From assembly GCF_009258225.1 (NCBI RefSeq), contig NZ_CP043617.1:744001-808000 (forward strand): a stretch of 64,000 nt of DNA, in the 5' to 3' direction. This DNA comes from Sulfurimonas lithotrophica. Lineage in GTDB: Bacteria > Campylobacterota > Campylobacteria > Campylobacterales > Sulfurimonadaceae. The notes under the pieces are model-generated. The model did no database searches, was not told the origin of the DNA, and worked only from the letters and a program-made list of their open reading frames with translations. The translations under genes were made by a program, and so were the position numbers. Positions within the stretch are counted from its first letter, which is position 1; each line of letters begins with the position of its first letter. This document shows positions 1-64,000 of the stretch, piece after piece.

Positions 1-348
1 AAAATCTTTACACATAATGGCAAAAAAAATACAAAACTTGAACCTATAGATTTTATAAAAAAAGTTGAATCTATGGGTGCAGGTGAAATAGTAGTCAACT
101 CTGTTGATCATGATGGCATAATGGAAGGTTATGATATAGAATTACTAAAAACTATTAAAAATGAAATAAAAGTACCTATAATTGCACTAGGTGGTGCAGG
201 AAAGTTAACTCATATTAAGGATGTGTTTGAAAAAGCAAATGTAGATGCAGTTGCATGTGGTAGTATGTTCGTATATCAGGGTCATTTAAAAGGTATTTTG
301 ATTAATTATCCTCCATATCAACAAATTCAAGAATTACTAAAGAAATAG
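1..348 (+). CDS. HisF-like glycosyl amidation subunit (3' part only)
   Basis: The frame is open from the first base, so the true start lies upstream. The visible 115 residues are the C-terminal half of a HisF-type (beta-alpha)8 barrel: GAGEIVVNSVDHDG matches the GAGEILL.SIDRDG strand, and IIALGGAG is the phosphate-binding GG loop. The tail GHLKGILINYPPYQQI resembles the GPHRAVLISYP tail of HisF homologues in O-antigen loci (WbuZ/HisF2 type) and not histidine-pathway HisF. In those systems HisH and HisF deliver ammonia to a sugar amidotransferase that makes acetamidino sugars. Its place at the head of a polysaccharide locus fits this. HisH and amidotransferase partners would have to lie upstream, outside the window. 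Confidence 0.8.
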   Translation, partial: KIFTHNGKKNTKLEPIDFIKKVESMGAGEIVVNSVDHDGIMEGYDIELLKTIKNEIKVPIIALGGAGKLTHIKDVFEKANVDAVACGSMFVYQGHLKGILINYPPYQQIQELLKK

Positions 349-389
349 ATTTCATTTAAGTATTTAACAAATAGCTAGTAAGGGAAAAA

Positions 390-2225
390 ATGTGTGGTAT
401 TAGTGGAATAATAAATAAAAACAATGAAACTATAGATATAAAAAATATTAAAAAAATAAATGATTTAATAAAACATAGAGGTCCTGATGACGAAGGGTTT
501 TATTTAGAAAAAAATTTCGCGTTTGGCCACAGAAGATTATCTATTCTTGACCTCAGTAGCGATGGTCATCAACCTATGCATTACCAAAATAAGTACGTTA
601 TAACTTACAATGGCGAAATATATAATTATCTTGAAATAAAAGAAGAACTTTTAGCATTTGGTTATGAATTTAATTCACATACTGATACTGAAATTATATT
701 GGCTAGTTATGATAAATGGGGAGAAAAATGCGTTGATAAATTTAACGGTATGTGGGCTTTTGCTCTATATGATAAAGAAAAAAATAAAATCTTTTGCAGT
801 CGCGACCGCTTTGGTATAAAACCATTTTACTACACTGAGATAGATGGAAAATTTGTATTTGGTTCAGAGATAAAGCAGCTATTAGATTTTTATGAAAATA
901 AAGTTGTAAATCAAAATATACTTATTGACTATCTTGTCACCGGCATGATAGAACACAATAATGAAACATTCTTTAAGAATATTTATAAACTGGAACAATC
1001 ACACAACCTAGTTTACAATCTTGAGAATAATCAGTATAAAAGTTATAGATACTATGATATTTACTTTGACAAAGAGGCAAGTAATTTAAACTGTACAGAT
1101 TCAGTACTAAAGTATAAAGATCAATTTTTAAGGTCTATATCATTTAGATTAAGATCAGATGTTAAAGTTGGAACTTGTTTAAGTGGTGGTCTTGATAGTT
1201 CAAGTGTAGCAGCATGTGCAGCAAATATATATAATAGAAATACAGTTAATAAATTTACCGCTATTCATGCTAAATCTATTGAAAAATCTAGTGACGAATC
1301 TTATTATGCTAAGAGAGTTGCAGAGCACTCAAATTTAGATTTAAATATTATAGAACCAGAAGTAGATGATTTTAAAAAAATTATCGATGAAGTTATTTAT
1401 ACACAAGAAGAGCCATTTGGAGGTCCTTCCATATTTATGCAATATTTTGTTATGAAAAAAGCAAAAGAATTGAATTGTAAGGTAATGTTAGATGGACAAG
1501 GTGGTGATGAAACACTTCTCGGTTATGAAAAATATTATCCTGCCGCATATTTAGATATATTAAAAAAAGATGGACTTTTTAAAGCAATTAAGATGATTAG
1601 ATACTCAAATAAAAACAACTTTAAAATGTCATTTAAATGGATTTTGAAATATACAATCGGTGGTCTTCTTGGAAGGTTAAGAAAATTCGAGTATAAAAGA
1701 AAAACAAGCTTTATAAAAAAGAAATATTTGAAGGAGTTTAGTTTTATTGACAAATTGTCAAAAAGTTTTTTACAAATAAATGAATTACAAAGATATGAAA
1801 TTTATCATACAAACCTGCCTGTATTATTAAGGTATGAAGATAAAAACTCAATGCGTCATTCTATCGAAACAAGACTTCCTTTTATTGATTATAAAACTTT
1901 AGAAACAGCTTTTAGTACAAATATGGAATATAAAATTAATGATGGATGGACTAAATATCTTCTTAGAAAAGTTGTGGATGATATTTTACCTGAAGATGTT
2001 GTTTGGAGAAAGAATAAATTAGGTTTTGCAGCACCCGAAAAAACTTGGTTAGAAAGTATAGATGCAGATATGAAAGAAAAAATCTTTTCTTCTAATATTA
2101 TAAAAACTGTGAGTAATTTAAATAAACTGTCAATAAACTACAATAAACTGTCTTACAGAATAAAATGGCGTCTTTATAATATAGCTGTTTGGGAAAATAT
2201 TTATGATGTTAAAATTAAAACATAA
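390..2225 (+). CDS. asnB: Asparagine synthase (glutamine-hydrolysing) family protein
   Basis: A class II glutamine amidotransferase fused to a synthetase domain. The protein begins MCGISGI, so after Met removal Cys2 is the nucleophile of the N-terminal glutaminase domain (about residues 1-210). The ATP-pyrophosphatase loop SGGLDSSS starts near residue 265, and the C-terminal half is typical of AsnB. At 611 residues it is full length. It begins 41 bp after the HisF-like gene and precedes a glycosyltransferase. AsnB paralogues in O-antigen loci are thought to amidate sugar carboxylates or related groups and not to make free asparagine, and that is the more likely role here. The substrate cannot be read from sequence. 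Confidence 0.85.
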   Translation: MCGISGIINKNNETIDIKNIKKINDLIKHRGPDDEGFYLEKNFAFGHRRLSILDLSSDGHQPMHYQNKYVITYNGEIYNYLEIKEELLAFGYEFNSHTDTEIILASYDKWGEKCVDKFNGMWAFALYDKEKNKIFCSRDRFGIKPFYYTEIDGKFVFGSEIKQLLDFYENKVVNQNILIDYLVTGMIEHNNETFFKNIYKLEQSHNLVYNLENNQYKSYRYYDIYFDKEASNLNCTDSVLKYKDQFLRSISFRLRSDVKVGTCLSGGLDSSSVAACAANIYNRNTVNKFTAIHAKSIEKSSDESYYAKRVAEHSNLDLNIIEPEVDDFKKIIDEVIYTQEEPFGGPSIFMQYFVMKKAKELNCKVMLDGQGGDETLLGYEKYYPAAYLDILKKDGLFKAIKMIRYSNKNNFKMSFKWILKYTIGGLLGRLRKFEYKRKTSFIKKKYLKEFSFIDKLSKSFLQINELQRYEIYHTNLPVLLRYEDKNSMRHSIETRLPFIDYKTLETAFSTNMEYKINDGWTKYLLRKVVDDILPEDVVWRKNKLGFAAPEKTWLESIDADMKEKIFSSNIIKTVSNLNKLSINYNKLSYRIKWRLYNIAVWENIYDVKIKT

Positions 2226-2255
2226 TCTTAGTATTAAGTTAATATAGGTTTTCAA

Positions 2256-3323
2256 ATGAATAAAGTTATATATATATTTACAAAAACAAACTGGAGTGAA
2301 CCTCCAAGAATTCGGCATCAAGTTACAAATATGCTAATAAAAAGAGGTTATGAAGTTTATTTTTTTCAAAAACCAACAATTAGAATAAAAAACTTGAAAG
2401 AAAGGAAAGAAAACTTAGTACTATTAAGTACTTTTGAGTTAATACATCATCAATTGCGTTTCATTTCCCCTCTTATATGGTTAAACAAACTACTAGTTAA
2501 ATGGAATATAAAAAATATATCAAAAGATGAACCAAAGCCGGATGTGATAATAAACTTTAATTATGATTATTACTTTTTAAAGGAGTTGTATCCAAACGTA
2601 AAAATAGTAAATATAATAAATGATGATTTTATAGAAATGGCAAAGCCATGGATGAAAAAACTAGCAAAAGAACAATTACACAAAACTTGTCTAAATGGTG
2701 ATGAAACACTTACAGTATCATATCCTCTTGAAAAACAATTACTTAAGTTTACAGACAATGTTCATTTGTTCTTTCCATGGGCTGGTCAAAGATATCAGAA
2801 TCATGGAGCAGAAAAAGTCAAGGATACTGTACTCTGGTGGGGGTATATAAGACATAACATTGATTGGGATACGATAGAATATCTTTTAAAGAAAGGTGTA
2901 AAGATTCGTATGGTTGGACCTATAATGAAAGCTAAAAATATAGATCAGTATATTGAACAACTACAGAAATACGATAATTTTGAATTACAAGCTAGTACAA
3001 GTTTAGATAAATTGAATTTTGATGATATATGCTGTTCTTTATTGAGTTACCGTAAAGATGTTGAAATTAAAAAAGGAATAACAATTAGTAATAGGGGATT
3101 TAACTTGCTTTCTAATGGTATACCTCTGGTCTATGTTAATTTGCCTGAGCTTATAGAAGCACCAGTACAAGTTATAACTAAGTGTGATAGTAAAGAGGAT
3201 TATTTAAATGCAGTTAAATACTTTCAAAATAATTGGAATGAAGCCCAACCATATATAAAAGACTTTTTGGAAGGGCACTATGAAGAAGATAGATACGAAA
3301 AGTTAAAGAGTTTCATTAATTAA
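2256..3323 (+). CDS. Probable glycosyltransferase (GT-B type)
   Basis: A 355-residue soluble protein with no signal peptide or membrane segment. The start MNKVIYIFTKTNWSEPPRIRH and the later sequence VLWWGYIRHNIDWDTIEYL, followed by an I-R-M-V-G-P strand, resemble the two Rossmann halves of GT-B glycosyltransferases that recover a donor-binding domain around residues 185-330. The C-terminal stretch ISNRGFNLLSNGIPLVYVNLPE looks like the usual donor-site region before the last helices. Family membership is weak by eye; the donor and acceptor sugars are unknown. It follows asnB by 30 bp and ends 4 bp before the converging acyltransferase gene. Confidence 0.6.
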   Translation: MNKVIYIFTKTNWSEPPRIRHQVTNMLIKRGYEVYFFQKPTIRIKNLKERKENLVLLSTFELIHHQLRFISPLIWLNKLLVKWNIKNISKDEPKPDVIINFNYDYYFLKELYPNVKIVNIINDDFIEMAKPWMKKLAKEQLHKTCLNGDETLTVSYPLEKQLLKFTDNVHLFFPWAGQRYQNHGAEKVKDTVLWWGYIRHNIDWDTIEYLLKKGVKIRMVGPIMKAKNIDQYIEQLQKYDNFELQASTSLDKLNFDDICCSLLSYRKDVEIKKGITISNRGFNLLSNGIPLVYVNLPELIEAPVQVITKCDSKEDYLNAVKYFQNNWNEAQPYIKDFLEGHYEEDRYEKLKSFIN

Positions 3324-3327
3324 TAAA

Positions 3328-4413
3328 TTATTTTATTTTATGTATTGATTCTTTTTTACTTTTTAAAATAGGTTTTTCTATTATTAGCCATGAAAGAATT
3401 CCTGACAGTATTGTAAGAAAAATAACCATAAATACAAATGATATTTCATTTGTATATCCATAAAAAACAAATAAGTTAACAAAAAGCATATGGTATATAT
3501 AAACTCCATATGAGATGTCATTTTTATTTAATAACTTATCGCTTAAATTATAAAATGAGTAAGCTATAGTGAACACTAGTATACTTAATAATATAAAATT
3601 AAAAGGGTTGATTGTGTTACCTGTTGAAAACCCCAGAATGTGTTTTGAAAAATATGTTACAATAATGTATAATGGTAAAAGATATATTGCTTTATTAGTA
3701 AAGTATGTTTGGAGTTTGGAGAAATTTTTTTGGAAAAACACACCAGTTAAAAACATATAAAACCATGGTAAAAATGACACACCTATTAATTTTAAAATAA
3801 AAATATTTTCATATACACTTCTATAATGATGATAAACTATGTTAATAATCATAAATAATAATATTAGTATTATCAACAGAGTATTTGAATTTAATAATCT
3901 GCCAAATATTGAAAAAAGAAAGTACAATATTGGAGTAAGTACATAAAATTGTAGTTCAACTGAAATTGTCCATAAGCTGCCATTTAATACACCAACACCG
4001 AAATCACGCATAAATTCTGGATTGTAAAATTGAACTATCGAACTTTGCCCTGCAAACCATATTAAAAATTCATTCCAAGTAAACGTTATAGTGTTAAAGT
4101 AACCTGTCATATATACAAAGCTTATACCCACTATATTACATATAAGTAAGGCAGGAAAAATTCTAAATGTTCTATTTTTAGTATATTCTTTTAAATTTGA
4201 TGAATGCTCAAATGATTTACTTATAAGGTATCCACTAACAAAGAAAAAAATTGGTACTCCGGGAAATAAATCAAGTACGAAAACTATTATATTAAATAAA
4301 GTAGAAGAATTATCGATGTCCAGATGTGTTTTAGTATGTATAAATGCAACTTGTAAAGCAGCAAAAAATCGAATTAAATCAAAATTATTTATTTTAAAAT
4401 TAGGTTTTGGCAT
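3328..4413 (-). CDS. Acyltransferase 3 (OafA-like) membrane O-acyltransferase
   Basis: A 361-residue integral membrane protein with about ten hydrophobic helices. The N-terminus FDLIRFFAALQVAFIHTKTH carries the R..AA..V...H pattern of the acyltransferase 3 family, and FFVSGYLIS and LWTISVELQFY match further family motifs. Such enzymes move acetyl or other acyl groups across the inner membrane onto surface sugars such as O-antigen. It is the only gene of the polysaccharide locus on the minus strand and it converges on the glycosyltransferase with a 4-bp gap. This suggests separate insertion and separate expression. The acceptor is unknown. Confidence 0.85.
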   Translation of the reverse strand: MPKPNFKINNFDLIRFFAALQVAFIHTKTHLDIDNSSTLFNIIVFVLDLFPGVPIFFFVSGYLISKSFEHSSNLKEYTKNRTFRIFPALLICNIVGISFVYMTGYFNTITFTWNEFLIWFAGQSSIVQFYNPEFMRDFGVGVLNGSLWTISVELQFYVLTPILYFLFSIFGRLLNSNTLLIILILLFMIINIVYHHYRSVYENIFILKLIGVSFLPWFYMFLTGVFFQKNFSKLQTYFTNKAIYLLPLYIIVTYFSKHILGFSTGNTINPFNFILLSILVFTIAYSFYNLSDKLLNKNDISYGVYIYHMLFVNLFVFYGYTNEISFVFMVIFLTILSGILSWLIIEKPILKSKKESIHKIK

Positions 4414-4513
4414 TTAAAAATTACTCTTTCAAGTTTAAAGTTTTACGTCGAAACGTATTATATTCATTTAAGCTTAAAAACTAAACTTTCAGCACATCAT
4501 TAAAAAAATAAGA

Positions 4514-4519
4514 TATAAT
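4514..4519 (+). promoter_or_regulatory. Probable -10 box for the capE operon
   Basis: A perfect TATAAT lies 32 bp before the capE start codon, in the 138-bp AT-rich gap between the divergent acyltransferase and capE genes. Campylobacterota housekeeping promoters often lack a clear -35 box, and none is obvious here. Confidence 0.5.
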
Positions 4520-4551
4520 CTGAATCATTATGATTGTAACGGGGTATATGA

Positions 4552-5580
4552 ATGTTTAAAAATAAAATTTTATTGATTACTGGAGGAACAGGTTCTTTTG
4601 GTAATGCTGTTCTAAGAAGATTTTTAAATACAGATATAAAAGAGATTAGAATTTTTTCTAGAGATGAAAAAAAACAAGATGATATGCGTAAGCAGTATAA
4701 TAATGAAAAATTAAAATTTTATCTTGGTGATGTTAGAGATGTAAACTCTATCGTAGATGCAATGAGAGGTGTAGATTATGTTTTTCATGCAGCAGCATTA
4801 AAGCAGGTACCTTCTTGTGAATTTTATCCTATGCAAGCAGTTGAGACAAATATAGTTGGTACTGAAAATGTTTTAAATGTAGCTATTAATGCAAATGTTA
4901 AAAAAGTAATAGTTCTAAGTACAGATAAAGCAGTTTACCCTATAAATGCTATGGGAGTAAGTAAAGCTATGATGGAAAGAGTGGCTGTAGCAAAATCGCG
5001 TAATATTGATGATAATCAGACAATGATTGCATGTACGAGATATGGTAATGTTATGGCAAGTCGTGGCTCAGTGATTCCCTTATTCTTAGGTCAAATAAAA
5101 GATGGCAAACCTTTAACAATAACAGATCCTAATATGACAAGATTTATGATGAGTTTAGATGACGCTGTAGAACTTGTTTTATTTGCATTTGAAAATGGAA
5201 AAACCGGTGATATTTTTGTTCAAAAAGCACCAGCGGCTACAGTTGGAGTTCTTGCAGATACTTTAAAAAACATGGTAGGTAAGCCGGAACATAAAGTAAA
5301 TGTTATCGGAACTAGACATAGTGAAAAACTTTATGAAACACTTTTAACAAGAGAAGAGATGGTGCATGCTATTGATATGGATGAGTATTATAGAATTCCT
5401 GCTGATACGAGAGATTTAAATTATGATAAGTTTTTTAATGATGGAGAAGAAATAATAACACAAGCTCATGAATATCATTCACATAATACTACACAGTTAA
5501 ATGAAGAAAAATTAATAGAGATGCTACTTAATTTACGTGAAATTCAATCTGAATTAAAAGAGTTTGGAATTATTAAATGA
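4552..5580 (+). CDS. capE: UDP-GlcNAc 4,6-dehydratase/5-epimerase (CapE/FnlA/WbjB)
   Basis: First enzyme of UDP-N-acetyl-L-fucosamine synthesis. It is a 342-residue short-chain dehydrogenase/reductase of the soluble CapE/WbjB type. The NAD-binding loop TGGTGSFG is at residues 9-16, AAALKQVPSCEF is the family-specific substrate region, and STDKAVYPINAMGVSK holds the Met-x-x-x-Lys catalytic pair that replaces Tyr-x-x-x-Lys in these dehydratases. Length equals that of known WbjB/CapE. It overlaps capF by the ATGA of stop and start codons and is followed by capG, the exact order of the pathway in other bacteria. That synteny supports the assignment over the general PglF/FlaA1 relatives. Confidence 0.93.
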   Translation: MFKNKILLITGGTGSFGNAVLRRFLNTDIKEIRIFSRDEKKQDDMRKQYNNEKLKFYLGDVRDVNSIVDAMRGVDYVFHAAALKQVPSCEFYPMQAVETNIVGTENVLNVAINANVKKVIVLSTDKAVYPINAMGVSKAMMERVAVAKSRNIDDNQTMIACTRYGNVMASRGSVIPLFLGQIKDGKPLTITDPNMTRFMMSLDDAVELVLFAFENGKTGDIFVQKAPAATVGVLADTLKNMVGKPEHKVNVIGTRHSEKLYETLLTREEMVHAIDMDEYYRIPADTRDLNYDKFFNDGEEIITQAHEYHSHNTTQLNEEKLIEMLLNLREIQSELKEFGIIK

Positions 5581-6680
5581 AAATTTTAATAACAGGTTCT
5601 AATGGTTTCATAGCTAAAAATTTAATAACTCACTTAGAAAGAGATGAATCTCATAAGCTTTATCTCTTTTCAAAAGAAGATTCAGAATCTATTTTAGAAG
5701 CTTATATAAAAGAGGTTGATTTTATCTTTCATTTAGCTGGTGTAAATAGACCAAAAAACATAGAGGAATTTTATACTGGTAACAGCAGTTTAACTAAAAG
5801 TATTATAGATACATTAAAAAAAGAAAATAAGAACACTCCAATTTTAATTACATCTTCAACGCAAGCTTTACTTGATAATGATTATGGCAAAAGTAAATTG
5901 GAAGCGGAAAATATTCTTAAAGAATATAGCCAAAATACCGGTGCAAATATATTTATATACAGGCTACCAAATGTATTTGGAAAGTGGTCAAAACCAAATT
6001 ATAATAGTGTTGTATCTACATGGTGTTATAACATTTCAAATAATTTGGATATTCAAATCAATGATAGTAGTACAGAGTTGGACCTTGTTTATGTTGATGA
6101 TGTTGTAAGTGCTTTTATAGGAAATTTAACTAATAAAAGTAAAGAACAATATTTTAGTGTAGATACAGTTTATAAAAAGTCTTTGGGTGAAATAAAAGAC
6201 TTATTGTATTCCTTTAAATCTAATAGAGAGAATTTATTGATTCCAAATGTTGGTTCAGAATTTGAAAGAGCCTTATATGCTACCTATTTGAGTTATTTGT
6301 CCACTGATGATTTTTCTTATGAATTAAAAGGTTATGAAGATGAAAGGGGAACTTTTTATGAAATATTAAAAACCTTAGACAGTGGGCAGTTTTCTTTATC
6401 AACGACTGCACCAGGTGTGACAAGAGGAAATCATTATCATCATACAAAAAATGAAAAATTTTTAGTTGTAAAAGGTGAAGCTGTATTGGAATATAAACAT
6501 ATAGTTTCAGGTGAAAAAATTTCATATAAAGTCAGTGATAAAAAAATGGAAGTAATAGAGATGATTCCCGGATATACGCATAATATTACAAATAGTGGAA
6601 AAGAAGAAATGATATTATTATTATGGGCTAATGAAGTTTTTGATAGAGATAATCCAGATACATATTTTTTAGAGGTATAA
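5577..6680 (+). CDS. capF: UDP-L-FucNAc pathway reductase/epimerase with cupin domain (CapF/FnlB/WbjC)
   Basis: Second enzyme of UDP-L-FucNAc synthesis: 3-epimerisation and 4-keto reduction of the CapE product. Residues 1 to about 240 form a short-chain dehydrogenase domain starting MKILITGSNGFIAKN, with the nucleotide-binding G-x-x-G-x-x-A. From about residue 250 a cupin domain follows, with the metal-binding pattern GNHYHHTKNEKF and the second half around MIPGYTHNI. This two-domain layout and 367-residue length are specific to CapF. The start overlaps the capE stop by 4 bp, so translation is probably coupled. capG follows after one base. Confidence 0.93.
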   Translation: MKILITGSNGFIAKNLITHLERDESHKLYLFSKEDSESILEAYIKEVDFIFHLAGVNRPKNIEEFYTGNSSLTKSIIDTLKKENKNTPILITSSTQALLDNDYGKSKLEAENILKEYSQNTGANIFIYRLPNVFGKWSKPNYNSVVSTWCYNISNNLDIQINDSSTELDLVYVDDVVSAFIGNLTNKSKEQYFSVDTVYKKSLGEIKDLLYSFKSNRENLLIPNVGSEFERALYATYLSYLSTDDFSYELKGYEDERGTFYEILKTLDSGQFSLSTTAPGVTRGNHYHHTKNEKFLVVKGEAVLEYKHIVSGEKISYKVSDKKMEVIEMIPGYTHNITNSGKEEMILLLWANEVFDRDNPDTYFLEV

Positions 6681-6681
6681 A

Positions 6682-7809
6682 ATGATAAAAAAACTAAAAG
6701 TTATGACAATAGTCGGCACAAGACCAGAAATTATAAGGCTATCATCAGTCATAAAAAAACTGGAAGAATCAGAGGCTATTGAACACATACTCGTTCATAC
6801 AGGTCAAAACTATGATTATGAGCTAAATGAAGTTTTTTTTAATGATTTTAATTTACGAAAACCAGATTACTTTTTAAATGCTGCGACTGGTGCTCCAACT
6901 GAGACCATAGGTAAAATATTTATTGCAATAGAACCTGTACTAGAGAAAGAAAATCCTGAAGCAGTTTTGATTCTTGGAGATACAAATAGTTGTCTTTGTG
7001 CGATACCTGCAAAAAAAAGAAAAATACCAATTTTCCATATGGAAGCAGGAAATAGATGTTTTGATCAAAGAGTACCGGAAGAGACAAACAGAAAGATTGT
7101 GGACCATACGGCTGATATTAATCTCACCTATAGCGATATTGCAAGAGAATATCTTTTAAAGGAAGGGTTACCAGCCGATAGAATTATAAAAACAGGTTCT
7201 CCAATGTTTGAAGTTATATCAAGTAAAATTAATGATATTGATTCATCTAATATTTTAAGTGAACTACAATTGAAACAAAATGAGTACTTTGTAGTATCCG
7301 CACATAGAGAAGAGAATATTAGTTCTGATAAAAACTTTATAGATTTAGTGAACACTTTAAATACAATAGCTGATATATACAAATTACCAATAATAGTTTC
7401 TACACATCCGCGCACTAGAAATAAAATAAATGAATTAAATATTGAATTTAATCAACTAGTTTCATTAATGAAACCATTAGGATTTAATGATTATGTGAAA
7501 CTTCAAAAAGAAGCAAAAGCTGTTTTAAGTGATAGTGGTACGATAAGTGAAGAATCTTCTATATTAAAATTTCCAGCATTAAACATAAGAGAAGCTCATG
7601 AAAGACCCGAAGCTATGGAAGAAGCAAGTGTTATGATGGTAGGTCTTGAGCAGGAAAGAATTCTTCAAGGTTTGGAAATATTAAAAACTCAACGACCAGA
7701 TAATCTTAGACTTGTTAAAGATTACAGTATACCTAACGTATCAGAGAAAGTTTTAAGAATAATATTGTCATATACTGACTATGTAAATAAAACAATCTGG
7801 AAAAAGTAA
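6682..7809 (+). CDS. capG: UDP-N-acetylglucosamine 2-epimerase-like enzyme (CapG/FnlC/WbjD)
   Basis: Third enzyme of the UDP-L-FucNAc pathway: C2 epimerisation of the UDP-L-PneNAc product to UDP-L-FucNAc. The 375-residue protein belongs to the WecB/MnaA family: MTIVGTRPEIIRLS near the N-terminus, HTGQNYD, ILGDTNS, HMEAGNR with REE-type PEETNRKIVDH, and SDSGTISEES near the C-terminus. These are the active-site elements of 2-epimerases. Together with the two genes upstream it completes the CapE-CapF-CapG set, so the third step is assigned by context as well as sequence. A general UDP-GlcNAc 2-epimerase is the only close alternative. Confidence 0.92.
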   Translation: MIKKLKVMTIVGTRPEIIRLSSVIKKLEESEAIEHILVHTGQNYDYELNEVFFNDFNLRKPDYFLNAATGAPTETIGKIFIAIEPVLEKENPEAVLILGDTNSCLCAIPAKKRKIPIFHMEAGNRCFDQRVPEETNRKIVDHTADINLTYSDIAREYLLKEGLPADRIIKTGSPMFEVISSKINDIDSSNILSELQLKQNEYFVVSAHREENISSDKNFIDLVNTLNTIADIYKLPIIVSTHPRTRNKINELNIEFNQLVSLMKPLGFNDYVKLQKEAKAVLSDSGTISEESSILKFPALNIREAHERPEAMEEASVMMVGLEQERILQGLEILKTQRPDNLRLVKDYSIPNVSEKVLRIILSYTDYVNKTIWKK

Positions 7810-7810
7810 A

Positions 7811-9004
7811 TTGAAGATTTTATTGATTCATAGATTTTATTATCCGGACTCCCCACCGTATGCAAAGATACTAGATGATATGCGTAATCTTTTTTTAGAT
7901 AAAGGTAATGAAGTTAACGTATTGTCTTCAGTACCTTCATATAAGAAAGTTGATTATAAAAAAACGGATAAGTTAATTACGAAAATAAATGATAGTTCTG
8001 TAATTTATAGAATTCCTGTATTAAGAATAAATAATGAATCAATTAATAAGTTGTTTAACTTTATTTGGTTTCCTGTAGCTGTGTTTTTTTTCTTATTATT
8101 TTCTAAAAAATATGATATCGTTACTGTATCAAGTAACCCACCTGTTATACTCGCTTTTTTTGTAGCATGTGCTACTAAAATTAGAAAAAATAAATTAGTA
8201 TATCATTGTATGGATATTCATCCAGAAATAGGAAAGATTAGTGGAGAATTTAAAAATAAATATATTTTTAATATTTTTAGATGGATGGATAACTTTACAT
8301 GTAAAACAGCGTCTAATATAGTTGTTTTATCCACTGATATGAAGGAATCTCTAAGTAGTAGAGATTTGAATATAGATAGTAAGATAGATATAATCAATAA
8401 CTATGACTTGTCGGACGGTGAAAAAAGTAAAGATAGGTATTTCCCAGAAGATGATAAAAAAAGAATTGTATTTACCGGAAATATTGGTAGGTTTCAAAAA
8501 CTAGAAAAGTTTATAGAAGCTATAAAAAAACATGATTGTCTAGATAATGTTGAGTTGTTGTTTGTAGGTGAGGGAAAGTATTTAAATAAGTTAAAAGAGT
8601 TGTCTTTTGGACTTGAGTGTGTTAAGTTTATTCCCCACCAACAAATAAATATAGCAAGAAAAATTATAGAAGAATCTAGTATGGGGATAGTAAGTCTTGA
8701 GAATGAAGTTATTAAATACGCATTTCCTAGTAAAACAATGACCTATTTATCTGAGGGTACACCTGTCCTGGTATGTATGGAGGAAGAGTCGGAATTGTCA
8801 AAATTTATATTAAATAACAAATTGGGAAGTGTATTGAATATAAATAATATAGAGGAAATATATCAACTGTTTATATCTATACGTGATGAAAATATTTCTT
8901 ACGATAGAAAGCATATAAAGAATATTTTTGAAAATAATTTTTCGAAACGTATTTATGAAGATAAATTTTTAAAACTTTTTAGTAATTTGCTGGAGAATAA
9001 ATGA
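7811..9004 (+). CDS. Glycosyltransferase family 4, WbuB-like (probable L-FucNAc transferase)
   Basis: A 397-residue GT-B glycosyltransferase using a TTG start one base after the capG stop codon. The N-terminus KILLIHRFYYPDSPPYA and the donor-site region IVSLENEVIKYAFPSKTMTYLSEGTPVLV, with its E-x7-E-like pattern (positions about 295-325), are typical of WbuB-type family 4 enzymes. In several E. coli O-antigen loci wbuB directly follows the three fnl genes and transfers L-FucNAc, and the same order is seen here. A hydrophobic stretch near residue 85 (FNFIWFPVAVFFFLLF) suggests membrane association. The sugar donor is inferred from context. Confidence 0.8.
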   Translation: MKILLIHRFYYPDSPPYAKILDDMRNLFLDKGNEVNVLSSVPSYKKVDYKKTDKLITKINDSSVIYRIPVLRINNESINKLFNFIWFPVAVFFFLLFSKKYDIVTVSSNPPVILAFFVACATKIRKNKLVYHCMDIHPEIGKISGEFKNKYIFNIFRWMDNFTCKTASNIVVLSTDMKESLSSRDLNIDSKIDIINNYDLSDGEKSKDRYFPEDDKKRIVFTGNIGRFQKLEKFIEAIKKHDCLDNVELLFVGEGKYLNKLKELSFGLECVKFIPHQQINIARKIIEESSMGIVSLENEVIKYAFPSKTMTYLSEGTPVLVCMEEESELSKFILNNKLGSVLNINNIEEIYQLFISIRDENISYDRKHIKNIFENNFSKRIYEDKFLKLFSNLLENK

Positions 9005-9844
9005 ACTATCAATCAATAATTATAATAGGTGCACCTAGATCTGGTACTAATATGTTACGAGATATATTATGTGAATTTAATGGTGTTGGAACTTGGCCTT
9101 GTGATGAAATAAATTATATATGGAGACATGGTAATATGTCGTTGGAAACAGATCAGTTTGACAAATCTATGGTGACTCCAAAAATAAAAAAATATATTAA
9201 TAAAAAATTTGATCAACTTGCCAAAAAAAATAATTTAGATTTTGTAATAGAAAAGACATGTGCAAATTCTTTAAGAGTGCCATTTGTGGATCATATAGTG
9301 TCAAATGCAAAATATATATTTATTTATAGAGATGGTATAGATGCAGCGGGATCGGCTAAAAAAAGATGGACTGCAGAACTTGATATACCATATATATTAA
9401 AAAAAGTAAGATATGTGCCTTTATCGGATTTACCGTATTATGGTATTAGATACTTTTGGCATAGGATATATAAATTGTTTTCTAAAGAAAAAAGATTGGC
9501 ATTATGGGGTCCTCAATTCAATGGTTTAGATGAAGCTCTAAAAAAATATTCTCTTGAAGAAGTTGGTGCATTACAATGGAAAAAATGTGTTGATTTAAGT
9601 GAAGAAGCTTTTGGAAATATTTCAGAAGATAGGTTGGTCAGAGTTAAATATGAAGAGTTTGTAACAAATCCACAAGTAGAATTGAAAAAAATTTTGGAAA
9701 AATTTAAAATAGACTATACTGATAAAGAAATTGAGGAATATACTAAAAGTGTATCGAATAAAAGTTTAGGTAAAGGAAGAAAAGCTTTTAATCAAGATCA
9801 AACCGAAAATATTACAGAACTAATAAAAGACTCTTTAGAAAGAT

Positions 9845-9858
<14 letters not shown>
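9001..9858 (+). CDS. Sulfotransferase family protein
   Basis: A 285-residue PAPS-dependent sulfotransferase candidate. Residues 9-17, IGAPRSGTN, match the 5'-phosphosulfate-binding loop, and IFIYRDGIDAAGSAKKRW has the Arg-x7-Ser pattern of the 3'-phosphate-binding motif. It starts by a 4-bp ATGA overlap with the upstream glycosyltransferase and runs 14 bp into the sugar transferase gene, so it is an integral operon member. The likely role is sulfation of a sugar in the surface polysaccharide, though the acceptor is not shown. Supply of PAPS would require CysN/CysD/CysC elsewhere in the genome. Confidence 0.8.
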
Positions 9859-11549
<1,691 letters not shown>

Positions 11550-11553
11550 TATA

Positions 11554-13287
11554 TTGTTGAATATTGATAAAAGAATATTAAATTTTTTAGTAATTATTGT
11601 TTTAACATTTATAACTTTTTGGTGGACTTTTTTTATATTTCATTTGCCGTTTGACTACAAAGTAGTTGTAGTAGTATTAGTTCTTCGCATGATTTCATCT
11701 ACACTTATTTTTAAAGATTTTTCACTTTCATGGTCTAAAGCAACGCAAAAAACTTTTATTATAAAAAGTGTTGTATATATAGTTCCATTTTTGTTTTATA
11801 TGCCTTATTATCATGGAGAGGTTAGATTTGCATTTTTGGCAAGCGAGCTTTTTTTATATCTTTTTAGTATTAACTTTATGATGTATTTGTATTATTATTA
11901 CATAAATAGAAGCAGAGTAGAAAAAACTAAAAATGTAGTTATATTTGGAGCAGGAAAAGCCGGATTAAAGTTAGAAGAAGAGTTTAGAAATTCTGAGTAT
12001 AAAGTAAAGTATTTTATAGATGATGATGAAGTTATACAAGGCAGAAGTATAGATGCTATACATATTCTTTCTTTGGAATCTTTTAAAAATAGAGTTAAAA
12101 ATAAACGATATGACTTACTTGTAATAGCAATTCCAAGTGCATCTAACGAGCAGGTTAAAAATGCTTATAATAATTTACATAAGTATTTTAAAGAGGTGCA
12201 GGTTCTTCCTTCGCTTGAACATATACTTAGAGATAAAAACTTTTCAACGCAGTTAAAAGATATATCAGTAGAAGATTTACTTGCTCGACATCCAAAAGAT
12301 TTAGATAAAGAAAAAATATCTGAATTTATAAAAAATAAAACTATATTAGTTACCGGTGCAGGTGGAAGTATAGGAAGTGAGATATGCAGGCAATGTCAAA
12401 AATTTGGAGCTAAAAAACTTATACTGCTAGATCATAGTGAATATAATCTCTATGCCATTGAGCAGGAGTTAAATAACTCAAACGTTATCCCTGTGATGCA
12501 GTCTGTAGTAGATGCAGATGCACTAGATATTACCTTTAAGACTCATAATCCTGACATTGTGATTCATGCTGCAGCTTATAAACATGTCCCGTTGGTTGAG
12601 CATAATATAAAAGAGGGTATTGTAAATAATATTATAGGTACAAAAAATACTATAGATGCAGCCATAAAACACAAAGTTGATAAATTTGTACTTATTTCTA
12701 CAGATAAGGCAGTTCGACCTACAAATGTGATGGGCACTACAAAACGTATATGCGAACTTTATGCACAGAACTCTAACGGAAACGGCACCGATATAGTGGC
12801 TGTGAGATTTGGAAATGTACTTGGATCAAGTGGGAGTGTAATACCAAAGTTTAAAAAGCAGATAGCAGAAGGTAAAAATATAACAGTAACCCATCCTGAT
12901 ATTACACGATACTTTATGCTTATACCTGAAGCTTGTGAACTTGTTCTTCAAGCAGGAGCTATAGGAAGTGGTGGTGAGATATTTATACTTGATATGGGTG
13001 AGCCTATAAAAATAGCAGCTTTAGCTAAAAAAATGATAGAATTAAGCGGACGTGATGATATAGATATAGAGTTTACAGGTTTGCGTCCCGGTGAAAAGCT
13101 TTATGAAGAATTATTAATAGATGATACAGATTGTAAAACAGACTACGAATCTATTACTGTCGCAAAACCGACTTCTTATGATAAAGTCAAGTTAAATGAA
13201 GATATAATCGAACTTTTAAAAACAGACGATAAACTCTCAAAACTAAAAGAGATAGTCCCCGAGTTTAAGCACAACAATAATTTATAA
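11554..13287 (+). CDS. Membrane-bound UDP-GlcNAc 4,6-dehydratase, PglF-like
   Basis: A 577-residue FlaA1/CapD-like protein starting at TTG. Four hydrophobic helices occupy about residues 10-125, a first Rossmann region (VVIFGAGKAGLKLE) follows, and the catalytic NAD domain begins at TGAGGSIGSE near residue 267. STDKAVRPTNVMGTTKR carries the Met-x-x-x-Lys active-site form of PglF/FlaA1 dehydratases. It would convert UDP-GlcNAc to the 4-keto-6-deoxy intermediate used by the upstream aminotransferase. Its role is distinct from that of the soluble CapE in the same locus, because CapE also epimerises C5. Five bases separate it from the aminotransferase gene. Confidence 0.88.
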   Translation: MLNIDKRILNFLVIIVLTFITFWWTFFIFHLPFDYKVVVVVLVLRMISSTLIFKDFSLSWSKATQKTFIIKSVVYIVPFLFYMPYYHGEVRFAFLASELFLYLFSINFMMYLYYYYINRSRVEKTKNVVIFGAGKAGLKLEEEFRNSEYKVKYFIDDDEVIQGRSIDAIHILSLESFKNRVKNKRYDLLVIAIPSASNEQVKNAYNNLHKYFKEVQVLPSLEHILRDKNFSTQLKDISVEDLLARHPKDLDKEKISEFIKNKTILVTGAGGSIGSEICRQCQKFGAKKLILLDHSEYNLYAIEQELNNSNVIPVMQSVVDADALDITFKTHNPDIVIHAAAYKHVPLVEHNIKEGIVNNIIGTKNTIDAAIKHKVDKFVLISTDKAVRPTNVMGTTKRICELYAQNSNGNGTDIVAVRFGNVLGSSGSVIPKFKKQIAEGKNITVTHPDITRYFMLIPEACELVLQAGAIGSGGEIFILDMGEPIKIAALAKKMIELSGRDDIDIEFTGLRPGEKLYEELLIDDTDCKTDYESITVAKPTSYDKVKLNEDIIELLKTDDKLSKLKEIVPEFKHNNNL

Positions 13288-13296
13288 AGAGGCAGT

Positions 13297-14292
13297 ATGC
13301 AAGAGAATCAAGTAAATCAAAATATATATCAAGAAGATGAGATAGATTTAAAAGAATTAGTAAGAACTTTATGGGTTAAAAAAACTTTTATAATAATATT
13401 TACGACAATAATAACTTTATTAGCTATTACATATGCTTTCTTCGCTCCAAAAGTTTATGAAGCAAAAGTAATATTTAAAATAGGTGAATATAAACAGATT
13501 GTTAATAATGATGATAAAAATACAAATACTGTAACTGTTACTATTGCCAATGCTTCTGAGTTAACACAAGAATTAGAAATTTTATATATAGATTTATATA
13601 AAAATGTTAAAGATAGAGAAGCAAAAATAGATAAAGTAGGTTTATTGAAGAGGCAAAAAAATCTTTTTGAAGTTGTAGCATTAGGTAATTCTAATAATTC
13701 AGTAACGAAAGAGTTGAAAAAGATTCTAAAATATGTACAAGAAAAACACATAAAAATTTTGAATGATATTAAAAATATAAGAGAATCACAAATTGAACAA
13801 TTATATAGTCGATTAATAATTTTAAAAACAAAAACACTACCTACTTTAAAGGATAGAATAGATAGATATAATGCAAATATTCAAATATATGAACAAAATT
13901 TTAAAGATGTGCAGAATAATATTAAGAAAATAAAAAACAAAAACCCTACACTTGCTACAATCCAAATAAATGAGCAAAAATATCTTGCTGATATGCTTAT
14001 TACACTACATGATTCTTTAGAAGAATTGGAAGCTAAAAAAGATAATATTGAATTAATTGAAATAGCAAAGATTGAAGAAGAATTAAATACTTTAAAGTCA
14101 CTAATGGAACCACATAATTATAAAAATACTGATGTTATCGGTGATATAATGACTAATGATTCCCCTGTAAAACCAAAGAAAAAGTTGATAGTTATAGTTG
14201 CTTTTGTAACAGGATTTATACTTTCAATATTTTTGGTATTTTTTATGGAGTTTATAAGAGGTTTTAGAGAAGAAAAAGCAGAGCAGGTTTAA
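13297..14292 (+). CDS. Wzz-type polysaccharide chain-length determinant
   Basis: A 331-residue inner-membrane protein with the PCP/Wzz layout. A first transmembrane helix (FIIIFTTIITLLAITYAFF, about residues 29-48) follows the cytoplasmic EIDLKELVRTLWVKK. A long coiled-coil periplasmic domain occupies about residues 50-295, and a second helix near residues 300-320 (LIVIVAFVTGFILSIFLVFF) is preceded by the proline-containing SPVKPKKK. No kinase domain or Walker motif is present, so it is the short Wzz form and not a PCP-2 tyrosine kinase. It is the last gene of the polysaccharide operon, 9 bp after the PglF-like gene. It implies Wzx/Wzy-dependent assembly, although Wzx and Wzy are not in the window. 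Confidence 0.85.
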   Translation: MQENQVNQNIYQEDEIDLKELVRTLWVKKTFIIIFTTIITLLAITYAFFAPKVYEAKVIFKIGEYKQIVNNDDKNTNTVTVTIANASELTQELEILYIDLYKNVKDREAKIDKVGLLKRQKNLFEVVALGNSNNSVTKELKKILKYVQEKHIKILNDIKNIRESQIEQLYSRLIILKTKTLPTLKDRIDRYNANIQIYEQNFKDVQNNIKKIKNKNPTLATIQINEQKYLADMLITLHDSLEELEAKKDNIELIEIAKIEEELNTLKSLMEPHNYKNTDVIGDIMTNDSPVKPKKKLIVIVAFVTGFILSIFLVFFMEFIRGFREEKAEQV

Positions 14293-14302
14293 AAACCTAC
14301 TC
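14281..14302. terminator. Palindrome at the convergent gene ends (probable bidirectional terminator)
   Basis: GAGCAGGTTT pairs with AAACCTACTC with one mismatch, and it spans the stop codons of the Wzz gene and of the converging ATP-grasp gene. Read on the minus strand the hairpin is followed by TGCTTTTTC, a usable U-tract; no such tract follows on the + strand. Confidence 0.55.
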
Positions 14303-15475
14303 TATAATATGTCCCACAAACTTAGACATATTGTCTAATATCTCTCCACCTTTACGAAAGCTAAGTCCACAGGCTTCATAAGCGAAGAATACTCCTGCTT
14401 GGTATTTTTGTGCATTTTCATCTTTTGGAAAATCTACATATTCTTGATAAATCTTTTTATAGTTATCATATTCTCCATCAGTATGAGCAAGAACATTCCC
14501 ATTCTCATCTACTATTTTGGTATTTGCACCCTCACGCCCAAAAACTGTTTTTTCAACATATTTCACACCTTCTAATGGCTTATCTGATGTTTTAAGTAGA
14601 TAAGGTGAGTTTGGAAATAAATCATAAAGAATTTTTAACATACCTTTTGATTGAAATAGCAGGGTATATGCAGGATTTAAAATGATGGCTTTTTGATTTT
14701 GCATAATAGTATTTAATGTTGTGGCAAGTTCAGGCTCATCATGTGCTATATCTTCCCAAGGATACAGTTTAAACCAGTATTCGTATTCTACACCGTCTGC
14801 ATCGTAGATGCCGCTTTCATCAAATTTTACATTTTGCAAAAACTCGTAAGCGGTATTAAATCCTGCATCTGTAGCTATCTGCTGAAGAAGTCTAGTCGTT
14901 GCTTCCTCTTCATCATTACCTTCAATAGATGAAAATAAAATCTTCCATCCGTCATAATGTTCATTAAACGTAGATGTATCGTCAAAAAGTGTAATAAGAC
15001 GTTTAAAGTTCTCTTGGATTGCTTCATAAACATTATTAAATTGTTTATTTTCATCCATGTTATTTTGTTTTAGCAATGCCCATTGTAGTAGGGCAGTCTC
15101 AAAAAGAGCAGTCGGAGTGTCGGCGTTAAACTCTATAAGTTTAATTGGCTTGCCGTCTATTCCGCCTGCTAAATCAAAACGAGAGTATATATGCCAGTGA
15201 ACATCGTTTTCCCAGCTTTTTTTAATCATATCAACTAGATTAAACGGAATTCCCAACTCGAAGAACAAATCATTCTCTATTACATATTCGGCAGCTTCAA
15301 CATACATATCGTATATCTCATTTGCTGCACTGTAGTAAGACTCAGCTTCATCTTGTGAAATTACGACAAGTTCATCATTTACGTATTTACTTCCGTCTTT
15401 ATCCGTATGCCATGTGAAGCCAATCTCTTCAAGTGTTTTATCTTTAAGAGGATTTAATTTTTGTAGTTTAACCAT
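14297..15475 (-). CDS. Glutathionylspermidine synthase-like ATP-grasp protein (YgiC/YjfC type)
   Basis: A 392-residue protein matching the C-terminal ATP-grasp synthetase half of glutathionylspermidine synthase without its amidase domain, as in E. coli YgiC and YjfC. FGREGANTKIVDENG is the conserved nucleotide-binding segment, and IKLIEFNADTPTALFETALLQW is split by the family's typical N-A-D-T-P loop. The true substrate of these single-domain ligases is unproven, and the annotation as glutathionylspermidine synthase is probably too specific. It follows the UPF0323 lipoprotein gene by 5 bp. This echoes the ygiB-ygiC pairing of a lipoprotein and an ATP-grasp enzyme in enterobacteria. Confidence 0.85.
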   Translation of the reverse strand: MVKLQKLNPLKDKTLEEIGFTWHTDKDGSKYVNDELVVISQDEAESYYSAANEIYDMYVEAAEYVIENDLFFELGIPFNLVDMIKKSWENDVHWHIYSRFDLAGGIDGKPIKLIEFNADTPTALFETALLQWALLKQNNMDENKQFNNVYEAIQENFKRLITLFDDTSTFNEHYDGWKILFSSIEGNDEEEATTRLLQQIATDAGFNTAYEFLQNVKFDESGIYDADGVEYEYWFKLYPWEDIAHDEPELATTLNTIMQNQKAIILNPAYTLLFQSKGMLKILYDLFPNSPYLLKTSDKPLEGVKYVEKTVFGREGANTKIVDENGNVLAHTDGEYDNYKKIYQEYVDFPKDENAQKYQAGVFFAYEACGLSFRKGGEILDNMSKFVGHIIE

Positions 15476-15480
15476 TTAAT

Positions 15481-16047
15481 TTATCCGCTATAACTTCTGC
15501 TTCCATAAGTTGAAGATTTGTTGTTTCCAAAGAAACTTTTTTTGCTTGAACTGCTTTTTGAAGATTTAGCAGTAGCCGAACGGCTGTATGCACTTTTATT
15601 TACTGCGGATGAACGGTTTGCAAAGTTTTTATTATTCATCAGTGCATTACCTATCATATTTCCAAGCAGACTTCCCGCAGCAACGGCTAAAATAGTCCCT
15701 GCTAAGCCCATACCGGCATCTGCACTGCCGCTTTGAATTGTCTCGCTTGAACCGTTTTGAACTTTTGCATACTCTTGTTCAGCCAGTGCTTTCATTTCAG
15801 CTTCACTCATAAAACGCTCAGTTACATTTCCGTTTGCATCGCGCTCACGTATAATAGCACGAGATTCACCTTGAGTTGGCATCTCCTCTATAACTTTATA
15901 TTTTCCGTTTGCTTGTTGTTCTATAACTAAAAATTTGTTTTGAGCTTGTTGTTCTTGCTGTTGTGAACATCCGCTTAGTATGCTCATCATCGCTATTCCG
16001 GCACTTCCTAATGCAACTCCGCCTGCTATACTGGATATATGTCTCAT
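15481..16047 (-). CDS. UPF0323 family lipoprotein
   Basis: A 188-residue lipoprotein. The signal peptide has a lipobox ILSGC with lipidated Cys27. The mature part is Gln-rich at first, then has a conserved region (KFLVIEQQANGKYKVIEE), a glycine/alanine-rich hydrophobic patch (GLAGTILAVAAGSLLGNMIG), and a Ser/Lys/Tyr-rich low-complexity tail ending SYSG. This pattern matches the UPF0323 family known mainly from Helicobacter, Campylobacter and relatives; no function is established. Its start codon overlaps the stop of the upstream membrane-protein gene by one base, and the ATP-grasp gene follows at 5 bp, so the pair is co-transcribed. Confidence 0.85.
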   Translation of the reverse strand: MRHISSIAGGVALGSAGIAMMSILSGCSQQQEQQAQNKFLVIEQQANGKYKVIEEMPTQGESRAIIRERDANGNVTERFMSEAEMKALAEQEYAKVQNGSSETIQSGSADAGMGLAGTILAVAAGSLLGNMIGNALMNNKNFANRSSAVNKSAYSRSATAKSSKSSSSKKSFFGNNKSSTYGSRSYSG

Positions 16048-16487
16048 TATCTTAAATCCTTTTTCTTTAACAAAATCATTTTTTGGAGTTCATAATCGTA
16101 AAATGTTATATTTTTACGTCCGTCATAGTAAACATCTCCGTAAAAATTAAAACGACTGTCTTTGTAGCTAATGCCTTTTTTCATAAACATAGCCTCCCCT
16201 AAAGATTTACCTAGAGGTTCAAAAAGTGGAAGTATAGCTAAAATAGTTAAACTAATAATTGTAAAGATTGTAAGCTTTTTATTCTCTATAAATATAATAA
16301 TAAAGCCGAATATTCCGCTAAATAAAAAGAAAAAAGCAAAGTTTTGATTATCTGCAAATAAAATGTTGAAGTATATCTCTATCTCATTTGCATCGATATA
16401 ATGTAGCTTTATCCCTAAAAAAAGAAAAAAATCAACTATAAATGTGACAAGCATTCCGGTAAGCAGTGCCATAAAAACTTTACTCAT
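16047..16487 (-). CDS. Small integral membrane protein of unknown function
   Basis: I do not recognise a family. The 146-residue protein has three hydrophobic helices (about residues 4-26, 48-68 and 72-93). A polar tail of about 50 residues contains KDSRFNFYGDVYYDGRKNITFYDYE and is basic at the end (LLKKKDLR). It overlaps the Sua5-like gene upstream by 4 bp and the UPF0323 gene downstream by one base, so it belongs to the same leftward transcript that starts at or before carB. Such tight overlaps favour a real gene. Confidence 0.65.
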   Translation of the reverse strand: MSKVFMALLTGMLVTFIVDFFLFLGIKLHYIDANEIEIYFNILFADNQNFAFFFLFSGIFGFIIIFIENKKLTIFTIISLTILAILPLFEPLGKSLGEAMFMKKGISYKDSRFNFYGDVYYDGRKNITFYDYELQKMILLKKKDLR

Positions 16488-16948
16488 CTCAAGCTCCTGA
16501 TTTTGTAGTCATTTATTTTTAAAAGTTTAGATGATGACAATTCATGTAAACCGTATTTATCTTCTATGATTATATCAGTTTTATGTTCACAAAAATCTCT
16601 GTTAAAATTTTTGCCTATTTCATTTGCACTTGTAGAATAATGCCAGTTTAAATCTCTTAATATTTGAGAGTTTTTATAAGAACTATCTACTCTAAAGGCT
16701 TTGTTCTTTATTATAAATGTTGTTTTTTTTGCACGTCTTACAAGTTTTTTTTTACTTTTGGGAACTCTTGATTTTATTAATGATAAAGAGTTATATACTT
16801 TTATAAAAGGTTTTGACTCCGGACGTGATTTTATATTTGAGAGTTTAGAATTATTTTGTGAGATAAAACCGACGGTAGTGTCGGTTTGAGTTAAAAGAAC
16901 TAATGATTTTATATTAAGAAATCTTGTATTGCTTTTGCATCTGACCAT
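16484..16948 (-). CDS. Short Sua5/YciO/YrdC-like protein
   Basis: A 154-residue protein whose [21 protein letters not shown], followed by a basic KSRP segment, resembles the nucleotide/threonine-binding start of the Sua5-YciO-YrdC fold (usual form P-T-x-T-x-Y-G-L). It is shorter than TsaC/YrdC (about 185-200 residues) and is probably a paralogue seen in Campylobacterota, not the enzyme of t6A tRNA modification. The only in-frame ATG lies inside the end of carB, giving a 40-bp overlap. Lower-probability start codons further in cannot be excluded. The next gene overlaps its end by 4 bp. Confidence 0.65.
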
Positions 16949-19900
16949 GAATCATCTTTCATCTCATCAAGTGCAAGCAATAAAGCACGAGCGGCACTTA
17001 AAGTAGTAAAGTAAGGAATTGAACGCTTAAGTACCTCTTGACGTATAACTACGGCATCTTTTTTAGCAGTATTGTTATCCGAAGTATTTATAGCCATTGC
17101 TATCTCGTCGTTTTTCATAGAGTCTTCTATATTTGGGCGACCTTCTGATATTTTTAATATACGTTCACACTCAACACCCTTAGAAGCTAGATGCTCTTGT
17201 GTACCTTTAGTAGCTACCAGTTTAAATCCGTGATTTACTAAACCTTGTGCAATTTCGGTTGCATTTTCTTTGTCTGCATCTACAAAGCTTAGAAAACATG
17301 TACCTGCTGTTGGGATTTTATTTCCTGCACTTATTTGAGATTTTGCAAAACTTATTCCAAAGTTTTTACTTACACCCATAACCTCACCGGTTGATTTCAT
17401 CTCAGGGCTAAGAGTCAAATCGGCTCCTATTAGTTTATGGAAAGGAAAAACTGCTTCTTTTACGGATATATGACCTTTAAGCTCAGGTTTTAGTACACCG
17501 TTATCTTCTTTTACTATATTATATTTATCGTAAAAATCTAGTGAACTTCTAAGAGTTTCTCCCATCATTACACGAGTTGCAACTTTTGCAAGCGGCATAC
17601 CTGTAGCTTTGGATACAAACGGAACAGTACGGCTAGCTCTTGGATTTACTTCTATCAGATAAATTTCACCTTCATAAATAGCATACTGAACATTCATAAG
17701 ACCGCGTACACCGAGACCTAAAGCTATAACTTTGGTTTGAGCTTCAACTTTTTTAATCATCTCATCGCTTAAATTTACAGGAGGCAGTGAACAAGCCGAA
17801 TCACCCGAATGGATGCCCGCTTCTTCAATATGTTGCATAACTGAACCTATATATACTTCATTGCCGTCAGATATACAATCAACATCAAGTTCAATCGCCT
17901 GATCTAAAAACTTGTCAATTAAAACCGGAGCTTCGTTTGAAACTGAAATAGCAAGTTCCATATATTCGTTTAACTCATCTTCAGAATATACTATTTTCAT
18001 ACCGCGACCGCCTAGTACGAAAGAGGGACGAACAAGTACGGGATATCCTATTCTAGATGCTATTGCAGGAGCTTGCTCTTTTGCAGATGCAAGACCGTTA
18101 GCGGGTTGTTTTAAACCATGTTTGTTTACAAAATCGCTAAACTGTTCTCTATCTTCTGCTAAATCAATGACGGCAGAAGGCGTACCAGATATATTTGCAC
18201 CTATTTTAGTTAGGCTATCAGCTAGTTTAAGAGGAGTTTGTCCACCAAAGTGAACTATGATTCCATCGGGTTTTTCTTGTTCAATTACTTCACGTACGTG
18301 TTCAAAATCAATAGGCTCAAAATAAAGCACGTCTGAAGTGTCATAATCCGTTGATACCGTTTCAGGGTTACAGTTGTACATAATGGTTTCTATATCCATT
18401 TCTTTTAGTGCAAATGCAGCATGAACACAACAGTAGTCAAATTCTATACCTTGACCGATTCTATTTGGACCACCACCTATAATAAGGACTTTTTTCTTAT
18501 TGCTTTGTCTTTTAGGTGCAGGTATTTTAGTTATATTTGTAGTTGAGTAAAGATATGGTGTAAGTGCTTCAAACTCTGCAGCACAAGTATCGACTTCGTT
18601 GTATTCCATTGTTATAGCCATATCTTTTCTAGCTTTATTTACATCATCTTCACTGCATTTTACATTTGAATTTTGGCTTACAAGTTGAGCTAAACGTTTG
18701 TCTGAAAAACCGTCGGCTTTTAAAAGACGCATTTGGTTCTCATCTGTAAGGATATCTTTTGTTACATTATTTTCTGCATCTATGAGTTCTTGTAGTTGGT
18801 AAAGAAACCAAGGGTCAATTGCACACGTATCAAACATTTCTTCAATGCTCATACCGCGTCTAAAACCTTCAGCTACATAAAGTGCACGGTCAGCATTTGG
18901 ACGGCGAATTTCACGCTTTATCTCTTGTATATCTGCATCTATCGGGTCAAAACCGCAAAGTCCTGTTTCAAGTGAACATAATGCTTTTTGTATTGACTCT
19001 TTAAAAGTACGACCAATTGCCATAGCTTCACCTACGGACTTCATACTTGTTCCAAGTGTGCTTATAGCTTCAGGAAATTTCTCAAATGTAAAACGAGGTA
19101 CTTTTGTAACAACGTAGTCAATTACAGGCTCAAACGATGCAGGTGTACCCGTAATATCGTTTGTGATTTCATCTAAAGTAAATCCAACAGCCAGAAGTGT
19201 TGCAACTTTTGCAATAGGATAACCTGTAGCTTTAGATGCGAGTGCAGATGAACGAGATACACGAGGGTTCATTTCAATAACAATCATACGACCGTCTTTT
19301 GGGTTGATTGAGAACTGAACGTTAGACCCGCCCGTATCTACACCGATTTCACGCAAAATTGCAAAAGAAGCATCACGCATTCTTTGGTACTCTTTATCCG
19401 TAAGAGTAAGTGCAGGTGCTACAGTTATAGAATCTCCGGTATGAACACCCATAGGGTCAAAGTTTTCAATCGAACATACGATTATACAGTTATCGGCATG
19501 GTCACGGATAACTTCCATCTCGTACTCTTTCCAACCAAGCATCGACTCCATAATCTCTATTTCGTTTACCGGACTAGCTTCAATACCTGCAGCTGCCAGT
19601 TTTTCAAACTCTTCCATATTGTATGCTACACCGCTTCCCCCGCCGGCTAGGGTAAAAGAAGCTCTGGATATTACAGGAAAACCGATTTCACGTGCTACTT
19701 CCATAGCTTCTTCAACCGAGTATGCATTAGCACTTTTTGGTAAGTCCATTCCGATTTTTACCATAGCCTCGTTAAAAGCCGAACGATCTTCACCTTTATG
19801 GATGGCTTCAGGAGATGCACCTAAAAATTCTACACCTTCGAGCATCCCTTTCTCATACATCGAAGTTGCAACGTTTAGTGCTGTTTGACCACCCATAGTA

Positions 19901-20166
19901 GGTAGGATGGCATCTACGTTTTCTTCTTTAATAATTTTAGCAACAACATCTTCTTTTATAGGCTCAATATAAGTACGGTCGGCAAATTCAGGATCAGTCA
20001 TAATAGTAGCAGGATTTGAATTTATAAGAACTACTCGATAACCCAACTCTTTTAGAGTTTTAACGGCTTGAGTACCTGAGTAGTCAAATTCACAAGCTTG
20101 ACCGATAACAATCGGACCGGAGCCAATAAGTAAAATAGTATTTATGTCGGTGCGTTTTGGCATCAA
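16909..20166 (-). CDS. carB: Carbamoyl-phosphate synthase large subunit
   Basis: The 1085-residue synthetase subunit makes carbamoyl phosphate from bicarbonate, ammonia and two ATP for pyrimidine and arginine synthesis. The two homologous ATP-grasp halves are both evident: [21 protein letters not shown] at the N-terminus and its repeat [19 protein letters not shown] near residue 560, each followed by a P-T-x-G-G-Q or V-H-F-G-G-Q-T motif. The C-terminal allosteric MGS-like domain covers about residues 935-1085. Length is normal. The glutaminase subunit gene carA is not in the window. It lies 65 bp downstream of mreC. Confidence 0.98.
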
Positions 20167-20231
20167 AAAACCTTATAATTTTTTTTGGATTATAGCCAAA
20201 GAGCACTTAAAAAATGATTACTCAATAATAT

Positions 20232-20999
20232 TTATTTAACGGATTTTATAAGGTGGAAGTAACTTGGCTCGCTTGAATCGTAATATGGTTCAACAACAGC
20301 ACTTTGATAACCCTGACTTTTTGTGACGGACAGTACTGTTCCGACTTTTAAACCTTTAAAAAAAATATCATCGAGTCCGGAGGTAGTTACAAGGTCACCT
20401 TTTTTTATTTTAAACCAAGAGGGAATATACTCAACCATAATATTTTTTTCATCGTTTCCGTTTGCAACACCGGGAGCTTTTTTATCTCCAACATATACTG
20501 CATATGTACATTTTCTGTCTCTATTTAATATAGCAAGAGGTTTGTCTCCGTTTGATACGACAATCCCTGCTACTAACTCTTTATACGTCAGGCCGTATAT
20601 TTTAGAAGAATTAAAATCATCCATCTCTATCCACAATCTGTTTAAATCACCAAATCTTTTATACGAAATAGCACGGACAAGTTCAACTTTTGGATTAGTT
20701 TTTAATGTTGTTTTATTTACTGAAAACAGATCATTTACTTCAGAAGCGAGCTGTTGCATAACCAAGTGATTGTTTTCATATTTTTCAAGTTTTTCTTTTA
20801 GTTCTTCTATCTGTTTGGTTTGAAAAAAATGCTTGTCGATATTTTCAGAGGCATATTCTACAGTATCGTGATATGTTGATTTTACATAGTTCAGAGCTGA
20901 AATAAACGGTCCTTGAATTATATTTGTATAATACATAGCACCTACAAAGAGTGCTATGAATATTAAAAAAAAGCTAAGTAGCTCTTTATTCATTCTCAA
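20232..20999 (-). CDS. mreC: Rod shape-determining protein MreC
   Basis: A 255-residue bitopic inner-membrane protein of the elongasome. One N-terminal helix (LLSFFLIFIALFVGAMYYT) is followed by a coiled coil (QIEELKEKLEKYENN, about residues 62-95) and a beta-rich periplasmic domain ending near GLKVGTVLSV. MreC links cytoplasmic MreB to the peptidoglycan synthases. The start lies 14 bp inside the end of mreB, so the two are translated together. No mreD gene follows; carB comes next. A missing neighbouring mreD is usual in Campylobacterota as far as I recall. Confidence 0.93.
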   Translation of the reverse strand: MRMNKELLSFFLIFIALFVGAMYYTNIIQGPFISALNYVKSTYHDTVEYASENIDKHFFQTKQIEELKEKLEKYENNHLVMQQLASEVNDLFSVNKTTLKTNPKVELVRAISYKRFGDLNRLWIEMDDFNSSKIYGLTYKELVAGIVVSNGDKPLAILNRDRKCTYAVYVGDKKAPGVANGNDEKNIMVEYIPSWFKIKKGDLVTTSGLDDIFFKGLKVGTVLSVTKSQGYQSAVVEPYYDSSEPSYFHLIKSVK

Positions 21000-22023
21000 A
21001 AAGCTCTTGTAGTAAGTCTATCTCTTCTAGTGCACGACCTGTTCCGCGTGCTACGGCTAAAAGTGGTTCATCTGCAACAAATACAGGTATTTTTACAATA
21101 TCTGATAAGAATTTGTCAAGTTGACGAATTAATGCTCCACCACCTGTTAAAATAATACCGTGATTAACGATATCTCCTGCTAAATCAGGCGGCATTTGCT
21201 CCAATACGTCACGAAGTGCTTCACCAATCTCACGAAGCGGTTCACGCATAGCTTCACGAGCATCTTCACTTGTTAATTCAACAGAACTTAAAAGACCTTC
21301 AACTTGGTCACGCCCGTTTGTAACCATAGCAAGTTCGGTCTCAAGTGCTACGGCAGTTCCAATGTTGATTTTAATATCTTCTGCTACACGCTCACCTATA
21401 AGTAAGTTGTATTTTTTACGAATGTAGTTAACGATAGCCTGATCGATTTTATCACCTGCTACACGGATAGACTTTGACAGTACCAGTCCACCAAGAGATA
21501 CGACACCTATTTCTGTAGTACCGCCACCTATATCGACAACCAAGTTACCTTGCGGATTACGAATCTCAACACCGGCACCGATTGCAGCAGCCATCGGTTC
21601 TTCGATAAGAAAAACTTCACGTGCACCTGCACTTAGTGCCGATTCACGAACGGCTTTACGCTCAACCTGAGTTAAACCGTAAGGCACACAAATAATGATA
21701 CGAGGAGATACTAAAGCTGAACGCCCGTGTGCTTTTTCAATAAACTTACGAATCATTTTTTCCGTCATATCAAAATCAGCTATGACGCCGTCACGCATTG
21801 GACGGATAGCTTTGATATTACCAGGAGTTTTCCCGACCATCTCTTTGGCTTCTTTACCGACTGCCAATACACGTTGTTGTCCATATTTTTCTGTTTTTAC
21901 GGCTACAACTGAAGGTTCGTTAATAATAATACCGCGCCCTTTAGCAATTACAATCGTATTTGCAGTACCCAAATCTATCGATAAGTCATTTGAAAAAAGT
22001 CCTACTAGTTTGTTAAATACCAT
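20986..22023 (-). CDS. mreB: Rod shape-determining protein MreB (actin homologue)
   Basis: A 345-residue bacterial actin that guides lateral wall synthesis. The phosphate-1 loop is SIDLGTANTIV near residue 16, phosphate-2 is VVDIGGGTTEIGV, and the adenosine motif is GIILTGGGALIRQLD. Length is normal. It is 9 bp downstream of clpX and overlaps mreC, in the fabZ-lpxA-clpX-mreB-mreC-carB order typical of Sulfurimonas-like genomes. Confidence 0.97.
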   Translation of the reverse strand: MVFNKLVGLFSNDLSIDLGTANTIVIAKGRGIIINEPSVVAVKTEKYGQQRVLAVGKEAKEMVGKTPGNIKAIRPMRDGVIADFDMTEKMIRKFIEKAHGRSALVSPRIIICVPYGLTQVERKAVRESALSAGAREVFLIEEPMAAAIGAGVEIRNPQGNLVVDIGGGTTEIGVVSLGGLVLSKSIRVAGDKIDQAIVNYIRKKYNLLIGERVAEDIKINIGTAVALETELAMVTNGRDQVEGLLSSVELTSEDAREAMREPLREIGEALRDVLEQMPPDLAGDIVNHGIILTGGGALIRQLDKFLSDIVKIPVFVADEPLLAVARGTGRALEEIDLLQELFENE

Positions 22024-22032
22024 CTTTATCCC

Positions 22033-23268
22033 TTACGCTGTTTTTTGTTTTTTAATATATACAGGCTCTGCCTCATTTTCAATAACATCTTTAGTTATTA
22101 AAACCTCATATCCGCTATATTCAGGAAGTTCATACATAATATCGATCATATTTTCTTCCAAGATTGCACGAAGACCACGTGCACCGGTTTTACGTTTGAT
22201 TGACTTTGCAGCTATCGCTCTTAAAGCATCCTCTTCAAAGTTCAATTCAACATTATCTATGGAGAAAAGTTTTTTGTATTGTTTTACAAGAGAATTTTTA
22301 GGTTCTGTTAAAATGCGTACCATATCATCTTCACTTATTTCGTTAAGCGAAGCTATGATAGGCAAACGTCCGACCAATTCCGGAATTACACCGTAACTTA
22401 CCAAGTCATCAGGCTCAACCATCGCATATGTAGTCTGCTGTTCATCTTTACTTTTTTTCTCTTGACCAAAACCTAGCACGTTCTTGCCTTGTTTTTTCTT
22501 TAGTATTTCATCAAGACCGTCAAACGCACCACCACAGATAAATAAAATATTTGTAGTGTTAATTGTGGTAAACTCTTGATTAGGGTGTTTTCTTCCCCCT
22601 TTTGGCGGAATATTTACATCTGCACCCTCTATAATTTTAAGAAGAGCCTGTTGAACACCTTCACCGCTAACGTCACGGGTAATGGAGCGGTTTTCACTCA
22701 TGCGTGATATTTTATCTACTTCATCGATAAAAACTATACCTTTTTGAGCTTTTTCAACATCACCTTCAGCTGCTTGAATAAGTTTTGTCAAGATATTTTC
22801 AACATCTTCACCCACATAACCGGCTTCTGTCAAGCTTGTAGCATCCGCAATGGCGATAGGAACATTTAACACTCTTGCGATTGTTTGAGCCATAAGTGTC
22901 TTACCGCTACCGGTAGGGCCTATTAGCAGTACATTTGATTTTGCTATTTCCGTGTCGTCGTCATCTTTTACGTCATTTTTAAAGATACGTTTGTAGTGAT
23001 TATATACGGCTACACTTATAAGTTTACGTGCACGCTCTTGACCTATTACATAATCGCCTAAAAAATTATCCAACTCTTTAGGTGTCATAAGTTTATCGAC
23101 TGCATCTATCAACTCAGAAGATTCAACGGCACTTCCTTGTTCGTCACCAAACATCACTTTGTAAGCTGAAATTACACAGTTTTTACATATATATACGCCG
23201 TTTCCAGAAATTATAGGATTTTGTTCGTTTTCACTTGCACCGCAAAAGCTACATTTTCTCTCTATCAT
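22033..23268 (-). CDS. clpX: ATP-dependent protease ATPase subunit ClpX
   Basis: A 411-residue AAA+ unfoldase that feeds substrates to ClpP. The N-terminal zinc-binding domain has two CxxC pairs (CSFC at residues 6-9 and CKNC at 28-31). Walker A GPTGSGKT spans residues 117-124, Walker B is [10 protein letters not shown], and [15 protein letters not shown] and the sensor-2 region [10 protein letters not shown] are present. The start codon overlaps the end of lpxA by 4 bp. clpP is not in the window. Confidence 0.98.
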
Positions 23269-24053
23269 TTGGTTTTCCTTTCATAAGGTATACCTCTTTT
23301 TGTCTCTATGGCAAATTCACATATATTTTTGACAAAACTGTTTTTAGAATCTTTTAAGATTTCAGCAGCACTGTCTTTTAACGGCTGACCGCTTTCAAAA
23401 AGTTTTCTATAAGCTGATTTTATCTCATTTATATCATCGCGTTCCAAATGGCGTCTAAGACCGTTAAGGTTAAGTCCTCTAAGAGTTGCACGGTTACCCT
23501 CGGCCATACAATACGGAGGTACGTCTTGTGTCAGTGCACTTGCTCCGCCAATCATTGCATAGTCACCTATGTGTACAAACTGATGCACTGCTACTCCGCC
23601 TCCGCCTATAACTACATGGTCTCCTATCTCGACATGTCCGGCTAATGCAGCAGAATTTGCCAATATACAGTTGTTTCCTACTATAACATCATGTCCAAGA
23701 TGAACATAACCCATAAAAAGATTATTGTTCCCGATTACGGTTTTACTGCCACCGCCTTCGGTTCCAGGGTTAAAAAGCGTAAATTCACGAATTGTATTAT
23801 TGTCTCCGATAATAAGTTCAACTTCTTCACCCCTAAATTTTAAATCTTGAGGGATTGAGCCTATAACCGCATGAGAAAATATTCTATTGTTTTTGCCGAT
23901 GGTAGTTTTACCGTATATACAAGCACCTTGTGCAATAGTAGTACCGTCTCCGATAGTCGATTCACTTGAGATAAAACAAAATGCTCCAATCTCTACATTT
24001 TCACCTATTACAGCCCCATCTTCTATGATTGCTTGCGGTGATATTTTACTCAT
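23265..24053 (-). CDS. lpxA: Acyl-ACP:UDP-N-acetylglucosamine O-acyltransferase
   Basis: First enzyme of lipid A synthesis, acylating UDP-GlcNAc at the 3-OH. The 262-residue protein is a left-handed beta-helix of hexapeptide repeats (such as [14 protein letters not shown] and [16 protein letters not shown]). The family-specific [18 protein letters not shown] contains the catalytic-site histidine, and [14 protein letters not shown] marks the C-terminal helical part. It starts 11 bp after fabZ and overlaps clpX by 4 bp. The organism therefore makes lipopolysaccharide, in line with the polysaccharide locus to the left. Confidence 0.97.
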
Positions 24054-24064
24054 ATTTAAAACCT

Positions 24065-24511
24065 TTACTTATCTACGATCATAGCTTTTAAATCAGCTTC
24101 TGAAACAAGTTTGTCATCAACAAAAGCTTCACCTCTTAACATCCAAATAGCAGCTTTTTGTTTTACAATTGAAATTCTGTATTCTAATCTGTCTCCGGGT
24201 TTAACTGGGGTTCTAAATTTTGCATTATCGATGCTCATAAAATATACTACTTTTTTTGCAGCTTCTTCCTCTGTCATCTCCATACTTTGAAATGCCAAAA
24301 TTCCTCCGGCTTGAGCCATACCTTCTAGTATCATAACACCGGGATATATAGGGTGTCCGGGAAAGTGACCTTGAAATACGGGTTCACTTATACTTATGTT
24401 CTTATAGCCTACCAAGTTTTTATTTATATTTACTTCAGTGATTCTATCAACAAGTAAAAAGGGGTAACGATGGGGAATAATTTTTTGAATTTGAGTTACA
24501 TCCATAACCAT
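24065..24511 (-). CDS. fabZ: 3-hydroxyacyl-ACP dehydratase FabZ
   Basis: A 148-residue hot-dog fold dehydratase of fatty-acid elongation. Catalytic His lies in [20 protein letters not shown] and the family N-terminal motif is [13 protein letters not shown]. The start may be Met1 or Met3; an AAGG nine bases before Met1 slightly favours Met1. FabZ and LpxA compete for the same 3-hydroxyacyl-ACP, and the two genes are adjacent here as in many Gram-negative bacteria. Confidence 0.97.
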
Positions 24512-24570
24512 ATAAAACAGCCTTATATAATAATTTTGGATATTTTAGCTAAAAAAAGTTTACAGTTAGA

Positions 24571-25665
24571 TTATAAGGTTATCAGTTTTTCTTTAACATC
24601 ATCATATATTTTTGCATCCAATTCATATGTAATCTTTGCATCAGGTATAGTATCGACTATAATTACGGGGCTGAGGTCTAATAAATAGTTGTTTTCATTC
24701 TTTAAAATTAAATTTCTGATTTTTAGTTCATTTTCAAAATTTTCTTGTCCGTAAATTAGTTCAAAAACGTTTTTATACTCAGTTGAAGCTATTGCATTAT
24801 AATAATCTAATGTAATAATTTTTATCTCATCTTTATTTAAATAATAGACTTTGTCGTGTTCAAATTCTATGCGTCCTTGTGCTTTTTTTCTATTCAGTAA
24901 AGAGTAAGAAAGTGTATAAGAAGGTATTATTTCACGTTTGCCTTTTATAAGTCTTGATGAAAATTGACGATAGTTTAAAAACTTTTGTTTTAGAATTTTA
25001 TATTTAACACCTTTATCTTCTAGTTCTATCCTCTTTTTATAAAACTCTAATCTTTCCTCGATAGAAGCAGGAAGAATTGCCCCTGAAACAGGTGAAAACA
25101 TCTCATCCATAAGTCTATTTTGTTGTTCACGTTGTATAGTTAAACCATAGATGCATCCACAGTAGTCTTGACGATATAGTTGTTCTTCTTTAGTAACACG
25201 TGATTGGTCTTGTGTGCCGCCACCGGAGCGATAGTCAACTGCTATAAATTTTACGCCGTGCTTTTTCTCAAATAATTCTCCTGAGCGTTTTAGTTGCTCT
25301 TGAGATTTTAAAGGGCTTACAAGAAGTGTTGTTGTGAAAGTTGTCTCGCCAAGTTCTAGTGCTTTATTTGCCGATGTTTCAAAGCGTTTATCAAAACATA
25401 CTTCGCATCTGGCACCTTTTTCAGGCTCTTTCTCTAGCCCTTTGACTGCATCCATCCAAGATTCATAATCGTATTCACCCTCTATTACTTCGATGCCAAG
25501 TTTTTTGCATGAACGTTGTACATCTAAAAGTCTGAGTTGATATTCTGAATATGGATGTATATTTGGGTCGTAGAAAAAGCCTGTAAGCTTCTCCTGCGGG
25601 TAGTCCTTTTGTAGCTTTTCTAAAAAGAAGTGGGAATCTACGCTACAACATATGTGGACCAGCAT
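24571..25665 (-). CDS. queH: Epoxyqueuosine reductase QueH
   Basis: A 364-residue DUF208 protein that replaces QueG in the last step of queuosine tRNA modification. Conserved cysteines are C6-C7 in LVHICCSVDS, the pair in GARCEVCFDKR, and DYCGC, which bind the iron-sulfur cluster and metal. FFYDPNIHPYSEY and YRSGGGTQDQSR are further family marks. About 170 extra residues after the core form a C-terminal extension of unknown function (about 195-364), which makes it longer than the roughly 200-residue minimal form. It is separated from fabZ by 59 bp. Confidence 0.9.
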   Translation of the reverse strand: MLVHICCSVDSHFFLEKLQKDYPQEKLTGFFYDPNIHPYSEYQLRLLDVQRSCKKLGIEVIEGEYDYESWMDAVKGLEKEPEKGARCEVCFDKRFETSANKALELGETTFTTTLLVSPLKSQEQLKRSGELFEKKHGVKFIAVDYRSGGGTQDQSRVTKEEQLYRQDYCGCIYGLTIQREQQNRLMDEMFSPVSGAILPASIEERLEFYKKRIELEDKGVKYKILKQKFLNYRQFSSRLIKGKREIIPSYTLSYSLLNRKKAQGRIEFEHDKVYYLNKDEIKIITLDYYNAIASTEYKNVFELIYGQENFENELKIRNLILKNENNYLLDLSPVIIVDTIPDAKITYELDAKIYDDVKEKLITL

Positions 25666-25675
25666 ATTGTCTTCT

Positions 25676-25700
25676 TATAAAGCAGCAAAGCTACTTTATA
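25676..25700 (-). terminator. Hairpin between the cyclophilin and queH genes
   Basis: An 11-bp stem with one mismatch around an AAA loop (read on + as TATAAAGCAGC, loop, GCTACTTTATA). It lies 10 bp before the queH start on the minus strand, after the end of the cyclophilin gene. A second looser pairing, CCTCTC with GAGAGG, lies at 25704-25736. No U-tract is present, so attenuation or mRNA processing is as likely as termination. Confidence 0.4.
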
Positions 25701-25749
25701 ATTCCTCTCACTGAAGCTACACCTATCGGCGAGAGGTTATTATTAAACA

Positions 25750-26253
25750 TTATCTATTTTCTACTACGCTTATAGAGTTTATAGCATCTTGCATCTCTAT
25801 AGAGTCAAGAACTGCAAAACTATCTGCATCGTCTTCTTCGATAAGACCAAAAACAGTATGGACACCGTCTAAGTGAGGAGTTGGAACGAAAGTGATGAAA
25901 AATTGGCTTCCACCTGTATTTGGACCTGCGTGTGCCATTGAAAGTGCACCACGTCTATGAATAGTAGTGTTTTTCTCAGTTTCACAAGGGATAGCCCAGT
26001 CCGGTCCTCCTGTTCCTGTACCGTGAGGGCATCCGCCTTGAGCCATAAAGCCCGGTATTACACGGTGGAAGTTAAGGTTATCGTAAAAACCGGTATTAGC
26101 TAAATGTGCAAAGTTTGCAACCGTATTTGGAGTCTCCTCAGGAAGCAGTTTAATCCAGATAATACCTTTTGCAGTATCTATCTTCGCGTATTGAAATTTA
26201 TTGATCTCTTCTTGAGATAAGTCGTATGTTTTAAGTTCTGTTCTTCCAAACAT
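25750..26253 (-). CDS. Peptidyl-prolyl cis-trans isomerase (cyclophilin type)
   Basis: A 167-residue cytoplasmic cyclophilin with no signal peptide, so closer to PpiB than PpiA in location. FHRVIPGFMAQGGCPHGTGTG contains the active-site Arg, Phe and Gln (given here in two parts: FHRVIPGFMAQGG and CPHGTGTG). GGSQFFITFVPTPHLDG supplies further binding residues. It accelerates proline isomerisation during folding. Transcription starts in the 113-bp gap shared with the divergent sensor kinase gene. Confidence 0.93.
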   Translation of the reverse strand: MFGRTELKTYDLSQEEINKFQYAKIDTAKGIIWIKLLPEETPNTVANFAHLANTGFYDNLNFHRVIPGFMAQGGCPHGTGTGGPDWAIPCETEKNTTIHRRGALSMAHAGPNTGGSQFFITFVPTPHLDGVHTVFGLIEEDDADSFAVLDSIEMQDAINSISVVENR

Positions 26254-26366
26254 TATAAATCCTTATTTGGCATTTTTTTAATATTTGGAATTATAGTGAA
26301 ATTTTTTAAACACAATTTTAGTAAACTTACATTTGAAAAGAAAATAGATAAAAGGATTGTGTAATC

Positions 26367-27611
26367 ATGTTCATAAGTAAGATAGATAATTATTTTATGA
26401 AGAAAAAAAATAGTATTACTATAAAACAAGCTGATTTTTTTACAATATTTATCGTATTTATTTTTACTGTTATATTTGCGTTTTTACTTATTGAAGAAAA
26501 TTATTTTGATTACGAAAGAACACTTTTAAAAGAGTTGTCTATATCCGGAGAAAATCTTAACGAAGAACAGATGCAAAAATATCACGAAACAAAAAAAGAA
26601 CTAAAAAGAATATTTATAAAAAATACAATTGCAATTGCTACACTCGCTTTTATACTTTTTACTATAGTTCTTGGTCTTTATAAAATACTTAACTATCTAT
26701 TGCAGAGAGATTTACAAGTTTTTTTAAAATTTTTTAAAGAGACCGCGCATAAAGATTATGTCTTAAATCCGCATACTATATTTTTTAAAGATTTTAAAAT
26801 AATGGTCGGTTATGCAAATAATATGGTGGATACGATAAGTGAGCAAAAAAGAATATTAAAAGATTTAAATCAAAACCTTGAAGACAGGGTTAAGAAAAAA
26901 ACAATTAATCTACAAGAAACAAATAAAAAACTACTACAAGAAAAAGAGTTTTCAGAAGAGATACTAGATGCACAAAAAAAGTTTCTTCGTTATACGGTAC
27001 ATGAAACAAATACCCCTCTTAGTGTCATTCTTACTTCAATAGAACTCTACACTATGAAACATCCAAAGGATAAGCATCTATCAAAAATAGAAGCGGCTGT
27101 TAAAAATATATTTAGCATCTATGATGATTTAAGTTACTTGGTAAAAAAAGACCAAGTTGAATATCCGAAATCTATGATTAATTTTGGAGACTATATAAGT
27201 TATAGAATAGATTTTTTTAAAGATGTAGCTACCATGTCTAAAGTTAGTTTTGATTATAATGTGCCTGAAGAAAATTTACATATATATTTTAACAAGACAA
27301 AATTACAACGTATTGTAGATAATACGATTACAAATGCGATTAAATATACATTGGCAGGTGAAATTATAGATGTAAATTTAAAACAGTTTGGTTCAAACAT
27401 AGAGTTTTCTATGTCTAGTAAATCAAAAGCTATTAAAGAAATCGATAAAGTGTTTGAAGCATACTATAGAGAAGAAAAAAACCGCGAAGGTTTTGGACTT
27501 GGACTTCAAATGGTACGAAATATTTGTGATGAAGAGGGTGTCGAGATTAAAGTTAGTTCGGATGAGAATAAAACATCTTTTACATATGTATTTAAAATGA
27601 TAGGCGAATAA
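26367..27611 (+). CDS. Sensor histidine kinase
   Basis: A 414-residue inner-membrane kinase. Two helices (about residues 24-43 and 88-112) flank a very short periplasmic loop of about 45 residues. A coiled-coil linker (KDLNQNLEDRVKKKTINLQE) leads to the H-box FLRYTVHETNTPLSVI with phospho-accepting H212. The ATP-binding domain shows N-box NTITNAIKYT, an F-box-like VFEAYYR and G2 box GFGLGLQMVR. The G1 box D-x-G-x-G is not recognisable; SMSSKSKAI stands where it should be. The response regulator gene begins 2 bp after the stop, so the pair is a two-component system. The signal is unknown. Confidence 0.9.
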   Translation: MFISKIDNYFMKKKNSITIKQADFFTIFIVFIFTVIFAFLLIEENYFDYERTLLKELSISGENLNEEQMQKYHETKKELKRIFIKNTIAIATLAFILFTIVLGLYKILNYLLQRDLQVFLKFFKETAHKDYVLNPHTIFFKDFKIMVGYANNMVDTISEQKRILKDLNQNLEDRVKKKTINLQETNKKLLQEKEFSEEILDAQKKFLRYTVHETNTPLSVILTSIELYTMKHPKDKHLSKIEAAVKNIFSIYDDLSYLVKKDQVEYPKSMINFGDYISYRIDFFKDVATMSKVSFDYNVPEENLHIYFNKTKLQRIVDNTITNAIKYTLAGEIIDVNLKQFGSNIEFSMSSKSKAIKEIDKVFEAYYREEKNREGFGLGLQMVRNICDEEGVEIKVSSDENKTSFTYVFKMIGE

Positions 27612-27612
27612 T

Positions 27613-28269
27613 ATGAAAATATTACTACTTGAAGATGAATTGATGCTTAATGAATCCATATGCGAGTTTTTAGAAGCTCAAGGGCATAAAGTTCAAACTT
27701 TTGTCGATGGTCTTGAAGCTCTTGAAGCTATTAAAGAAAATGCATACGATTTACTGATTTTAGATATAAACGTGCCGGGAATGGACGGGCTGAGTTTTTT
27801 AGAAAAGATACATGAGTTAAAAATCCACTCTCCCGCTATCTATATAAGTGCATTGGTAGATATTGAAGATATTTCCCGTGCGTATGATTTGGGTTGCTAT
27901 GATTACTTGAAAAAACCTTTTCATTTAAAAGAGTTGGCTTTAAGGATAGACAGGGTAAAAATATCAAACGATACTCCACGCGTGCATCTTAGGCTATCAA
28001 AAAATTATTCGTATGACCAAGAACACTCAACACTTCTTTTTAACAATGAACCGCAAACCCTTACGAAAAGACAATCTCAAATAATTGATCTTTTAGCAAG
28101 AAACCGTGGAATGGTCGTTGATTTTGAGCAGTTTACCAATTATATCTGGACAGATTCATTTGTTGATAATGCGACAATACGTGCCGAGATTAATAGACTT
28201 AAAAAAACTTTAAAAGAAGATGTTATTTTAAATATAAGGGGGATGGGATATATGATAGAAAAACCATAG
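27613..28269 (+). CDS. OmpR/PhoB-family response regulator
   Basis: A 218-residue DNA-binding regulator. The receiver domain (about 1-120) has acidic residues E7-D8-E9, phospho-acceptor D51 in LILDINVPGMDG and K101 in YLKKPF. The C-terminal winged helix (about 125-218) contains LTKRQSQIIDLLARNRG and ends with the wing sequence IRGMGYMIEKP. It is 2 bp behind the kinase gene, its probable partner. Target genes are not shown; the chemoreceptor and porin genes downstream are candidates only by closeness. Confidence 0.94.
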   Translation: MKILLLEDELMLNESICEFLEAQGHKVQTFVDGLEALEAIKENAYDLLILDINVPGMDGLSFLEKIHELKIHSPAIYISALVDIEDISRAYDLGCYDYLKKPFHLKELALRIDRVKISNDTPRVHLRLSKNYSYDQEHSTLLFNNEPQTLTKRQSQIIDLLARNRGMVVDFEQFTNYIWTDSFVDNATIRAEINRLKKTLKEDVILNIRGMGYMIEKP

Positions 28270-28356
28270 TTAAATTTTGTTTTTGTTTTAAAATATGGTA
28301 TGCTTTTAAAAGAAGTATAAAATTTATTTATATAAATAACTCAAAGGGGTGTTATC

Positions 28357-30036
28357 ATGAAAGTAAAAATATCTACAAAAATAATTCACATTATACTTGC
28401 AACTATACTTATCTTATCGGTTGCAAATTTGTTTCAAGCAGTCTCAAATATTAACTCTATTACTGAACAACGTATTAAAGAGTATAGGGTACAAGCTTAT
28501 AAAGAGGAATCTGATAAGCTTAAAGGATATGTTGATATAGTTGTAAAAGGTATTGAAGGTCTATCTTCTCATACAGATGAAGAAAAAGCAAAAGATGAAG
28601 CTTTAAAGATAGTTCAAAATATACGTTTTGGAGAAGGTGGTTATTTTTGGATAAACGATACTTCCCCAAAAATGATTATGCATCCTATAAAACCTCAGTT
28701 AAACGGTAGCGACCTCTCAAACGTAAAAGACCCAAACGGTGTCAGGTTGTTTGTAGAAATGGCAAAAGTAGCAACGACAAAAGGAAGCGGTATTGTTAAA
28801 TATCATTGGTCAAAGCCCGGTTCGGATGAACCGCAACCAAAAATATCATATGTAGCCATATTTAAACAGTGGGGTTGGATAATCGGAACAGGACAGTATA
28901 TAGATAACATTGAGAAAAAAGTTAAGGTTATCGAAGATGAAGCAGCTGATTTAATTGCCAAGACCGTTATGAAAACACTTATTACTTCTATAGTATTAGC
29001 AATTATCATAGCTTTAATCGTTTCATTTATAGCAAGAAAACTGATTGTTTCACCTATTCACAATATATTAAACGTAACGACTGATTTGGCTCACGGCGAC
29101 GGTGACTTAACCCAAAGAGTAAATATTGACAGTAAAGATGAACTTCAAGATGTCGCACAAAACGTAAATGAATTTATAGAAAAAGTTCAAATGAGTGTTG
29201 ACAATGCAAAACAGACAAGTATAGAAAATGCATCTATATCTAAAGAGTTGTCCGTAACAGCTTCAACTGTCGGGGAAAATGTAGAAAAGTCGGTTGATAT
29301 AGTCTCACAAACTACAAAAAAAGCTTCAGAAATTCAAAAAGAGATAGTAATTTCGGTAGATGATGCAAAAAATTCAAAAGTTGAAATGATTGAAGCAAAT
29401 AATAGTTTATCAGAAGCAAGAGACGAGATTGTTAGTTTAACTACAAAAGTACAACATTCAGCTCAAGCAGAAGTTGAATTAGCCGAATCTGTAGAGACTT
29501 TATCTCGTGATACCGAGCAGGTTAAGGCTATTTTAGAGGTTATATCCGATATTGCAGATCAAACCAATCTGCTTGCATTAAATGCAGCTATAGAAGCAGC
29601 ACGTGCGGGTGAACACGGACGCGGATTTGCCGTAGTCGCCGATGAGGTTAGAAAACTTGCCGAGCGAACTCAAAAATCTCTTACTGAAATTAACACTACT
29701 ATAAGTATCATAGTTCAATCAACGGTAACTGCAAGCGAGCAGATGAATTCTAACTCAGAGGCTATGAATGAATTAGCTTCCGCAGCCGCATTAGTAGAAG
29801 AAAAAATAAATTTTACTACAGAAATTGTAAACAATGCCACACAGGCAAGCGATAAAACAGTAGTCGATTTTGAAAATACAAGTGAATATCTTCAAGAGAT
29901 TATACAAGGTATAAATGAGATAAACGATATATCTATATCTAATTCAAGAAGTGTCGAAGAGATATCTATCGCTACCGAGCATCTAAATAAAATGACAGAG
30001 ACTCTTACCGAAAAACTTGAACATTTTAAAACTTGA
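28357..30036 (+). CDS. Methyl-accepting chemotaxis protein with Cache domain
   Basis: A 559-residue chemoreceptor. The order is a first helix (residues 9-28), a periplasmic single Cache domain (about 35-190) with [19 protein letters not shown] and [12 protein letters not shown], a second helix (about 205-230), HAMP (about 231-285) and a cytoplasmic signalling domain. The receptor tip contains [21 protein letters not shown] split around the conserved hairpin ([21 protein letters not shown]). Single Cache_2 domains often bind small carboxylates, which would suit the acetate genes downstream, but the ligand is inference. It has its own 87-bp leader after the response regulator. Confidence 0.94.
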
Positions 30037-30094
30037 TTTTATAAGTGAGTAGTTGTGTAGCATATCAAATATAGATATGTTACATATATTCACA

Positions 30095-30100
30095 TATAAT
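30095..30100 (+). promoter_or_regulatory. Probable -10 box for the porin gene
   Basis: TATAAT lies 103 bp before the proposed porin start at 30204. The long leader contains a small hairpin at 30127-30142 (ATAGCA, loop, TGCTAT), which may stabilise or control the mRNA. Confidence 0.4.
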
Positions 30101-30203
30101 TAAAGTTATTTAAGAGAATTCTAATTATAGCAATAATGCTATGTTCATGCTATTTTCCAATTTTACTATTAGAATGTTAATTATTTCTAACAAAAGGAAT
30201 GGG

Positions 30204-31571
30204 ATGAAAAGAATAGTATTAAGTGCAATGACATTAGGACTTCTAAGTTCTGTTAATGTTCAGGCGGCTGAAGATTTATCTACAATGTTCAGTGAAGGTA
30301 AGGCTAGTGGTCAAATTCGTGCTTTTAGTATCTCAAGAAGTGTAGAAGATACTAGAATTTCAAAACAAGACTATACAAGAGATGCAAATGCAATCGGCGG
30401 TCATTTAAAATTTGAAACTGCAGACTTTAAGGGTTTAAGTTTCGGTACTGCTTTTTACACTACAAACGGTTTGTTTAACGATAGTGATAAAACTAATTAT
30501 AATAAAGTAGATCCAACTCTACTTGGTCCTGACAATGAAGCGTATTCAATTTTGGGCGAGGCCTACGTACAGTATAAAATAGGAAATACCGTATTTAAAA
30601 TGGGTCGCCAAAAATTAAATACTCCACTTGCGGGTAGCGATGATGCTCGTATGCTTCCAAACTTATTTGAAGCGTATTTAATGATAAACTCAGATATTCC
30701 AAATACGACTTTAATTGCAGGTCATGTTACAAAGTTTGCTCAAGGTACTTTCGGACGTGCTTATAACGGTGGTATTTTGGCAACTACAGCAGGGTACTCG
30801 GCTGTTGACTCTAGAGATAAAGTCGGTGATTTTGAAAATATGGGTGGATATGCAGTAGGTAAAAACACGGACGGCGTATCCGTAGTAGCTGCTTCATATA
30901 AAAACGGTGCGATTAAAGCTCAGGTTTGGGACTACTACGCACACGATATCTTAAATGCTATTTATGCCGATGCATCTGTATCATGGACTTGTTTATTAAG
31001 CGATGCGGTAAAACCTTTTGCTGCGGTTCAAGTAATTAATGAAAACGGTGTTGGAGATAAATTAGTTAAAAACATTGCAGGTAACGGTGATATTGATTCA
31101 CTTTATTATGCGGCTAAGTTTGGTGCAAATGTTGGAAATTTCACTGCATATGTAGCTTACTCTGAACAAAGCGATACTAATAATCCAAATGAGATAGTTA
31201 ATAGTGCTACTATAACTCCATGGGGTGGTATGCCTGCATTTACTCAAGGTATGGTTACTCGTCATATGTTTTTAGCAGGAACAAAAGCTACGAAACTTGC
31301 AGCTTCTTACAACTTTAAAGATTTAGGTCTTAAAGCAGTTGGATATTATGCAACTTTTGATATGGATAACAACAACGGTTATACCGAAGATGATGCTTCT
31401 GAAATAGGTTTTGATTTTATTTATAATATGAAAGCCGTAAAAGGTTTACAACTTCGTTTACGCGGTAACTTTGCAGATGATTTTTATGCTAAAAAGACTG
31501 ATGCAAATCCAACTTTAAACGGTGCTGTTTCTTGGAGTGAATATAGATTTATAGCTAACTATAATTTCTAA
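30204..31571 (+). CDS. OprD-family outer-membrane porin
   Basis: A 455-residue outer-membrane barrel. I place the start at 30204 because a clear signal peptide begins there (MKRIVLSAMTLGLLSSVNVQA, cut before AEDL) and AAAAGGA lies 5 bp before it; a longer in-frame reading from 30141 would bury the signal. KMGRQKLNTPLAGSDDARML and LPNLFEAYL are typical OprD-family motifs, and the protein ends in aromatic F after YRFIANYN, as barrel proteins do. OprD-type channels take up small organic acids or amino acids. Its place directly before the acetate permease genes suggests entry of carboxylates. Confidence 0.85.
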   Translation: MKRIVLSAMTLGLLSSVNVQAAEDLSTMFSEGKASGQIRAFSISRSVEDTRISKQDYTRDANAIGGHLKFETADFKGLSFGTAFYTTNGLFNDSDKTNYNKVDPTLLGPDNEAYSILGEAYVQYKIGNTVFKMGRQKLNTPLAGSDDARMLPNLFEAYLMINSDIPNTTLIAGHVTKFAQGTFGRAYNGGILATTAGYSAVDSRDKVGDFENMGGYAVGKNTDGVSVVAASYKNGAIKAQVWDYYAHDILNAIYADASVSWTCLLSDAVKPFAAVQVINENGVGDKLVKNIAGNGDIDSLYYAAKFGANVGNFTAYVAYSEQSDTNNPNEIVNSATITPWGGMPAFTQGMVTRHMFLAGTKATKLAASYNFKDLGLKAVGYYATFDMDNNNGYTEDDASEIGFDFIYNMKAVKGLQLRLRGNFADDFYAKKTDANPTLNGAVSWSEYRFIANYNF

Positions 31572-31577
31572 TTTTAA

Positions 31578-31651
31578 AAGCGACTGCTCGCTTGGGCTTC
31601 ACGCCGAGAGAAACTAAGCGTTAGCGTAACCAAAAGAATTACTTCTTTTGG
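31578..31651 (+). promoter_or_regulatory. Two hairpins between the porin and yjcH
   Basis: In the 108-bp gap, AAGCGA pairs with TCGCTT around CTGC (31578-31593), and CCAAAAGAA pairs perfectly with TTCTTTTGG around TTAC (31630-31651). Neither has a following U-tract, so strong termination is doubtful. They may protect the abundant porin transcript or adjust read-through into yjcH-actP. Confidence 0.45.
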
Positions 31652-31679
31652 TGTATTAAATAAATAAAAGGAAAATTTT

Positions 31680-31994
31680 ATGGAAAAAGAACTTGTTGAA
31701 AAAATCAAAGCAAATCCTGATTACCAAAAGCTAGTTCAAACTAGAAACGGTTTTGCTGTTAAGTTAACAATCGCAATGTTAGTAGTGTATTTTGCATTTA
31801 TTTTAACTATTGCATTTGATCCTGCTGTACTTGGTGCTCCTCTAGGTGCTGATACCGTTACGACTATCGGTATCCCTATAGGTATAGCTATTATTGTTTT
31901 TGCATTTATACTAACTGGTATATATACAAAAAGAGCAAACTCTGAGTTTGATGATTTAGCTAACGCTGTAAAAAAATCGGTTGGAGAGGACTAA
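31680..31994 (+). CDS. yjcH: DUF485 membrane protein YjcH
   Basis: A 104-residue inner-membrane protein with two helices (about residues 27-48 and 62-84) and polar ends. It matches DUF485/YjcH, the small partner gene found just before actP in many bacteria. AAAGGAAAA precedes the start. Its stop codon is directly followed by the actP start, so both proteins are made together. A role as accessory subunit of the acetate permease is plausible but not proven. Confidence 0.88.
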
Positions 31995-31995
31995 T

Positions 31996-33663
31996 ATGTT
32001 TAATAGAATATTTTTATTTTTAATTTTAGGTGCCGTAGCTGTAATGGCAGGTGGTGCGATAGAGGGTGAAATAGCAAAGCAAGAACTTAACTTATCTGCT
32101 ATTATCATGTTTTTATTATTTGTCGGTGGTACTTTAGGTATCACTTATTGGGCTGCAAAGCGTACAAAATCTGCAAAAGATTTCTATACGGCAGGTGGTG
32201 GAATCACAGGTTTCCAAAACGGTATGGCAATTGCGGGTGATTATATGTCTGCTGCGTCATTCCTAGGTATTTCCGGTCTTGTATATCTAAAAGGTTACGA
32301 TGGTCTTATCTACTCAATCGGTTTCTTGGTTGGTTGGCCAATTATCCTTTTCTTAATTGCAGAGCCTTTAAGAAACTTAGGTAAATATACTTTTGCCGAC
32401 GTTGCATCTTATAGACTTCGTCAAACACCTATCCGTACGTTAGCGGCATCTGGTTCTATCGCAACTGTTATCCTTTATCTAATTGCTCAAATGGTTGGTT
32501 CGGGTAAATTAATCCAGTTACTATTTGGTTTAGAGTATGAAATTGCAGTAATATTAGTCGGTGTACTTATGGTACTTTATGTAACGTTTGGTGGTATGCT
32601 TGCTACTACATGGGTACAGATTATTAAGGCGTTTTTACTACTTTCAGGTGCTACTTTCATGGCTGTAGCTGTTATGGCGCACTATGACTTTAACTTCGGA
32701 TCGTTGTTTGCAAAAGCTGTTGAAATGAAAGGTGTTGAAGTAATGAGTCCTGGTGGATTGGTATCTGATCCTGTATCGGCTATTTCACTTGCAGTAGCAC
32801 TAATGTTCGGTACAGCCGGTTTACCACATATCTTAATGAGATTTTTTACGGTTGCAGATGCAAAAGAAGCTCGTAAATCAGTTTTTTATGCAACAGGTTT
32901 TATAGGTTATTTTTATATCCTTACTTTTATAATCGGTTTTGGTGCTATCGTTATGGTATTTACAAATCCTGAATATTTAGACGTAGCTAAACAAGCTGTA
33001 AGCGGTGGTTCTCCGATTCTTGGTGGAAACAATATGGCAGCGATTCACTTATCACACGCTGTTGGTGGTGACTTCTTCTTAGGTTTCATCTCTGCGGTTG
33101 CTTTTGCTACTATTTTAGCGGTTGTTTCAGGTCTTACACTTGCAGGTGCATCTGCAATTTCGCATGACCTTTACGCATCAGTGTTTAAAAAAGGTGAAGT
33201 TGATTCAATGAAAGAGATGCAAGTATCTAAAATGGCAACAATCGGACTTGGTATCGTAGCTATTATTATGGGTATTGCATTTGAGAAACAAAACATTGCA
33301 TTCGTTGTTGGTTTAGCATTTGCTATTGCGGCATCAGCTAACTTCCCTGTACTTATGTTAAGTATGTATTGGAAAAAATTAACTACTCGCGGTGCGGTAA
33401 TTGGTGGATCTATGGGTCTTGCTACTGCAGTACTTTTAGTTATACTTGGTCCGATTGTTTGGGTACAAATTTTAGGAAATGCAGAAGCAATTTTCCCATA
33501 TAAATATCCTGCATTGTTCTCGGTAACTGTTTCATTTGTTGCAATCTGGTTCTTCTCTATTACAGATAATTCTCAAAATGCAAAAGATGAGCAAGAGGCT
33601 TTTGAAGCTCAGTATGTAAGAGCTCAAACCGGTATCGGTGCCGAAGGTGCATCTGAACACTAG
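31996..33663 (+). CDS. actP: Cation/acetate symporter ActP
   Basis: A 555-residue sodium:solute symporter with about 13 membrane helices. I choose ATG at 31996, 7 bp after GGAGAGGA, over an in-frame TTG at 31981 that would overlap yjc[21 protein letters not shown] and [15 protein letters not shown] are typical of the ActP/SSS family. An extra N-terminal helix follows the start. It imports acetate and related short carboxylates for Acs. A strong terminator follows, yet the genes downstream are functionally linked to acetate. Confidence 0.93.
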
Positions 33664-33666
33664 TTT

Positions 33667-33698
33667 ATAGATGGGTATATCCCATCTATCATTTTTTT
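33667..33698 (+). terminator. Rho-independent terminator after actP
   Basis: A perfect 9-bp stem, ATAGATGGG with CCCATCTAT, around the loop TATAT is followed by CA and seven T. It begins 4 bp after the actP stop and ends 18 bp before the next start codon, so the following genes either rely on read-through or on another promoter. Confidence 0.85.
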
Positions 33699-33716
33699 AA
33701 CTATTGGAGAACTTTT

Positions 33717-35522
33717 GTGAGTCTACTCGACCAAAGAAAACTTATTAAATCTATACACCCCTTTGACCTCTTAGGAGAAAAGGATCTAGATAATCTCATG
33801 GGCAAAATTGATATAGCCTACTATACAAAAGACACACTTCTAATCTCTAAAAACCTCCCCTCTATTGCATTTTACATAATTATTAAAGGTTCCGTTACGG
33901 AATATATCGATGATGAAATTCATAATGTATATTCATCAGGTGACAGCTTTGATGCGGATGCTTTGATATATGAAAAAACTGAAGGCAAGTTTTTAGTCGA
34001 AGAGGATTTAATATGTTATGAGATTAAAAAAGAAGACTTTTTAGACCTTATGCAGGATAAACGTGTACAAGGTTATTTCTTACAAGATTTCGTATCTCGT
34101 CATCAAAACCTAAAATATCACGATACTCAAAGTGAACTCACACCTTTTTTAATGGCAAGAGTAAGGGATATTTACCTTCATGAAGCTTGTATGGTAAATG
34201 AAGACAGCTCCATTTTAGATTCTTTAAAAATGCAAAGTAAGCTTAAAGCAAAAGTTATCATTGTTAAAAAAGATGACAACTATGAAATAGTAACCGATAC
34301 GGATTTGAAAGAGAAAGTTCTTTTATCGGGTTTAGATGTAAATGAAAATATATCTAAAATATCTACTTCGGGGATAATCTCAATAGACGTAAATGATTTT
34401 TTATTTAATGCACTTTTAATTATGACTCATAACGAAATTAAAAGACTTGTAGTAACCGATGAAGATAAAATTATCGGAGTTTTGGAACAACTTGATTTGT
34501 TGTCGTACTTTGCAAATCATTCACATCTTATTGCCGTTCAGATAGATAAAGCCCAAAGCGTAGAAGACTTAAAAGATATCCAAGAAGATTTAAACAACGT
34601 AATTAGAATTTTAAAAACTAAAGGCGTAAAAACGAGATATATAACAAAACTCGTATCTAGTCTAAATATAAAAATCTATAAAAAACTCTTTTCTATGGTT
34701 ATGCCAGAAGAACTAAAAGATGAATGTTGTTTAGTCGTACTCGGAAGTGAGGGTAGAGGCGAGCAGATAATCAAAACCGACCAAGATAATGCACTTATAA
34801 TCAAAGACGGACTTGATGTAGAGTTGTTTAAAGAACCGATGTTAAAGTTAAATTCTTATCTGCTTGATTTAGGTTTTCCCGTGTGTCCGGGAAATGTAAT
34901 GGTTTCAAATGAGTTTTGGAGAAGGGATGTAAGTGGATACAAAACACTTATAAAAACTTTGGCAAATTCTATGGATGAGTCAAAACTTCAAACATTAAGT
35001 ATTATACTTGATGCAAAAGCTGCTGCCGGTAACGAAGCATTGTTAGAAGATGTAATGAATTACTTACACACAAATTTTCACTCCCGTGACGATGTTTTAG
35101 CCCATATGGCAAAAGCTGTTTTAAGTTTTGAAACGCCGCTTTCTTTGTTTAGCTCATTTGTAACCGAAAAAACACATAATAATAAATTAGATATTAAAAA
35201 AGGGGGAATATTTGCTTTAGTTCACGGTATTAGAACACTCTCGCTTCAATATGAGGTAAGTGTTACAAATACGGTTGAACGTATAAAAGAGTTGAATAAT
35301 AAAGGTGTAATAGATAAAAATTTTGCTACGGAGTTAATAGAGAGTTTTGATACGCTTATAGCGATAAGACTAGATGCACAAAGTAACGATAGAGATGAAA
35401 ACTATGTCAATCCCGTAAATCTAGAAAAAAATCAAAGAGATCTGTTAAAAGATAGTTTTAAAATAGTAAATAAATTCAAAAAATTTACGAGTTTTCATTT
35501 TCACTTAAATATGGTTGTGTAA
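33717..35522 (+). CDS. cNMP-binding/CBS/DUF294 nucleotidyltransferase-like protein
   Basis: A 601-residue cytoplasmic signalling protein using a GTG start after TTGGAGA. A cyclic-nucleotide-binding-like domain (about 10-130) is followed by a CBS pair (about 145-265) and a DUF294 nucleotidyltransferase domain. Its GSEGRGE motif begins at G343, with metal-binding D355 and D357 in KTDQDN, as in GlnD-type adenylyl or uridylyl transferases. A DUF294 C-terminal helical domain ends the protein. It sits between actP and acs, an arrangement seen in many bacteria. I infer that it senses a nucleotide and modifies a protein of acetate metabolism; no target is known to me. The exonuclease gene start overlaps its stop by one base. 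Confidence 0.87.
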   Translation: MSLLDQRKLIKSIHPFDLLGEKDLDNLMGKIDIAYYTKDTLLISKNLPSIAFYIIIKGSVTEYIDDEIHNVYSSGDSFDADALIYEKTEGKFLVEEDLICYEIKKEDFLDLMQDKRVQGYFLQDFVSRHQNLKYHDTQSELTPFLMARVRDIYLHEACMVNEDSSILDSLKMQSKLKAKVIIVKKDDNYEIVTDTDLKEKVLLSGLDVNENISKISTSGIISIDVNDFLFNALLIMTHNEIKRLVVTDEDKIIGVLEQLDLLSYFANHSHLIAVQIDKAQSVEDLKDIQEDLNNVIRILKTKGVKTRYITKLVSSLNIKIYKKLFSMVMPEELKDECCLVVLGSEGRGEQIIKTDQDNALIIKDGLDVELFKEPMLKLNSYLLDLGFPVCPGNVMVSNEFWRRDVSGYKTLIKTLANSMDESKLQTLSIILDAKAAAGNEALLEDVMNYLHTNFHSRDDVLAHMAKAVLSFETPLSLFSSFVTEKTHNNKLDIKKGGIFALVHGIRTLSLQYEVSVTNTVERIKELNNKGVIDKNFATELIESFDTLIAIRLDAQSNDRDENYVNPVNLEKNQRDLLKDSFKIVNKFKKFTSFHFHLNMVV

Positions 35523-36151
35523 TGTTTGATAACTTTTTTCGTGAACTTTCTAAAAAAAGAGATTTTAAACGTCTAAAAGATAAAAAATATGAGTTTCTTT
35601 TTGAAGAAGACAATAGCGGAGAATATGTTGTTTTTGATACTGAAACTACAGGACTTAATCCTAAAAAGGATGATATCCTCTCAATCGGTGCCGTAAAGAT
35701 TAAAGACAATAAAATTCTTACATCCCAAACTTTTGAGATGTTTGTACAAAACTATTGTGATATAAGCAGTGAAAGCAAGAAAATTCACGGGATAAGAGAG
35801 GTTGATTTGATAAATGCCCAAACAACTCTTGAAGTTATCCCTAAATTTTTAGAGTTTATAGGTTCTCGTCCCTTAGTCGGGTATTACTTGGAGTTTGATG
35901 TAGCTATGATCAATAAGTATGTAAAACCCATGCTTGGAATTAAACTTCCCAATAAACAGATAGAGGTTTCAGAAATCTATTATAATCAAAAAATAGAGTT
36001 CATTCCTCAAGGAAATATTGATTTGAAGTTTGATACAATACTACAAAATTGTGGCATCCCGAATATGGGTGCCCATAATGCTGTTAACGATGCAATAATG
36101 ACAGCGATGATATATTTAAAATTAATAAAAGGAAATAATAATGTCAGATAA
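35522..36151 (+). CDS. DnaQ-like 3'-5' exonuclease (DEDDh)
   Basis: A 209-residue exonuclease of the DNA polymerase III epsilon-like family. Exo I is [12 protein letters not shown] with D39 and E41, Exo II is [14 protein letters not shown], and Exo III is [13 protein letters not shown], with the H-x4-D of the DEDDh class. A 35-residue N-terminal helix precedes the domain. It has no polymerase-binding tail that I can see. It overlaps the DUF294 gene by one base and acs by 11 bp, so it is firmly in the acetate operon. This DUF294-exonuclease pairing recurs in other bacteria, but the purpose is unclear; it may act on a nucleotide or nucleotidylated product. Confidence 0.87.
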
Positions 36152-38096
36152 AAAACCGGTTTTTAAACCAAATAAAGAGTTTGCAAAAAATGCAGCAATT
36201 AAGAATATGTGTGAATACCATGAACTTCAAGATAAAGCTATGGAAGATTATGAAGGTTTTTGGGGAGATGCGGCAAAAGAAAAAATAGACTGGATTGAAC
36301 CTTTTACTAATGTTTTAGATGAGAGTAACGCTCCTTTTGTAAAATGGTTTGACGGCGGTAAATTAAATGTTGCACAGCAATGTATTGACAGACATTTAGA
36401 GACTCGTAAAAACAAAGCAGCTATCATTTTTGAAGGTGATAAAGGTGATGTTCAAACTATTACATATTTAGACCTATATAAAAATGTAAACAGATTTGCA
36501 AATCTTTTAAAAGAAGACTTTGGTGTAAAAAAAGGTGATAGAGTTGTAATCTATATGCCTATGATTCCTGAAGCTGCATACGCTATGCTTGCTTGTGCGA
36601 GAATAGGTGCTATCCACTCTATCGTATTTGGTGGATTCTCTGCTGAAGCTCTACGTGATAGAATCGATGATGCAGAAGCTAAAGTAGTTATCACTGCAGA
36701 TGGTGCATTCAGAAAAGAAAAACCTTATATGCTAAAACCTGTTGTAGATGCTGCACTTGAAGGTAAGACGCCTGTTGAGAAAGTTTTAGTAGTTGAGCGT
36801 AACCATGAAGATGTTGAATGGGTAGCGGGTCGTGATTATTCTTACAATGAACTTATCAAAGACAAATCTGCTGTTTGTGAAGCTGAAGTTATGGATGCTG
36901 AAGATCCGTTATTTTTACTTTATACATCAGGTTCAACCGGTAAACCAAAAGGTGTTCAACACAACTCTGCAGGATATATCCTTTGGGCTCAAATGACTAT
37001 GGAATGGGTATTTGACGTAAAAGAGAACGATACATACTGGTGTACTGCCGATGTGGGTTGGATTACAGGTCATACTTACATTGTTTATGGTCCACTTGCA
37101 ATGGGTGCTACTACTGTTATGTTTGAGGGTGTTATTACATTCCCTGATGCCGGTCGTCCTTGGGCAATGGTTGAAAACCACAGAATCAACCAGTTTTATA
37201 CAGCTCCTACAGCCATTCGTGTACTACATAAAATGGGTGAACAAGAGCCTGCTAAATACGATATGAGTTCTCTAAAAGTTCTTGGAACTGTTGGTGAGCC
37301 AATCGATCCACCGGCATGGAAATGGTACTATGAAGAAGTAGGTTCTTCTAAGTGTGCTATCGTTGATACATACTGGCAAACAGAAACAGGTGGACACATC
37401 GTATCTCCGCTTCCTGGTGCTACACCTATTAAACCTGCGTGTGCTACTCTTCCGTTACCTGGTATCATGGCTGAGATTTTAGACCCTACTACAGGTGAGA
37501 AAGCAGAAGTCGGTGAGACTGGTTATATGTGTGTAACTCGTCCTTGGCCTTCACAAATCCGTGGTGTATGGGGTGATGAAGAGAGATATGTGAAATCATA
37601 CTTCGGTGATGTTAAAAAAGACGGAAAAGCTGTATATTTTACAGGTGACGGTGCTGTTTATGATGAAGACGGTTACATCACTATTACAGGTCGTACTGAT
37701 GATGTTATCAACGTATCTGGTCACCGTATGGGTACGGCTGAAGTTGAAGCTGCAATCAAGAAACATCCTAACGTTGCAGAAGTTGCAGTTGTCGGTAAAC
37801 CACACCCACTAAAAGGTGAAGGAATCTTCGCATATATCGTTCTTAAAGCTGATGATGGTGTAGCGGATGAAGTTGAAGAAGTTAAAGCTATCAACAACAT
37901 TATCAAAAAAGAGATTGGTAATATCGCTTTATGTGACGATATGATTTTTGCACCGGGTCTTCCTAAAACTAGAAGCGGTAAAATTATGCGTCGTATCTTA
38001 CGTTCAATCGCTAAAGGTGAGGCTATAACTCAAGATATTTCAACTCTTGAAGATCCTTCAGTAGTTGGAAAAATAGAAGAAATGGTAAAAGGTTAA
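36141..38096 (+). CDS. acs: Acetyl-CoA synthetase (AMP-forming)
   Basis: A 651-residue enzyme converting acetate, ATP and CoA to acetyl-CoA through acetyl-AMP. [16 protein letters not shown] is the P-loop-like A3 motif, [15 protein letters not shown] the A5 region, and [20 protein letters not shown] the A7/A8 hinge. The C-terminal [11 protein letters not shown] contains K614, equivalent to the lysine whose acetylation switches Acs off in other bacteria. It starts inside the end of the exonuclease gene. With yjcH-actP it forms an acetate scavenging route. Codon use (frequent GGT, CGT, CCT) suggests high expression compared with the T6SS genes. Confidence 0.97.
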
Positions 38097-38129
38097 TCCC
38101 TTTTACTGGCTTACTAAGCTACTTAGTGC

Positions 38130-38135
38130 TATAAT
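38130..38135 (+). promoter_or_regulatory. Probable -10 box for pyrF
   Basis: TATAAT lies 29 bp before the pyrF start. Just upstream ACTAAG pairs with CTTAGT around CTA at 38113-38127, a weak hairpin behind acs that lacks a U-tract. Confidence 0.5.
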
Positions 38136-38164
38136 TTCATAATTTAAACTACATAAGGTTTTGT

Positions 38165-38848
38165 ATGGAATTATGCGTAGCACTTGACTTACCTACTAAA
38201 GAAGAAAATTTAGATTTAATCCACAAAATTAAAGAACACAATGTCTGGCTAAAAGTTGGACTTCGCACTTATATACGTGACGGCGAAGAGTTTTTAAAAG
38301 CCATCAAACAAATCAACCCTGATTTTAAAATATTTTTAGATTTAAAACTATATGACATACCAAATACTATGGCAGATGCTGCCGAGTCCATAATGGGTCT
38401 AGGTGTAGATATGTTTAATGTACATGCATCTGCAGGAAAACGTGCTATGACAACTGTAATGAAGCGTCTGGAGAAGTATGATAATAGACCTATAGTTTTG
38501 GCTGTAACTGCACTTACTTCATTTTCCGAAGATGAGTTTAAAGAAGTATATGAAAGTTCTATAGCATCCAAAGCTGACCAATTTGCAAAAGATGCAAGCG
38601 AAAGCGGACTTGACGGTGTAGTATGCTCGGCTTTTGAGAGTGAGTCTATCAAAAATATAACCTCAGATGCTTTTATGACTTTAACTCCGGGTATTCGCCC
38701 TTTTGGTGAAGATGCAGGAGATCAAAAACGTGTAGCCGACGTGGCATATGCCAAGGGTGCAAAAGTTGACTTTATAGTGGTCGGACGCCCAATATATCAA
38801 GCAAAGAACCCATCAGAGGTAGTATTAAAAATTTTAGAACAACTTTAA
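38165..38848 (+). CDS. pyrF: Orotidine 5'-phosphate decarboxylase
   Basis: A 227-residue (beta-alpha)8 enzyme for the last step of UMP synthesis. ALDLPTKEENL starts the first strand, FLDLKLYDIPNTM holds the catalytic D-x-K-x-x-D set, and TPGIRPFG and VVGRPIYQA form the phosphate site. Length is normal. It stands alone with its own promoter and terminator between acs and tRNA-Ser. Confidence 0.97.
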   Translation: MELCVALDLPTKEENLDLIHKIKEHNVWLKVGLRTYIRDGEEFLKAIKQINPDFKIFLDLKLYDIPNTMADAAESIMGLGVDMFNVHASAGKRAMTTVMKRLEKYDNRPIVLAVTALTSFSEDEFKEVYESSIASKADQFAKDASESGLDGVVCSAFESESIKNITSDAFMTLTPGIRPFGEDAGDQKRVADVAYAKGAKVDFIVVGRPIYQAKNPSEVVLKILEQL

Positions 38849-38862
38849 TAAAGCTATAAAAA

Positions 38863-38888
38863 ATATTTCTGCATATTTGCAGAAATAT
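38863..38888 (+). terminator. Hairpin terminator after pyrF
   Basis: An 11-bp perfect stem, ATATTTCTGCA with TGCAGAAATAT, around loop TATT, followed by GGAAATTTT. It begins 15 bp after the pyrF stop codon. Confidence 0.75.
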
Positions 38889-38922
38889 GGAAATTTTAAG
38901 CTGTATATTATGATATACTTAC

Positions 38923-38928
38923 TATAAT
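38923..38928 (+). promoter_or_regulatory. -10 box for tRNA-Ser
   Basis: TATAAT ends 14 bp before the first base of the tRNA, a normal place for a promoter of a tRNA with a short leader. Confidence 0.6.
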
Positions 38929-38942
38929 TTCCATCTTCAAAC

Positions 38943-39032
38943 GGATAGGTGGGTGAGCGGCTGAAACCACATCCCTGCTAAGGATGCGTATGGGTAACTG
39001 TACCGAGGGTTCGAATCCCTCCCTGTCCACCA
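38943..39032 (+). tRNA. tRNA-Ser (anticodon GCT)
   Basis: Acceptor stem GGATAGG pairs with CCTGTCC (one G-T). The anticodon arm is CATCC, loop CTGCTAA, GGATG, giving GCT, which reads AGC and AGT serine codons. A long variable arm of 18 bases and the T-arm GAGGG-TTCGAAT-CCCTC are as expected for a class II serine tRNA. CCA is encoded. The base before CCA is A, whereas bacterial serine tRNAs normally carry G73. It marks the border between core-like genes on its left and the T6SS region on its right. Confidence 0.93.
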
Positions 39033-39075
39033 CTTGAAGATTAACTTCCCACAACAAAAACTTTCATAAATATTT

Positions 39076-39240
39076 TTAGAATTCAGTAAACTCTTCGTAT
39101 TCTTCATAAGCGATAGTTGTATCATTTGATTCAAACATCTCTTCATATGTAAGATGGATATCTTTCTCATAATCTTCAAAATGATTTATATAATGACAAA
39201 AATTAAAATCTTCCACTTCTACTATTTGACTCTCATACAT
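39076..39240 (-). CDS. Small acidic protein of unknown function
   Basis: A 54-residue ORF, MYESQIVEVEDFNF to the end. The start at 39240 is chosen because AAGGAG lies 6 bp before it; a longer in-frame reading to 39324 has no comparable site. The product is very acidic (many Glu and Asp, almost no Lys or Arg) and rich in Tyr and Phe, ending EEYEEFTEF. I recognise no family. It lies alone between tRNA-Ser and the hemerythrin remnant. The good ribosome-binding site is the main support. Confidence 0.4.
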   Translation of the reverse strand: MYESQIVEVEDFNFCHYINHFEDYEKDIHLTYEEMFESNDTTIAYEEYEEFTEF

Positions 39241-39442
39241 CTTAGACTCCTTATGTCTTGCTGTTTTGCAAGCTGTATATATATCTTGTTGCATAAGCTG
39301 TACCATAGAAATATTTTTTAGCATATATATTCCATATAAGCCTATATATAGTGATTTAAAGAGTTTATATGTATTTACATTTTTGTTTTTTTGAAAATTA
39401 TTGCAGGAAAAAGTACTACAATTTTGTAAGCAAGATATCTAA

Positions 39443-39625
39443 AGATACAAAATTGTAAATAAGTTATTTTTCAAGTATTTTAGTTTTAAAAAAGCCGTTC
39501 AAAAGCTTGTAAAATATACTAAATTTCATTTTCTCAGTGAACAAAACTACATGAAAGAATTGGAATATAATGGATTACAAGAACATATTTATAAAGATAT
39601 ACCTAATTTATGTGAGCATATGTAG
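39443..39625 (+). pseudogene. Bacteriohemerythrin remnant
   Basis: This stretch is open without a good start and reads like the middle of a hemerythrin domain: KLVKYTKFHFLSEQNYMKEL then EYNGLQEH. The spacing H-x3-E-x14-H equals the iron-ligand spacing of bacteriohemerythrins (H58, E62, H77 in the Methylococcus protein). The next ligand, four residues on, is Asp and not His, and the frame stops soon after, before the last His and Asp ligands. Just upstream in the same frame an in-frame TAA (39440-39442) stands where the conserved D-x-Q-H motif would put Gln. So it is probably a decayed gene. The rest of the 400-bp gap (39241-39640) shows nothing else I can support. Confidence 0.6.
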
Positions 39626-39640
39626 GAGACAACTCGGATT

Positions 39641-39928
39641 TTATTCTTTGGTATCTTTAACAGCTATGATTTTAAAAGTGAATAAAATAAAGATTCCAAT
39701 AAAAATACCAATTATTAAAAATGCTACATAAACATCTTTACTTATTATTTCTAAACTATGTAATATCATTAAAAATATAAAAATACCTATAGCTAAAGGT
39801 GCTGTTTTATCTGAGTCTGATATAAATCTTAAAGATGTTTGACAATTAGGACATGTCATAGGTTCAATAGGTTGAAACTTCTTTGCATCTAAAAGTTCAT
39901 ATTTGCATTCTGGACAATATACCTTCAT
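39641..39928 (-). CDS. Zinc-ribbon membrane protein
   Basis: A 95-residue protein beginning MKVYCPECKYEL. Two CxxC pairs (C5/C8 and C26/C29) form a probable zinc ribbon in the cytoplasm, followed by two hydrophobic helices (about residues 43-61 and 68-89) and a short basic tail. I do not recognise a named family. It starts at the base directly after the stop of the Sel1-repeat gene upstream, so it is the last member of the effector operon. It may be another protective or assembly factor for the effector, but this is only context. Confidence 0.7.
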   Translation of the reverse strand: MKVYCPECKYELLDAKKFQPIEPMTCPNCQTSLRFISDSDKTAPLAIGIFIFLMILHSLEIISKDVYVAFLIIGIFIGIFILFTFKIIAVKDTKE

Positions 39929-40711
39929 TTATATTCCACCTTTGTATTTTAGTTTTTCCGGGATTATTTTAGATTTTAGTTGTGCTTCGTAGCCTTTTTT
40001 AATAGTTTCGTCTGATAGTTTCCATTTTTCTTTTAGATATCCAACAATTCTTTTTTTTGTATATCTTTTACCAATAAGTGCAGTAAAATATTCAGCCGCT
40101 TTTATATCATCCTTAAGGTTGTAGTGATATAAGCGTCCGAGGTTTTTTATGGCACTTAAATCTTCCATTTTAATAGCTTTTTCATACCAAACTATAGCTT
40201 TATCATATTTTTTTAAATCTTTATATAAGTATGCAAGGTTATATGCAGCTAATGGATGATTATTTTTATAAGCTTTTTCATACCACTTTATAGCAAGCTT
40301 TGGATTGTTAAATTTAGCTTTATAAAGTAGTGCTAAATTAAATAATCCATTTGGATTATTTGGTTTTAAGTTTAACAACTCTTTGTACCAAAATTCAGCT
40401 TTTTTAGGTTCATCTAAATTGTCATCGTAAAGCATAGCTAAATTCATTATAGTTCTAGTATCTTTAGGCTCAATGTTAATAGCCTGCTTATACCAAAGTT
40501 CAGCTTTTTTGTAGTCTTTTAGTTTTATATCATATAAAAGACCTATATTAAAAGCAGCTGCACTGTCTGTATCTGAGTTGTTCCACCATTGGATGGCACG
40601 GGCATCTAAACTATTAAGTCTAGGGTCAAAGTCTGGTTTGTTAAATATTTCTGCAAATAAACTTGTACTAAGTACTAAAGTTATTAAAAGTAGTTTTAAA
40701 AAATATTTCAT
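39929..40711 (-). CDS. Sel1/TPR-repeat periplasmic protein, probable T6SS immunity protein (copy 2)
   Basis: A 260-residue exported protein. The signal peptide MKYFLKLLLITLVLSTSLFA is followed by about five Sel1/TPR-like helical repeats (such as AAFNIGLLYDIKLKDYKKAE, with the A-x-N-L-x-x-L-Y core) and a conserved tail WKLSDETIKKGYEAQLKSK. It is a paralogue of the gene at 40760-41548; the last 31 residues are identical. Sel1-repeat proteins serve as periplasmic immunity proteins for some T6SS lipase effectors in Pseudomonas, and its place behind a PAAR-like effector gene suggests the same kind of job. Direct evidence of neutralisation is lacking. Confidence 0.72.
   Translation of the reverse strand: MKYFLKLLLITLVLSTSLFAEIFNKPDFDPRLNSLDARAIQWWNNSDTDSAAAFNIGLLYDIKLKDYKKAELWYKQAINIEPKDTRTIMNLAMLYDDNLDEPKKAEFWYKELLNLKPNNPNGLFNLALLYKAKFNNPKLAIKWYEKAYKNNHPLAAYNLAYLYKDLKKYDKAIVWYEKAIKMEDLSAIKNLGRLYHYNLKDDIKAAEYFTALIGKRYTKKRIVGYLKEKWKLSDETIKKGYEAQLKSKIIPEKLKYKGGI
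39960..40029. repeat. 70-bp near-identical segment (copy in immunity gene 2)
   Basis: Matches 40791-40860 in the same orientation with one difference in 70 bases. It encodes the shared end of the two Sel1-repeat proteins. The rest of the two genes is clearly more diverged, so this end has been kept alike by recent conversion or by strong selection. Confidence 0.9.
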
Positions 40712-40740
40712 ATATTAACTCGCTTTTCTATTATTTTTTT
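40712..40740 (-). repeat. Remnant of the effector gene 3' end at a duplication junction
   Basis: These 29 bases match 41549-41577, the last codons and stop of the effector gene, at 26 positions. Read on the minus strand they still encode N-N-R-K-A-S-stop against N-N-R-E-A-S-stop in the effector. They sit directly before the second immunity gene at the same distance as in the original. This shows that the duplicated unit ran from the effector tail through the immunity gene. Confidence 0.8.
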
Positions 40741-40759
40741 GAATTGGAGTTCAGACAAA

Positions 40760-41548
40760 CTAGATTCCACCTTTATACTTTAACTTCTCTGGGATTATTT
40801 TAGATTTTAGTTGTGCTTCGTAACCTTTTTTAATAGTTTCGTCTGATAGTTTCCATTTTTGTTTAAAAAAATTTAAGACTTTATTTTTTGGATATCTATT
40901 ATCAATAAGTGCTATAAAATATTCTGCTGCTTTTATGTCATCTTTGAGTATATGGTGATATAATCTTGCTATATTCTTTAGCCCTTTTAAACTTTTTTCA
41001 CTAATTGCTTTTTCATACCACTTTATAGCTTTACTGTGATTTTTTAAATCTTCATATAAATATGCAAGATTGTATGCAGAGTCTTTTGCCTTTGTTTTAA
41101 ACTTATATGCTTTTTTATAATATTTTATAGCTAGGTTTGGATTATTTAATTTATCATCATATAGAAGTGCTAAATTAAATAATCCATTTGGATTATTATT
41201 TTCTAACTCTATTCTTTTTTTATACCAATATTCAGCTTCTTTAAGTTTGTTTAAGTAACTATGATATATAAAACCTAAATTATTAACAGCTTTAATATTT
41301 TTATCTATACTCCAAGCTTTTTTATACCAAAATTCAGCAGTTTTATACTCTTTGAGAACTTGATCATAGTAAACACCTAAGTTATATGCAGAATCACTAT
41401 CTGTATCTGAGTTTTCATACCAAAGTTTTCCATTTAGTTTAAGATTAAGTCTTTTGTCATAAGGTGGCTTTTTAAACTCATTGGCATGAAGTACTGGTAT
41501 GGTTAAAACTGTTAAAGTCACTAAAAAAAGTTTTAAAAGATATTTCAT
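40760..41548 (-). CDS. Sel1/TPR-repeat periplasmic protein, probable T6SS immunity protein (copy 1)
   Basis: A 262-residue exported protein with signal peptide MKYLLKLFLVTLTVLTIPVL, cut near HANEF. About five Sel1/TPR-like repeats follow (for example SAYNLGVYYDQVLKEYKTAE and NPNGLFNLALLYDDKLNNP), then the tail shared with copy 2. It starts 3 bp after the effector stop codon, without an obvious ribosome-binding site, so its translation is probably coupled to the effector. This is the usual layout of a cognate immunity gene. A periplasmic location would protect against an effector acting on the inner membrane from outside. Confidence 0.75.
   Translation of the reverse strand: MKYLLKLFLVTLTVLTIPVLHANEFKKPPYDKRLNLKLNGKLWYENSDTDSDSAYNLGVYYDQVLKEYKTAEFWYKKAWSIDKNIKAVNNLGFIYHSYLNKLKEAEYWYKKRIELENNNPNGLFNLALLYDDKLNNPNLAIKYYKKAYKFKTKAKDSAYNLAYLYEDLKNHSKAIKWYEKAISEKSLKGLKNIARLYHHILKDDIKAAEYFIALIDNRYPKNKVLNFFKQKWKLSDETIKKGYEAQLKSKIIPEKLKYKGGI
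40791..40860. repeat. 70-bp near-identical segment (copy in immunity gene 1)
   Basis: Partner of 39960-40029, with a single difference. Described there. Confidence 0.9.
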
Positions 41549-41551
41549 ATA

Positions 41552-44500
41552 TTAACTCGCTTCTCTATTGTTTTGTTTAGATAAAGATCTTTCTTTTTCT
41601 CTTCTTGCATATACTATGTTATCTAACATATTTCTCTCTTTAGTCTCTAATGGTACAAGTTTTAACCTATCTATACTAAAGTTCATATTGTTTTTAAAAG
41701 CATAACTCTCTGGATCATATTCATCTTGTGTAAAAGAAGAGAGATCATAAGTTATTTTATACTTTAGTGCTATATCTCTATTTACTACAAACAGATATAT
41801 ATCTTTTTTACTAAGCATCTTAGCTTCATCTAAAGTAAAATCATTTGAAAGTACTACTTTCCCATCAACAAGTTTTTTTCTTGCTATAGTGTCATATGTA
41901 AAGTCATTTGGCATAGAAGGAACTTCCCCAAGAGTTGTTAGTTCACTCTCATATATAGTAGTGTAGTCACTATCTATCTTTAGCATAACTTGGATGTTGT
42001 TTTGCAACATCTCTTTTGGTATTTTTACCTTTGTTTGCAGAACTTGCTCTCTGCCGTTATATGTTTTTTCCTCTTTGCTATTTACAGTGTCAACTTTGTA
42101 AGACAACACTACCGACTTAAGAGTTGTTAACTCATACTGCAAAGCATTGTTAAAAAGGTCTTCATACTTATCGTAGTTATCTCCCATAAATGTTTGTAAC
42201 TCGTCTAAAGAAGAAAAACCTTTTACTAAATCTTTTTCTTTTATATTTACAGCTTCAGTAAAAAGTTGTGCTTGATATGGTGTGTCGTTTATGTATCTGT
42301 ATATTGCATATCCAAGTGGAGATATAAAAGGTGCAAGCATATTGTCATCGTCATTTTTATGAAACAATATCGACTTCATAATGTAACTCTCTACAGGTGT
42401 ATCTGTAAACAGATCTTTAAAGTACATCTCCCAAGCTACCTCTACGGCTAGTATACCAAGTGCGGCTATCCATCCTATTCCAGGTACGAAAGCAAGGTAA
42501 ACAGGAGCTACTAGAAGTGCTATGACAGTTACGTTTTTAGCAACTATGGCTACAGCACCATCCAAGTCATCATCTTCAAGTTGTGTCAGATCATACACTG
42601 CACTTATGGCTACGGCAAGTACACCTAACTTGCTCATAAGTTTCCACGAACCTATACGTTCAAGCTCATTTTTTGAGAGTAGTTGTTGGAGTGATTTTAC
42701 TACGTCTTCTTTTTTCTTTGGCATCATGTTTGAAAAGGTTTCAATCGTTGTAAAAGTATCTGACATAAGGGGGATTATATCTTTGTACTTTAACTCTTTG
42801 TAGTTTATGACACCTATGGCTACATTTACACCAGCTACAAAGACACTTAAACTTTGGATGCTTGAAGCTATGGTTTTATACTCTTTAGTAGTTGTAAAAC
42901 TAGATTGTTCATATTGATTTGTTTTACTTTCTCTACTATCACTTATTTCAGTGTCATCAATTTTCCCATATTCGTCAGTTACTTTCATAGCCTTTGAAGC
43001 ATAAGATTCTATCTTTGTTAGTGCGCCGTAAAAGTCTGCTATGGTTTTTTTAGCTTCTTCTGAGGTGTCGAAGTCGTCTGAGAGAAGGTTACTTAAGTCA
43101 AACTCTTTTATCTCACTTTGGTCTGGTTTGTACTTCTCTAAAAGTGCTTTTACATTTGCCTCTCTCTGGCTAAAGCCTTGAGAGTTTTTGTCTGCTTTTA
43201 CCATAGAGTGCGTTATATGTGAGTTTAGTGTTTTTAAAAAGTGCGTGTATATAGGAAGTGAAAATATTTTTGACTCTATCTCTTCGTCCGTAAAGGTGTT
43301 TTTCAACTCTACAAAGTTTTCTAAAAGCTCTACTAAGTGTTTAGTTTTGTCGTTAAATGGCGAGTTTATGTTTGCTTCTGCATCAAGAAGACTTCTTGTA
43401 CTGCTAAATGTATAAAAAAGCCCCATCATTGTGTTTAAAGATTCAACTTTATGCTTTTGCGAGTCAAACTCTTTAAACTCACTATACATTTTAAAAACTT
43501 TTGCAAAAGCTTCATCTTCTACGGATTTTACTGCTTTTGTGAGTATATCTTTAGGGTTGGTCTTATCTTTGTAAAACTCGCTAAACTCTTTTTGTATATA
43601 CAAGTTACTAAAAAGTGATTTTGGTGCTTTTATAGCTCCAAAATCAAAAGAAGATTCTTTGTTTATAGTGTCTATAGATTCAAACTGATCTAAAAGTTTG
43701 TTTTCTTTTGAACATATCTTGGCGTATGAGTGCTTTTGGTCGTGTATTAGGTTTTGTATATCTTTTATATTGTCATCGCCTATGGAAGGAAGTGGTTTTG
43801 CATTTTTTAGAGTTACGTAAAACTCTTTTGCAGTCTCGTAAAGCCCGCTTGTTTTTGCTTCTTCTTTGTACTCTTTTGAAAAGAACAAAGAAAATACCAA
43901 AAGCGCCAACATATCAGGTGCATTTTTTTGGTAATTTTTGTATTTGTCTTCATCATGCTTATCTAGTACTAGGTAACCATAGTTTACATCTCTTACTTTT
44001 TTTATACCCTGAGCATATCTTCTGTAAACATATTCGTTTTGTTTTTTTACGCTCTCAAAAGAAACTAATCCTACATATTTAGAACTCATACCGTTGTTAG
44101 TAACTATGAACTCACCTTCATCATAAAGGTGTTTTTCTCTATGTCCTCTGTTGTTTGCTACCCCATCAAGTATGTTTTTAAAAAAAGATTTGTTTATGTA
44201 CTTGACTTGGTTTATATAGTTTTCTGCCGTATCAAAAGCAGGATCGATGATTTCGTTTAGTGGAGTTACATCATTTTGGGCTTTTATGATTTTTTTAGAA
44301 AATACACCGTTACAAACTTCATCTGCAAGTTTACGGTAAAGTTTTTTTAGTTTTTTTATAGTATCGTTATAAGTTTTTTGTTCATCTTTATCTACATAAA
44401 AGTAATCAACTTGTTGGCTAACAGCATAAATATAAGAATTTTTTTGCTTTAATTCTTTAAGTTTTGTATCGTTTATACTAAAGGCAGTTTTGTAATGCCA

Positions 44501-45505
44501 TTCGTAAATATTTAGTAAATCTTCTGCTTCACCAACAGAGTCTTTCATAGTTAAAACTACGTCTAAGGGATAAGGTTTGTCTTTTGGTTCGTATTTTTTT
44601 TGAAGTTTAAAAATATCTTCACTTATCTCATTTGTGTCTATTGATGAAGAATCTTTTAAAAAGAAACTGTTTTCTTTTTTGTTTGTATCTGTTGGGTCAT
44701 ACTCTAATGCTTCCAGTTTTGAGAGTGCATTTTCCCTTTTAGTTTTATCTTTACTAAGTTGAATATTTGAATAATAAACTTTTATACTTTCACCATCATA
44801 TAAAGGTATATATGGTCTTTGAATGTTGCTTTTATCTTTATAGTTTATATCTTTAAAAGTTTCTGCATATAATGAACCTCTGCTTATAACCCTATATTCA
44901 TCTATAGAACTATCTGCAAGTACTATATAAACAAACGCAAGAGTAAATGGTACAGTTTTATCGCGTATAATAGGGTTAGTATCCATAGAACCGTAAAAAG
45001 TTTTCGAATCTATAAAAGAACGAGATGGACGTAATGGTTTATATACTTTTTTTAAATAACTATTTTTTGATTCTCTAAGTAAATAAAGCTTATACTCTTC
45101 TTTTTCCTCTTTTTCTTTTGCTTCTTGTTCTTCTTGTTCTGTGGCTTCTATACCTTCTACTGAGTTGTTAGCGCTAGCTTGCGTAGATGTGGCAGAGTTA
45201 GAGTTCGCACGTGAATCTATGACTAAAGAAGCGCCCATATCCGTCATACATCCGGAAACATCTAAAGCGTAAGTTCCGCTTGCACCCACTACATTTGATT
45301 CTGTCATAGCATCAGAAGTAGAAGCTACAGAAGTACAAGGAGTATAAGGTACAGGACACCCACTGATAGGGGCACCCAGTATATCTGTGCAAAAATTTGG
45401 CTTTAAACCACCTATTGTACGTATAGAATCACTCGAAGGATGATCTACTACTCCTCCATGAGCACATTTGATTACACAAGATTCAGTTAAAACTTTTCTT
45501 CCCAT
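41552..45505 (-). CDS. Large T6SS effector with N-terminal PAAR-like domain and hydrophobic C-terminal region
   Basis: A 1317-residue protein. Residues 1-95 form a Cys-rich PAAR-like (DUF4280/DUF4150-type) domain beginning VIKCAHGGVVDHPSSDSI, which would sit on the VgrG tip. A Glu-rich linker (about 115-140) leads to a long charged helical middle part. Near the end are hydrophobic segments at about residues 880-905, 960-975 and 980-1029 (ALLVAPVYLAFVPGIGWIAA), then a soluble domain of about 290 residues. This recalls VasX-like pore-forming effectors, but I cannot prove homology. It is transcribed away from tssA and heads an operon with two probable immunity genes. No lipase, nuclease or peptidoglycan hydrolase motif is evident. 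Confidence 0.78.
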   Translation of the reverse strand: MGRKVLTESCVIKCAHGGVVDHPSSDSIRTIGGLKPNFCTDILGAPISGCPVPYTPCTSVASTSDAMTESNVVGASGTYALDVSGCMTDMGASLVIDSRANSNSATSTQASANNSVEGIEATEQEEQEAKEKEEKEEYKLYLLRESKNSYLKKVYKPLRPSRSFIDSKTFYGSMDTNPIIRDKTVPFTLAFVYIVLADSSIDEYRVISRGSLYAETFKDINYKDKSNIQRPYIPLYDGESIKVYYSNIQLSKDKTKRENALSKLEALEYDPTDTNKKENSFFLKDSSSIDTNEISEDIFKLQKKYEPKDKPYPLDVVLTMKDSVGEAEDLLNIYEWHYKTAFSINDTKLKELKQKNSYIYAVSQQVDYFYVDKDEQKTYNDTIKKLKKLYRKLADEVCNGVFSKKIIKAQNDVTPLNEIIDPAFDTAENYINQVKYINKSFFKNILDGVANNRGHREKHLYDEGEFIVTNNGMSSKYVGLVSFESVKKQNEYVYRRYAQGIKKVRDVNYGYLVLDKHDEDKYKNYQKNAPDMLALLVFSLFFSKEYKEEAKTSGLYETAKEFYVTLKNAKPLPSIGDDNIKDIQNLIHDQKHSYAKICSKENKLLDQFESIDTINKESSFDFGAIKAPKSLFSNLYIQKEFSEFYKDKTNPKDILTKAVKSVEDEAFAKVFKMYSEFKEFDSQKHKVESLNTMMGLFYTFSSTRSLLDAEANINSPFNDKTKHLVELLENFVELKNTFTDEEIESKIFSLPIYTHFLKTLNSHITHSMVKADKNSQGFSQREANVKALLEKYKPDQSEIKEFDLSNLLSDDFDTSEEAKKTIADFYGALTKIESYASKAMKVTDEYGKIDDTEISDSRESKTNQYEQSSFTTTKEYKTIASSIQSLSVFVAGVNVAIGVINYKELKYKDIIPLMSDTFTTIETFSNMMPKKKEDVVKSLQQLLSKNELERIGSWKLMSKLGVLAVAISAVYDLTQLEDDDLDGAVAIVAKNVTVIALLVAPVYLAFVPGIGWIAALGILAVEVAWEMYFKDLFTDTPVESYIMKSILFHKNDDDNMLAPFISPLGYAIYRYINDTPYQAQLFTEAVNIKEKDLVKGFSSLDELQTFMGDNYDKYEDLFNNALQYELTTLKSVVLSYKVDTVNSKEEKTYNGREQVLQTKVKIPKEMLQNNIQVMLKIDSDYTTIYESELTTLGEVPSMPNDFTYDTIARKKLVDGKVVLSNDFTLDEAKMLSKKDIYLFVVNRDIALKYKITYDLSSFTQDEYDPESYAFKNNMNFSIDRLKLVPLETKERNMLDNIVYARREKERSLSKQNNREAS

Positions 45506-45526
45506 ATATAAACCTTTATGTTCATA

Positions 45527-45532
45527 ATTATA
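45527..45532 (-). promoter_or_regulatory. Possible -10 box for the effector operon
   Basis: TATAAT on the minus strand, 21 bp before the effector start codon, in the 175-bp very AT-rich gap between the divergent effector and tssA genes. On the other strand a weaker GATAAT (45613-45618) lies 62 bp before tssA. No sigma-54 GG/GC pattern is visible in the gap. Confidence 0.4.
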
Positions 45533-45680
45533 AATAACATTAAAAAATATTTATAGTATTGTATAAAAAATGAGTAAATATATGAAAAAAAATTAAAATT
45601 TAGCAAATATAAGATAATTTTAAACAATAATTAACTAAATTAACGAAATAAAAAAAATTATTAATTATGCAAGGAATATA

Positions 45681-47132
45681 TTGGATAGCGTTTTAGTTGA
45701 TATATCACAAAACAATTCTGTTGGTGAAGATCTGAAATATGATGATATTTATGTAAAAATTGAACAAGAGATAGATAAAGACTATAGTCTGAATGATGAA
45801 AGTACTGATTGGAAATTAGTACATGATAGTTGTTATGAGTTTTTAAAAAGTAGTTCAAAGGATTTGAAAATCGCCGTTTGGTGGGTTTTTGCTAGTTGGC
45901 AAGAGGACACTTGGGATGGATTGCACAGTTCACTTATCGTTTTAAATAAATTTATAGAAAAGTATCATCAAGACTTTTTTCCAAAATCTAAAAAAGCTAG
46001 ACAAAATGCATTGATTTGGCTTGATACAGTATTGACAAATGAAATAGTAGAACATAAGCAGCATATAAATAAGTTAAAACACAATACTGAAATAGTTGAA
46101 ATTTTAAGTACAACTCAAGATATAACAAAGGAGTTATTAGAAGTTGATGATTTTTACTTCACTAAAGTTATACGGTATTTAAAAACAACAGTTTCTAAAA
46201 TAGAAAAAGTAGAAACTGTTGTTAAGCATCCTGAGAATAAAAGTACGCAACATAATATAACTTCTATATCTTCTGAGGAAGATGCTAAAAAGGTTTTTCA
46301 AAATTTTAAAAAAATGGCATCTATGTTAAGCGAATATTACAGAGAGAAAAATAGTTTTGATTTAAAAGCACTTAGAATTACAAGACTTCTTTCTTGGATT
46401 GGTATTGATGAATTACCTGTAGAAAAAAACGGTCTTACTTTTATAAACCCACCATCTGAAATGACAATGATGAAATTGAATGAACTCTTAGAAAACAATC
46501 AAAAAGAGGAAGCATTTAAATTTTTACAAAGTACTTTAGAACGTTCACCATATTGGTTAGATGGGCATTATCGCTCATATGAAATACTAGAAGAGTTCAA
46601 TAAAACACAAGAAGCTAAAGAGGTAAAAAATGAACTTATATCTTTTGTCAGTACACACAAAGGAATAGATAAGCTAAGTTTTAAAGACGGAAAACCTTTT
46701 TTGAGCACTTCCTTGGTTACTCAACAAAGTGACACGTTAAATATGGAAAAAATTGTTAATACCAGTGAAGAAAACTTTTCCAAAAAAGTACAAAATATTA
46801 TTCAAAACCATCATATGAAGGAGGCAATAGAATTACTTCAGAACGAATATGAAAAACTGTTGAGTTTTGAAGAAAATTTTAAGATGAGACTTGAAATTGT
46901 TAAAGACAATAGTATTAAAAAACATTCAAATGTTTTAACGGCTTTTTTAGAAGGTCTTGAAACAGATGTTAAAAAATATCATCTTGAAGAGTGGAATCCT
47001 GAACTTGCTTTAGAGGTAAATATGTTACTTGTAAAGCATTTTGATGGTTTAAAAGATAAAAAAGAAAAGGTAGATAGAGCTTATGAAAGCATATCTAAAC
47101 TCAATATTTCACAAATGTTAAATTTAAAATAA
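45681..47132 (+). CDS. tssA: T6SS protein TssA
   Basis: A 483-residue baseplate/tail cap protein. The N-terminal ImpA_N domain (about 10-130) includes DLKIAVWWVFASWQEDTWDG, and the C-terminal half carries a VasJ-like region with PYWLDGHYRSYEIL near residue 295. A TTG start is used, 5 bp after AAGGA. TssA primes sheath assembly and stays at one end of the tail. It is the first gene of the main rightward T6SS operon. Confidence 0.9.
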   Translation: MDSVLVDISQNNSVGEDLKYDDIYVKIEQEIDKDYSLNDESTDWKLVHDSCYEFLKSSSKDLKIAVWWVFASWQEDTWDGLHSSLIVLNKFIEKYHQDFFPKSKKARQNALIWLDTVLTNEIVEHKQHINKLKHNTEIVEILSTTQDITKELLEVDDFYFTKVIRYLKTTVSKIEKVETVVKHPENKSTQHNITSISSEEDAKKVFQNFKKMASMLSEYYREKNSFDLKALRITRLLSWIGIDELPVEKNGLTFINPPSEMTMMKLNELLENNQKEEAFKFLQSTLERSPYWLDGHYRSYEILEEFNKTQEAKEVKNELISFVSTHKGIDKLSFKDGKPFLSTSLVTQQSDTLNMEKIVNTSEENFSKKVQNIIQNHHMKEAIELLQNEYEKLLSFEENFKMRLEIVKDNSIKKHSNVLTAFLEGLETDVKKYHLEEWNPELALEVNMLLVKHFDGLKDKKEKVDRAYESISKLNISQMLNLK

Positions 47133-47143
47133 GGAAATAAACA

Positions 47144-47626
47144 ATGAAACAATCTGAGTCACCAAAAGAAAGAATTAATGTCACGTATAAACCTGCGACA
47201 GGGGATGCGACAGAAGAGATAGAAATACCATATAAGATTACCGTGTTAGGAAATTACAATCCAAATGCCGAAAAGTTACCTATCGAAGATAGAAAAGCAA
47301 TCAAGATAGACAAAAATAATTTTAATGATGTTTTAAAAGAGCAGAACTTATCTGTTTCTTTTGAAGTGCCTAGTAAATTAACGGATGATGAAGATGCTTC
47401 TTTAAATATTGATTTAAATATCAATAGTATGAAAGACTTTTCACCGGAAAGTATCGTAGAAAATGTAGATGAACTAAAGGTTTTAATGGATTTAAGAAAA
47501 TCATTAGTAGCATTAAAAGGTCCTCTAGGAAATGTTCCTGCATTTAGAAATGCAATAGAAAACGCTATCTCTGATAAAGAAGAAAGAGATAAATTAATGA
47601 GCGAACTAAATTTAAAATCTGAATAA
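47144..47626 (+). CDS. tssB: T6SS sheath small subunit TssB
   Basis: A 160-residue VipA/TssB protein that pairs with TssC to form the contractile sheath. ERINVTYKPATGDATEEIEIPYK, shown here in pieces (RINVTYKPATG, EIEIPYK), LLGNYN-like VLGNYNP, DLNINSMKDFSPE and the final LKGPLGNVPAFR are family marks. Length is normal. A gap of 11 bp to tssA and 9 bp to tssC places it in the operon. Confidence 0.96.
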   Translation: MKQSESPKERINVTYKPATGDATEEIEIPYKITVLGNYNPNAEKLPIEDRKAIKIDKNNFNDVLKEQNLSVSFEVPSKLTDDEDASLNIDLNINSMKDFSPESIVENVDELKVLMDLRKSLVALKGPLGNVPAFRNAIENAISDKEERDKLMSELNLKSE

Positions 47627-47635
47627 GGATAGTAT

Positions 47636-49111
47636 ATGTCAGCAGTAGAAGCAACAGTAAGTAACGAAGTATTAAATAGCGATAGTTTATTAGATAGCAT
47701 TATTGCACAAACAAGTATTACACAAGAAGATGATACTTATTCTGTAGTTAAATCAGGTGTAGGTGCATTGATAGAAGAACTTATTCAATCTGATAATCCG
47801 GATGAAAAAGTTAATAAAGCAGTTATAGATAAGATGATTGCTGAAATAGATGCAAAAATTTCTGCACAAATGGATGAAATATTACATCATGAAAAGTTTC
47901 AGGAATTAGAATCTAAGTGGAGAGGTTTATATTTTTTAGTTGAGAAAACAGATTTTAGAGAAAATATTTTAATGGAAATGATTAATGTTACCAAAGAAGA
48001 TTTAATCGAAGATTTTGAAGACTGCTTAGATATAACACAAACAGGTTTATATAAACATGTATATACTTCAGGATACGGTCAGTTTGGAGGTGAGCCTGTT
48101 GGAACAATGGTAGCTGATTTTGAACTTTCACCTTCAAATGTAGATATGAAATTTTTAACAAAAATGGCTTCAATATCAGCTATGTCACATGCTCCGCTTA
48201 TTACAGCAGCTGGACCAAAATTCTTTGGATTAGATTCATTTGAAGGTTTACCAAACCTGAAAGATTTAGAAGATGTAATGAACTCACCACAGTTTGCTGC
48301 ATGGAAAGGTTTTAGAAAAAATGAAGATTCTAGATATGTAGGTATGACTCTTCCTAGATTTTTATTAAGAGCACCTTATCATCCTGAAGATAATCCAATA
48401 TCGAAGTTTGTATATCAAGAAGATGTTTCTTCATCACATGAAGATTATCTCTGGGGAAGCACAGTATATACACTCGCTAGTAAACTTACAGATTCATTCG
48501 CAAACTATAGATGGTGTACAAATATTATAGGTCCAATGAGTGGAGGAGAAGTAAGAGACTTACCTGTTCATACATTTGAATCTATGGGTGATGTTGAAAT
48601 GAAAATTCCAACAGAAGTACTTGTGTCTGATAGAAGAGAGTATGAACTTGCACAAGAAGGATTTATCCCCTTAGTTATGAGAAAAGGTAGTAACTCAGCA
48701 GCGTTTTTCGCTGCTAATTCTGCACAAGAACCAAAAATATTTGCAGATACTCCAGAAGGAAACGAAGCAGAATTGAACTATAAACTAGGGACTCAGTTGC
48801 CATATCTTTTTGCTGTAACAAGAATGGCACATTATATTAAGGTTCTTCAACGTGAACATATAGGTTCTTGGAGAGAAAGAGAAGATTTAGAACGTGAGTT
48901 AAATAAGTGGGCAAAACAGTATGTGGCAAATCAAGAAAACCCTAGTGCTGAGATTAGGAGTAAAAGGCCATTTAAAAAGATACAAATAGATGTTGAAGAT
49001 ATTGCTAAAGATCCAGGTTGGTATAAAGTTAAAATAGCTTTACGTCCTCATTTTAAATATATGGGTGCTAATTTCGAGTTGTCTTTAGTTGGTAAATTGG
49101 ATAAAGACTAA
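47636..49111 (+). CDS. tssC: T6SS sheath large subunit TssC
   Basis: A 491-residue VipB/TssC protein. HEKFQELESKWRGLYFLVE, ISAMSHAPLITAAGPKFFGL, GFRKNEDSRYVGMTLPRFL and the C-terminal GWYKVKIALRPHFKYMGA are strongly conserved in the family. The N-terminal part bears the helix recognised by ClpV in systems that recycle their sheath; a ClpV gene is present here. The stop codon overlaps the tssE start (TAATG). Confidence 0.97.
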   Translation: MSAVEATVSNEVLNSDSLLDSIIAQTSITQEDDTYSVVKSGVGALIEELIQSDNPDEKVNKAVIDKMIAEIDAKISAQMDEILHHEKFQELESKWRGLYFLVEKTDFRENILMEMINVTKEDLIEDFEDCLDITQTGLYKHVYTSGYGQFGGEPVGTMVADFELSPSNVDMKFLTKMASISAMSHAPLITAAGPKFFGLDSFEGLPNLKDLEDVMNSPQFAAWKGFRKNEDSRYVGMTLPRFLLRAPYHPEDNPISKFVYQEDVSSSHEDYLWGSTVYTLASKLTDSFANYRWCTNIIGPMSGGEVRDLPVHTFESMGDVEMKIPTEVLVSDRREYELAQEGFIPLVMRKGSNSAAFFAANSAQEPKIFADTPEGNEAELNYKLGTQLPYLFAVTRMAHYIKVLQREHIGSWREREDLERELNKWAKQYVANQENPSAEIRSKRPFKKIQIDVEDIAKDPGWYKVKIALRPHFKYMGANFELSLVGKLDKD

Positions 49112-49527
49112 TGTTTAAAGGGAGTTTATTCGAGCGTTTAACACCTGAACAACATATAGATGTTCAAGGGGAAGGTGAAGATATATTGTATAAATCTATC
49201 GCTTTGAATATTTCTCGAATACTCTCCACAAATGCAGGAAGTGCAGAAATAGCATTAGACTATGGCAGACCTGATTTAGATAATATGAACTTAACGGTAA
49301 ATGAATCAATTAATGCTATAGAGCAAAATTCAAGACTTACTATTATGAAATATGAGCCTAGGCTTTGTAATGTTAATGTAAGTATGGATAAAAAGAATTT
49401 ACAACGTAATGAGATGAGTATATATATTGAAGGATTTGTAAATATAAATAAAGAGTTGAAAAAAATAAGTTTTCGGGCAAATCTCTTTAAAAATGGCGGA
49501 GTTAAAGTATATAAGTATGGAATTTAA
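49111..49527 (+). CDS. tssE: T6SS baseplate protein TssE
   Basis: A 138-residue gp25-like wedge protein. SLFERLTPEQ at the start, GSAEIALDYGRPDLDNMNL in the middle and YEPRLCNVNVSM further on are the GPW/gp25 marks (wild-type E-P-R-L stretch). It overlaps tssC by one base and tssF by 11 bp. Confidence 0.92.
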   Translation: MFKGSLFERLTPEQHIDVQGEGEDILYKSIALNISRILSTNAGSAEIALDYGRPDLDNMNLTVNESINAIEQNSRLTIMKYEPRLCNVNVSMDKKNLQRNEMSIYIEGFVNINKELKKISFRANLFKNGGVKVYKYGI

Positions 49528-51292
49528 TGATTATTATAGGCAAGAGTTGACTGCCCTAAGAGTCGAGGGAACAGAGTTTTCAAAGAGAAACCCCGGATTA
49601 TCTACATTTTTATCAAGAGAAGGACAGGATCCTGATGTAGAAAGACTTTTAGAGGGATTTGCTTTTTTAACAGGTCGATTAAGACAACAAATAGATAAAG
49701 AACTGCCTGAGGTCGCACATACGCTTGTACAACTATTATGGCCAAATTATGTACGTTCTATACCTTCTTATACTATCATTCAATATAAAGCTCTTGAAGA
49801 TAGATGTGAAACTATTTTAGTGGAAAAAGACACAAAAATTTTAAGTAAAAAAGTTGCTAACGGAGTTCAATGTCCATTTAAGACTTCCTATGATACAGAA
49901 GTTATGGCATTAAAAATAAATGACTTAAACTATTATGTTCATGGTGAAAAAAGTTCTATAGAACTTGACCTGAATATGACTGCAGCAGGTTCTTTAGATG
50001 ACTTAAATTTAAGCAAACTTCGTTTTTATATTGGTGGTTCTAAATTTGTTGCTAAAGACTTATATATGTTTCTTACTCGTTTTCTTGAATCTGTTGAAAT
50101 TGAAGTTTATAGTTCTGATGAAAAAAATAGTAAAAAAGTTTCATTAGATATTTCGTCTTTAGTACCTGTTGGGTTCCAAACAAATGAAAGGTTAGGTTCT
50201 TATCCATTAAACGTTTTTGATGGATATACTCTTTTACAAGAATATTTTTGTTATCCGAATAAATTTTTATTTGTAGATTTTTTGAACTTAAATAAAATAA
50301 ATGCTTTAGAGAAAGAGTATTTAAGAAAATCAAGATCTTTTACTATTCATTTTCATTTTTCAAAAAGATTACAAAGTAATGAATCTCCAACTAAAGATAA
50401 TTTTTCTTTATATTGTACACCGGCAATTAATTTATTTCAGACTGAATCAGTTCCTATTAGAAAAAATGAAACACAAGAAGAATATTTAGTAGTACCATCT
50501 GATATATCAAGAGAACATAGTGAAGTATATTCTATAGATAGTGTTAGAGGATGGATACAAGCGAAAAATAGATATGATGATTATCAACTTTTTGAATCTT
50601 TTGAACATAATGATGACTCGCAATATTATTCTACTAGAGTTAAGTTATCTATAGATGGTGAAAGAACAAATACGTATTTAAGATTTGCTTCTAATAATGG
50701 TGCAGAAGAAAACATTGAGAATTCTGATAGCACTGTTTCTGTTCAAATAACATGTACAAATAGTAATACTCCACATGATAATATTTTGATTGGTGATATA
50801 AATTTACCTGATCCACTATCTAAAACTGAAAAATTAAAATTTAAAAATATTACAATTCCTTCATCATCATATCCCCCACCGCTAAATGGGGATTTTTTAT
50901 GGAAAGTCATTTCAAATATGTCATTAAATTATTTATCATTAGAGAATATTCAAGCATTAAGAAAAATTATAGAAACGTATGATTTTATAGGTCAAAATGA
51001 TATTAAACAAAGAGAAAAAACATCTGTAATGTTACAGGGATTAAAATCTATAGACTATAAAACTATTGAGATGATGGATAAAGGTTTTCCGTTAAGAGGT
51101 ATAGAAGTTTCTATTGTTATAGATCCTAAGAAGTTTGAATGTTTAGGAGATGCTTACATCCTTTGTTCTATTTTAAATGAGTTCTTAACTTTGTATGGAA
51201 ATATAAATTCATTTCATCAACTGAACGTAGATATTATAGGTGAAGATGTCTTTAAATGGCAACCAAAGATGGGAACAGAGGTTGTAGGCTAA
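49517..51292 (+). CDS. tssF: T6SS baseplate protein TssF
   Basis: A 591-residue wedge protein (ImpG/VasA family). I place the start at 49517, since homologues begin with M-x-F-N-x-Y-Y-x-x-E-L and the sequence MEFNDYYRQELTALR starts there; an in-frame ATG at 49493 would add eight residues and deepen the overlap with tssE. FSKRNPGLSTFLSREGQDPD and EVAHTLVQLLWPNYVRSIPS are conserved. A GGAG lies 15 bp upstream of the chosen start, which is far, so coupling to tssE is likely. Confidence 0.92.
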   Translation: MEFNDYYRQELTALRVEGTEFSKRNPGLSTFLSREGQDPDVERLLEGFAFLTGRLRQQIDKELPEVAHTLVQLLWPNYVRSIPSYTIIQYKALEDRCETILVEKDTKILSKKVANGVQCPFKTSYDTEVMALKINDLNYYVHGEKSSIELDLNMTAAGSLDDLNLSKLRFYIGGSKFVAKDLYMFLTRFLESVEIEVYSSDEKNSKKVSLDISSLVPVGFQTNERLGSYPLNVFDGYTLLQEYFCYPNKFLFVDFLNLNKINALEKEYLRKSRSFTIHFHFSKRLQSNESPTKDNFSLYCTPAINLFQTESVPIRKNETQEEYLVVPSDISREHSEVYSIDSVRGWIQAKNRYDDYQLFESFEHNDDSQYYSTRVKLSIDGERTNTYLRFASNNGAEENIENSDSTVSVQITCTNSNTPHDNILIGDINLPDPLSKTEKLKFKNITIPSSSYPPPLNGDFLWKVISNMSLNYLSLENIQALRKIIETYDFIGQNDIKQREKTSVMLQGLKSIDYKTIEMMDKGFPLRGIEVSIVIDPKKFECLGDAYILCSILNEFLTLYGNINSFHQLNVDIIGEDVFKWQPKMGTEVVG

Positions 51293-52288
51293 ATGATAAA
51301 TATATCAGATATAAATCATAAACTTGCTTCTAAAACGAACAAATATTCTTTACCTCAAGCAATGAGGGTTGTTTTTTACTATTTAAAAAAGATATATTCA
51401 ATATCAGATTACGATATATTAAATAAAAAAATACGTTTTCAAGGTAATTATTCACTCGCTTTTCAAAAAGGTGAAGTACATGAAATAGAATTTTTTGAAG
51501 ATGAAATCTCTGGAAAAAGAGTAGTTTTAACAGTGAATTTTTTAAGCTTATTTGGTAGTTCTTCACCGTTACCTAGTCATTACAGCGAACTTGTGTTAAG
51601 AAGCTTTGAAGGAGATAGAGTTTTATATGATTTTTTAAATATTTTTAATAATAATATACAACGTTTTATATACCCTATATGGGAAAAACAGAGGTATTAT
51701 ATAAAGTATAAAAAAGATTTAAATGATGGTTTTTCAAAGTACTTACTTGCAATGTTGGGACTTTATGCAAATTTTGGTCAAAAACAGAATAGATTAAATT
51801 TTAGAAAAATTATGCCATATATTGGTGTATTAAGCATGCGTCAAAAATCAGCAGGAACAATAACTTCGATTTTAAGACATTACTTAGGATTTAATGAAAT
51901 AGAAATTATTCAATCTATGAAAATGAGTTCTGAAATTCCATCTTGGCAATATTCTAAATTAGGTAAAGAAAATATACAGCTAGGTGTAAATTTATCAATC
52001 GGTGAATTTCTTATTAATAAAACTTCAAAATTTAGAATCTTATTAAAAAATGTAACTGTTTACGATATGTTCAAGTACAGTGTTCATGGAAACAAAATGG
52101 GAGAGTTGAATGATTTAATATCTTTTGCTTTTAATGAGCCTTTAGATTACGATGTATGTATGGAAATAGAAGAAAAAGAAAAAATAAAATGTGTTTTGAA
52201 TAAAACAGATAAAAGATATATAGGAATTAATTGTTGGATTGGTGAACCACAAGGAAAAGAACAAATTGTTATCGCACAAAAAGGTTAA
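51293..52288 (+). CDS. tssG: T6SS baseplate protein TssG
   Basis: A 331-residue ImpH/VasB family protein that joins TssF, TssE and TssK in the wedge. FLSLFGSSSPLPSHYSELV is the family hallmark, followed by DFLNIFNNNIQRFIYPIWEK. It starts directly after the tssF stop codon. Length is normal. Confidence 0.93.
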   Translation: MINISDINHKLASKTNKYSLPQAMRVVFYYLKKIYSISDYDILNKKIRFQGNYSLAFQKGEVHEIEFFEDEISGKRVVLTVNFLSLFGSSSPLPSHYSELVLRSFEGDRVLYDFLNIFNNNIQRFIYPIWEKQRYYIKYKKDLNDGFSKYLLAMLGLYANFGQKQNRLNFRKIMPYIGVLSMRQKSAGTITSILRHYLGFNEIEIIQSMKMSSEIPSWQYSKLGKENIQLGVNLSIGEFLINKTSKFRILLKNVTVYDMFKYSVHGNKMGELNDLISFAFNEPLDYDVCMEIEEKEKIKCVLNKTDKRYIGINCWIGEPQGKEQIVIAQKG

Positions 52289-52290
52289 AA

Positions 52291-54852
52291 ATGAAATTTG
52301 AAATACGTGAATTAATAAATGCTTTAGATGAAAAAACAAAATTGCATTTGCAAAATGCAGCAACTAGATGTATGGAAAGATCTGGCAATGAGATATTAAT
52401 TGAAGATTTGTTATTTGTAATGTGTGAAGATGAAACTTCACTTTTTAATGCAGTTATGTCACATTATAAAATAGATGTAGATAATATGATAGAGGTACTT
52501 CAACATAGTGTTAAAGTTGATACTACTGAGAGTAGTAGTCCCGTTTTTTCAAAGCAAATTATTAGTTTGCTTGAAAATGCATTTTTTATAGCAAAAATGC
52601 AGCTAAATGTTATGGAAATATCTGATGCAGCGATATTAATTTCATTATTTGAAAATGGCATGAAGTATATGAATACTGGATACTTTCAGTTATTACAAAA
52701 TATACCACTTGAAGAGTTAAAACAATTAATTGAAGGGTTAAACGAAGAAGCTGTAAAGAGCGTAAAATTAGAAAAAAATCTAAATACAAAAAAACATAAA
52801 TCTTCTGCTGAACTTGAAAAATATACAACAAATTTAACAAAGCTTGCAAAAAGTGGTGAAATTGATCCTGTACTTTGCAGAGATGATGAGATTAAACAAG
52901 CTATAGATATTTTGCTAAGAAGAAGAAAAAATAACCCAATTATGGTTGGTGAAGCAGGTGTTGGTAAAACAGCAGTAGTTGAAGGCTTGGCCCTTAAAAT
53001 AATAAATCAAGAAGTTCCAACTCAGTTGTATGATGCACAAATATTATCGTTAGACTTGGGCTCATTACAAGCTGGTGCCGGAGTAAAAGGTGAATTTGAA
53101 AGACGTCTTCAAGCGGTTATAAATGAAATTCAGCACTCAAGTGATTTTATTATCTTATTTATAGATGAAGCACATACTTTAATTGGAGCAGGTGGAAATG
53201 AAGGAAGCGGTGATGCTGCCAACTTATTAAAACCAGCATTAGCACGTGGTCAGTTAAGAACGATAGCAGCTACAACTTGGTTGGAATACAGAAAGTATTT
53301 TGAAAAAGACCCTGCATTATCAAGAAGGTTTCAAAAGATAGATTTACTTGAACCAACTGTTGATCAATCGGTGACAATATTAAGAGGATTAGCAAAAAAA
53401 TATGAAGAAGTTCATGAAGTATATATTGAAGATGAAGCTCTTCAAGTTGCTGCTTCATTATCAGCTAGGTATATAACAGGAAGACAGCTTCCTGATAAAG
53501 CAATAGATGTGTTAGATACTGCTTGTGCAAATGTAAAAATAAGCCAAACAAATACTCCTTTTATAGTTCAAAAAATGTATACGGACATAGAAGAACTTAA
53601 AAGAAAACAAGAATTTTTTGTTAGGGACAATAATAGAGGTATTAAAGACTATCGTACACAAATATTTACAATAGAAGAACAGTTAAAAGACCTAGAAAAA
53701 GAAGTAGAAATCATTATAAAATCATGGAAACAGCAGAGAAGTGCTATGGATGAATTAAAACAGGCAATAGCAAATGATGAGACTGAAAAAATTAAGCAAT
53801 TGCATAAAAAAATCGATAAACTACATGAAAAAAACAGATATATACATAAGCACGTAACAAAAGAACAAATAGCTGAAGTGATATCGTCGTGGACGGGCAT
53901 ACCTCTTGGTAATATGGTTAACAAACAGATTGAAAAAGTTATGGATTTAGCTAAGTTTATGAAACAAAGAATTATAGGACAAGATGAAGCAATAGACTAT
54001 ATAAACCAATTTTTACAAATATCAATGGCTGGATTAAAAAAAGAAAATGCACCAGCAGGTGTTTTTTTGCTAGTTGGTCCAAGTGGTGTTGGTAAAACTG
54101 AAACAGCACTAAGTATTGCTGATTTGGTATTTGGAGGAGAAAGATTTATTACTACAATAAATATGACTGAATTTCAAGAGAAACATACGGTTTCTAGATT
54201 GATAGGATCTCCACCTGGATATGTTGGATATGGCGACGGAGGTCAATTAACGGACCCAGTTAGAATAAAACCATACTCAGTGGTTCTTTTAGATGAAATC
54301 GAAAAAGCACATCCTGACGTTTTAAATCTTTTTTATCAGATGTTTGATAAAGGAGTTTTAAACGACGGTGAAGGTAGAACGATTGATTTTAAAAATACAA
54401 TTATTGTTATGACTTCTAATCTTGCAACATTTGAAATAACAGAGTTATGTACACAAAATCAACATATACAAATGGATGAAATAAAAGACTATATTACGCC
54501 AATTTTATCAAATTATTTACAGCCGGCTTTGTTGGGAAGAATGAATGTAATTCCATATTTTAATCTAAAAGATGATGCTTTAAAAGACATAACTAAACTA
54601 AAATTAAATTTTATTAATACTCAATTAGAAAAAAAAGATATTAATTTTAAATATGATGAATCTCTTTTGAATTATATAGTTGAATTGTCAAATGCTAGAG
54701 ATACAGGTGCTAGAAATATTGAGTTGATAATAAACTCTAAAATTATGCCTGAACTATCAAAAGTACTATTAAGTGCAGCTATTGAAAAAAAAGAACTAAA
54801 AGAATTGTATTTAGGCATAGATGAAAATAGAAAAATTATGATAAGGAGTTAA
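52291..54852 (+). CDS. clpV: T6SS ATPase TssH (ClpV)
   Basis: An 853-residue AAA+ ATPase that disassembles contracted sheath. A Clp N-domain covers about residues 1-150. Walker A1 GEAGVGKT starts at G220, Walker B1 is LFIDEAHTLIGAGG, a coiled-coil middle domain lies at about 410-520, and Walker A2 GPSGVGKT starts at G596. WTGIPLGNMV before the second domain is typical of ClpV/ClpB. ATGATG of the next small gene overlaps its stop. T6SS clusters described in Campylobacter and Helicobacter are reported to lack ClpV, so this cluster differs from them. Confidence 0.96.
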   Translation: MKFEIRELINALDEKTKLHLQNAATRCMERSGNEILIEDLLFVMCEDETSLFNAVMSHYKIDVDNMIEVLQHSVKVDTTESSSPVFSKQIISLLENAFFIAKMQLNVMEISDAAILISLFENGMKYMNTGYFQLLQNIPLEELKQLIEGLNEEAVKSVKLEKNLNTKKHKSSAELEKYTTNLTKLAKSGEIDPVLCRDDEIKQAIDILLRRRKNNPIMVGEAGVGKTAVVEGLALKIINQEVPTQLYDAQILSLDLGSLQAGAGVKGEFERRLQAVINEIQHSSDFIILFIDEAHTLIGAGGNEGSGDAANLLKPALARGQLRTIAATTWLEYRKYFEKDPALSRRFQKIDLLEPTVDQSVTILRGLAKKYEEVHEVYIEDEALQVAASLSARYITGRQLPDKAIDVLDTACANVKISQTNTPFIVQKMYTDIEELKRKQEFFVRDNNRGIKDYRTQIFTIEEQLKDLEKEVEIIIKSWKQQRSAMDELKQAIANDETEKIKQLHKKIDKLHEKNRYIHKHVTKEQIAEVISSWTGIPLGNMVNKQIEKVMDLAKFMKQRIIGQDEAIDYINQFLQISMAGLKKENAPAGVFLLVGPSGVGKTETALSIADLVFGGERFITTINMTEFQEKHTVSRLIGSPPGYVGYGDGGQLTDPVRIKPYSVVLLDEIEKAHPDVLNLFYQMFDKGVLNDGEGRTIDFKNTIIVMTSNLATFEITELCTQNQHIQMDEIKDYITPILSNYLQPALLGRMNVIPYFNLKDDALKDITKLKLNFINTQLEKKDINFKYDESLLNYIVELSNARDTGARNIELIINSKIMPELSKVLLSAAIEKKELKELYLGIDENRKIMIRS

Positions 54853-54854
54853 TG

Positions 54855-54992
54855 ATGATAAAAAAAACTATCGCTATTGCAGTATATTTGGGTGTTTTTA
54901 GTGTATTTCTAACAGGTTGTAGTTCTTTTCAAGAAAAGTATAAACCTTTGTATCAAGTAAAACCAACTGTAGAAAAAATTGAGGAAGACTAA
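54855..54992 (+). CDS. Very small lipoprotein within the T6SS operon
   Basis: A 45-residue gene product too short for many gene finders. A signal peptide MIKKTIAIAVYLGVFSV ends in the lipobox FLTGC (Cys22), leaving a mature lipoprotein of only 24 residues: Cys-Ser-Ser-Phe, then a charged tail ending KIEED. AAGGAG lies 6 bp before the chosen ATG; a second ATG directly before it overlaps the clpV stop. The FHA gene begins 3 bp after its stop. I know no named family. Tight spacing, a good ribosome-binding site and an intact lipobox argue for a real gene. Confidence 0.75.
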   Translation: MIKKTIAIAVYLGVFSVFLTGCSSFQEKYKPLYQVKPTVEKIEED

Positions 54993-54995
54993 AAC

Positions 54996-56204
54996 ATGAA
55001 ATTAGTATTAGATATTATAAAAAGTAACCAAGATAGTCAGGCAAATAGAAGCTTGCATCTAAATAAAGAAGATGCATTAGTAGGTAGATCTAACGAATGT
55101 GATTGGCAATTAATAGATCCAAATAATTACATATCAAACAAACATTTATATATTGAGTATAAAGATAATTTATATTTTATAAGAGATGAAAGTACAAATG
55201 GAACTTATTTAAAATTTCCATATAAGAAGTTACCAAAAGGAAATAATATAACAATTAATTCTACAGATATTTATATTTTAGGTGATTATGAAATTCAAGC
55301 AAGGTTTGTGGAAGATGACTTTTCTGAAGATATCATATCTCATATTAATACTATTGATAGTAATAATAAAGAACGAGAAAATATAGATATTATCCCAGAT
55401 AATGATTTTATAGATGAACCGTTTGACAGTTTAGAAACTAATGAAGTTGATATTATGAATATAGTTTCAAATACAAAAAAAGATGTAGATGAAGTTGAAG
55501 TTGAACGTGATATATCTAGCGAGATAGATGAACATTATATAAATATACCTGATGCATTAAATGAAAAAGATGAAAAACTATCTAAAATAACTGATGCATC
55601 TTTACAAAGAAGTATTGCGGTTTTAGAAAAAAAACTTGGTATTGAGATATGTTCGATTGAAAATAAAGATAGGGAAGCACTATTCGAAGAGATCGGAGAT
55701 ATTGTGTTGAACAGCCTAATTGGTTTAAAACACTCTTTATATGTAAAAGAAAAAATAAAAGAGGATATGAATGTACTAAAAGTTGATGAGAAAGAAATTG
55801 AATCTAATCCGATACTTTTGGGAGATTCAGCTTCAAAACTTTTACGTGATAAACAATTGGCAGGTATGTTGGGGTTTTCAAAAATATCTGATGCAGTTTT
55901 ACAATCATTTGATGAAATAGATAGACATAATATAGCTTTACATGCGAGTACTAAAAACTTAATGAATGTAACAATAAGAAAATTTTCTCCAGAAGGTTTA
56001 GAATATTATTTTGAAAGAACGAATGCTTTAAAAGGTATCTTCAAACCTAGAACATTCAAATTATGGAGTGCTTATCATAATATGTTTAAGCAATTTGATA
56101 AAGATCCTGATACTGGTATAAAGTTAATTAGAAAAGAGTTTGAAAAAGAATATAAATCTAATGCATATGGTGTGTCTCTAGCAACACAACAGCGTGTTAA
56201 ATAA
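54996..56204 (+). CDS. fha: T6SS-associated FHA-domain protein (Fha/ImpI type)
   Basis: A 402-residue protein. The N-terminal FHA domain (about 1-100) contains LVGRSNECDWQL, ISNKHLYIEY and STNGTYLKF, the phosphothreonine-binding loops. An acidic linker (about 105-190) is followed by the T6SS FHA C-terminal domain (about 225-395), with ARKF-type TIRKFSPEGLEYYFE. Such proteins are substrates of the PpkA kinase and stimulate secretion. The matching phosphatase and kinase genes stand at the end of this operon. Confidence 0.93.
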   Translation: MKLVLDIIKSNQDSQANRSLHLNKEDALVGRSNECDWQLIDPNNYISNKHLYIEYKDNLYFIRDESTNGTYLKFPYKKLPKGNNITINSTDIYILGDYEIQARFVEDDFSEDIISHINTIDSNNKERENIDIIPDNDFIDEPFDSLETNEVDIMNIVSNTKKDVDEVEVERDISSEIDEHYINIPDALNEKDEKLSKITDASLQRSIAVLEKKLGIEICSIENKDREALFEEIGDIVLNSLIGLKHSLYVKEKIKEDMNVLKVDEKEIESNPILLGDSASKLLRDKQLAGMLGFSKISDAVLQSFDEIDRHNIALHASTKNLMNVTIRKFSPEGLEYYFERTNALKGIFKPRTFKLWSAYHNMFKQFDKDPDTGIKLIRKEFEKEYKSNAYGVSLATQQRVK

Positions 56205-56216
56205 AGGAATTTAAAA

Positions 56217-56654
56217 ATGAAAATATTAATTACTGTTTTTATAATATTTTTTATGAGTGGATGTATAAGTAGACCAACTCATATTGACCTGGAAATAGAA
56301 TCTGCAAAGGAAATTAATGTTAATGAAAACAACGTATCTTCACCACTTATGTTAGTTTTTTATGAATTATCCTCAGCGGATAGATTTGTAAAATTTACTT
56401 ATTGGGACCTTGTAGATAATGAGGGAGAAAAACTTAAGGAAGATATTATTTCACAGACTAAGCATCCAATTCTTCCAAATGAATTCCAAACATATAGAAT
56501 TGTTTTTTCTGAGAAAGCTAAGTATTTGGGAATTATTGCAAAATATAGGGAGATTATTGAGCCAAATTGGCGTTACATAATAAATCTAGAGAAAGATTCA
56601 TCAAATGATGCAGAGTTAAAAGTAGAAAAATATTCAATATTGGAAGATGATTAA
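56217..56654 (+). CDS. tssJ: T6SS outer-membrane lipoprotein TssJ
   Basis: A 145-residue lipoprotein with lipobox FMSGC (Cys16) after a short signal peptide. The mature part is a beta-sandwich of TssJ/VasD type: LMLVFYELSSADRFVKFTYW and ILPNEFQTYRIVFSEKAKYL, with AKYREI towards the end. It anchors the TssL-TssM complex to the outer membrane. The start follows AAAGGA by 9 bp. Confidence 0.9.
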   Translation: MKILITVFIIFFMSGCISRPTHIDLEIESAKEINVNENNVSSPLMLVFYELSSADRFVKFTYWDLVDNEGEKLKEDIISQTKHPILPNEFQTYRIVFSEKAKYLGIIAKYREIIEPNWRYIINLEKDSSNDAELKVEKYSILEDD

Positions 56655-56656
56655 TT

Positions 56657-57988
56657 ATGGAAAGAAGAGTTGTATGGAAAGAGGGGTTGTTTATTCGCCC
56701 TCAACACTTTCAACAAAATGATAGATATTATGCTTATGAGTTAATGAGCAGAACAATTAATGTTGGAAGTAATCAATGGGGTTTTTTTGAACTGGATATT
56801 GATAAGCGTTTATTAGGAATAGGAAAAATTGTATTGAATTATGCCAGTGGTATTTTGCCTGATGGAACATTATTTAATATCTCTGATAAAGAAGAAAGTC
56901 TTGCTTTAGATATTGGAGAAGATGACTTCGGAAAAGGAATCTATTTAGCTATACCAATTGTAGTACATAATAGTGATGAAGTTCATTTTGAAGATCAGGA
57001 TAATATTTTAACGCGTTATAGTGCAGATACGGTATTAAATATTTCAAACACTAATGCAGGTGAGAATTCTAATGCAGATTTAGTGTTGGCCAAACATGAT
57101 TTTAAATTACTATTAGAAGATGATGTAAATGATGGATATATAGCTATAAAGCTTACAAATATTATTTCTGTAAGTACAGGTGGAAACGTTGCTATTGATG
57201 ATAACTATATTCCAACATTTTTACATCTTAATAAGTCAAAAGATCTTTTGTCAATAATAAATGAGCTTGTTCGTATGTTAACCTACAGAGTTGAAAGATT
57301 GTCTAATAAAATAAGTCATTCGGTATTACAAGCATCTGAGTTAGGGAACTATTTAATGCTGAAATTACTTAATAGAACATTGAGTAGGTTTCATTTCTTT
57401 TTAACGCAAGACAACATTCATCCTCAAGACATATTTTTGGAGTTGACTTCGTTGGCAGGAGAGCTAGCTGTTTTTATGAAAAAGGATAAAAGACTAACTG
57501 AAAATTTTACTTATAAGCATGAAGATATGGGAACTAGTTTTAATAATATTATTGATGAGTTAAAAGATATGCTGAGTATGGTACTAGAACAAAATTCTGT
57601 TTCACTATCTATTGAAGAGAGAAAATATGGTATTCATGTAGCACAATTAAAAGATAAAAAAATGTTAAAAAATTCAGAATTTATTTTTGCAGTTAGTGCA
57701 GATACATCTACCGAGAAAATTAAAGATACGTTAATCGCGAATTTAAAAATGGGTACTATAGAAACAATAAGAGAACTTGTAAATTATCATTTAGAAGGTT
57801 TTAAATTAAAATTGCTTTCATCACCTCCAAGAGAGATCCCATATCGTGTTAATAATCTTTATTTTCAAATTGAATTAACAAGTGAAAATAGAATAGAGTT
57901 AGAAAAATCAGGAGGTTTTGCCTTCCATTTATCTGCAGAATTACCAAATATAGTGTACGCACTATGGTCTATTAGAAGCTCTTCATAA
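56657..57988 (+). CDS. tssK: T6SS baseplate-membrane adaptor TssK
   Basis: A 443-residue ImpJ/VasE protein linking the baseplate to TssL and TssM. The N-terminus VVWKEGLFIRPQHFQQNDRY is the family hallmark, and the C-terminal part has SSPPREIPYRVNNLYFQIEL. It starts 2 bp after tssJ. Length is normal. Confidence 0.95.
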   Translation: MERRVVWKEGLFIRPQHFQQNDRYYAYELMSRTINVGSNQWGFFELDIDKRLLGIGKIVLNYASGILPDGTLFNISDKEESLALDIGEDDFGKGIYLAIPIVVHNSDEVHFEDQDNILTRYSADTVLNISNTNAGENSNADLVLAKHDFKLLLEDDVNDGYIAIKLTNIISVSTGGNVAIDDNYIPTFLHLNKSKDLLSIINELVRMLTYRVERLSNKISHSVLQASELGNYLMLKLLNRTLSRFHFFLTQDNIHPQDIFLELTSLAGELAVFMKKDKRLTENFTYKHEDMGTSFNNIIDELKDMLSMVLEQNSVSLSIEERKYGIHVAQLKDKKMLKNSEFIFAVSADTSTEKIKDTLIANLKMGTIETIRELVNYHLEGFKLKLLSSPPREIPYRVNNLYFQIELTSENRIELEKSGGFAFHLSAELPNIVYALWSIRSSS

Positions 57989-57998
57989 GGAAATATAT

Positions 57999-58889
57999 AT
58001 GAGTAGTACAACATTATTAATTCCAAGTTCTGAGAATAAAACGAATTTGACAAATTTTGATAAACATAAAGAAGAAAATTACAGTACTTTTAAAGATAAA
58101 ACTTTGAGTTTTGTAAGAAATACTAAAAAAACACATATCCCTTATTATGATGAAGATATGAATTATTTCTTATTAGCTTCATCATCAATATTTCAACAAC
58201 TTAGTATTGTACAAAACAATTATGATGTAGGACCAATTTTCGAAGTTAGACAATCGTTTATTGATTCCATAAACGAATATACTGAAATGTTAATGCAATA
58301 CAATGTAGAAGAATCACAGGCCTTAGTATCAAGATATATACTTTGTACCTTTGTAGATGAGTTGATAAATACAACTCACTTTGGACAAGAAAATAATTGG
58401 TCCAGTAATAGTATGTTGAGAATATTTCATAATGAAAGTTACGGTGGTCAAAACTTTTTTAAATTGTTAGATAAATTCTTAAAAGCACCTGCTAAATTTA
58501 TTTATATATTAGAACTTATGTATGTATGTTTATCTTTAGGTTTTCATGGAAAATATCGTGTAGATAATTCAAACAAGCAAGAATTAAACATGATTAGAGA
58601 GAGTTTATACAAACAAATAAAAATTATTCAAGGAAGGGAACCGTTAAAGTTTTACACCAAACATGAACCTTCAACTTTGAAACATAGACTATTTTATATA
58701 ACTTCATATACTAGTATAGCTTTAATCAGCTTATTAGTATTAATAATAGTGTACACAGGCTTAAGCTTTGGAATATTTAATGAAGATCAGAAGTTTTTTA
58801 CTACAATAGAAAAAAGTTTAAGTTCAAAATATTTAACAGCTAAAAATTTTAATTTAGAAAAATATAAAAAGGAATATATAAATGATTAA
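57999..58889 (+). CDS. tssL: T6SS inner-membrane protein TssL (DotU type)
   Basis: A 296-residue protein with a cytoplasmic DotU domain and a single C-terminal helix (SIALISLLVLIIVYTGLSFG, about residues 248-267). YILCTFVDELINTTHFGQEN and LMYVCLSLGFHGKYRV are conserved. It has no peptidoglycan-binding extension, so the complex depends on other anchors. It overlaps tssM by 8 bp. Confidence 0.94.
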   Translation: MSSTTLLIPSSENKTNLTNFDKHKEENYSTFKDKTLSFVRNTKKTHIPYYDEDMNYFLLASSSIFQQLSIVQNNYDVGPIFEVRQSFIDSINEYTEMLMQYNVEESQALVSRYILCTFVDELINTTHFGQENNWSSNSMLRIFHNESYGGQNFFKLLDKFLKAPAKFIYILELMYVCLSLGFHGKYRVDNSNKQELNMIRESLYKQIKIIQGREPLKFYTKHEPSTLKHRLFYITSYTSIALISLLVLIIVYTGLSFGIFNEDQKFFTTIEKSLSSKYLTAKNFNLEKYKKEYIND

Positions 58890-61800
58890 ATCATTAATTA
58901 AAAGTGGAATTTTTTGGACACTTTTTGTATCAGCTATAGTTACTGCAATAATTATATTTGCTTTTCCTTATTTTTTTGAGTCATTTGAGGAATTGAACTA
59001 TAGGTTATTGATTGCATTGTCTTTCTTTTTTATTATTGTGATTTTTGTTTTACTATATGTTGTTTTTTTACAAGAAAAGACACAAAAAAAGATTAAATCG
59101 TTTAAAGAAAAAAGAGATGTACATGTAGATAAACAAAAAAAGATTGATTTAAAGATCAAAGATATTAAAATTAAATTTAATGAAGCTTTGAAAATTTTAA
59201 AAAATTCTACATTATACAGAAATAAAAGAAGAGCAAGGTATGAACTTCCTTGGTACTTATTAGTAGGAAAAGAAAAAGAAGGTAAAACAACTTTACTTGA
59301 GGCTTCAGGATTAGAATTTCCATTAAATATAAATTATGATCATAGAAGTGTTAAGGAGGAGGGGACTTCACAAGGATTCTTATGGTATTACGCTGAGCAT
59401 GCTATTTTTATTGATATGCCTGGTAAGTATATTGAGCAAGATTTGGAAGAAGTTGACAAAACAGTGTGGGAAAAAGGTTTTTTAAAAATATTTGCAAAAA
59501 AAAGATTAAGAAGACCCCTCAATGGAATTTTATTAAATATAAGTGTAGATACATTCATTAATAAAAGTGAAAAAGAACTTGAACAATATGCAAAAGACTT
59601 ACGCGATAGATTCGACGAATTGTCTGATGGTTTTGCTTCAAGTATCCCAATTTATTTAATAATAACAAAATCAGATAGGATAGTAGGTTATAATGAGTAT
59701 TTTTCAACTTTAAGTGAAGATGAAAGAGAAGAAATATTAGGAATTACATTCGATAATCCTTCTATGAATATTGATACTACTGTGGTAAGACCGGAATTGG
59801 AAAAGCTTCTTAAACGTATTCATAGCTCGGTTGTTGATAAACTACATCAAGAATGGGATGAAGATATACGTAGTAAGATTTTTCTTTTTCCAAATGAGTT
59901 TAGTAATATTTTTGAAAAAATTGGTATGTTTACAGATATTTGTTTTTCTCAAACTAGATATAGAAAGTCTTTAATGCTTCGTGGAATCTACTTTACATCA
60001 GTACCGGCAGATCAAGAAGCAAAAACCTCTTATTTATTATCTCAGAAAGATGATAATAAGTTGAGTACAGGTAGAAGTTCTAAAGGTTATTTTATAAAAA
60101 AACTTTTACAAGATATTATTTTTCCAGAATCTGATTTAATTAAAATGGATGAAAGTTTTAAAAAAATAAATAAGAAACGTCAAGTTTTTGCTTTAAGTTT
60201 AGCTGTTTTAAGTGTTTTAATTTTAAGTACATTATGGGTAAATGATTTTGTATCTCATAATAATTTACTTCATAACTTAGAAAAAAGAACTATAAAAATA
60301 GAAAATGAGAGAAATAAAATAACGAGCAAAGATAGTCTTGAAAAAATATTGCCAATTTTAAATGAAATAAAATCTATAAAAGATACATATGAAAATGAAA
60401 TTTCAGATAGCTTTTATAGACTAAATTTTTATAATGTTGAAGACAGAACAACTCAACTTTATAGTTATTATCAAAATACGCTTGCAACCCTTTTATTACC
60501 AAGGGTAGAAAAGAACTTAAATAAACAAGTACTTTTAAATTTAAGTAATTATGATAGAACATGGAAAAATACAGAGTTATATTTGATGTTAAATGATGAA
60601 AAACATAGAAATAATGATTATTTAAAAACTGCTATGGGAGAAATTTGGGCAAAAACTTATTCAAATAAACATACAGTACAAAATAATTTAAATGAACATT
60701 TTAAAAATTTATTATCATTAAACTTTAGCCCTTATAAGCTGAATAAACAAACATTAAAAGTAGCCCGTTCAGTGCTTTATAATAAAGCAAATGTTGTTTT
60801 AGTTTATGATGAATTAAAGAAACTTGCAAATGAAAAAATGAATTTTCGTACATTTAGTTTTGAGGAAGTTTTAGGAACTAATGTAAATGTGTTTAGTGGT
60901 GATAATTATAAGATTCCAAGCTTTTTCACTAAACAAGGATTTGAAACAATAATAGTTTCAAATGGTAAAGGTTATGTAAAAAATATCTTGAAAAATAATT
61001 GGGTATTGGGAACAAGAACAGATTTAACACAAAGTGAACTTGATGATGTTTATTCTCAAGTATTAAGTTTGTATTTCAAAGAGTATAAGCATTATTGGAT
61101 AAGTTCTATTACAAAACTAAATATTCCAAAAGTACATACGGAGAGTGCACTTCGTAACCAGTTAGAAGTTCTATCTCTTGCAAACTCTCCTATTATATCT
61201 ATTTTACAGGCATTAAAGAAGAATACAAACATTTATACACCTGAAGAGTTAATTTTAATAAAAGCTAGAACAGAAGATAAAGCTATTGATAAGATAGCAC
61301 AAACTACAGCAGAAAATAAACTTAAAACAAGTAAGCTTGTGGCAAATATTAAAACTGTTAGAACATTTTTTAAGCCTTATCATGATTTATTAAAAGATGA
61401 TGAAACACCAAATATCAATTTAGAAAATTCTATGTTAGTTTTAAATGATACTTTTCAAAAGATGAATGATATATTTTCATCTATAAATCCAAAAGAAAGA
61501 GCTTTTAAGATTCTTGAAGCACGTACAAAAGGTAAAGTAGAGCCTGTAATGAAAAACTTTTCAGCATTACCTATAAACGTTGATCGCTGGCTAAAACAAG
61601 TTTTAGGGTACAATTGGGGATATCTGTTAAGACAGTCTAAAGAGTATATTCAAGAAAAGTATGAAGAAAATGTATATTCATTTTATCAACATAAACTTCA
61701 ACAAAGATATCCATTTGAAAAATATTCTAATTTACAATCTGTAAATCTTGAAGATTTTAAATTATTTTTTGAGCTTAATGGAATTTTTGACAAGTTTTAT

Positions 61801-62352
61801 AAACACCATATAGAACCTTTTATAAACATAAATAACATATCGTATAAATCATATTCCTTTAAAAAAGTTGATGGTAAATCAATAGAATTTGATAGAGAGT
61901 TTATGGAAAATATGTTGCGTGTATTTAGATTGCGTAGTATATTCTTTGATAGTAGTGGAGAAAGGCTTTACAGTAATTTTTATATTACCCCTAAGACATT
62001 AGATAAATCATTCTCAACTGTAAAGTTTAGTTATGGAAATGAACATATGCTTTATGAACATGGAGCAATTAGAGATATGTTATTCACATGGCCTACAAAA
62101 ACAGAAAATAAAGCTAGTTATATCCTATATGATATATATGGTAACAAAGCTGTAAATATCAATTTTGATGGTGCTTGGTCTTTATTAAAGATTTTAAATA
62201 CTCTAGATATTCAAACAGTTTCAACCAGTAAAGTTGAAGTAAAATCTAACGAATATGAAGATAAAGTCGTATTCTATATTAAAGGTGATATTTGTAAAGT
62301 ATTTAAAAAAGACAAGCTTTTTGAGAATTTTAAATTAAATAAGAAAATTTAA
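58882..62352 (+). CDS. tssM: T6SS inner-membrane protein TssM (IcmF type)
   Basis: A 1156-residue protein with three helices (about residues 10-32, 38-63 and 434-455). The cytoplasmic part between them carries Walker A GKEKEGKT (residues 130-136 with the preceding Gly129), and the Walker-B-like IFIDMPGKY. The long periplasmic part beyond residue 455 contains the IcmF-related and C-terminal domains that contact TssJ. PWYLLVGKEKEGKTTLLEAS is typical of the family. Length is normal. Confidence 0.95.
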   Translation: MIKSLIKSGIFWTLFVSAIVTAIIIFAFPYFFESFEELNYRLLIALSFFFIIVIFVLLYVVFLQEKTQKKIKSFKEKRDVHVDKQKKIDLKIKDIKIKFNEALKILKNSTLYRNKRRARYELPWYLLVGKEKEGKTTLLEASGLEFPLNINYDHRSVKEEGTSQGFLWYYAEHAIFIDMPGKYIEQDLEEVDKTVWEKGFLKIFAKKRLRRPLNGILLNISVDTFINKSEKELEQYAKDLRDRFDELSDGFASSIPIYLIITKSDRIVGYNEYFSTLSEDEREEILGITFDNPSMNIDTTVVRPELEKLLKRIHSSVVDKLHQEWDEDIRSKIFLFPNEFSNIFEKIGMFTDICFSQTRYRKSLMLRGIYFTSVPADQEAKTSYLLSQKDDNKLSTGRSSKGYFIKKLLQDIIFPESDLIKMDESFKKINKKRQVFALSLAVLSVLILSTLWVNDFVSHNNLLHNLEKRTIKIENERNKITSKDSLEKILPILNEIKSIKDTYENEISDSFYRLNFYNVEDRTTQLYSYYQNTLATLLLPRVEKNLNKQVLLNLSNYDRTWKNTELYLMLNDEKHRNNDYLKTAMGEIWAKTYSNKHTVQNNLNEHFKNLLSLNFSPYKLNKQTLKVARSVLYNKANVVLVYDELKKLANEKMNFRTFSFEEVLGTNVNVFSGDNYKIPSFFTKQGFETIIVSNGKGYVKNILKNNWVLGTRTDLTQSELDDVYSQVLSLYFKEYKHYWISSITKLNIPKVHTESALRNQLEVLSLANSPIISILQALKKNTNIYTPEELILIKARTEDKAIDKIAQTTAENKLKTSKLVANIKTVRTFFKPYHDLLKDDETPNINLENSMLVLNDTFQKMNDIFSSINPKERAFKILEARTKGKVEPVMKNFSALPINVDRWLKQVLGYNWGYLLRQSKEYIQEKYEENVYSFYQHKLQQRYPFEKYSNLQSVNLEDFKLFFELNGIFDKFYKHHIEPFININNISYKSYSFKKVDGKSIEFDREFMENMLRVFRLRSIFFDSSGERLYSNFYITPKTLDKSFSTVKFSYGNEHMLYEHGAIRDMLFTWPTKTENKASYILYDIYGNKAVNINFDGAWSLLKILNTLDIQTVSTSKVEVKSNEYEDKVVFYIKGDICKVFKKDKLFENFKLNKKI

Positions 62353-63032
62353 TGAAAAATAAAAGTTTTTCTTTTACACACCCTGGACATAAAAGAAGAG
62401 TTAACGAAGACTCTTTTTATGTAAATGATGAAAAAGGATTATGGGTTGTTTGTGATGGTATGGGTGGACATGAAGAAGGTTTGTTTGCCAGTAGTTTAGC
62501 AACTGATAGTTTTTCAGCTTTAGAACTAAACTCAACTTTTAATGATAATGTCGAAAGAATTCTACAAACTATTCATTTTATTAAACAACAGCTTGATAAA
62601 AAAGTTTATACTTTAGATATTAATGATTTTGTCGGTACAACTCTAATATTACTATATATTAAAGATGGTAAAGCATTATGTATAAGTGCCGGTGATTCAA
62701 GGTGTTATATATTAAGGAATGATAAGTTATCACTAGTTAATAAAGATCATACAAGAGATGTAATCGATGCGAAACAAGAAACCAGAAGTGTTTTAACAAA
62801 TGCAATTTTTGCACCTGGAGATATAAATATAGATATAAAGAAGTTTACTATAAATAAAAATGATGTTTTTTTATTGTGTAGCGATGGTTTATACTCTTAT
62901 TTAAATATCAAAGAAATAAAGCATGCTATGAATCTGGCATTTGAAGGTAGAGGGTTAAATTTACTGAAAACATCTGTTCTTTCTCAAGATGCTGACGATA
63001 ATTTAACAGGTGCTATGATATGTGTATTATAG
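62352..63032 (+). CDS. pppA: PP2C-type serine/threonine phosphatase (PppA-like)
   Basis: A 226-residue Stp1/PppA phosphatase. Metal-binding and catalytic motifs are RRVNEDSFYV, VVCDGMGGHEEG, GTTLILLYI, ISAGDSRCYIL, LLCSDGLYSYL and DADDNLTGAMI. It should reverse phosphorylation of the FHA protein and thereby switch secretion off. It starts on the last base of tssM and overlaps the kinase gene by 13 bp. Confidence 0.92.
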   Translation: MKNKSFSFTHPGHKRRVNEDSFYVNDEKGLWVVCDGMGGHEEGLFASSLATDSFSALELNSTFNDNVERILQTIHFIKQQLDKKVYTLDINDFVGTTLILLYIKDGKALCISAGDSRCYILRNDKLSLVNKDHTRDVIDAKQETRSVLTNAIFAPGDINIDIKKFTINKNDVFLLCSDGLYSYLNIKEIKHAMNLAFEGRGLNLLKTSVLSQDADDNLTGAMICVL

Positions 63033-63886
63033 GCTCAAATAAAAACAAACAAGCTTTAATTGAAGATATATATGAAAATACATCAGGAATTTTCAATCAA
63101 AGATATATAATAGTTGAATATATATCTTTTGGTGGAATGAGTGTAGTTTTTAAAGTTAAAGATATATATTGTGAATACTTTAATGAGAATAAACAGTTAG
63201 TTATTAAAATTCCTATAAAGAATTTACTAAAAAAAGATGATATAGCTGCTTTTATGTATTCTGAATACACTTTTTTAAGGGATTTGAATAATGAAAATAT
63301 TGTCAAAGTATATGACTATGGTATAGATATTAATACTGATATTCCATATATTGTTATGGAATATTTAGATGGAAGTTTACTAGAAAATATAAATTTACAA
63401 AATTTAAAATATAAAGATAAAATTTTTATATTTAAAAATTTACATAATACCATCAGACATATCCATAAAAAAGGTATTATTCATGCTGATATAACACCAA
63501 AAAATATAACAGTAGTACATAATAAGTTTATAACTTTATTTGATTTTGGTATATCAAAAAGAATAAATACTGAAAAAAAAATGGAGTTAGACTATAATCA
63601 AGCAAAAGCATATAATCCTAAATATTCCGCTCCTGAAATAATTAATGGAGGAAAACCAACAGTAGAGTCTGATCTTTTTTCATTGGCATTAGTCCTTTAT
63701 GAAATATTTACTACAAATTTACCTTTTAATATAAATAGTTTAGAACTTGAAAAAAAACCATTGACATTTTTAAATTGTCCAAAACAGATACCCTTTATAT
63801 TAAAAATATGGTTTGTTAAAAATTTAAATATTAATCCAAAAAAGAGAACTAATAAGTTGTCTATTTTACACAAAGTGATTATTTAA
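63020..63886 (+). CDS. ppkA: Hanks-type serine/threonine kinase (short PpkA-like)
   Basis: A 288-residue kinase consisting of the catalytic domain only. The glycine loop is ISFGGMSVVFKV, the ATP lysine K63 in LVIKIP, the catalytic loop HADITPKN with D157, DFG at D175, and YSAPE. The Arg of the usual HRD is Ala, so this is a non-RD kinase. No transmembrane helix, vWA or other periplasmic domain follows, unlike the long PpkA of Pseudomonas. It should phosphorylate the FHA protein of the same operon. It starts within the phosphatase gene. Confidence 0.88.
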   Translation: MCIIGSNKNKQALIEDIYENTSGIFNQRYIIVEYISFGGMSVVFKVKDIYCEYFNENKQLVIKIPIKNLLKKDDIAAFMYSEYTFLRDLNNENIVKVYDYGIDINTDIPYIVMEYLDGSLLENINLQNLKYKDKIFIFKNLHNTIRHIHKKGIIHADITPKNITVVHNKFITLFDFGISKRINTEKKMELDYNQAKAYNPKYSAPEIINGGKPTVESDLFSLALVLYEIFTTNLPFNINSLELEKKPLTFLNCPKQIPFILKIWFVKNLNINPKKRTNKLSILHKVII

Positions 63887-63901
63887 AGTATAAAATTATT
63901 C

Positions 63902-63928
63902 TAAATTGTTTTAAATAATGACAATTTA
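63902..63928 (+). terminator. Weak hairpin after the kinase gene
   Basis: TAAATTGT pairs with ACAATTTA around an 11-base loop, 16 bp after the kinase stop codon. The following bases are A/T-rich without a clean U-tract. It may end or thin out the long T6SS transcript before the next gene. Confidence 0.35.
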
Positions 63929-63975
63929 AATAAATTTTAACCAAAAAAATCATATATTACTATTTCAATTTTATT

Positions 63976-63982
63976 AGGAGGA
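63976..63982 (+). promoter_or_regulatory. Strong ribosome-binding site for the gene at the window end
   Basis: AGGAGGA lies 9 bp before ATG at 63992. It is the best Shine-Dalgarno match near any T6SS gene in the window, which suggests a highly expressed product. A possible -10, TATATT, is at 63953-63958. Confidence 0.6.
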
Positions 63983-63991
63983 CAAAATAAA

Positions 63992-64000
63992 ATGAACAAT
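63992..64000 (+). CDS. Start of the next gene (only three codons visible)
   Basis: ATG-AAC-AAT follows a strong ribosome-binding site after a 105-bp gap. Only Met-Asn-Asn is readable, so no family can be named. Context (end of a T6SS operon without hcp, strong ribosome-binding site, own leader) makes hcp a candidate, but nothing in the nine bases proves it. Confidence 0.4.

Follow-up and report, generated by a model that had tools for sequence, protein, structure and literature searches.

The open reading frame of 45 residues that lies between clpV and fha in Sulfurimonas lithotrophica, here called LIP, is very probably a real gene and a small, so far unnamed part of one type VI secretion system (T6SS) lineage in the Campylobacterota. 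It may be a lineage-specific accessory lipoprotein of the outer membrane which clips the TssJ-TssM tip by its lipid-proximal peptide, a reading that draws on analogy and one ambiguous fold hint and is given a probability of about 0.4. The evidence comes from the position of the gene, its distribution among related clusters and the pattern of substitutions in its mature part.

The gene and its surroundings

LIP was found in a stretch of 64,000 nucleotides, referred to as the window, and encodes MIKKTIAIAVYLGVFSVFLTGCSSFQEKYKPLYQVKPTVEKIEED, terminated by TAA (54990-54992). The sequence-only reading had credited it with a good ribosome-binding site, an intact lipobox, neighbours only 2 and 3 bases away and a mature part of about 24 residues, and each of these features was found: AAGGAG precedes the ATG at 54855 with a spacer of 6 nt, the lipobox reads LTGC, 2 bases separate the clpV stop codon (54850-54852) from the start and 3 bases separate the stop from the fha ATG at 54996, and C22-D45 comprises 24 residues. 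An in-frame ATG at 54852, where one listing of the reading frames starts the gene, would add one Met (46 residues), but 54855 is preferred because of its better Shine-Dalgarno spacing. When the window was filtered for reading frames of 30-60 residues with a Shine-Dalgarno sequence and a lipobox, LIP was the sole one to pass on either strand, the criteria having been chosen post hoc with LIP already in view.

Table 1. Features of the LIP gene and of the T6SS cluster around it, in window coordinates
Feature	Position	Strand	Basis or remark
tssA, tssB, tssC, tssE, tssF, tssG	45681..52288	+	Pfam
clpV (tssH)	52291..54852	+	Pfam
Shine-Dalgarno AAGGAG	54843..54848	+	within the clpV 3' end
LIP gene, 45 aa; alternative ATG 54852	54855..54992	+
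LIP signal peptide, residues 1-21, fast-evolving	54855..54917	+	sequence and pN/pS comparison
LIP lipobox L19-T20-G21-C22	54909..54920	+	C22 25/25, preceding residue G/A/S 25/25 in the alignment
LIP mature lipopeptide C22-D45 (predicted)	54918..54989	+
LIP conserved core Y29-K-P-L-Y-Q-V-K-P37	54939..54965	+	alignment of 25 sequences
fha (tagH)	54996..56204	+	PF20232 and TIGR03354 TagH (Pfam, NCBIfam)
tssJ lipoprotein	56217..56654	+	Pfam, NCBIfam; modelled fold matches TssJ1 3zhn
tssK	56657..57988	+	Pfam
tssL	57999..58889	+	DotU the only Pfam match
tssM	58882..62352	+	Pfam
pppA (PP2C phosphatase)	62352..63032	+	Pfam
ppkA kinase	63020..63886	+	Pfam; no transmembrane stretch by hydropathy

LIP is one gene within a near-complete main T6SS cluster (Table 1), in which Pfam gives the order TssB, C, E, F, G, ClpV, LIP, FHA, TssJ, TssK, and hcp lies just past the window end (G000:C1:808073-808456; the window ends at 808000). 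The modelled part of TssJ is that of a normal TssJ (3zhn, Z 18.7, rmsd 1.6, 127 aligned residues). In a hydropathy scan a transmembrane stretch was present in TssL and TssM and a signal peptide in TssJ, while PpkA and Fha of the window had no such stretch; hence TssJ, TssL and TssM are the envelope proteins left in the cluster.

A reading frame of 1317 residues beside the T6SS genes (41552-45505, minus strand) had no Pfam match and weakly matched the T6SS effector family BTH_I2691 (NCBIfam, E 0.0091, far under the cut-off). Two TPR-repeat proteins adjoin it (39929-40711 and 40760-41548, both on the minus strand), and the three together are a candidate effector and neutraliser module.

Distribution among T6SS clusters

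Twenty-six clpV loci were found in public genomes, of which 25 could be read; in L015 the contig end falls inside clpV. The earlier reading had proposed looking for short lipobox frames at the same place in related clusters, and an intact one follows clpV and precedes fha in 14 of the 25 judgeable loci (L002-L010, L013, L014, L018, L025 and L027), all 14 titled Campylobacterota. Among them L007 comes from Malaciobacter halophilus DSM 18005, a cultured bacterium that is not known to be a pathogen. Of the 11 loci lacking it, four are Sulfurovum-like (L011, L012, L023, L026) and the other seven (L016, L017, L019-L022, L024) belong to different groups. One further record, L146, is identical to L018, a Sulfuricurvum record.

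A LIP profile of 15 sequences (A1) matched 15 of 397 Campylobacterota genomes with at least 41 bits, the score below these being 28 bits in a longer frame; up to 18 first-look candidates were scored per genome, so that a divergent copy could escape. Five of these 15 genomes supply rows of the profile (G000, G439, G380, G468, G363) and the other 10 do not. The fha family PF20232 exceeded its cut-off in the identical 15 genomes, with G262 holding a match under the cut-off. Likewise, 19 of the 104 genomes in the family of G363 carry both LIP and PF20232, and neither was found in the rest (profile A3, at most 70 first-look candidates per genome, with the same chance of escape), and at least four of the LIP-bearing genomes lie outside the profile rows (G786, G796, G809, G828). 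Over the 23 distinct genomes from both searches the LIP match lies 618-862 bases from the PF20232 match, and an intact LIP frame was read in all 23, including the divergent copy of G786 with the core YQPLYSAKP. Thus the frame is neither absent nor broken in all close relatives, the outcome that the sequence-only reading had set against itself.

LIP stands between clpV and fha in all 14 LIP-bearing clpV loci and in 10 of 10 further LIP-bearing regions (L150 by coordinates), counts which cover the loci read on both sides, the other genomes having been read 1.5 kb each way. A separate tssJ is present in the same 14 and 10 stretches, and in several relatives the spacing around LIP is wider or the frames overlap. 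It is well supported that LIP is a T6SS-linked lipoprotein gene, encoded within the T6SS cluster and conserved there, as is expected of a Tag lipoprotein. The genome G230 carries its T6SS in two distant places, one with tssA-B-C-E-F-G (L137) and one with clpV-LIP-fha-tssJ-K-L-M-pppA-ppkA (L136); LIP here keeps company with the membrane-complex half and not with tssA-G. The genomes G405 and G223 (L138, L139) keep LIP but gave no pppA hit, and their PpkA is short (207 and 227 residues), all other searched cluster genes being present.

An insertion of three genes separates tssG from clpV in G068 (L150:6473-11303), away from LIP. The three encode two Sel1/TPR-repeat proteins and an 812-residue protein with a Tle1-like phospholipase domain.

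Matches to the sheath family PF05943 occurred in 73 genomes out of the 397; LIP accompanies the sheath in 15 of these and was not found in the other 58. Of the latter, six were inspected (L140-L145): two have a divergent clpV and four gave no clpV hit in the stretch, and no fha hit occurred in the stretches read of any of the six. Within the genus of the window, the sheath occurs in 4 of 100 genomes; G000 and G068 carry LIP, and G018 and G058 (L147, L148, L149) have another T6SS type with clpV and neither fha nor LIP in their stretches. A genus search with a single LIP sequence gave 47 of 100 genomes at E 10, of which all except G000 and G068 (E 2.9e-5) were taken as chance. No LIP was found elsewhere in 12 genomes, namely the ten behind loci lacking it together with G018 and G058, when all candidates were scored; the best match there scored 23 bits and covered profile positions 1-28 within a frame of 202 residues. 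Nothing was found at E 1e-6 in 299 genomes of Pseudomonadota, the phylum of L016, a search of at most 24 candidates per genome run without a positive control and so not evidence of absence.

The four Sulfurovum-like loci have fha directly after clpV, with tssJ present and no LIP, and the Pseudomonas loci L016 and L017 have the same gene order with fha and tssJ, again with no LIP. Hence LIP is no general need of fha or of TssJ-TssM. In a ClpV tree, 22 LIP-bearing rows fall within one group of 26 together with three Sulfurovum-like rows lacking LIP and with L015, which cannot be judged for LIP, the fork at its base being open; L006, whose clpV is split, and the short L026 fell to a length cut, and the duplicates L146 and L155 were also omitted. 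The tree fits one gain of LIP and perhaps one loss.

Two further observations concern the Sulfurovum-like clusters. L023 encodes (18446-21097, minus strand) a PpkA-like protein of 883 residues that, as judged by eye, has a hydrophobic segment and a long C-terminal portion, unlike most LIP-bearing clusters, where the kinase has about 270-300 residues. The contig of L011 is labelled Bacteroidetes, yet its ClpV groups with Sulfurovum, and the label is probably a binning error.

Conservation of the mature part and comparison with known families

The alignment of LIP comprises 25 distinct coding sequences, 24 of which encode 38-45 residues with a mature part of 22-25; L010 has 60 residues and a mature part of 41. 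The lipobox cysteine and P37 are invariant. The core that ends in P37 is nearly so, with Y29, K30 and P31 each kept in 24 of the 25 sequences and L32, Y33 and Q34 each in 22; ahead of the core, position 27 is E or D in 23. The residue before the cysteine is always G, A or S, the one after it is A, S, T or F, and no row has Asp at +2; with its signal peptide and lipobox, LIP is thus a predicted outer-membrane lipoprotein.

It had been asked whether the tail is conserved, and it is. Mature pN was below mature pS in 298 of 300 sequence pairs (the cysteine taken from the alignment) and below signal-peptide pN in 279 of 300, the pairs not being independent of one another. For the 59 pairs with overall pN below 0.30, mature pN was below pS in 59 and below signal pN in 57. 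For example, the window against L151 gave a mature pS of 0.44 and pN of 0.10, with 0.46 and 0.47 for the signal peptide, which drifts; L003 against L063 gave 0.55 and 0.03, with 0.58 and 0.31 for the signal peptide, and L006 against L014 gave a pS of 1.00 and a pN of 0.10. Judging from these comparisons, the mature part with its core Y-K-P-L-Y-Q-x-x-P is under purifying selection.

Ten mature parts taken from the 25 sequences had no match up to E 1 in PHROGs, Pfam or NCBIfam, queries of about 24 residues having little power. Loose family searches with the whole LIP of the window gave E 0.019 or worse, mostly confined to residues 1-32; a single PHROG match (E 0.039) covered residues 6-36, and entericidin B (NCBIfam, E 0.019) covered residues 1-23, which is signal peptide only. 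The best matches came from members other than the window: phrog_9078, of function not known, was matched by 5 of 15 members (E 1.6e-4, matched range not given), and Cor was matched as well (E 9.3e-4 in PHROGs and 0.0017 in NCBIfam, matched range not given). Because the mature parts alone match nothing, these weak whole-protein matches are read as signal-peptide similarity. In the PDB, a SusD homologue was matched over profile positions 1-37 (E 0.0048) with the core hardly retained, and LptM over positions 1-20 only (E 1.2 and 1.5).

The lipoprotein nearest at hand is TssJ (PF12790), the core outer-membrane lipoprotein of the same operon and presumably of the same compartment, in which, by eye, the cysteine is soon followed by Lys-Pro in 18 of 25 LIP-bearing rows (Arg-Pro in the window). 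However, TssJ has about 120 folded residues, and the earlier reading had noted that it is not as small as LIP; its transthyretin-like fold is one for which LIP is too short. PF12790 was matched by none of 15 LIP members, and a separate tssJ is present. The literature searched, which left most subscription journals outside its coverage, held no description of a LIP-like gene, and the portions available of papers on the Acinetobacter and Bacteroidota membrane complexes name no comparable protein. LIP is therefore placed as a T6SS accessory lipoprotein of a new, very small family. Among the accessory lipoproteins found described, TagV comes closest to it. The suggestion that it is an undescribed T6SS envelope component fits the co-occurrence with the cluster, the fixed place, the selection and the lack of a family or paper, the envelope location being predicted from the lipobox.

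Possible roles at the outer membrane

In the preferred reading, signal peptidase II would cut before C22 and the cysteine would be lipidated. Since there is no Asp at +2, LIP would be sorted to the periplasmic leaflet of the outer membrane, by a rule that derives from enterobacteria. The chain, usually of 22-25 residues, would then hang in the periplasm with YKPLYQxxP at residues 8-16 from the lipid. A peptide of this length should neither fold by itself nor extend as far as the inner membrane. It would instead clip in extended form onto a folded partner at the outer membrane, proposed to be the TssJ-TssM tip, where it would either supply that end of the membrane complex with a lipid anchor or lock it, in the manner of VirB7 in type IV secretion. 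The +2 rule is also given in PMC7614798, and TssJ touches TssM via a loop according to PMC3213119. AlphaFold2 gave LIP alone a mean pLDDT of 76 at residues 31-40, with a single long helix spanning the signal peptide. When LIP, FHA and TssJ were modelled as one read-through chain, the same residues reached 90, while residues 41-50 remained at 70, and short strands were placed at LIP residues 30-31 and 38-41, a comparison that is not a clean control as the alignments held 10 and 22 LIP rows and contacts are not given. The models suggest that the LIP core finds a place within the read-through chain, at a location they do not show; the gain in pLDDT may be a hairpin with FHA, which is joined to LIP by two residues, is cytoplasmic and would be unreachable in the cell.

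A related possibility, less likely than not, is that LIP is an obligate extra subunit of the membrane complex in this one T6SS lineage, whose YKPLYQxxP core acts as a staple between the TssJ-TssM tip and the outer membrane; it would be a VirB7-like module of independent origin within a contractile secretion system. VirB7 of type IV secretion is likewise a small lipoprotein of about 40 residues; it belongs to another secretion system, however, and the LIP partner is only proposed. LIP has no Pfam or NCBIfam match, which says little for families so short and divergent.

It is rather doubtful that LIP helps to anchor the secretion machine in the outer membrane or on peptidoglycan with no TssJ-TssM contact, as proposed for TagV of Serratia. 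TagV is similarly an accessory outer-membrane T6SS lipoprotein encoded in the gene cluster beside tssJ, and it did not bind TssL or TssM (PMC7614798). Also in favour of this reading, Pfam gives DotU alone for the window TssL and no peptidoglycan-binding domain. However, TagV has 166 residues and an SH3b domain and lies upstream of tssJ (same paper), and LIP with 45 residues does not pass as a TagV. Its roughly 24 mature residues leave no room for an SH3b-type domain, and its members do not share the C-terminal Lys through which a lipoprotein could be linked covalently to peptidoglycan.

TagQ of Pseudomonas aeruginosa is a lipoprotein tied to the T6SS with Fha, PpkA and PppA; it is much larger than LIP and works with TagR, TagS, TagT and a PpkA that has a periplasmic part, none of which is among the named genes of the cluster. 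LIP directly precedes fha in a cluster that ends in pppA and ppkA, and could by this placement be a TagQ-like envelope input to the PpkA-PppA-Fha phosphorylation switch that senses outer-membrane disturbance and licenses assembly. This is unlikely: PpkA of the window, with no transmembrane stretch, offers no periplasmic sensor to address, LIP is kept in G405 and G223 where pppA gave no hit, and a 24-residue chain presumably cannot span the periplasm.

Partnership with a beta-barrel or surface factor outside the cluster, for contact sensing or outer-membrane passage in the manner of LptM on LptD, is distinctly unlikely. LptM (YifL), a very small lipoprotein of the outer membrane, docks on a larger complex, as is proposed for LIP, with its N-terminal part at the barrel (PMC10567701), and a lipid-proximal motif would suit this. 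No such partner is found among the named cluster genes, however, and the LptM family PF13627 was absent from 15 of 15 members at E 10, a search in which the HMMER filters drop most weak matches.

Lipoproteins of the colicin-lysis and entericidin sort are similar in size to LIP, and lysis genes travel with toxin genes. That LIP is such a lysis, self-protection or stress lipopeptide is highly improbable, since it travels with structural genes and its one entericidin B match is limited to the signal peptide, while none of the ten mature parts searched matches a family. A spurious frame, or a translated spacer coupling fha translation to clpV, is scarcely credible in spite of the shortness of LIP and its gaps of 2-3 bases, as the pN/pS pattern with its invariant cysteine and P37 is a strong argument against both and the gaps are larger, or are overlaps, in several relatives.

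LIP would be an unlisted component of a well-studied machine and very small for a conserved secretion-system protein, and it would show that lists of secretion-system parts drawn from longer reading frames can be incomplete. The nine-residue core makes the partner and function directly testable. LIP marks one T6SS lineage of the Campylobacterota.
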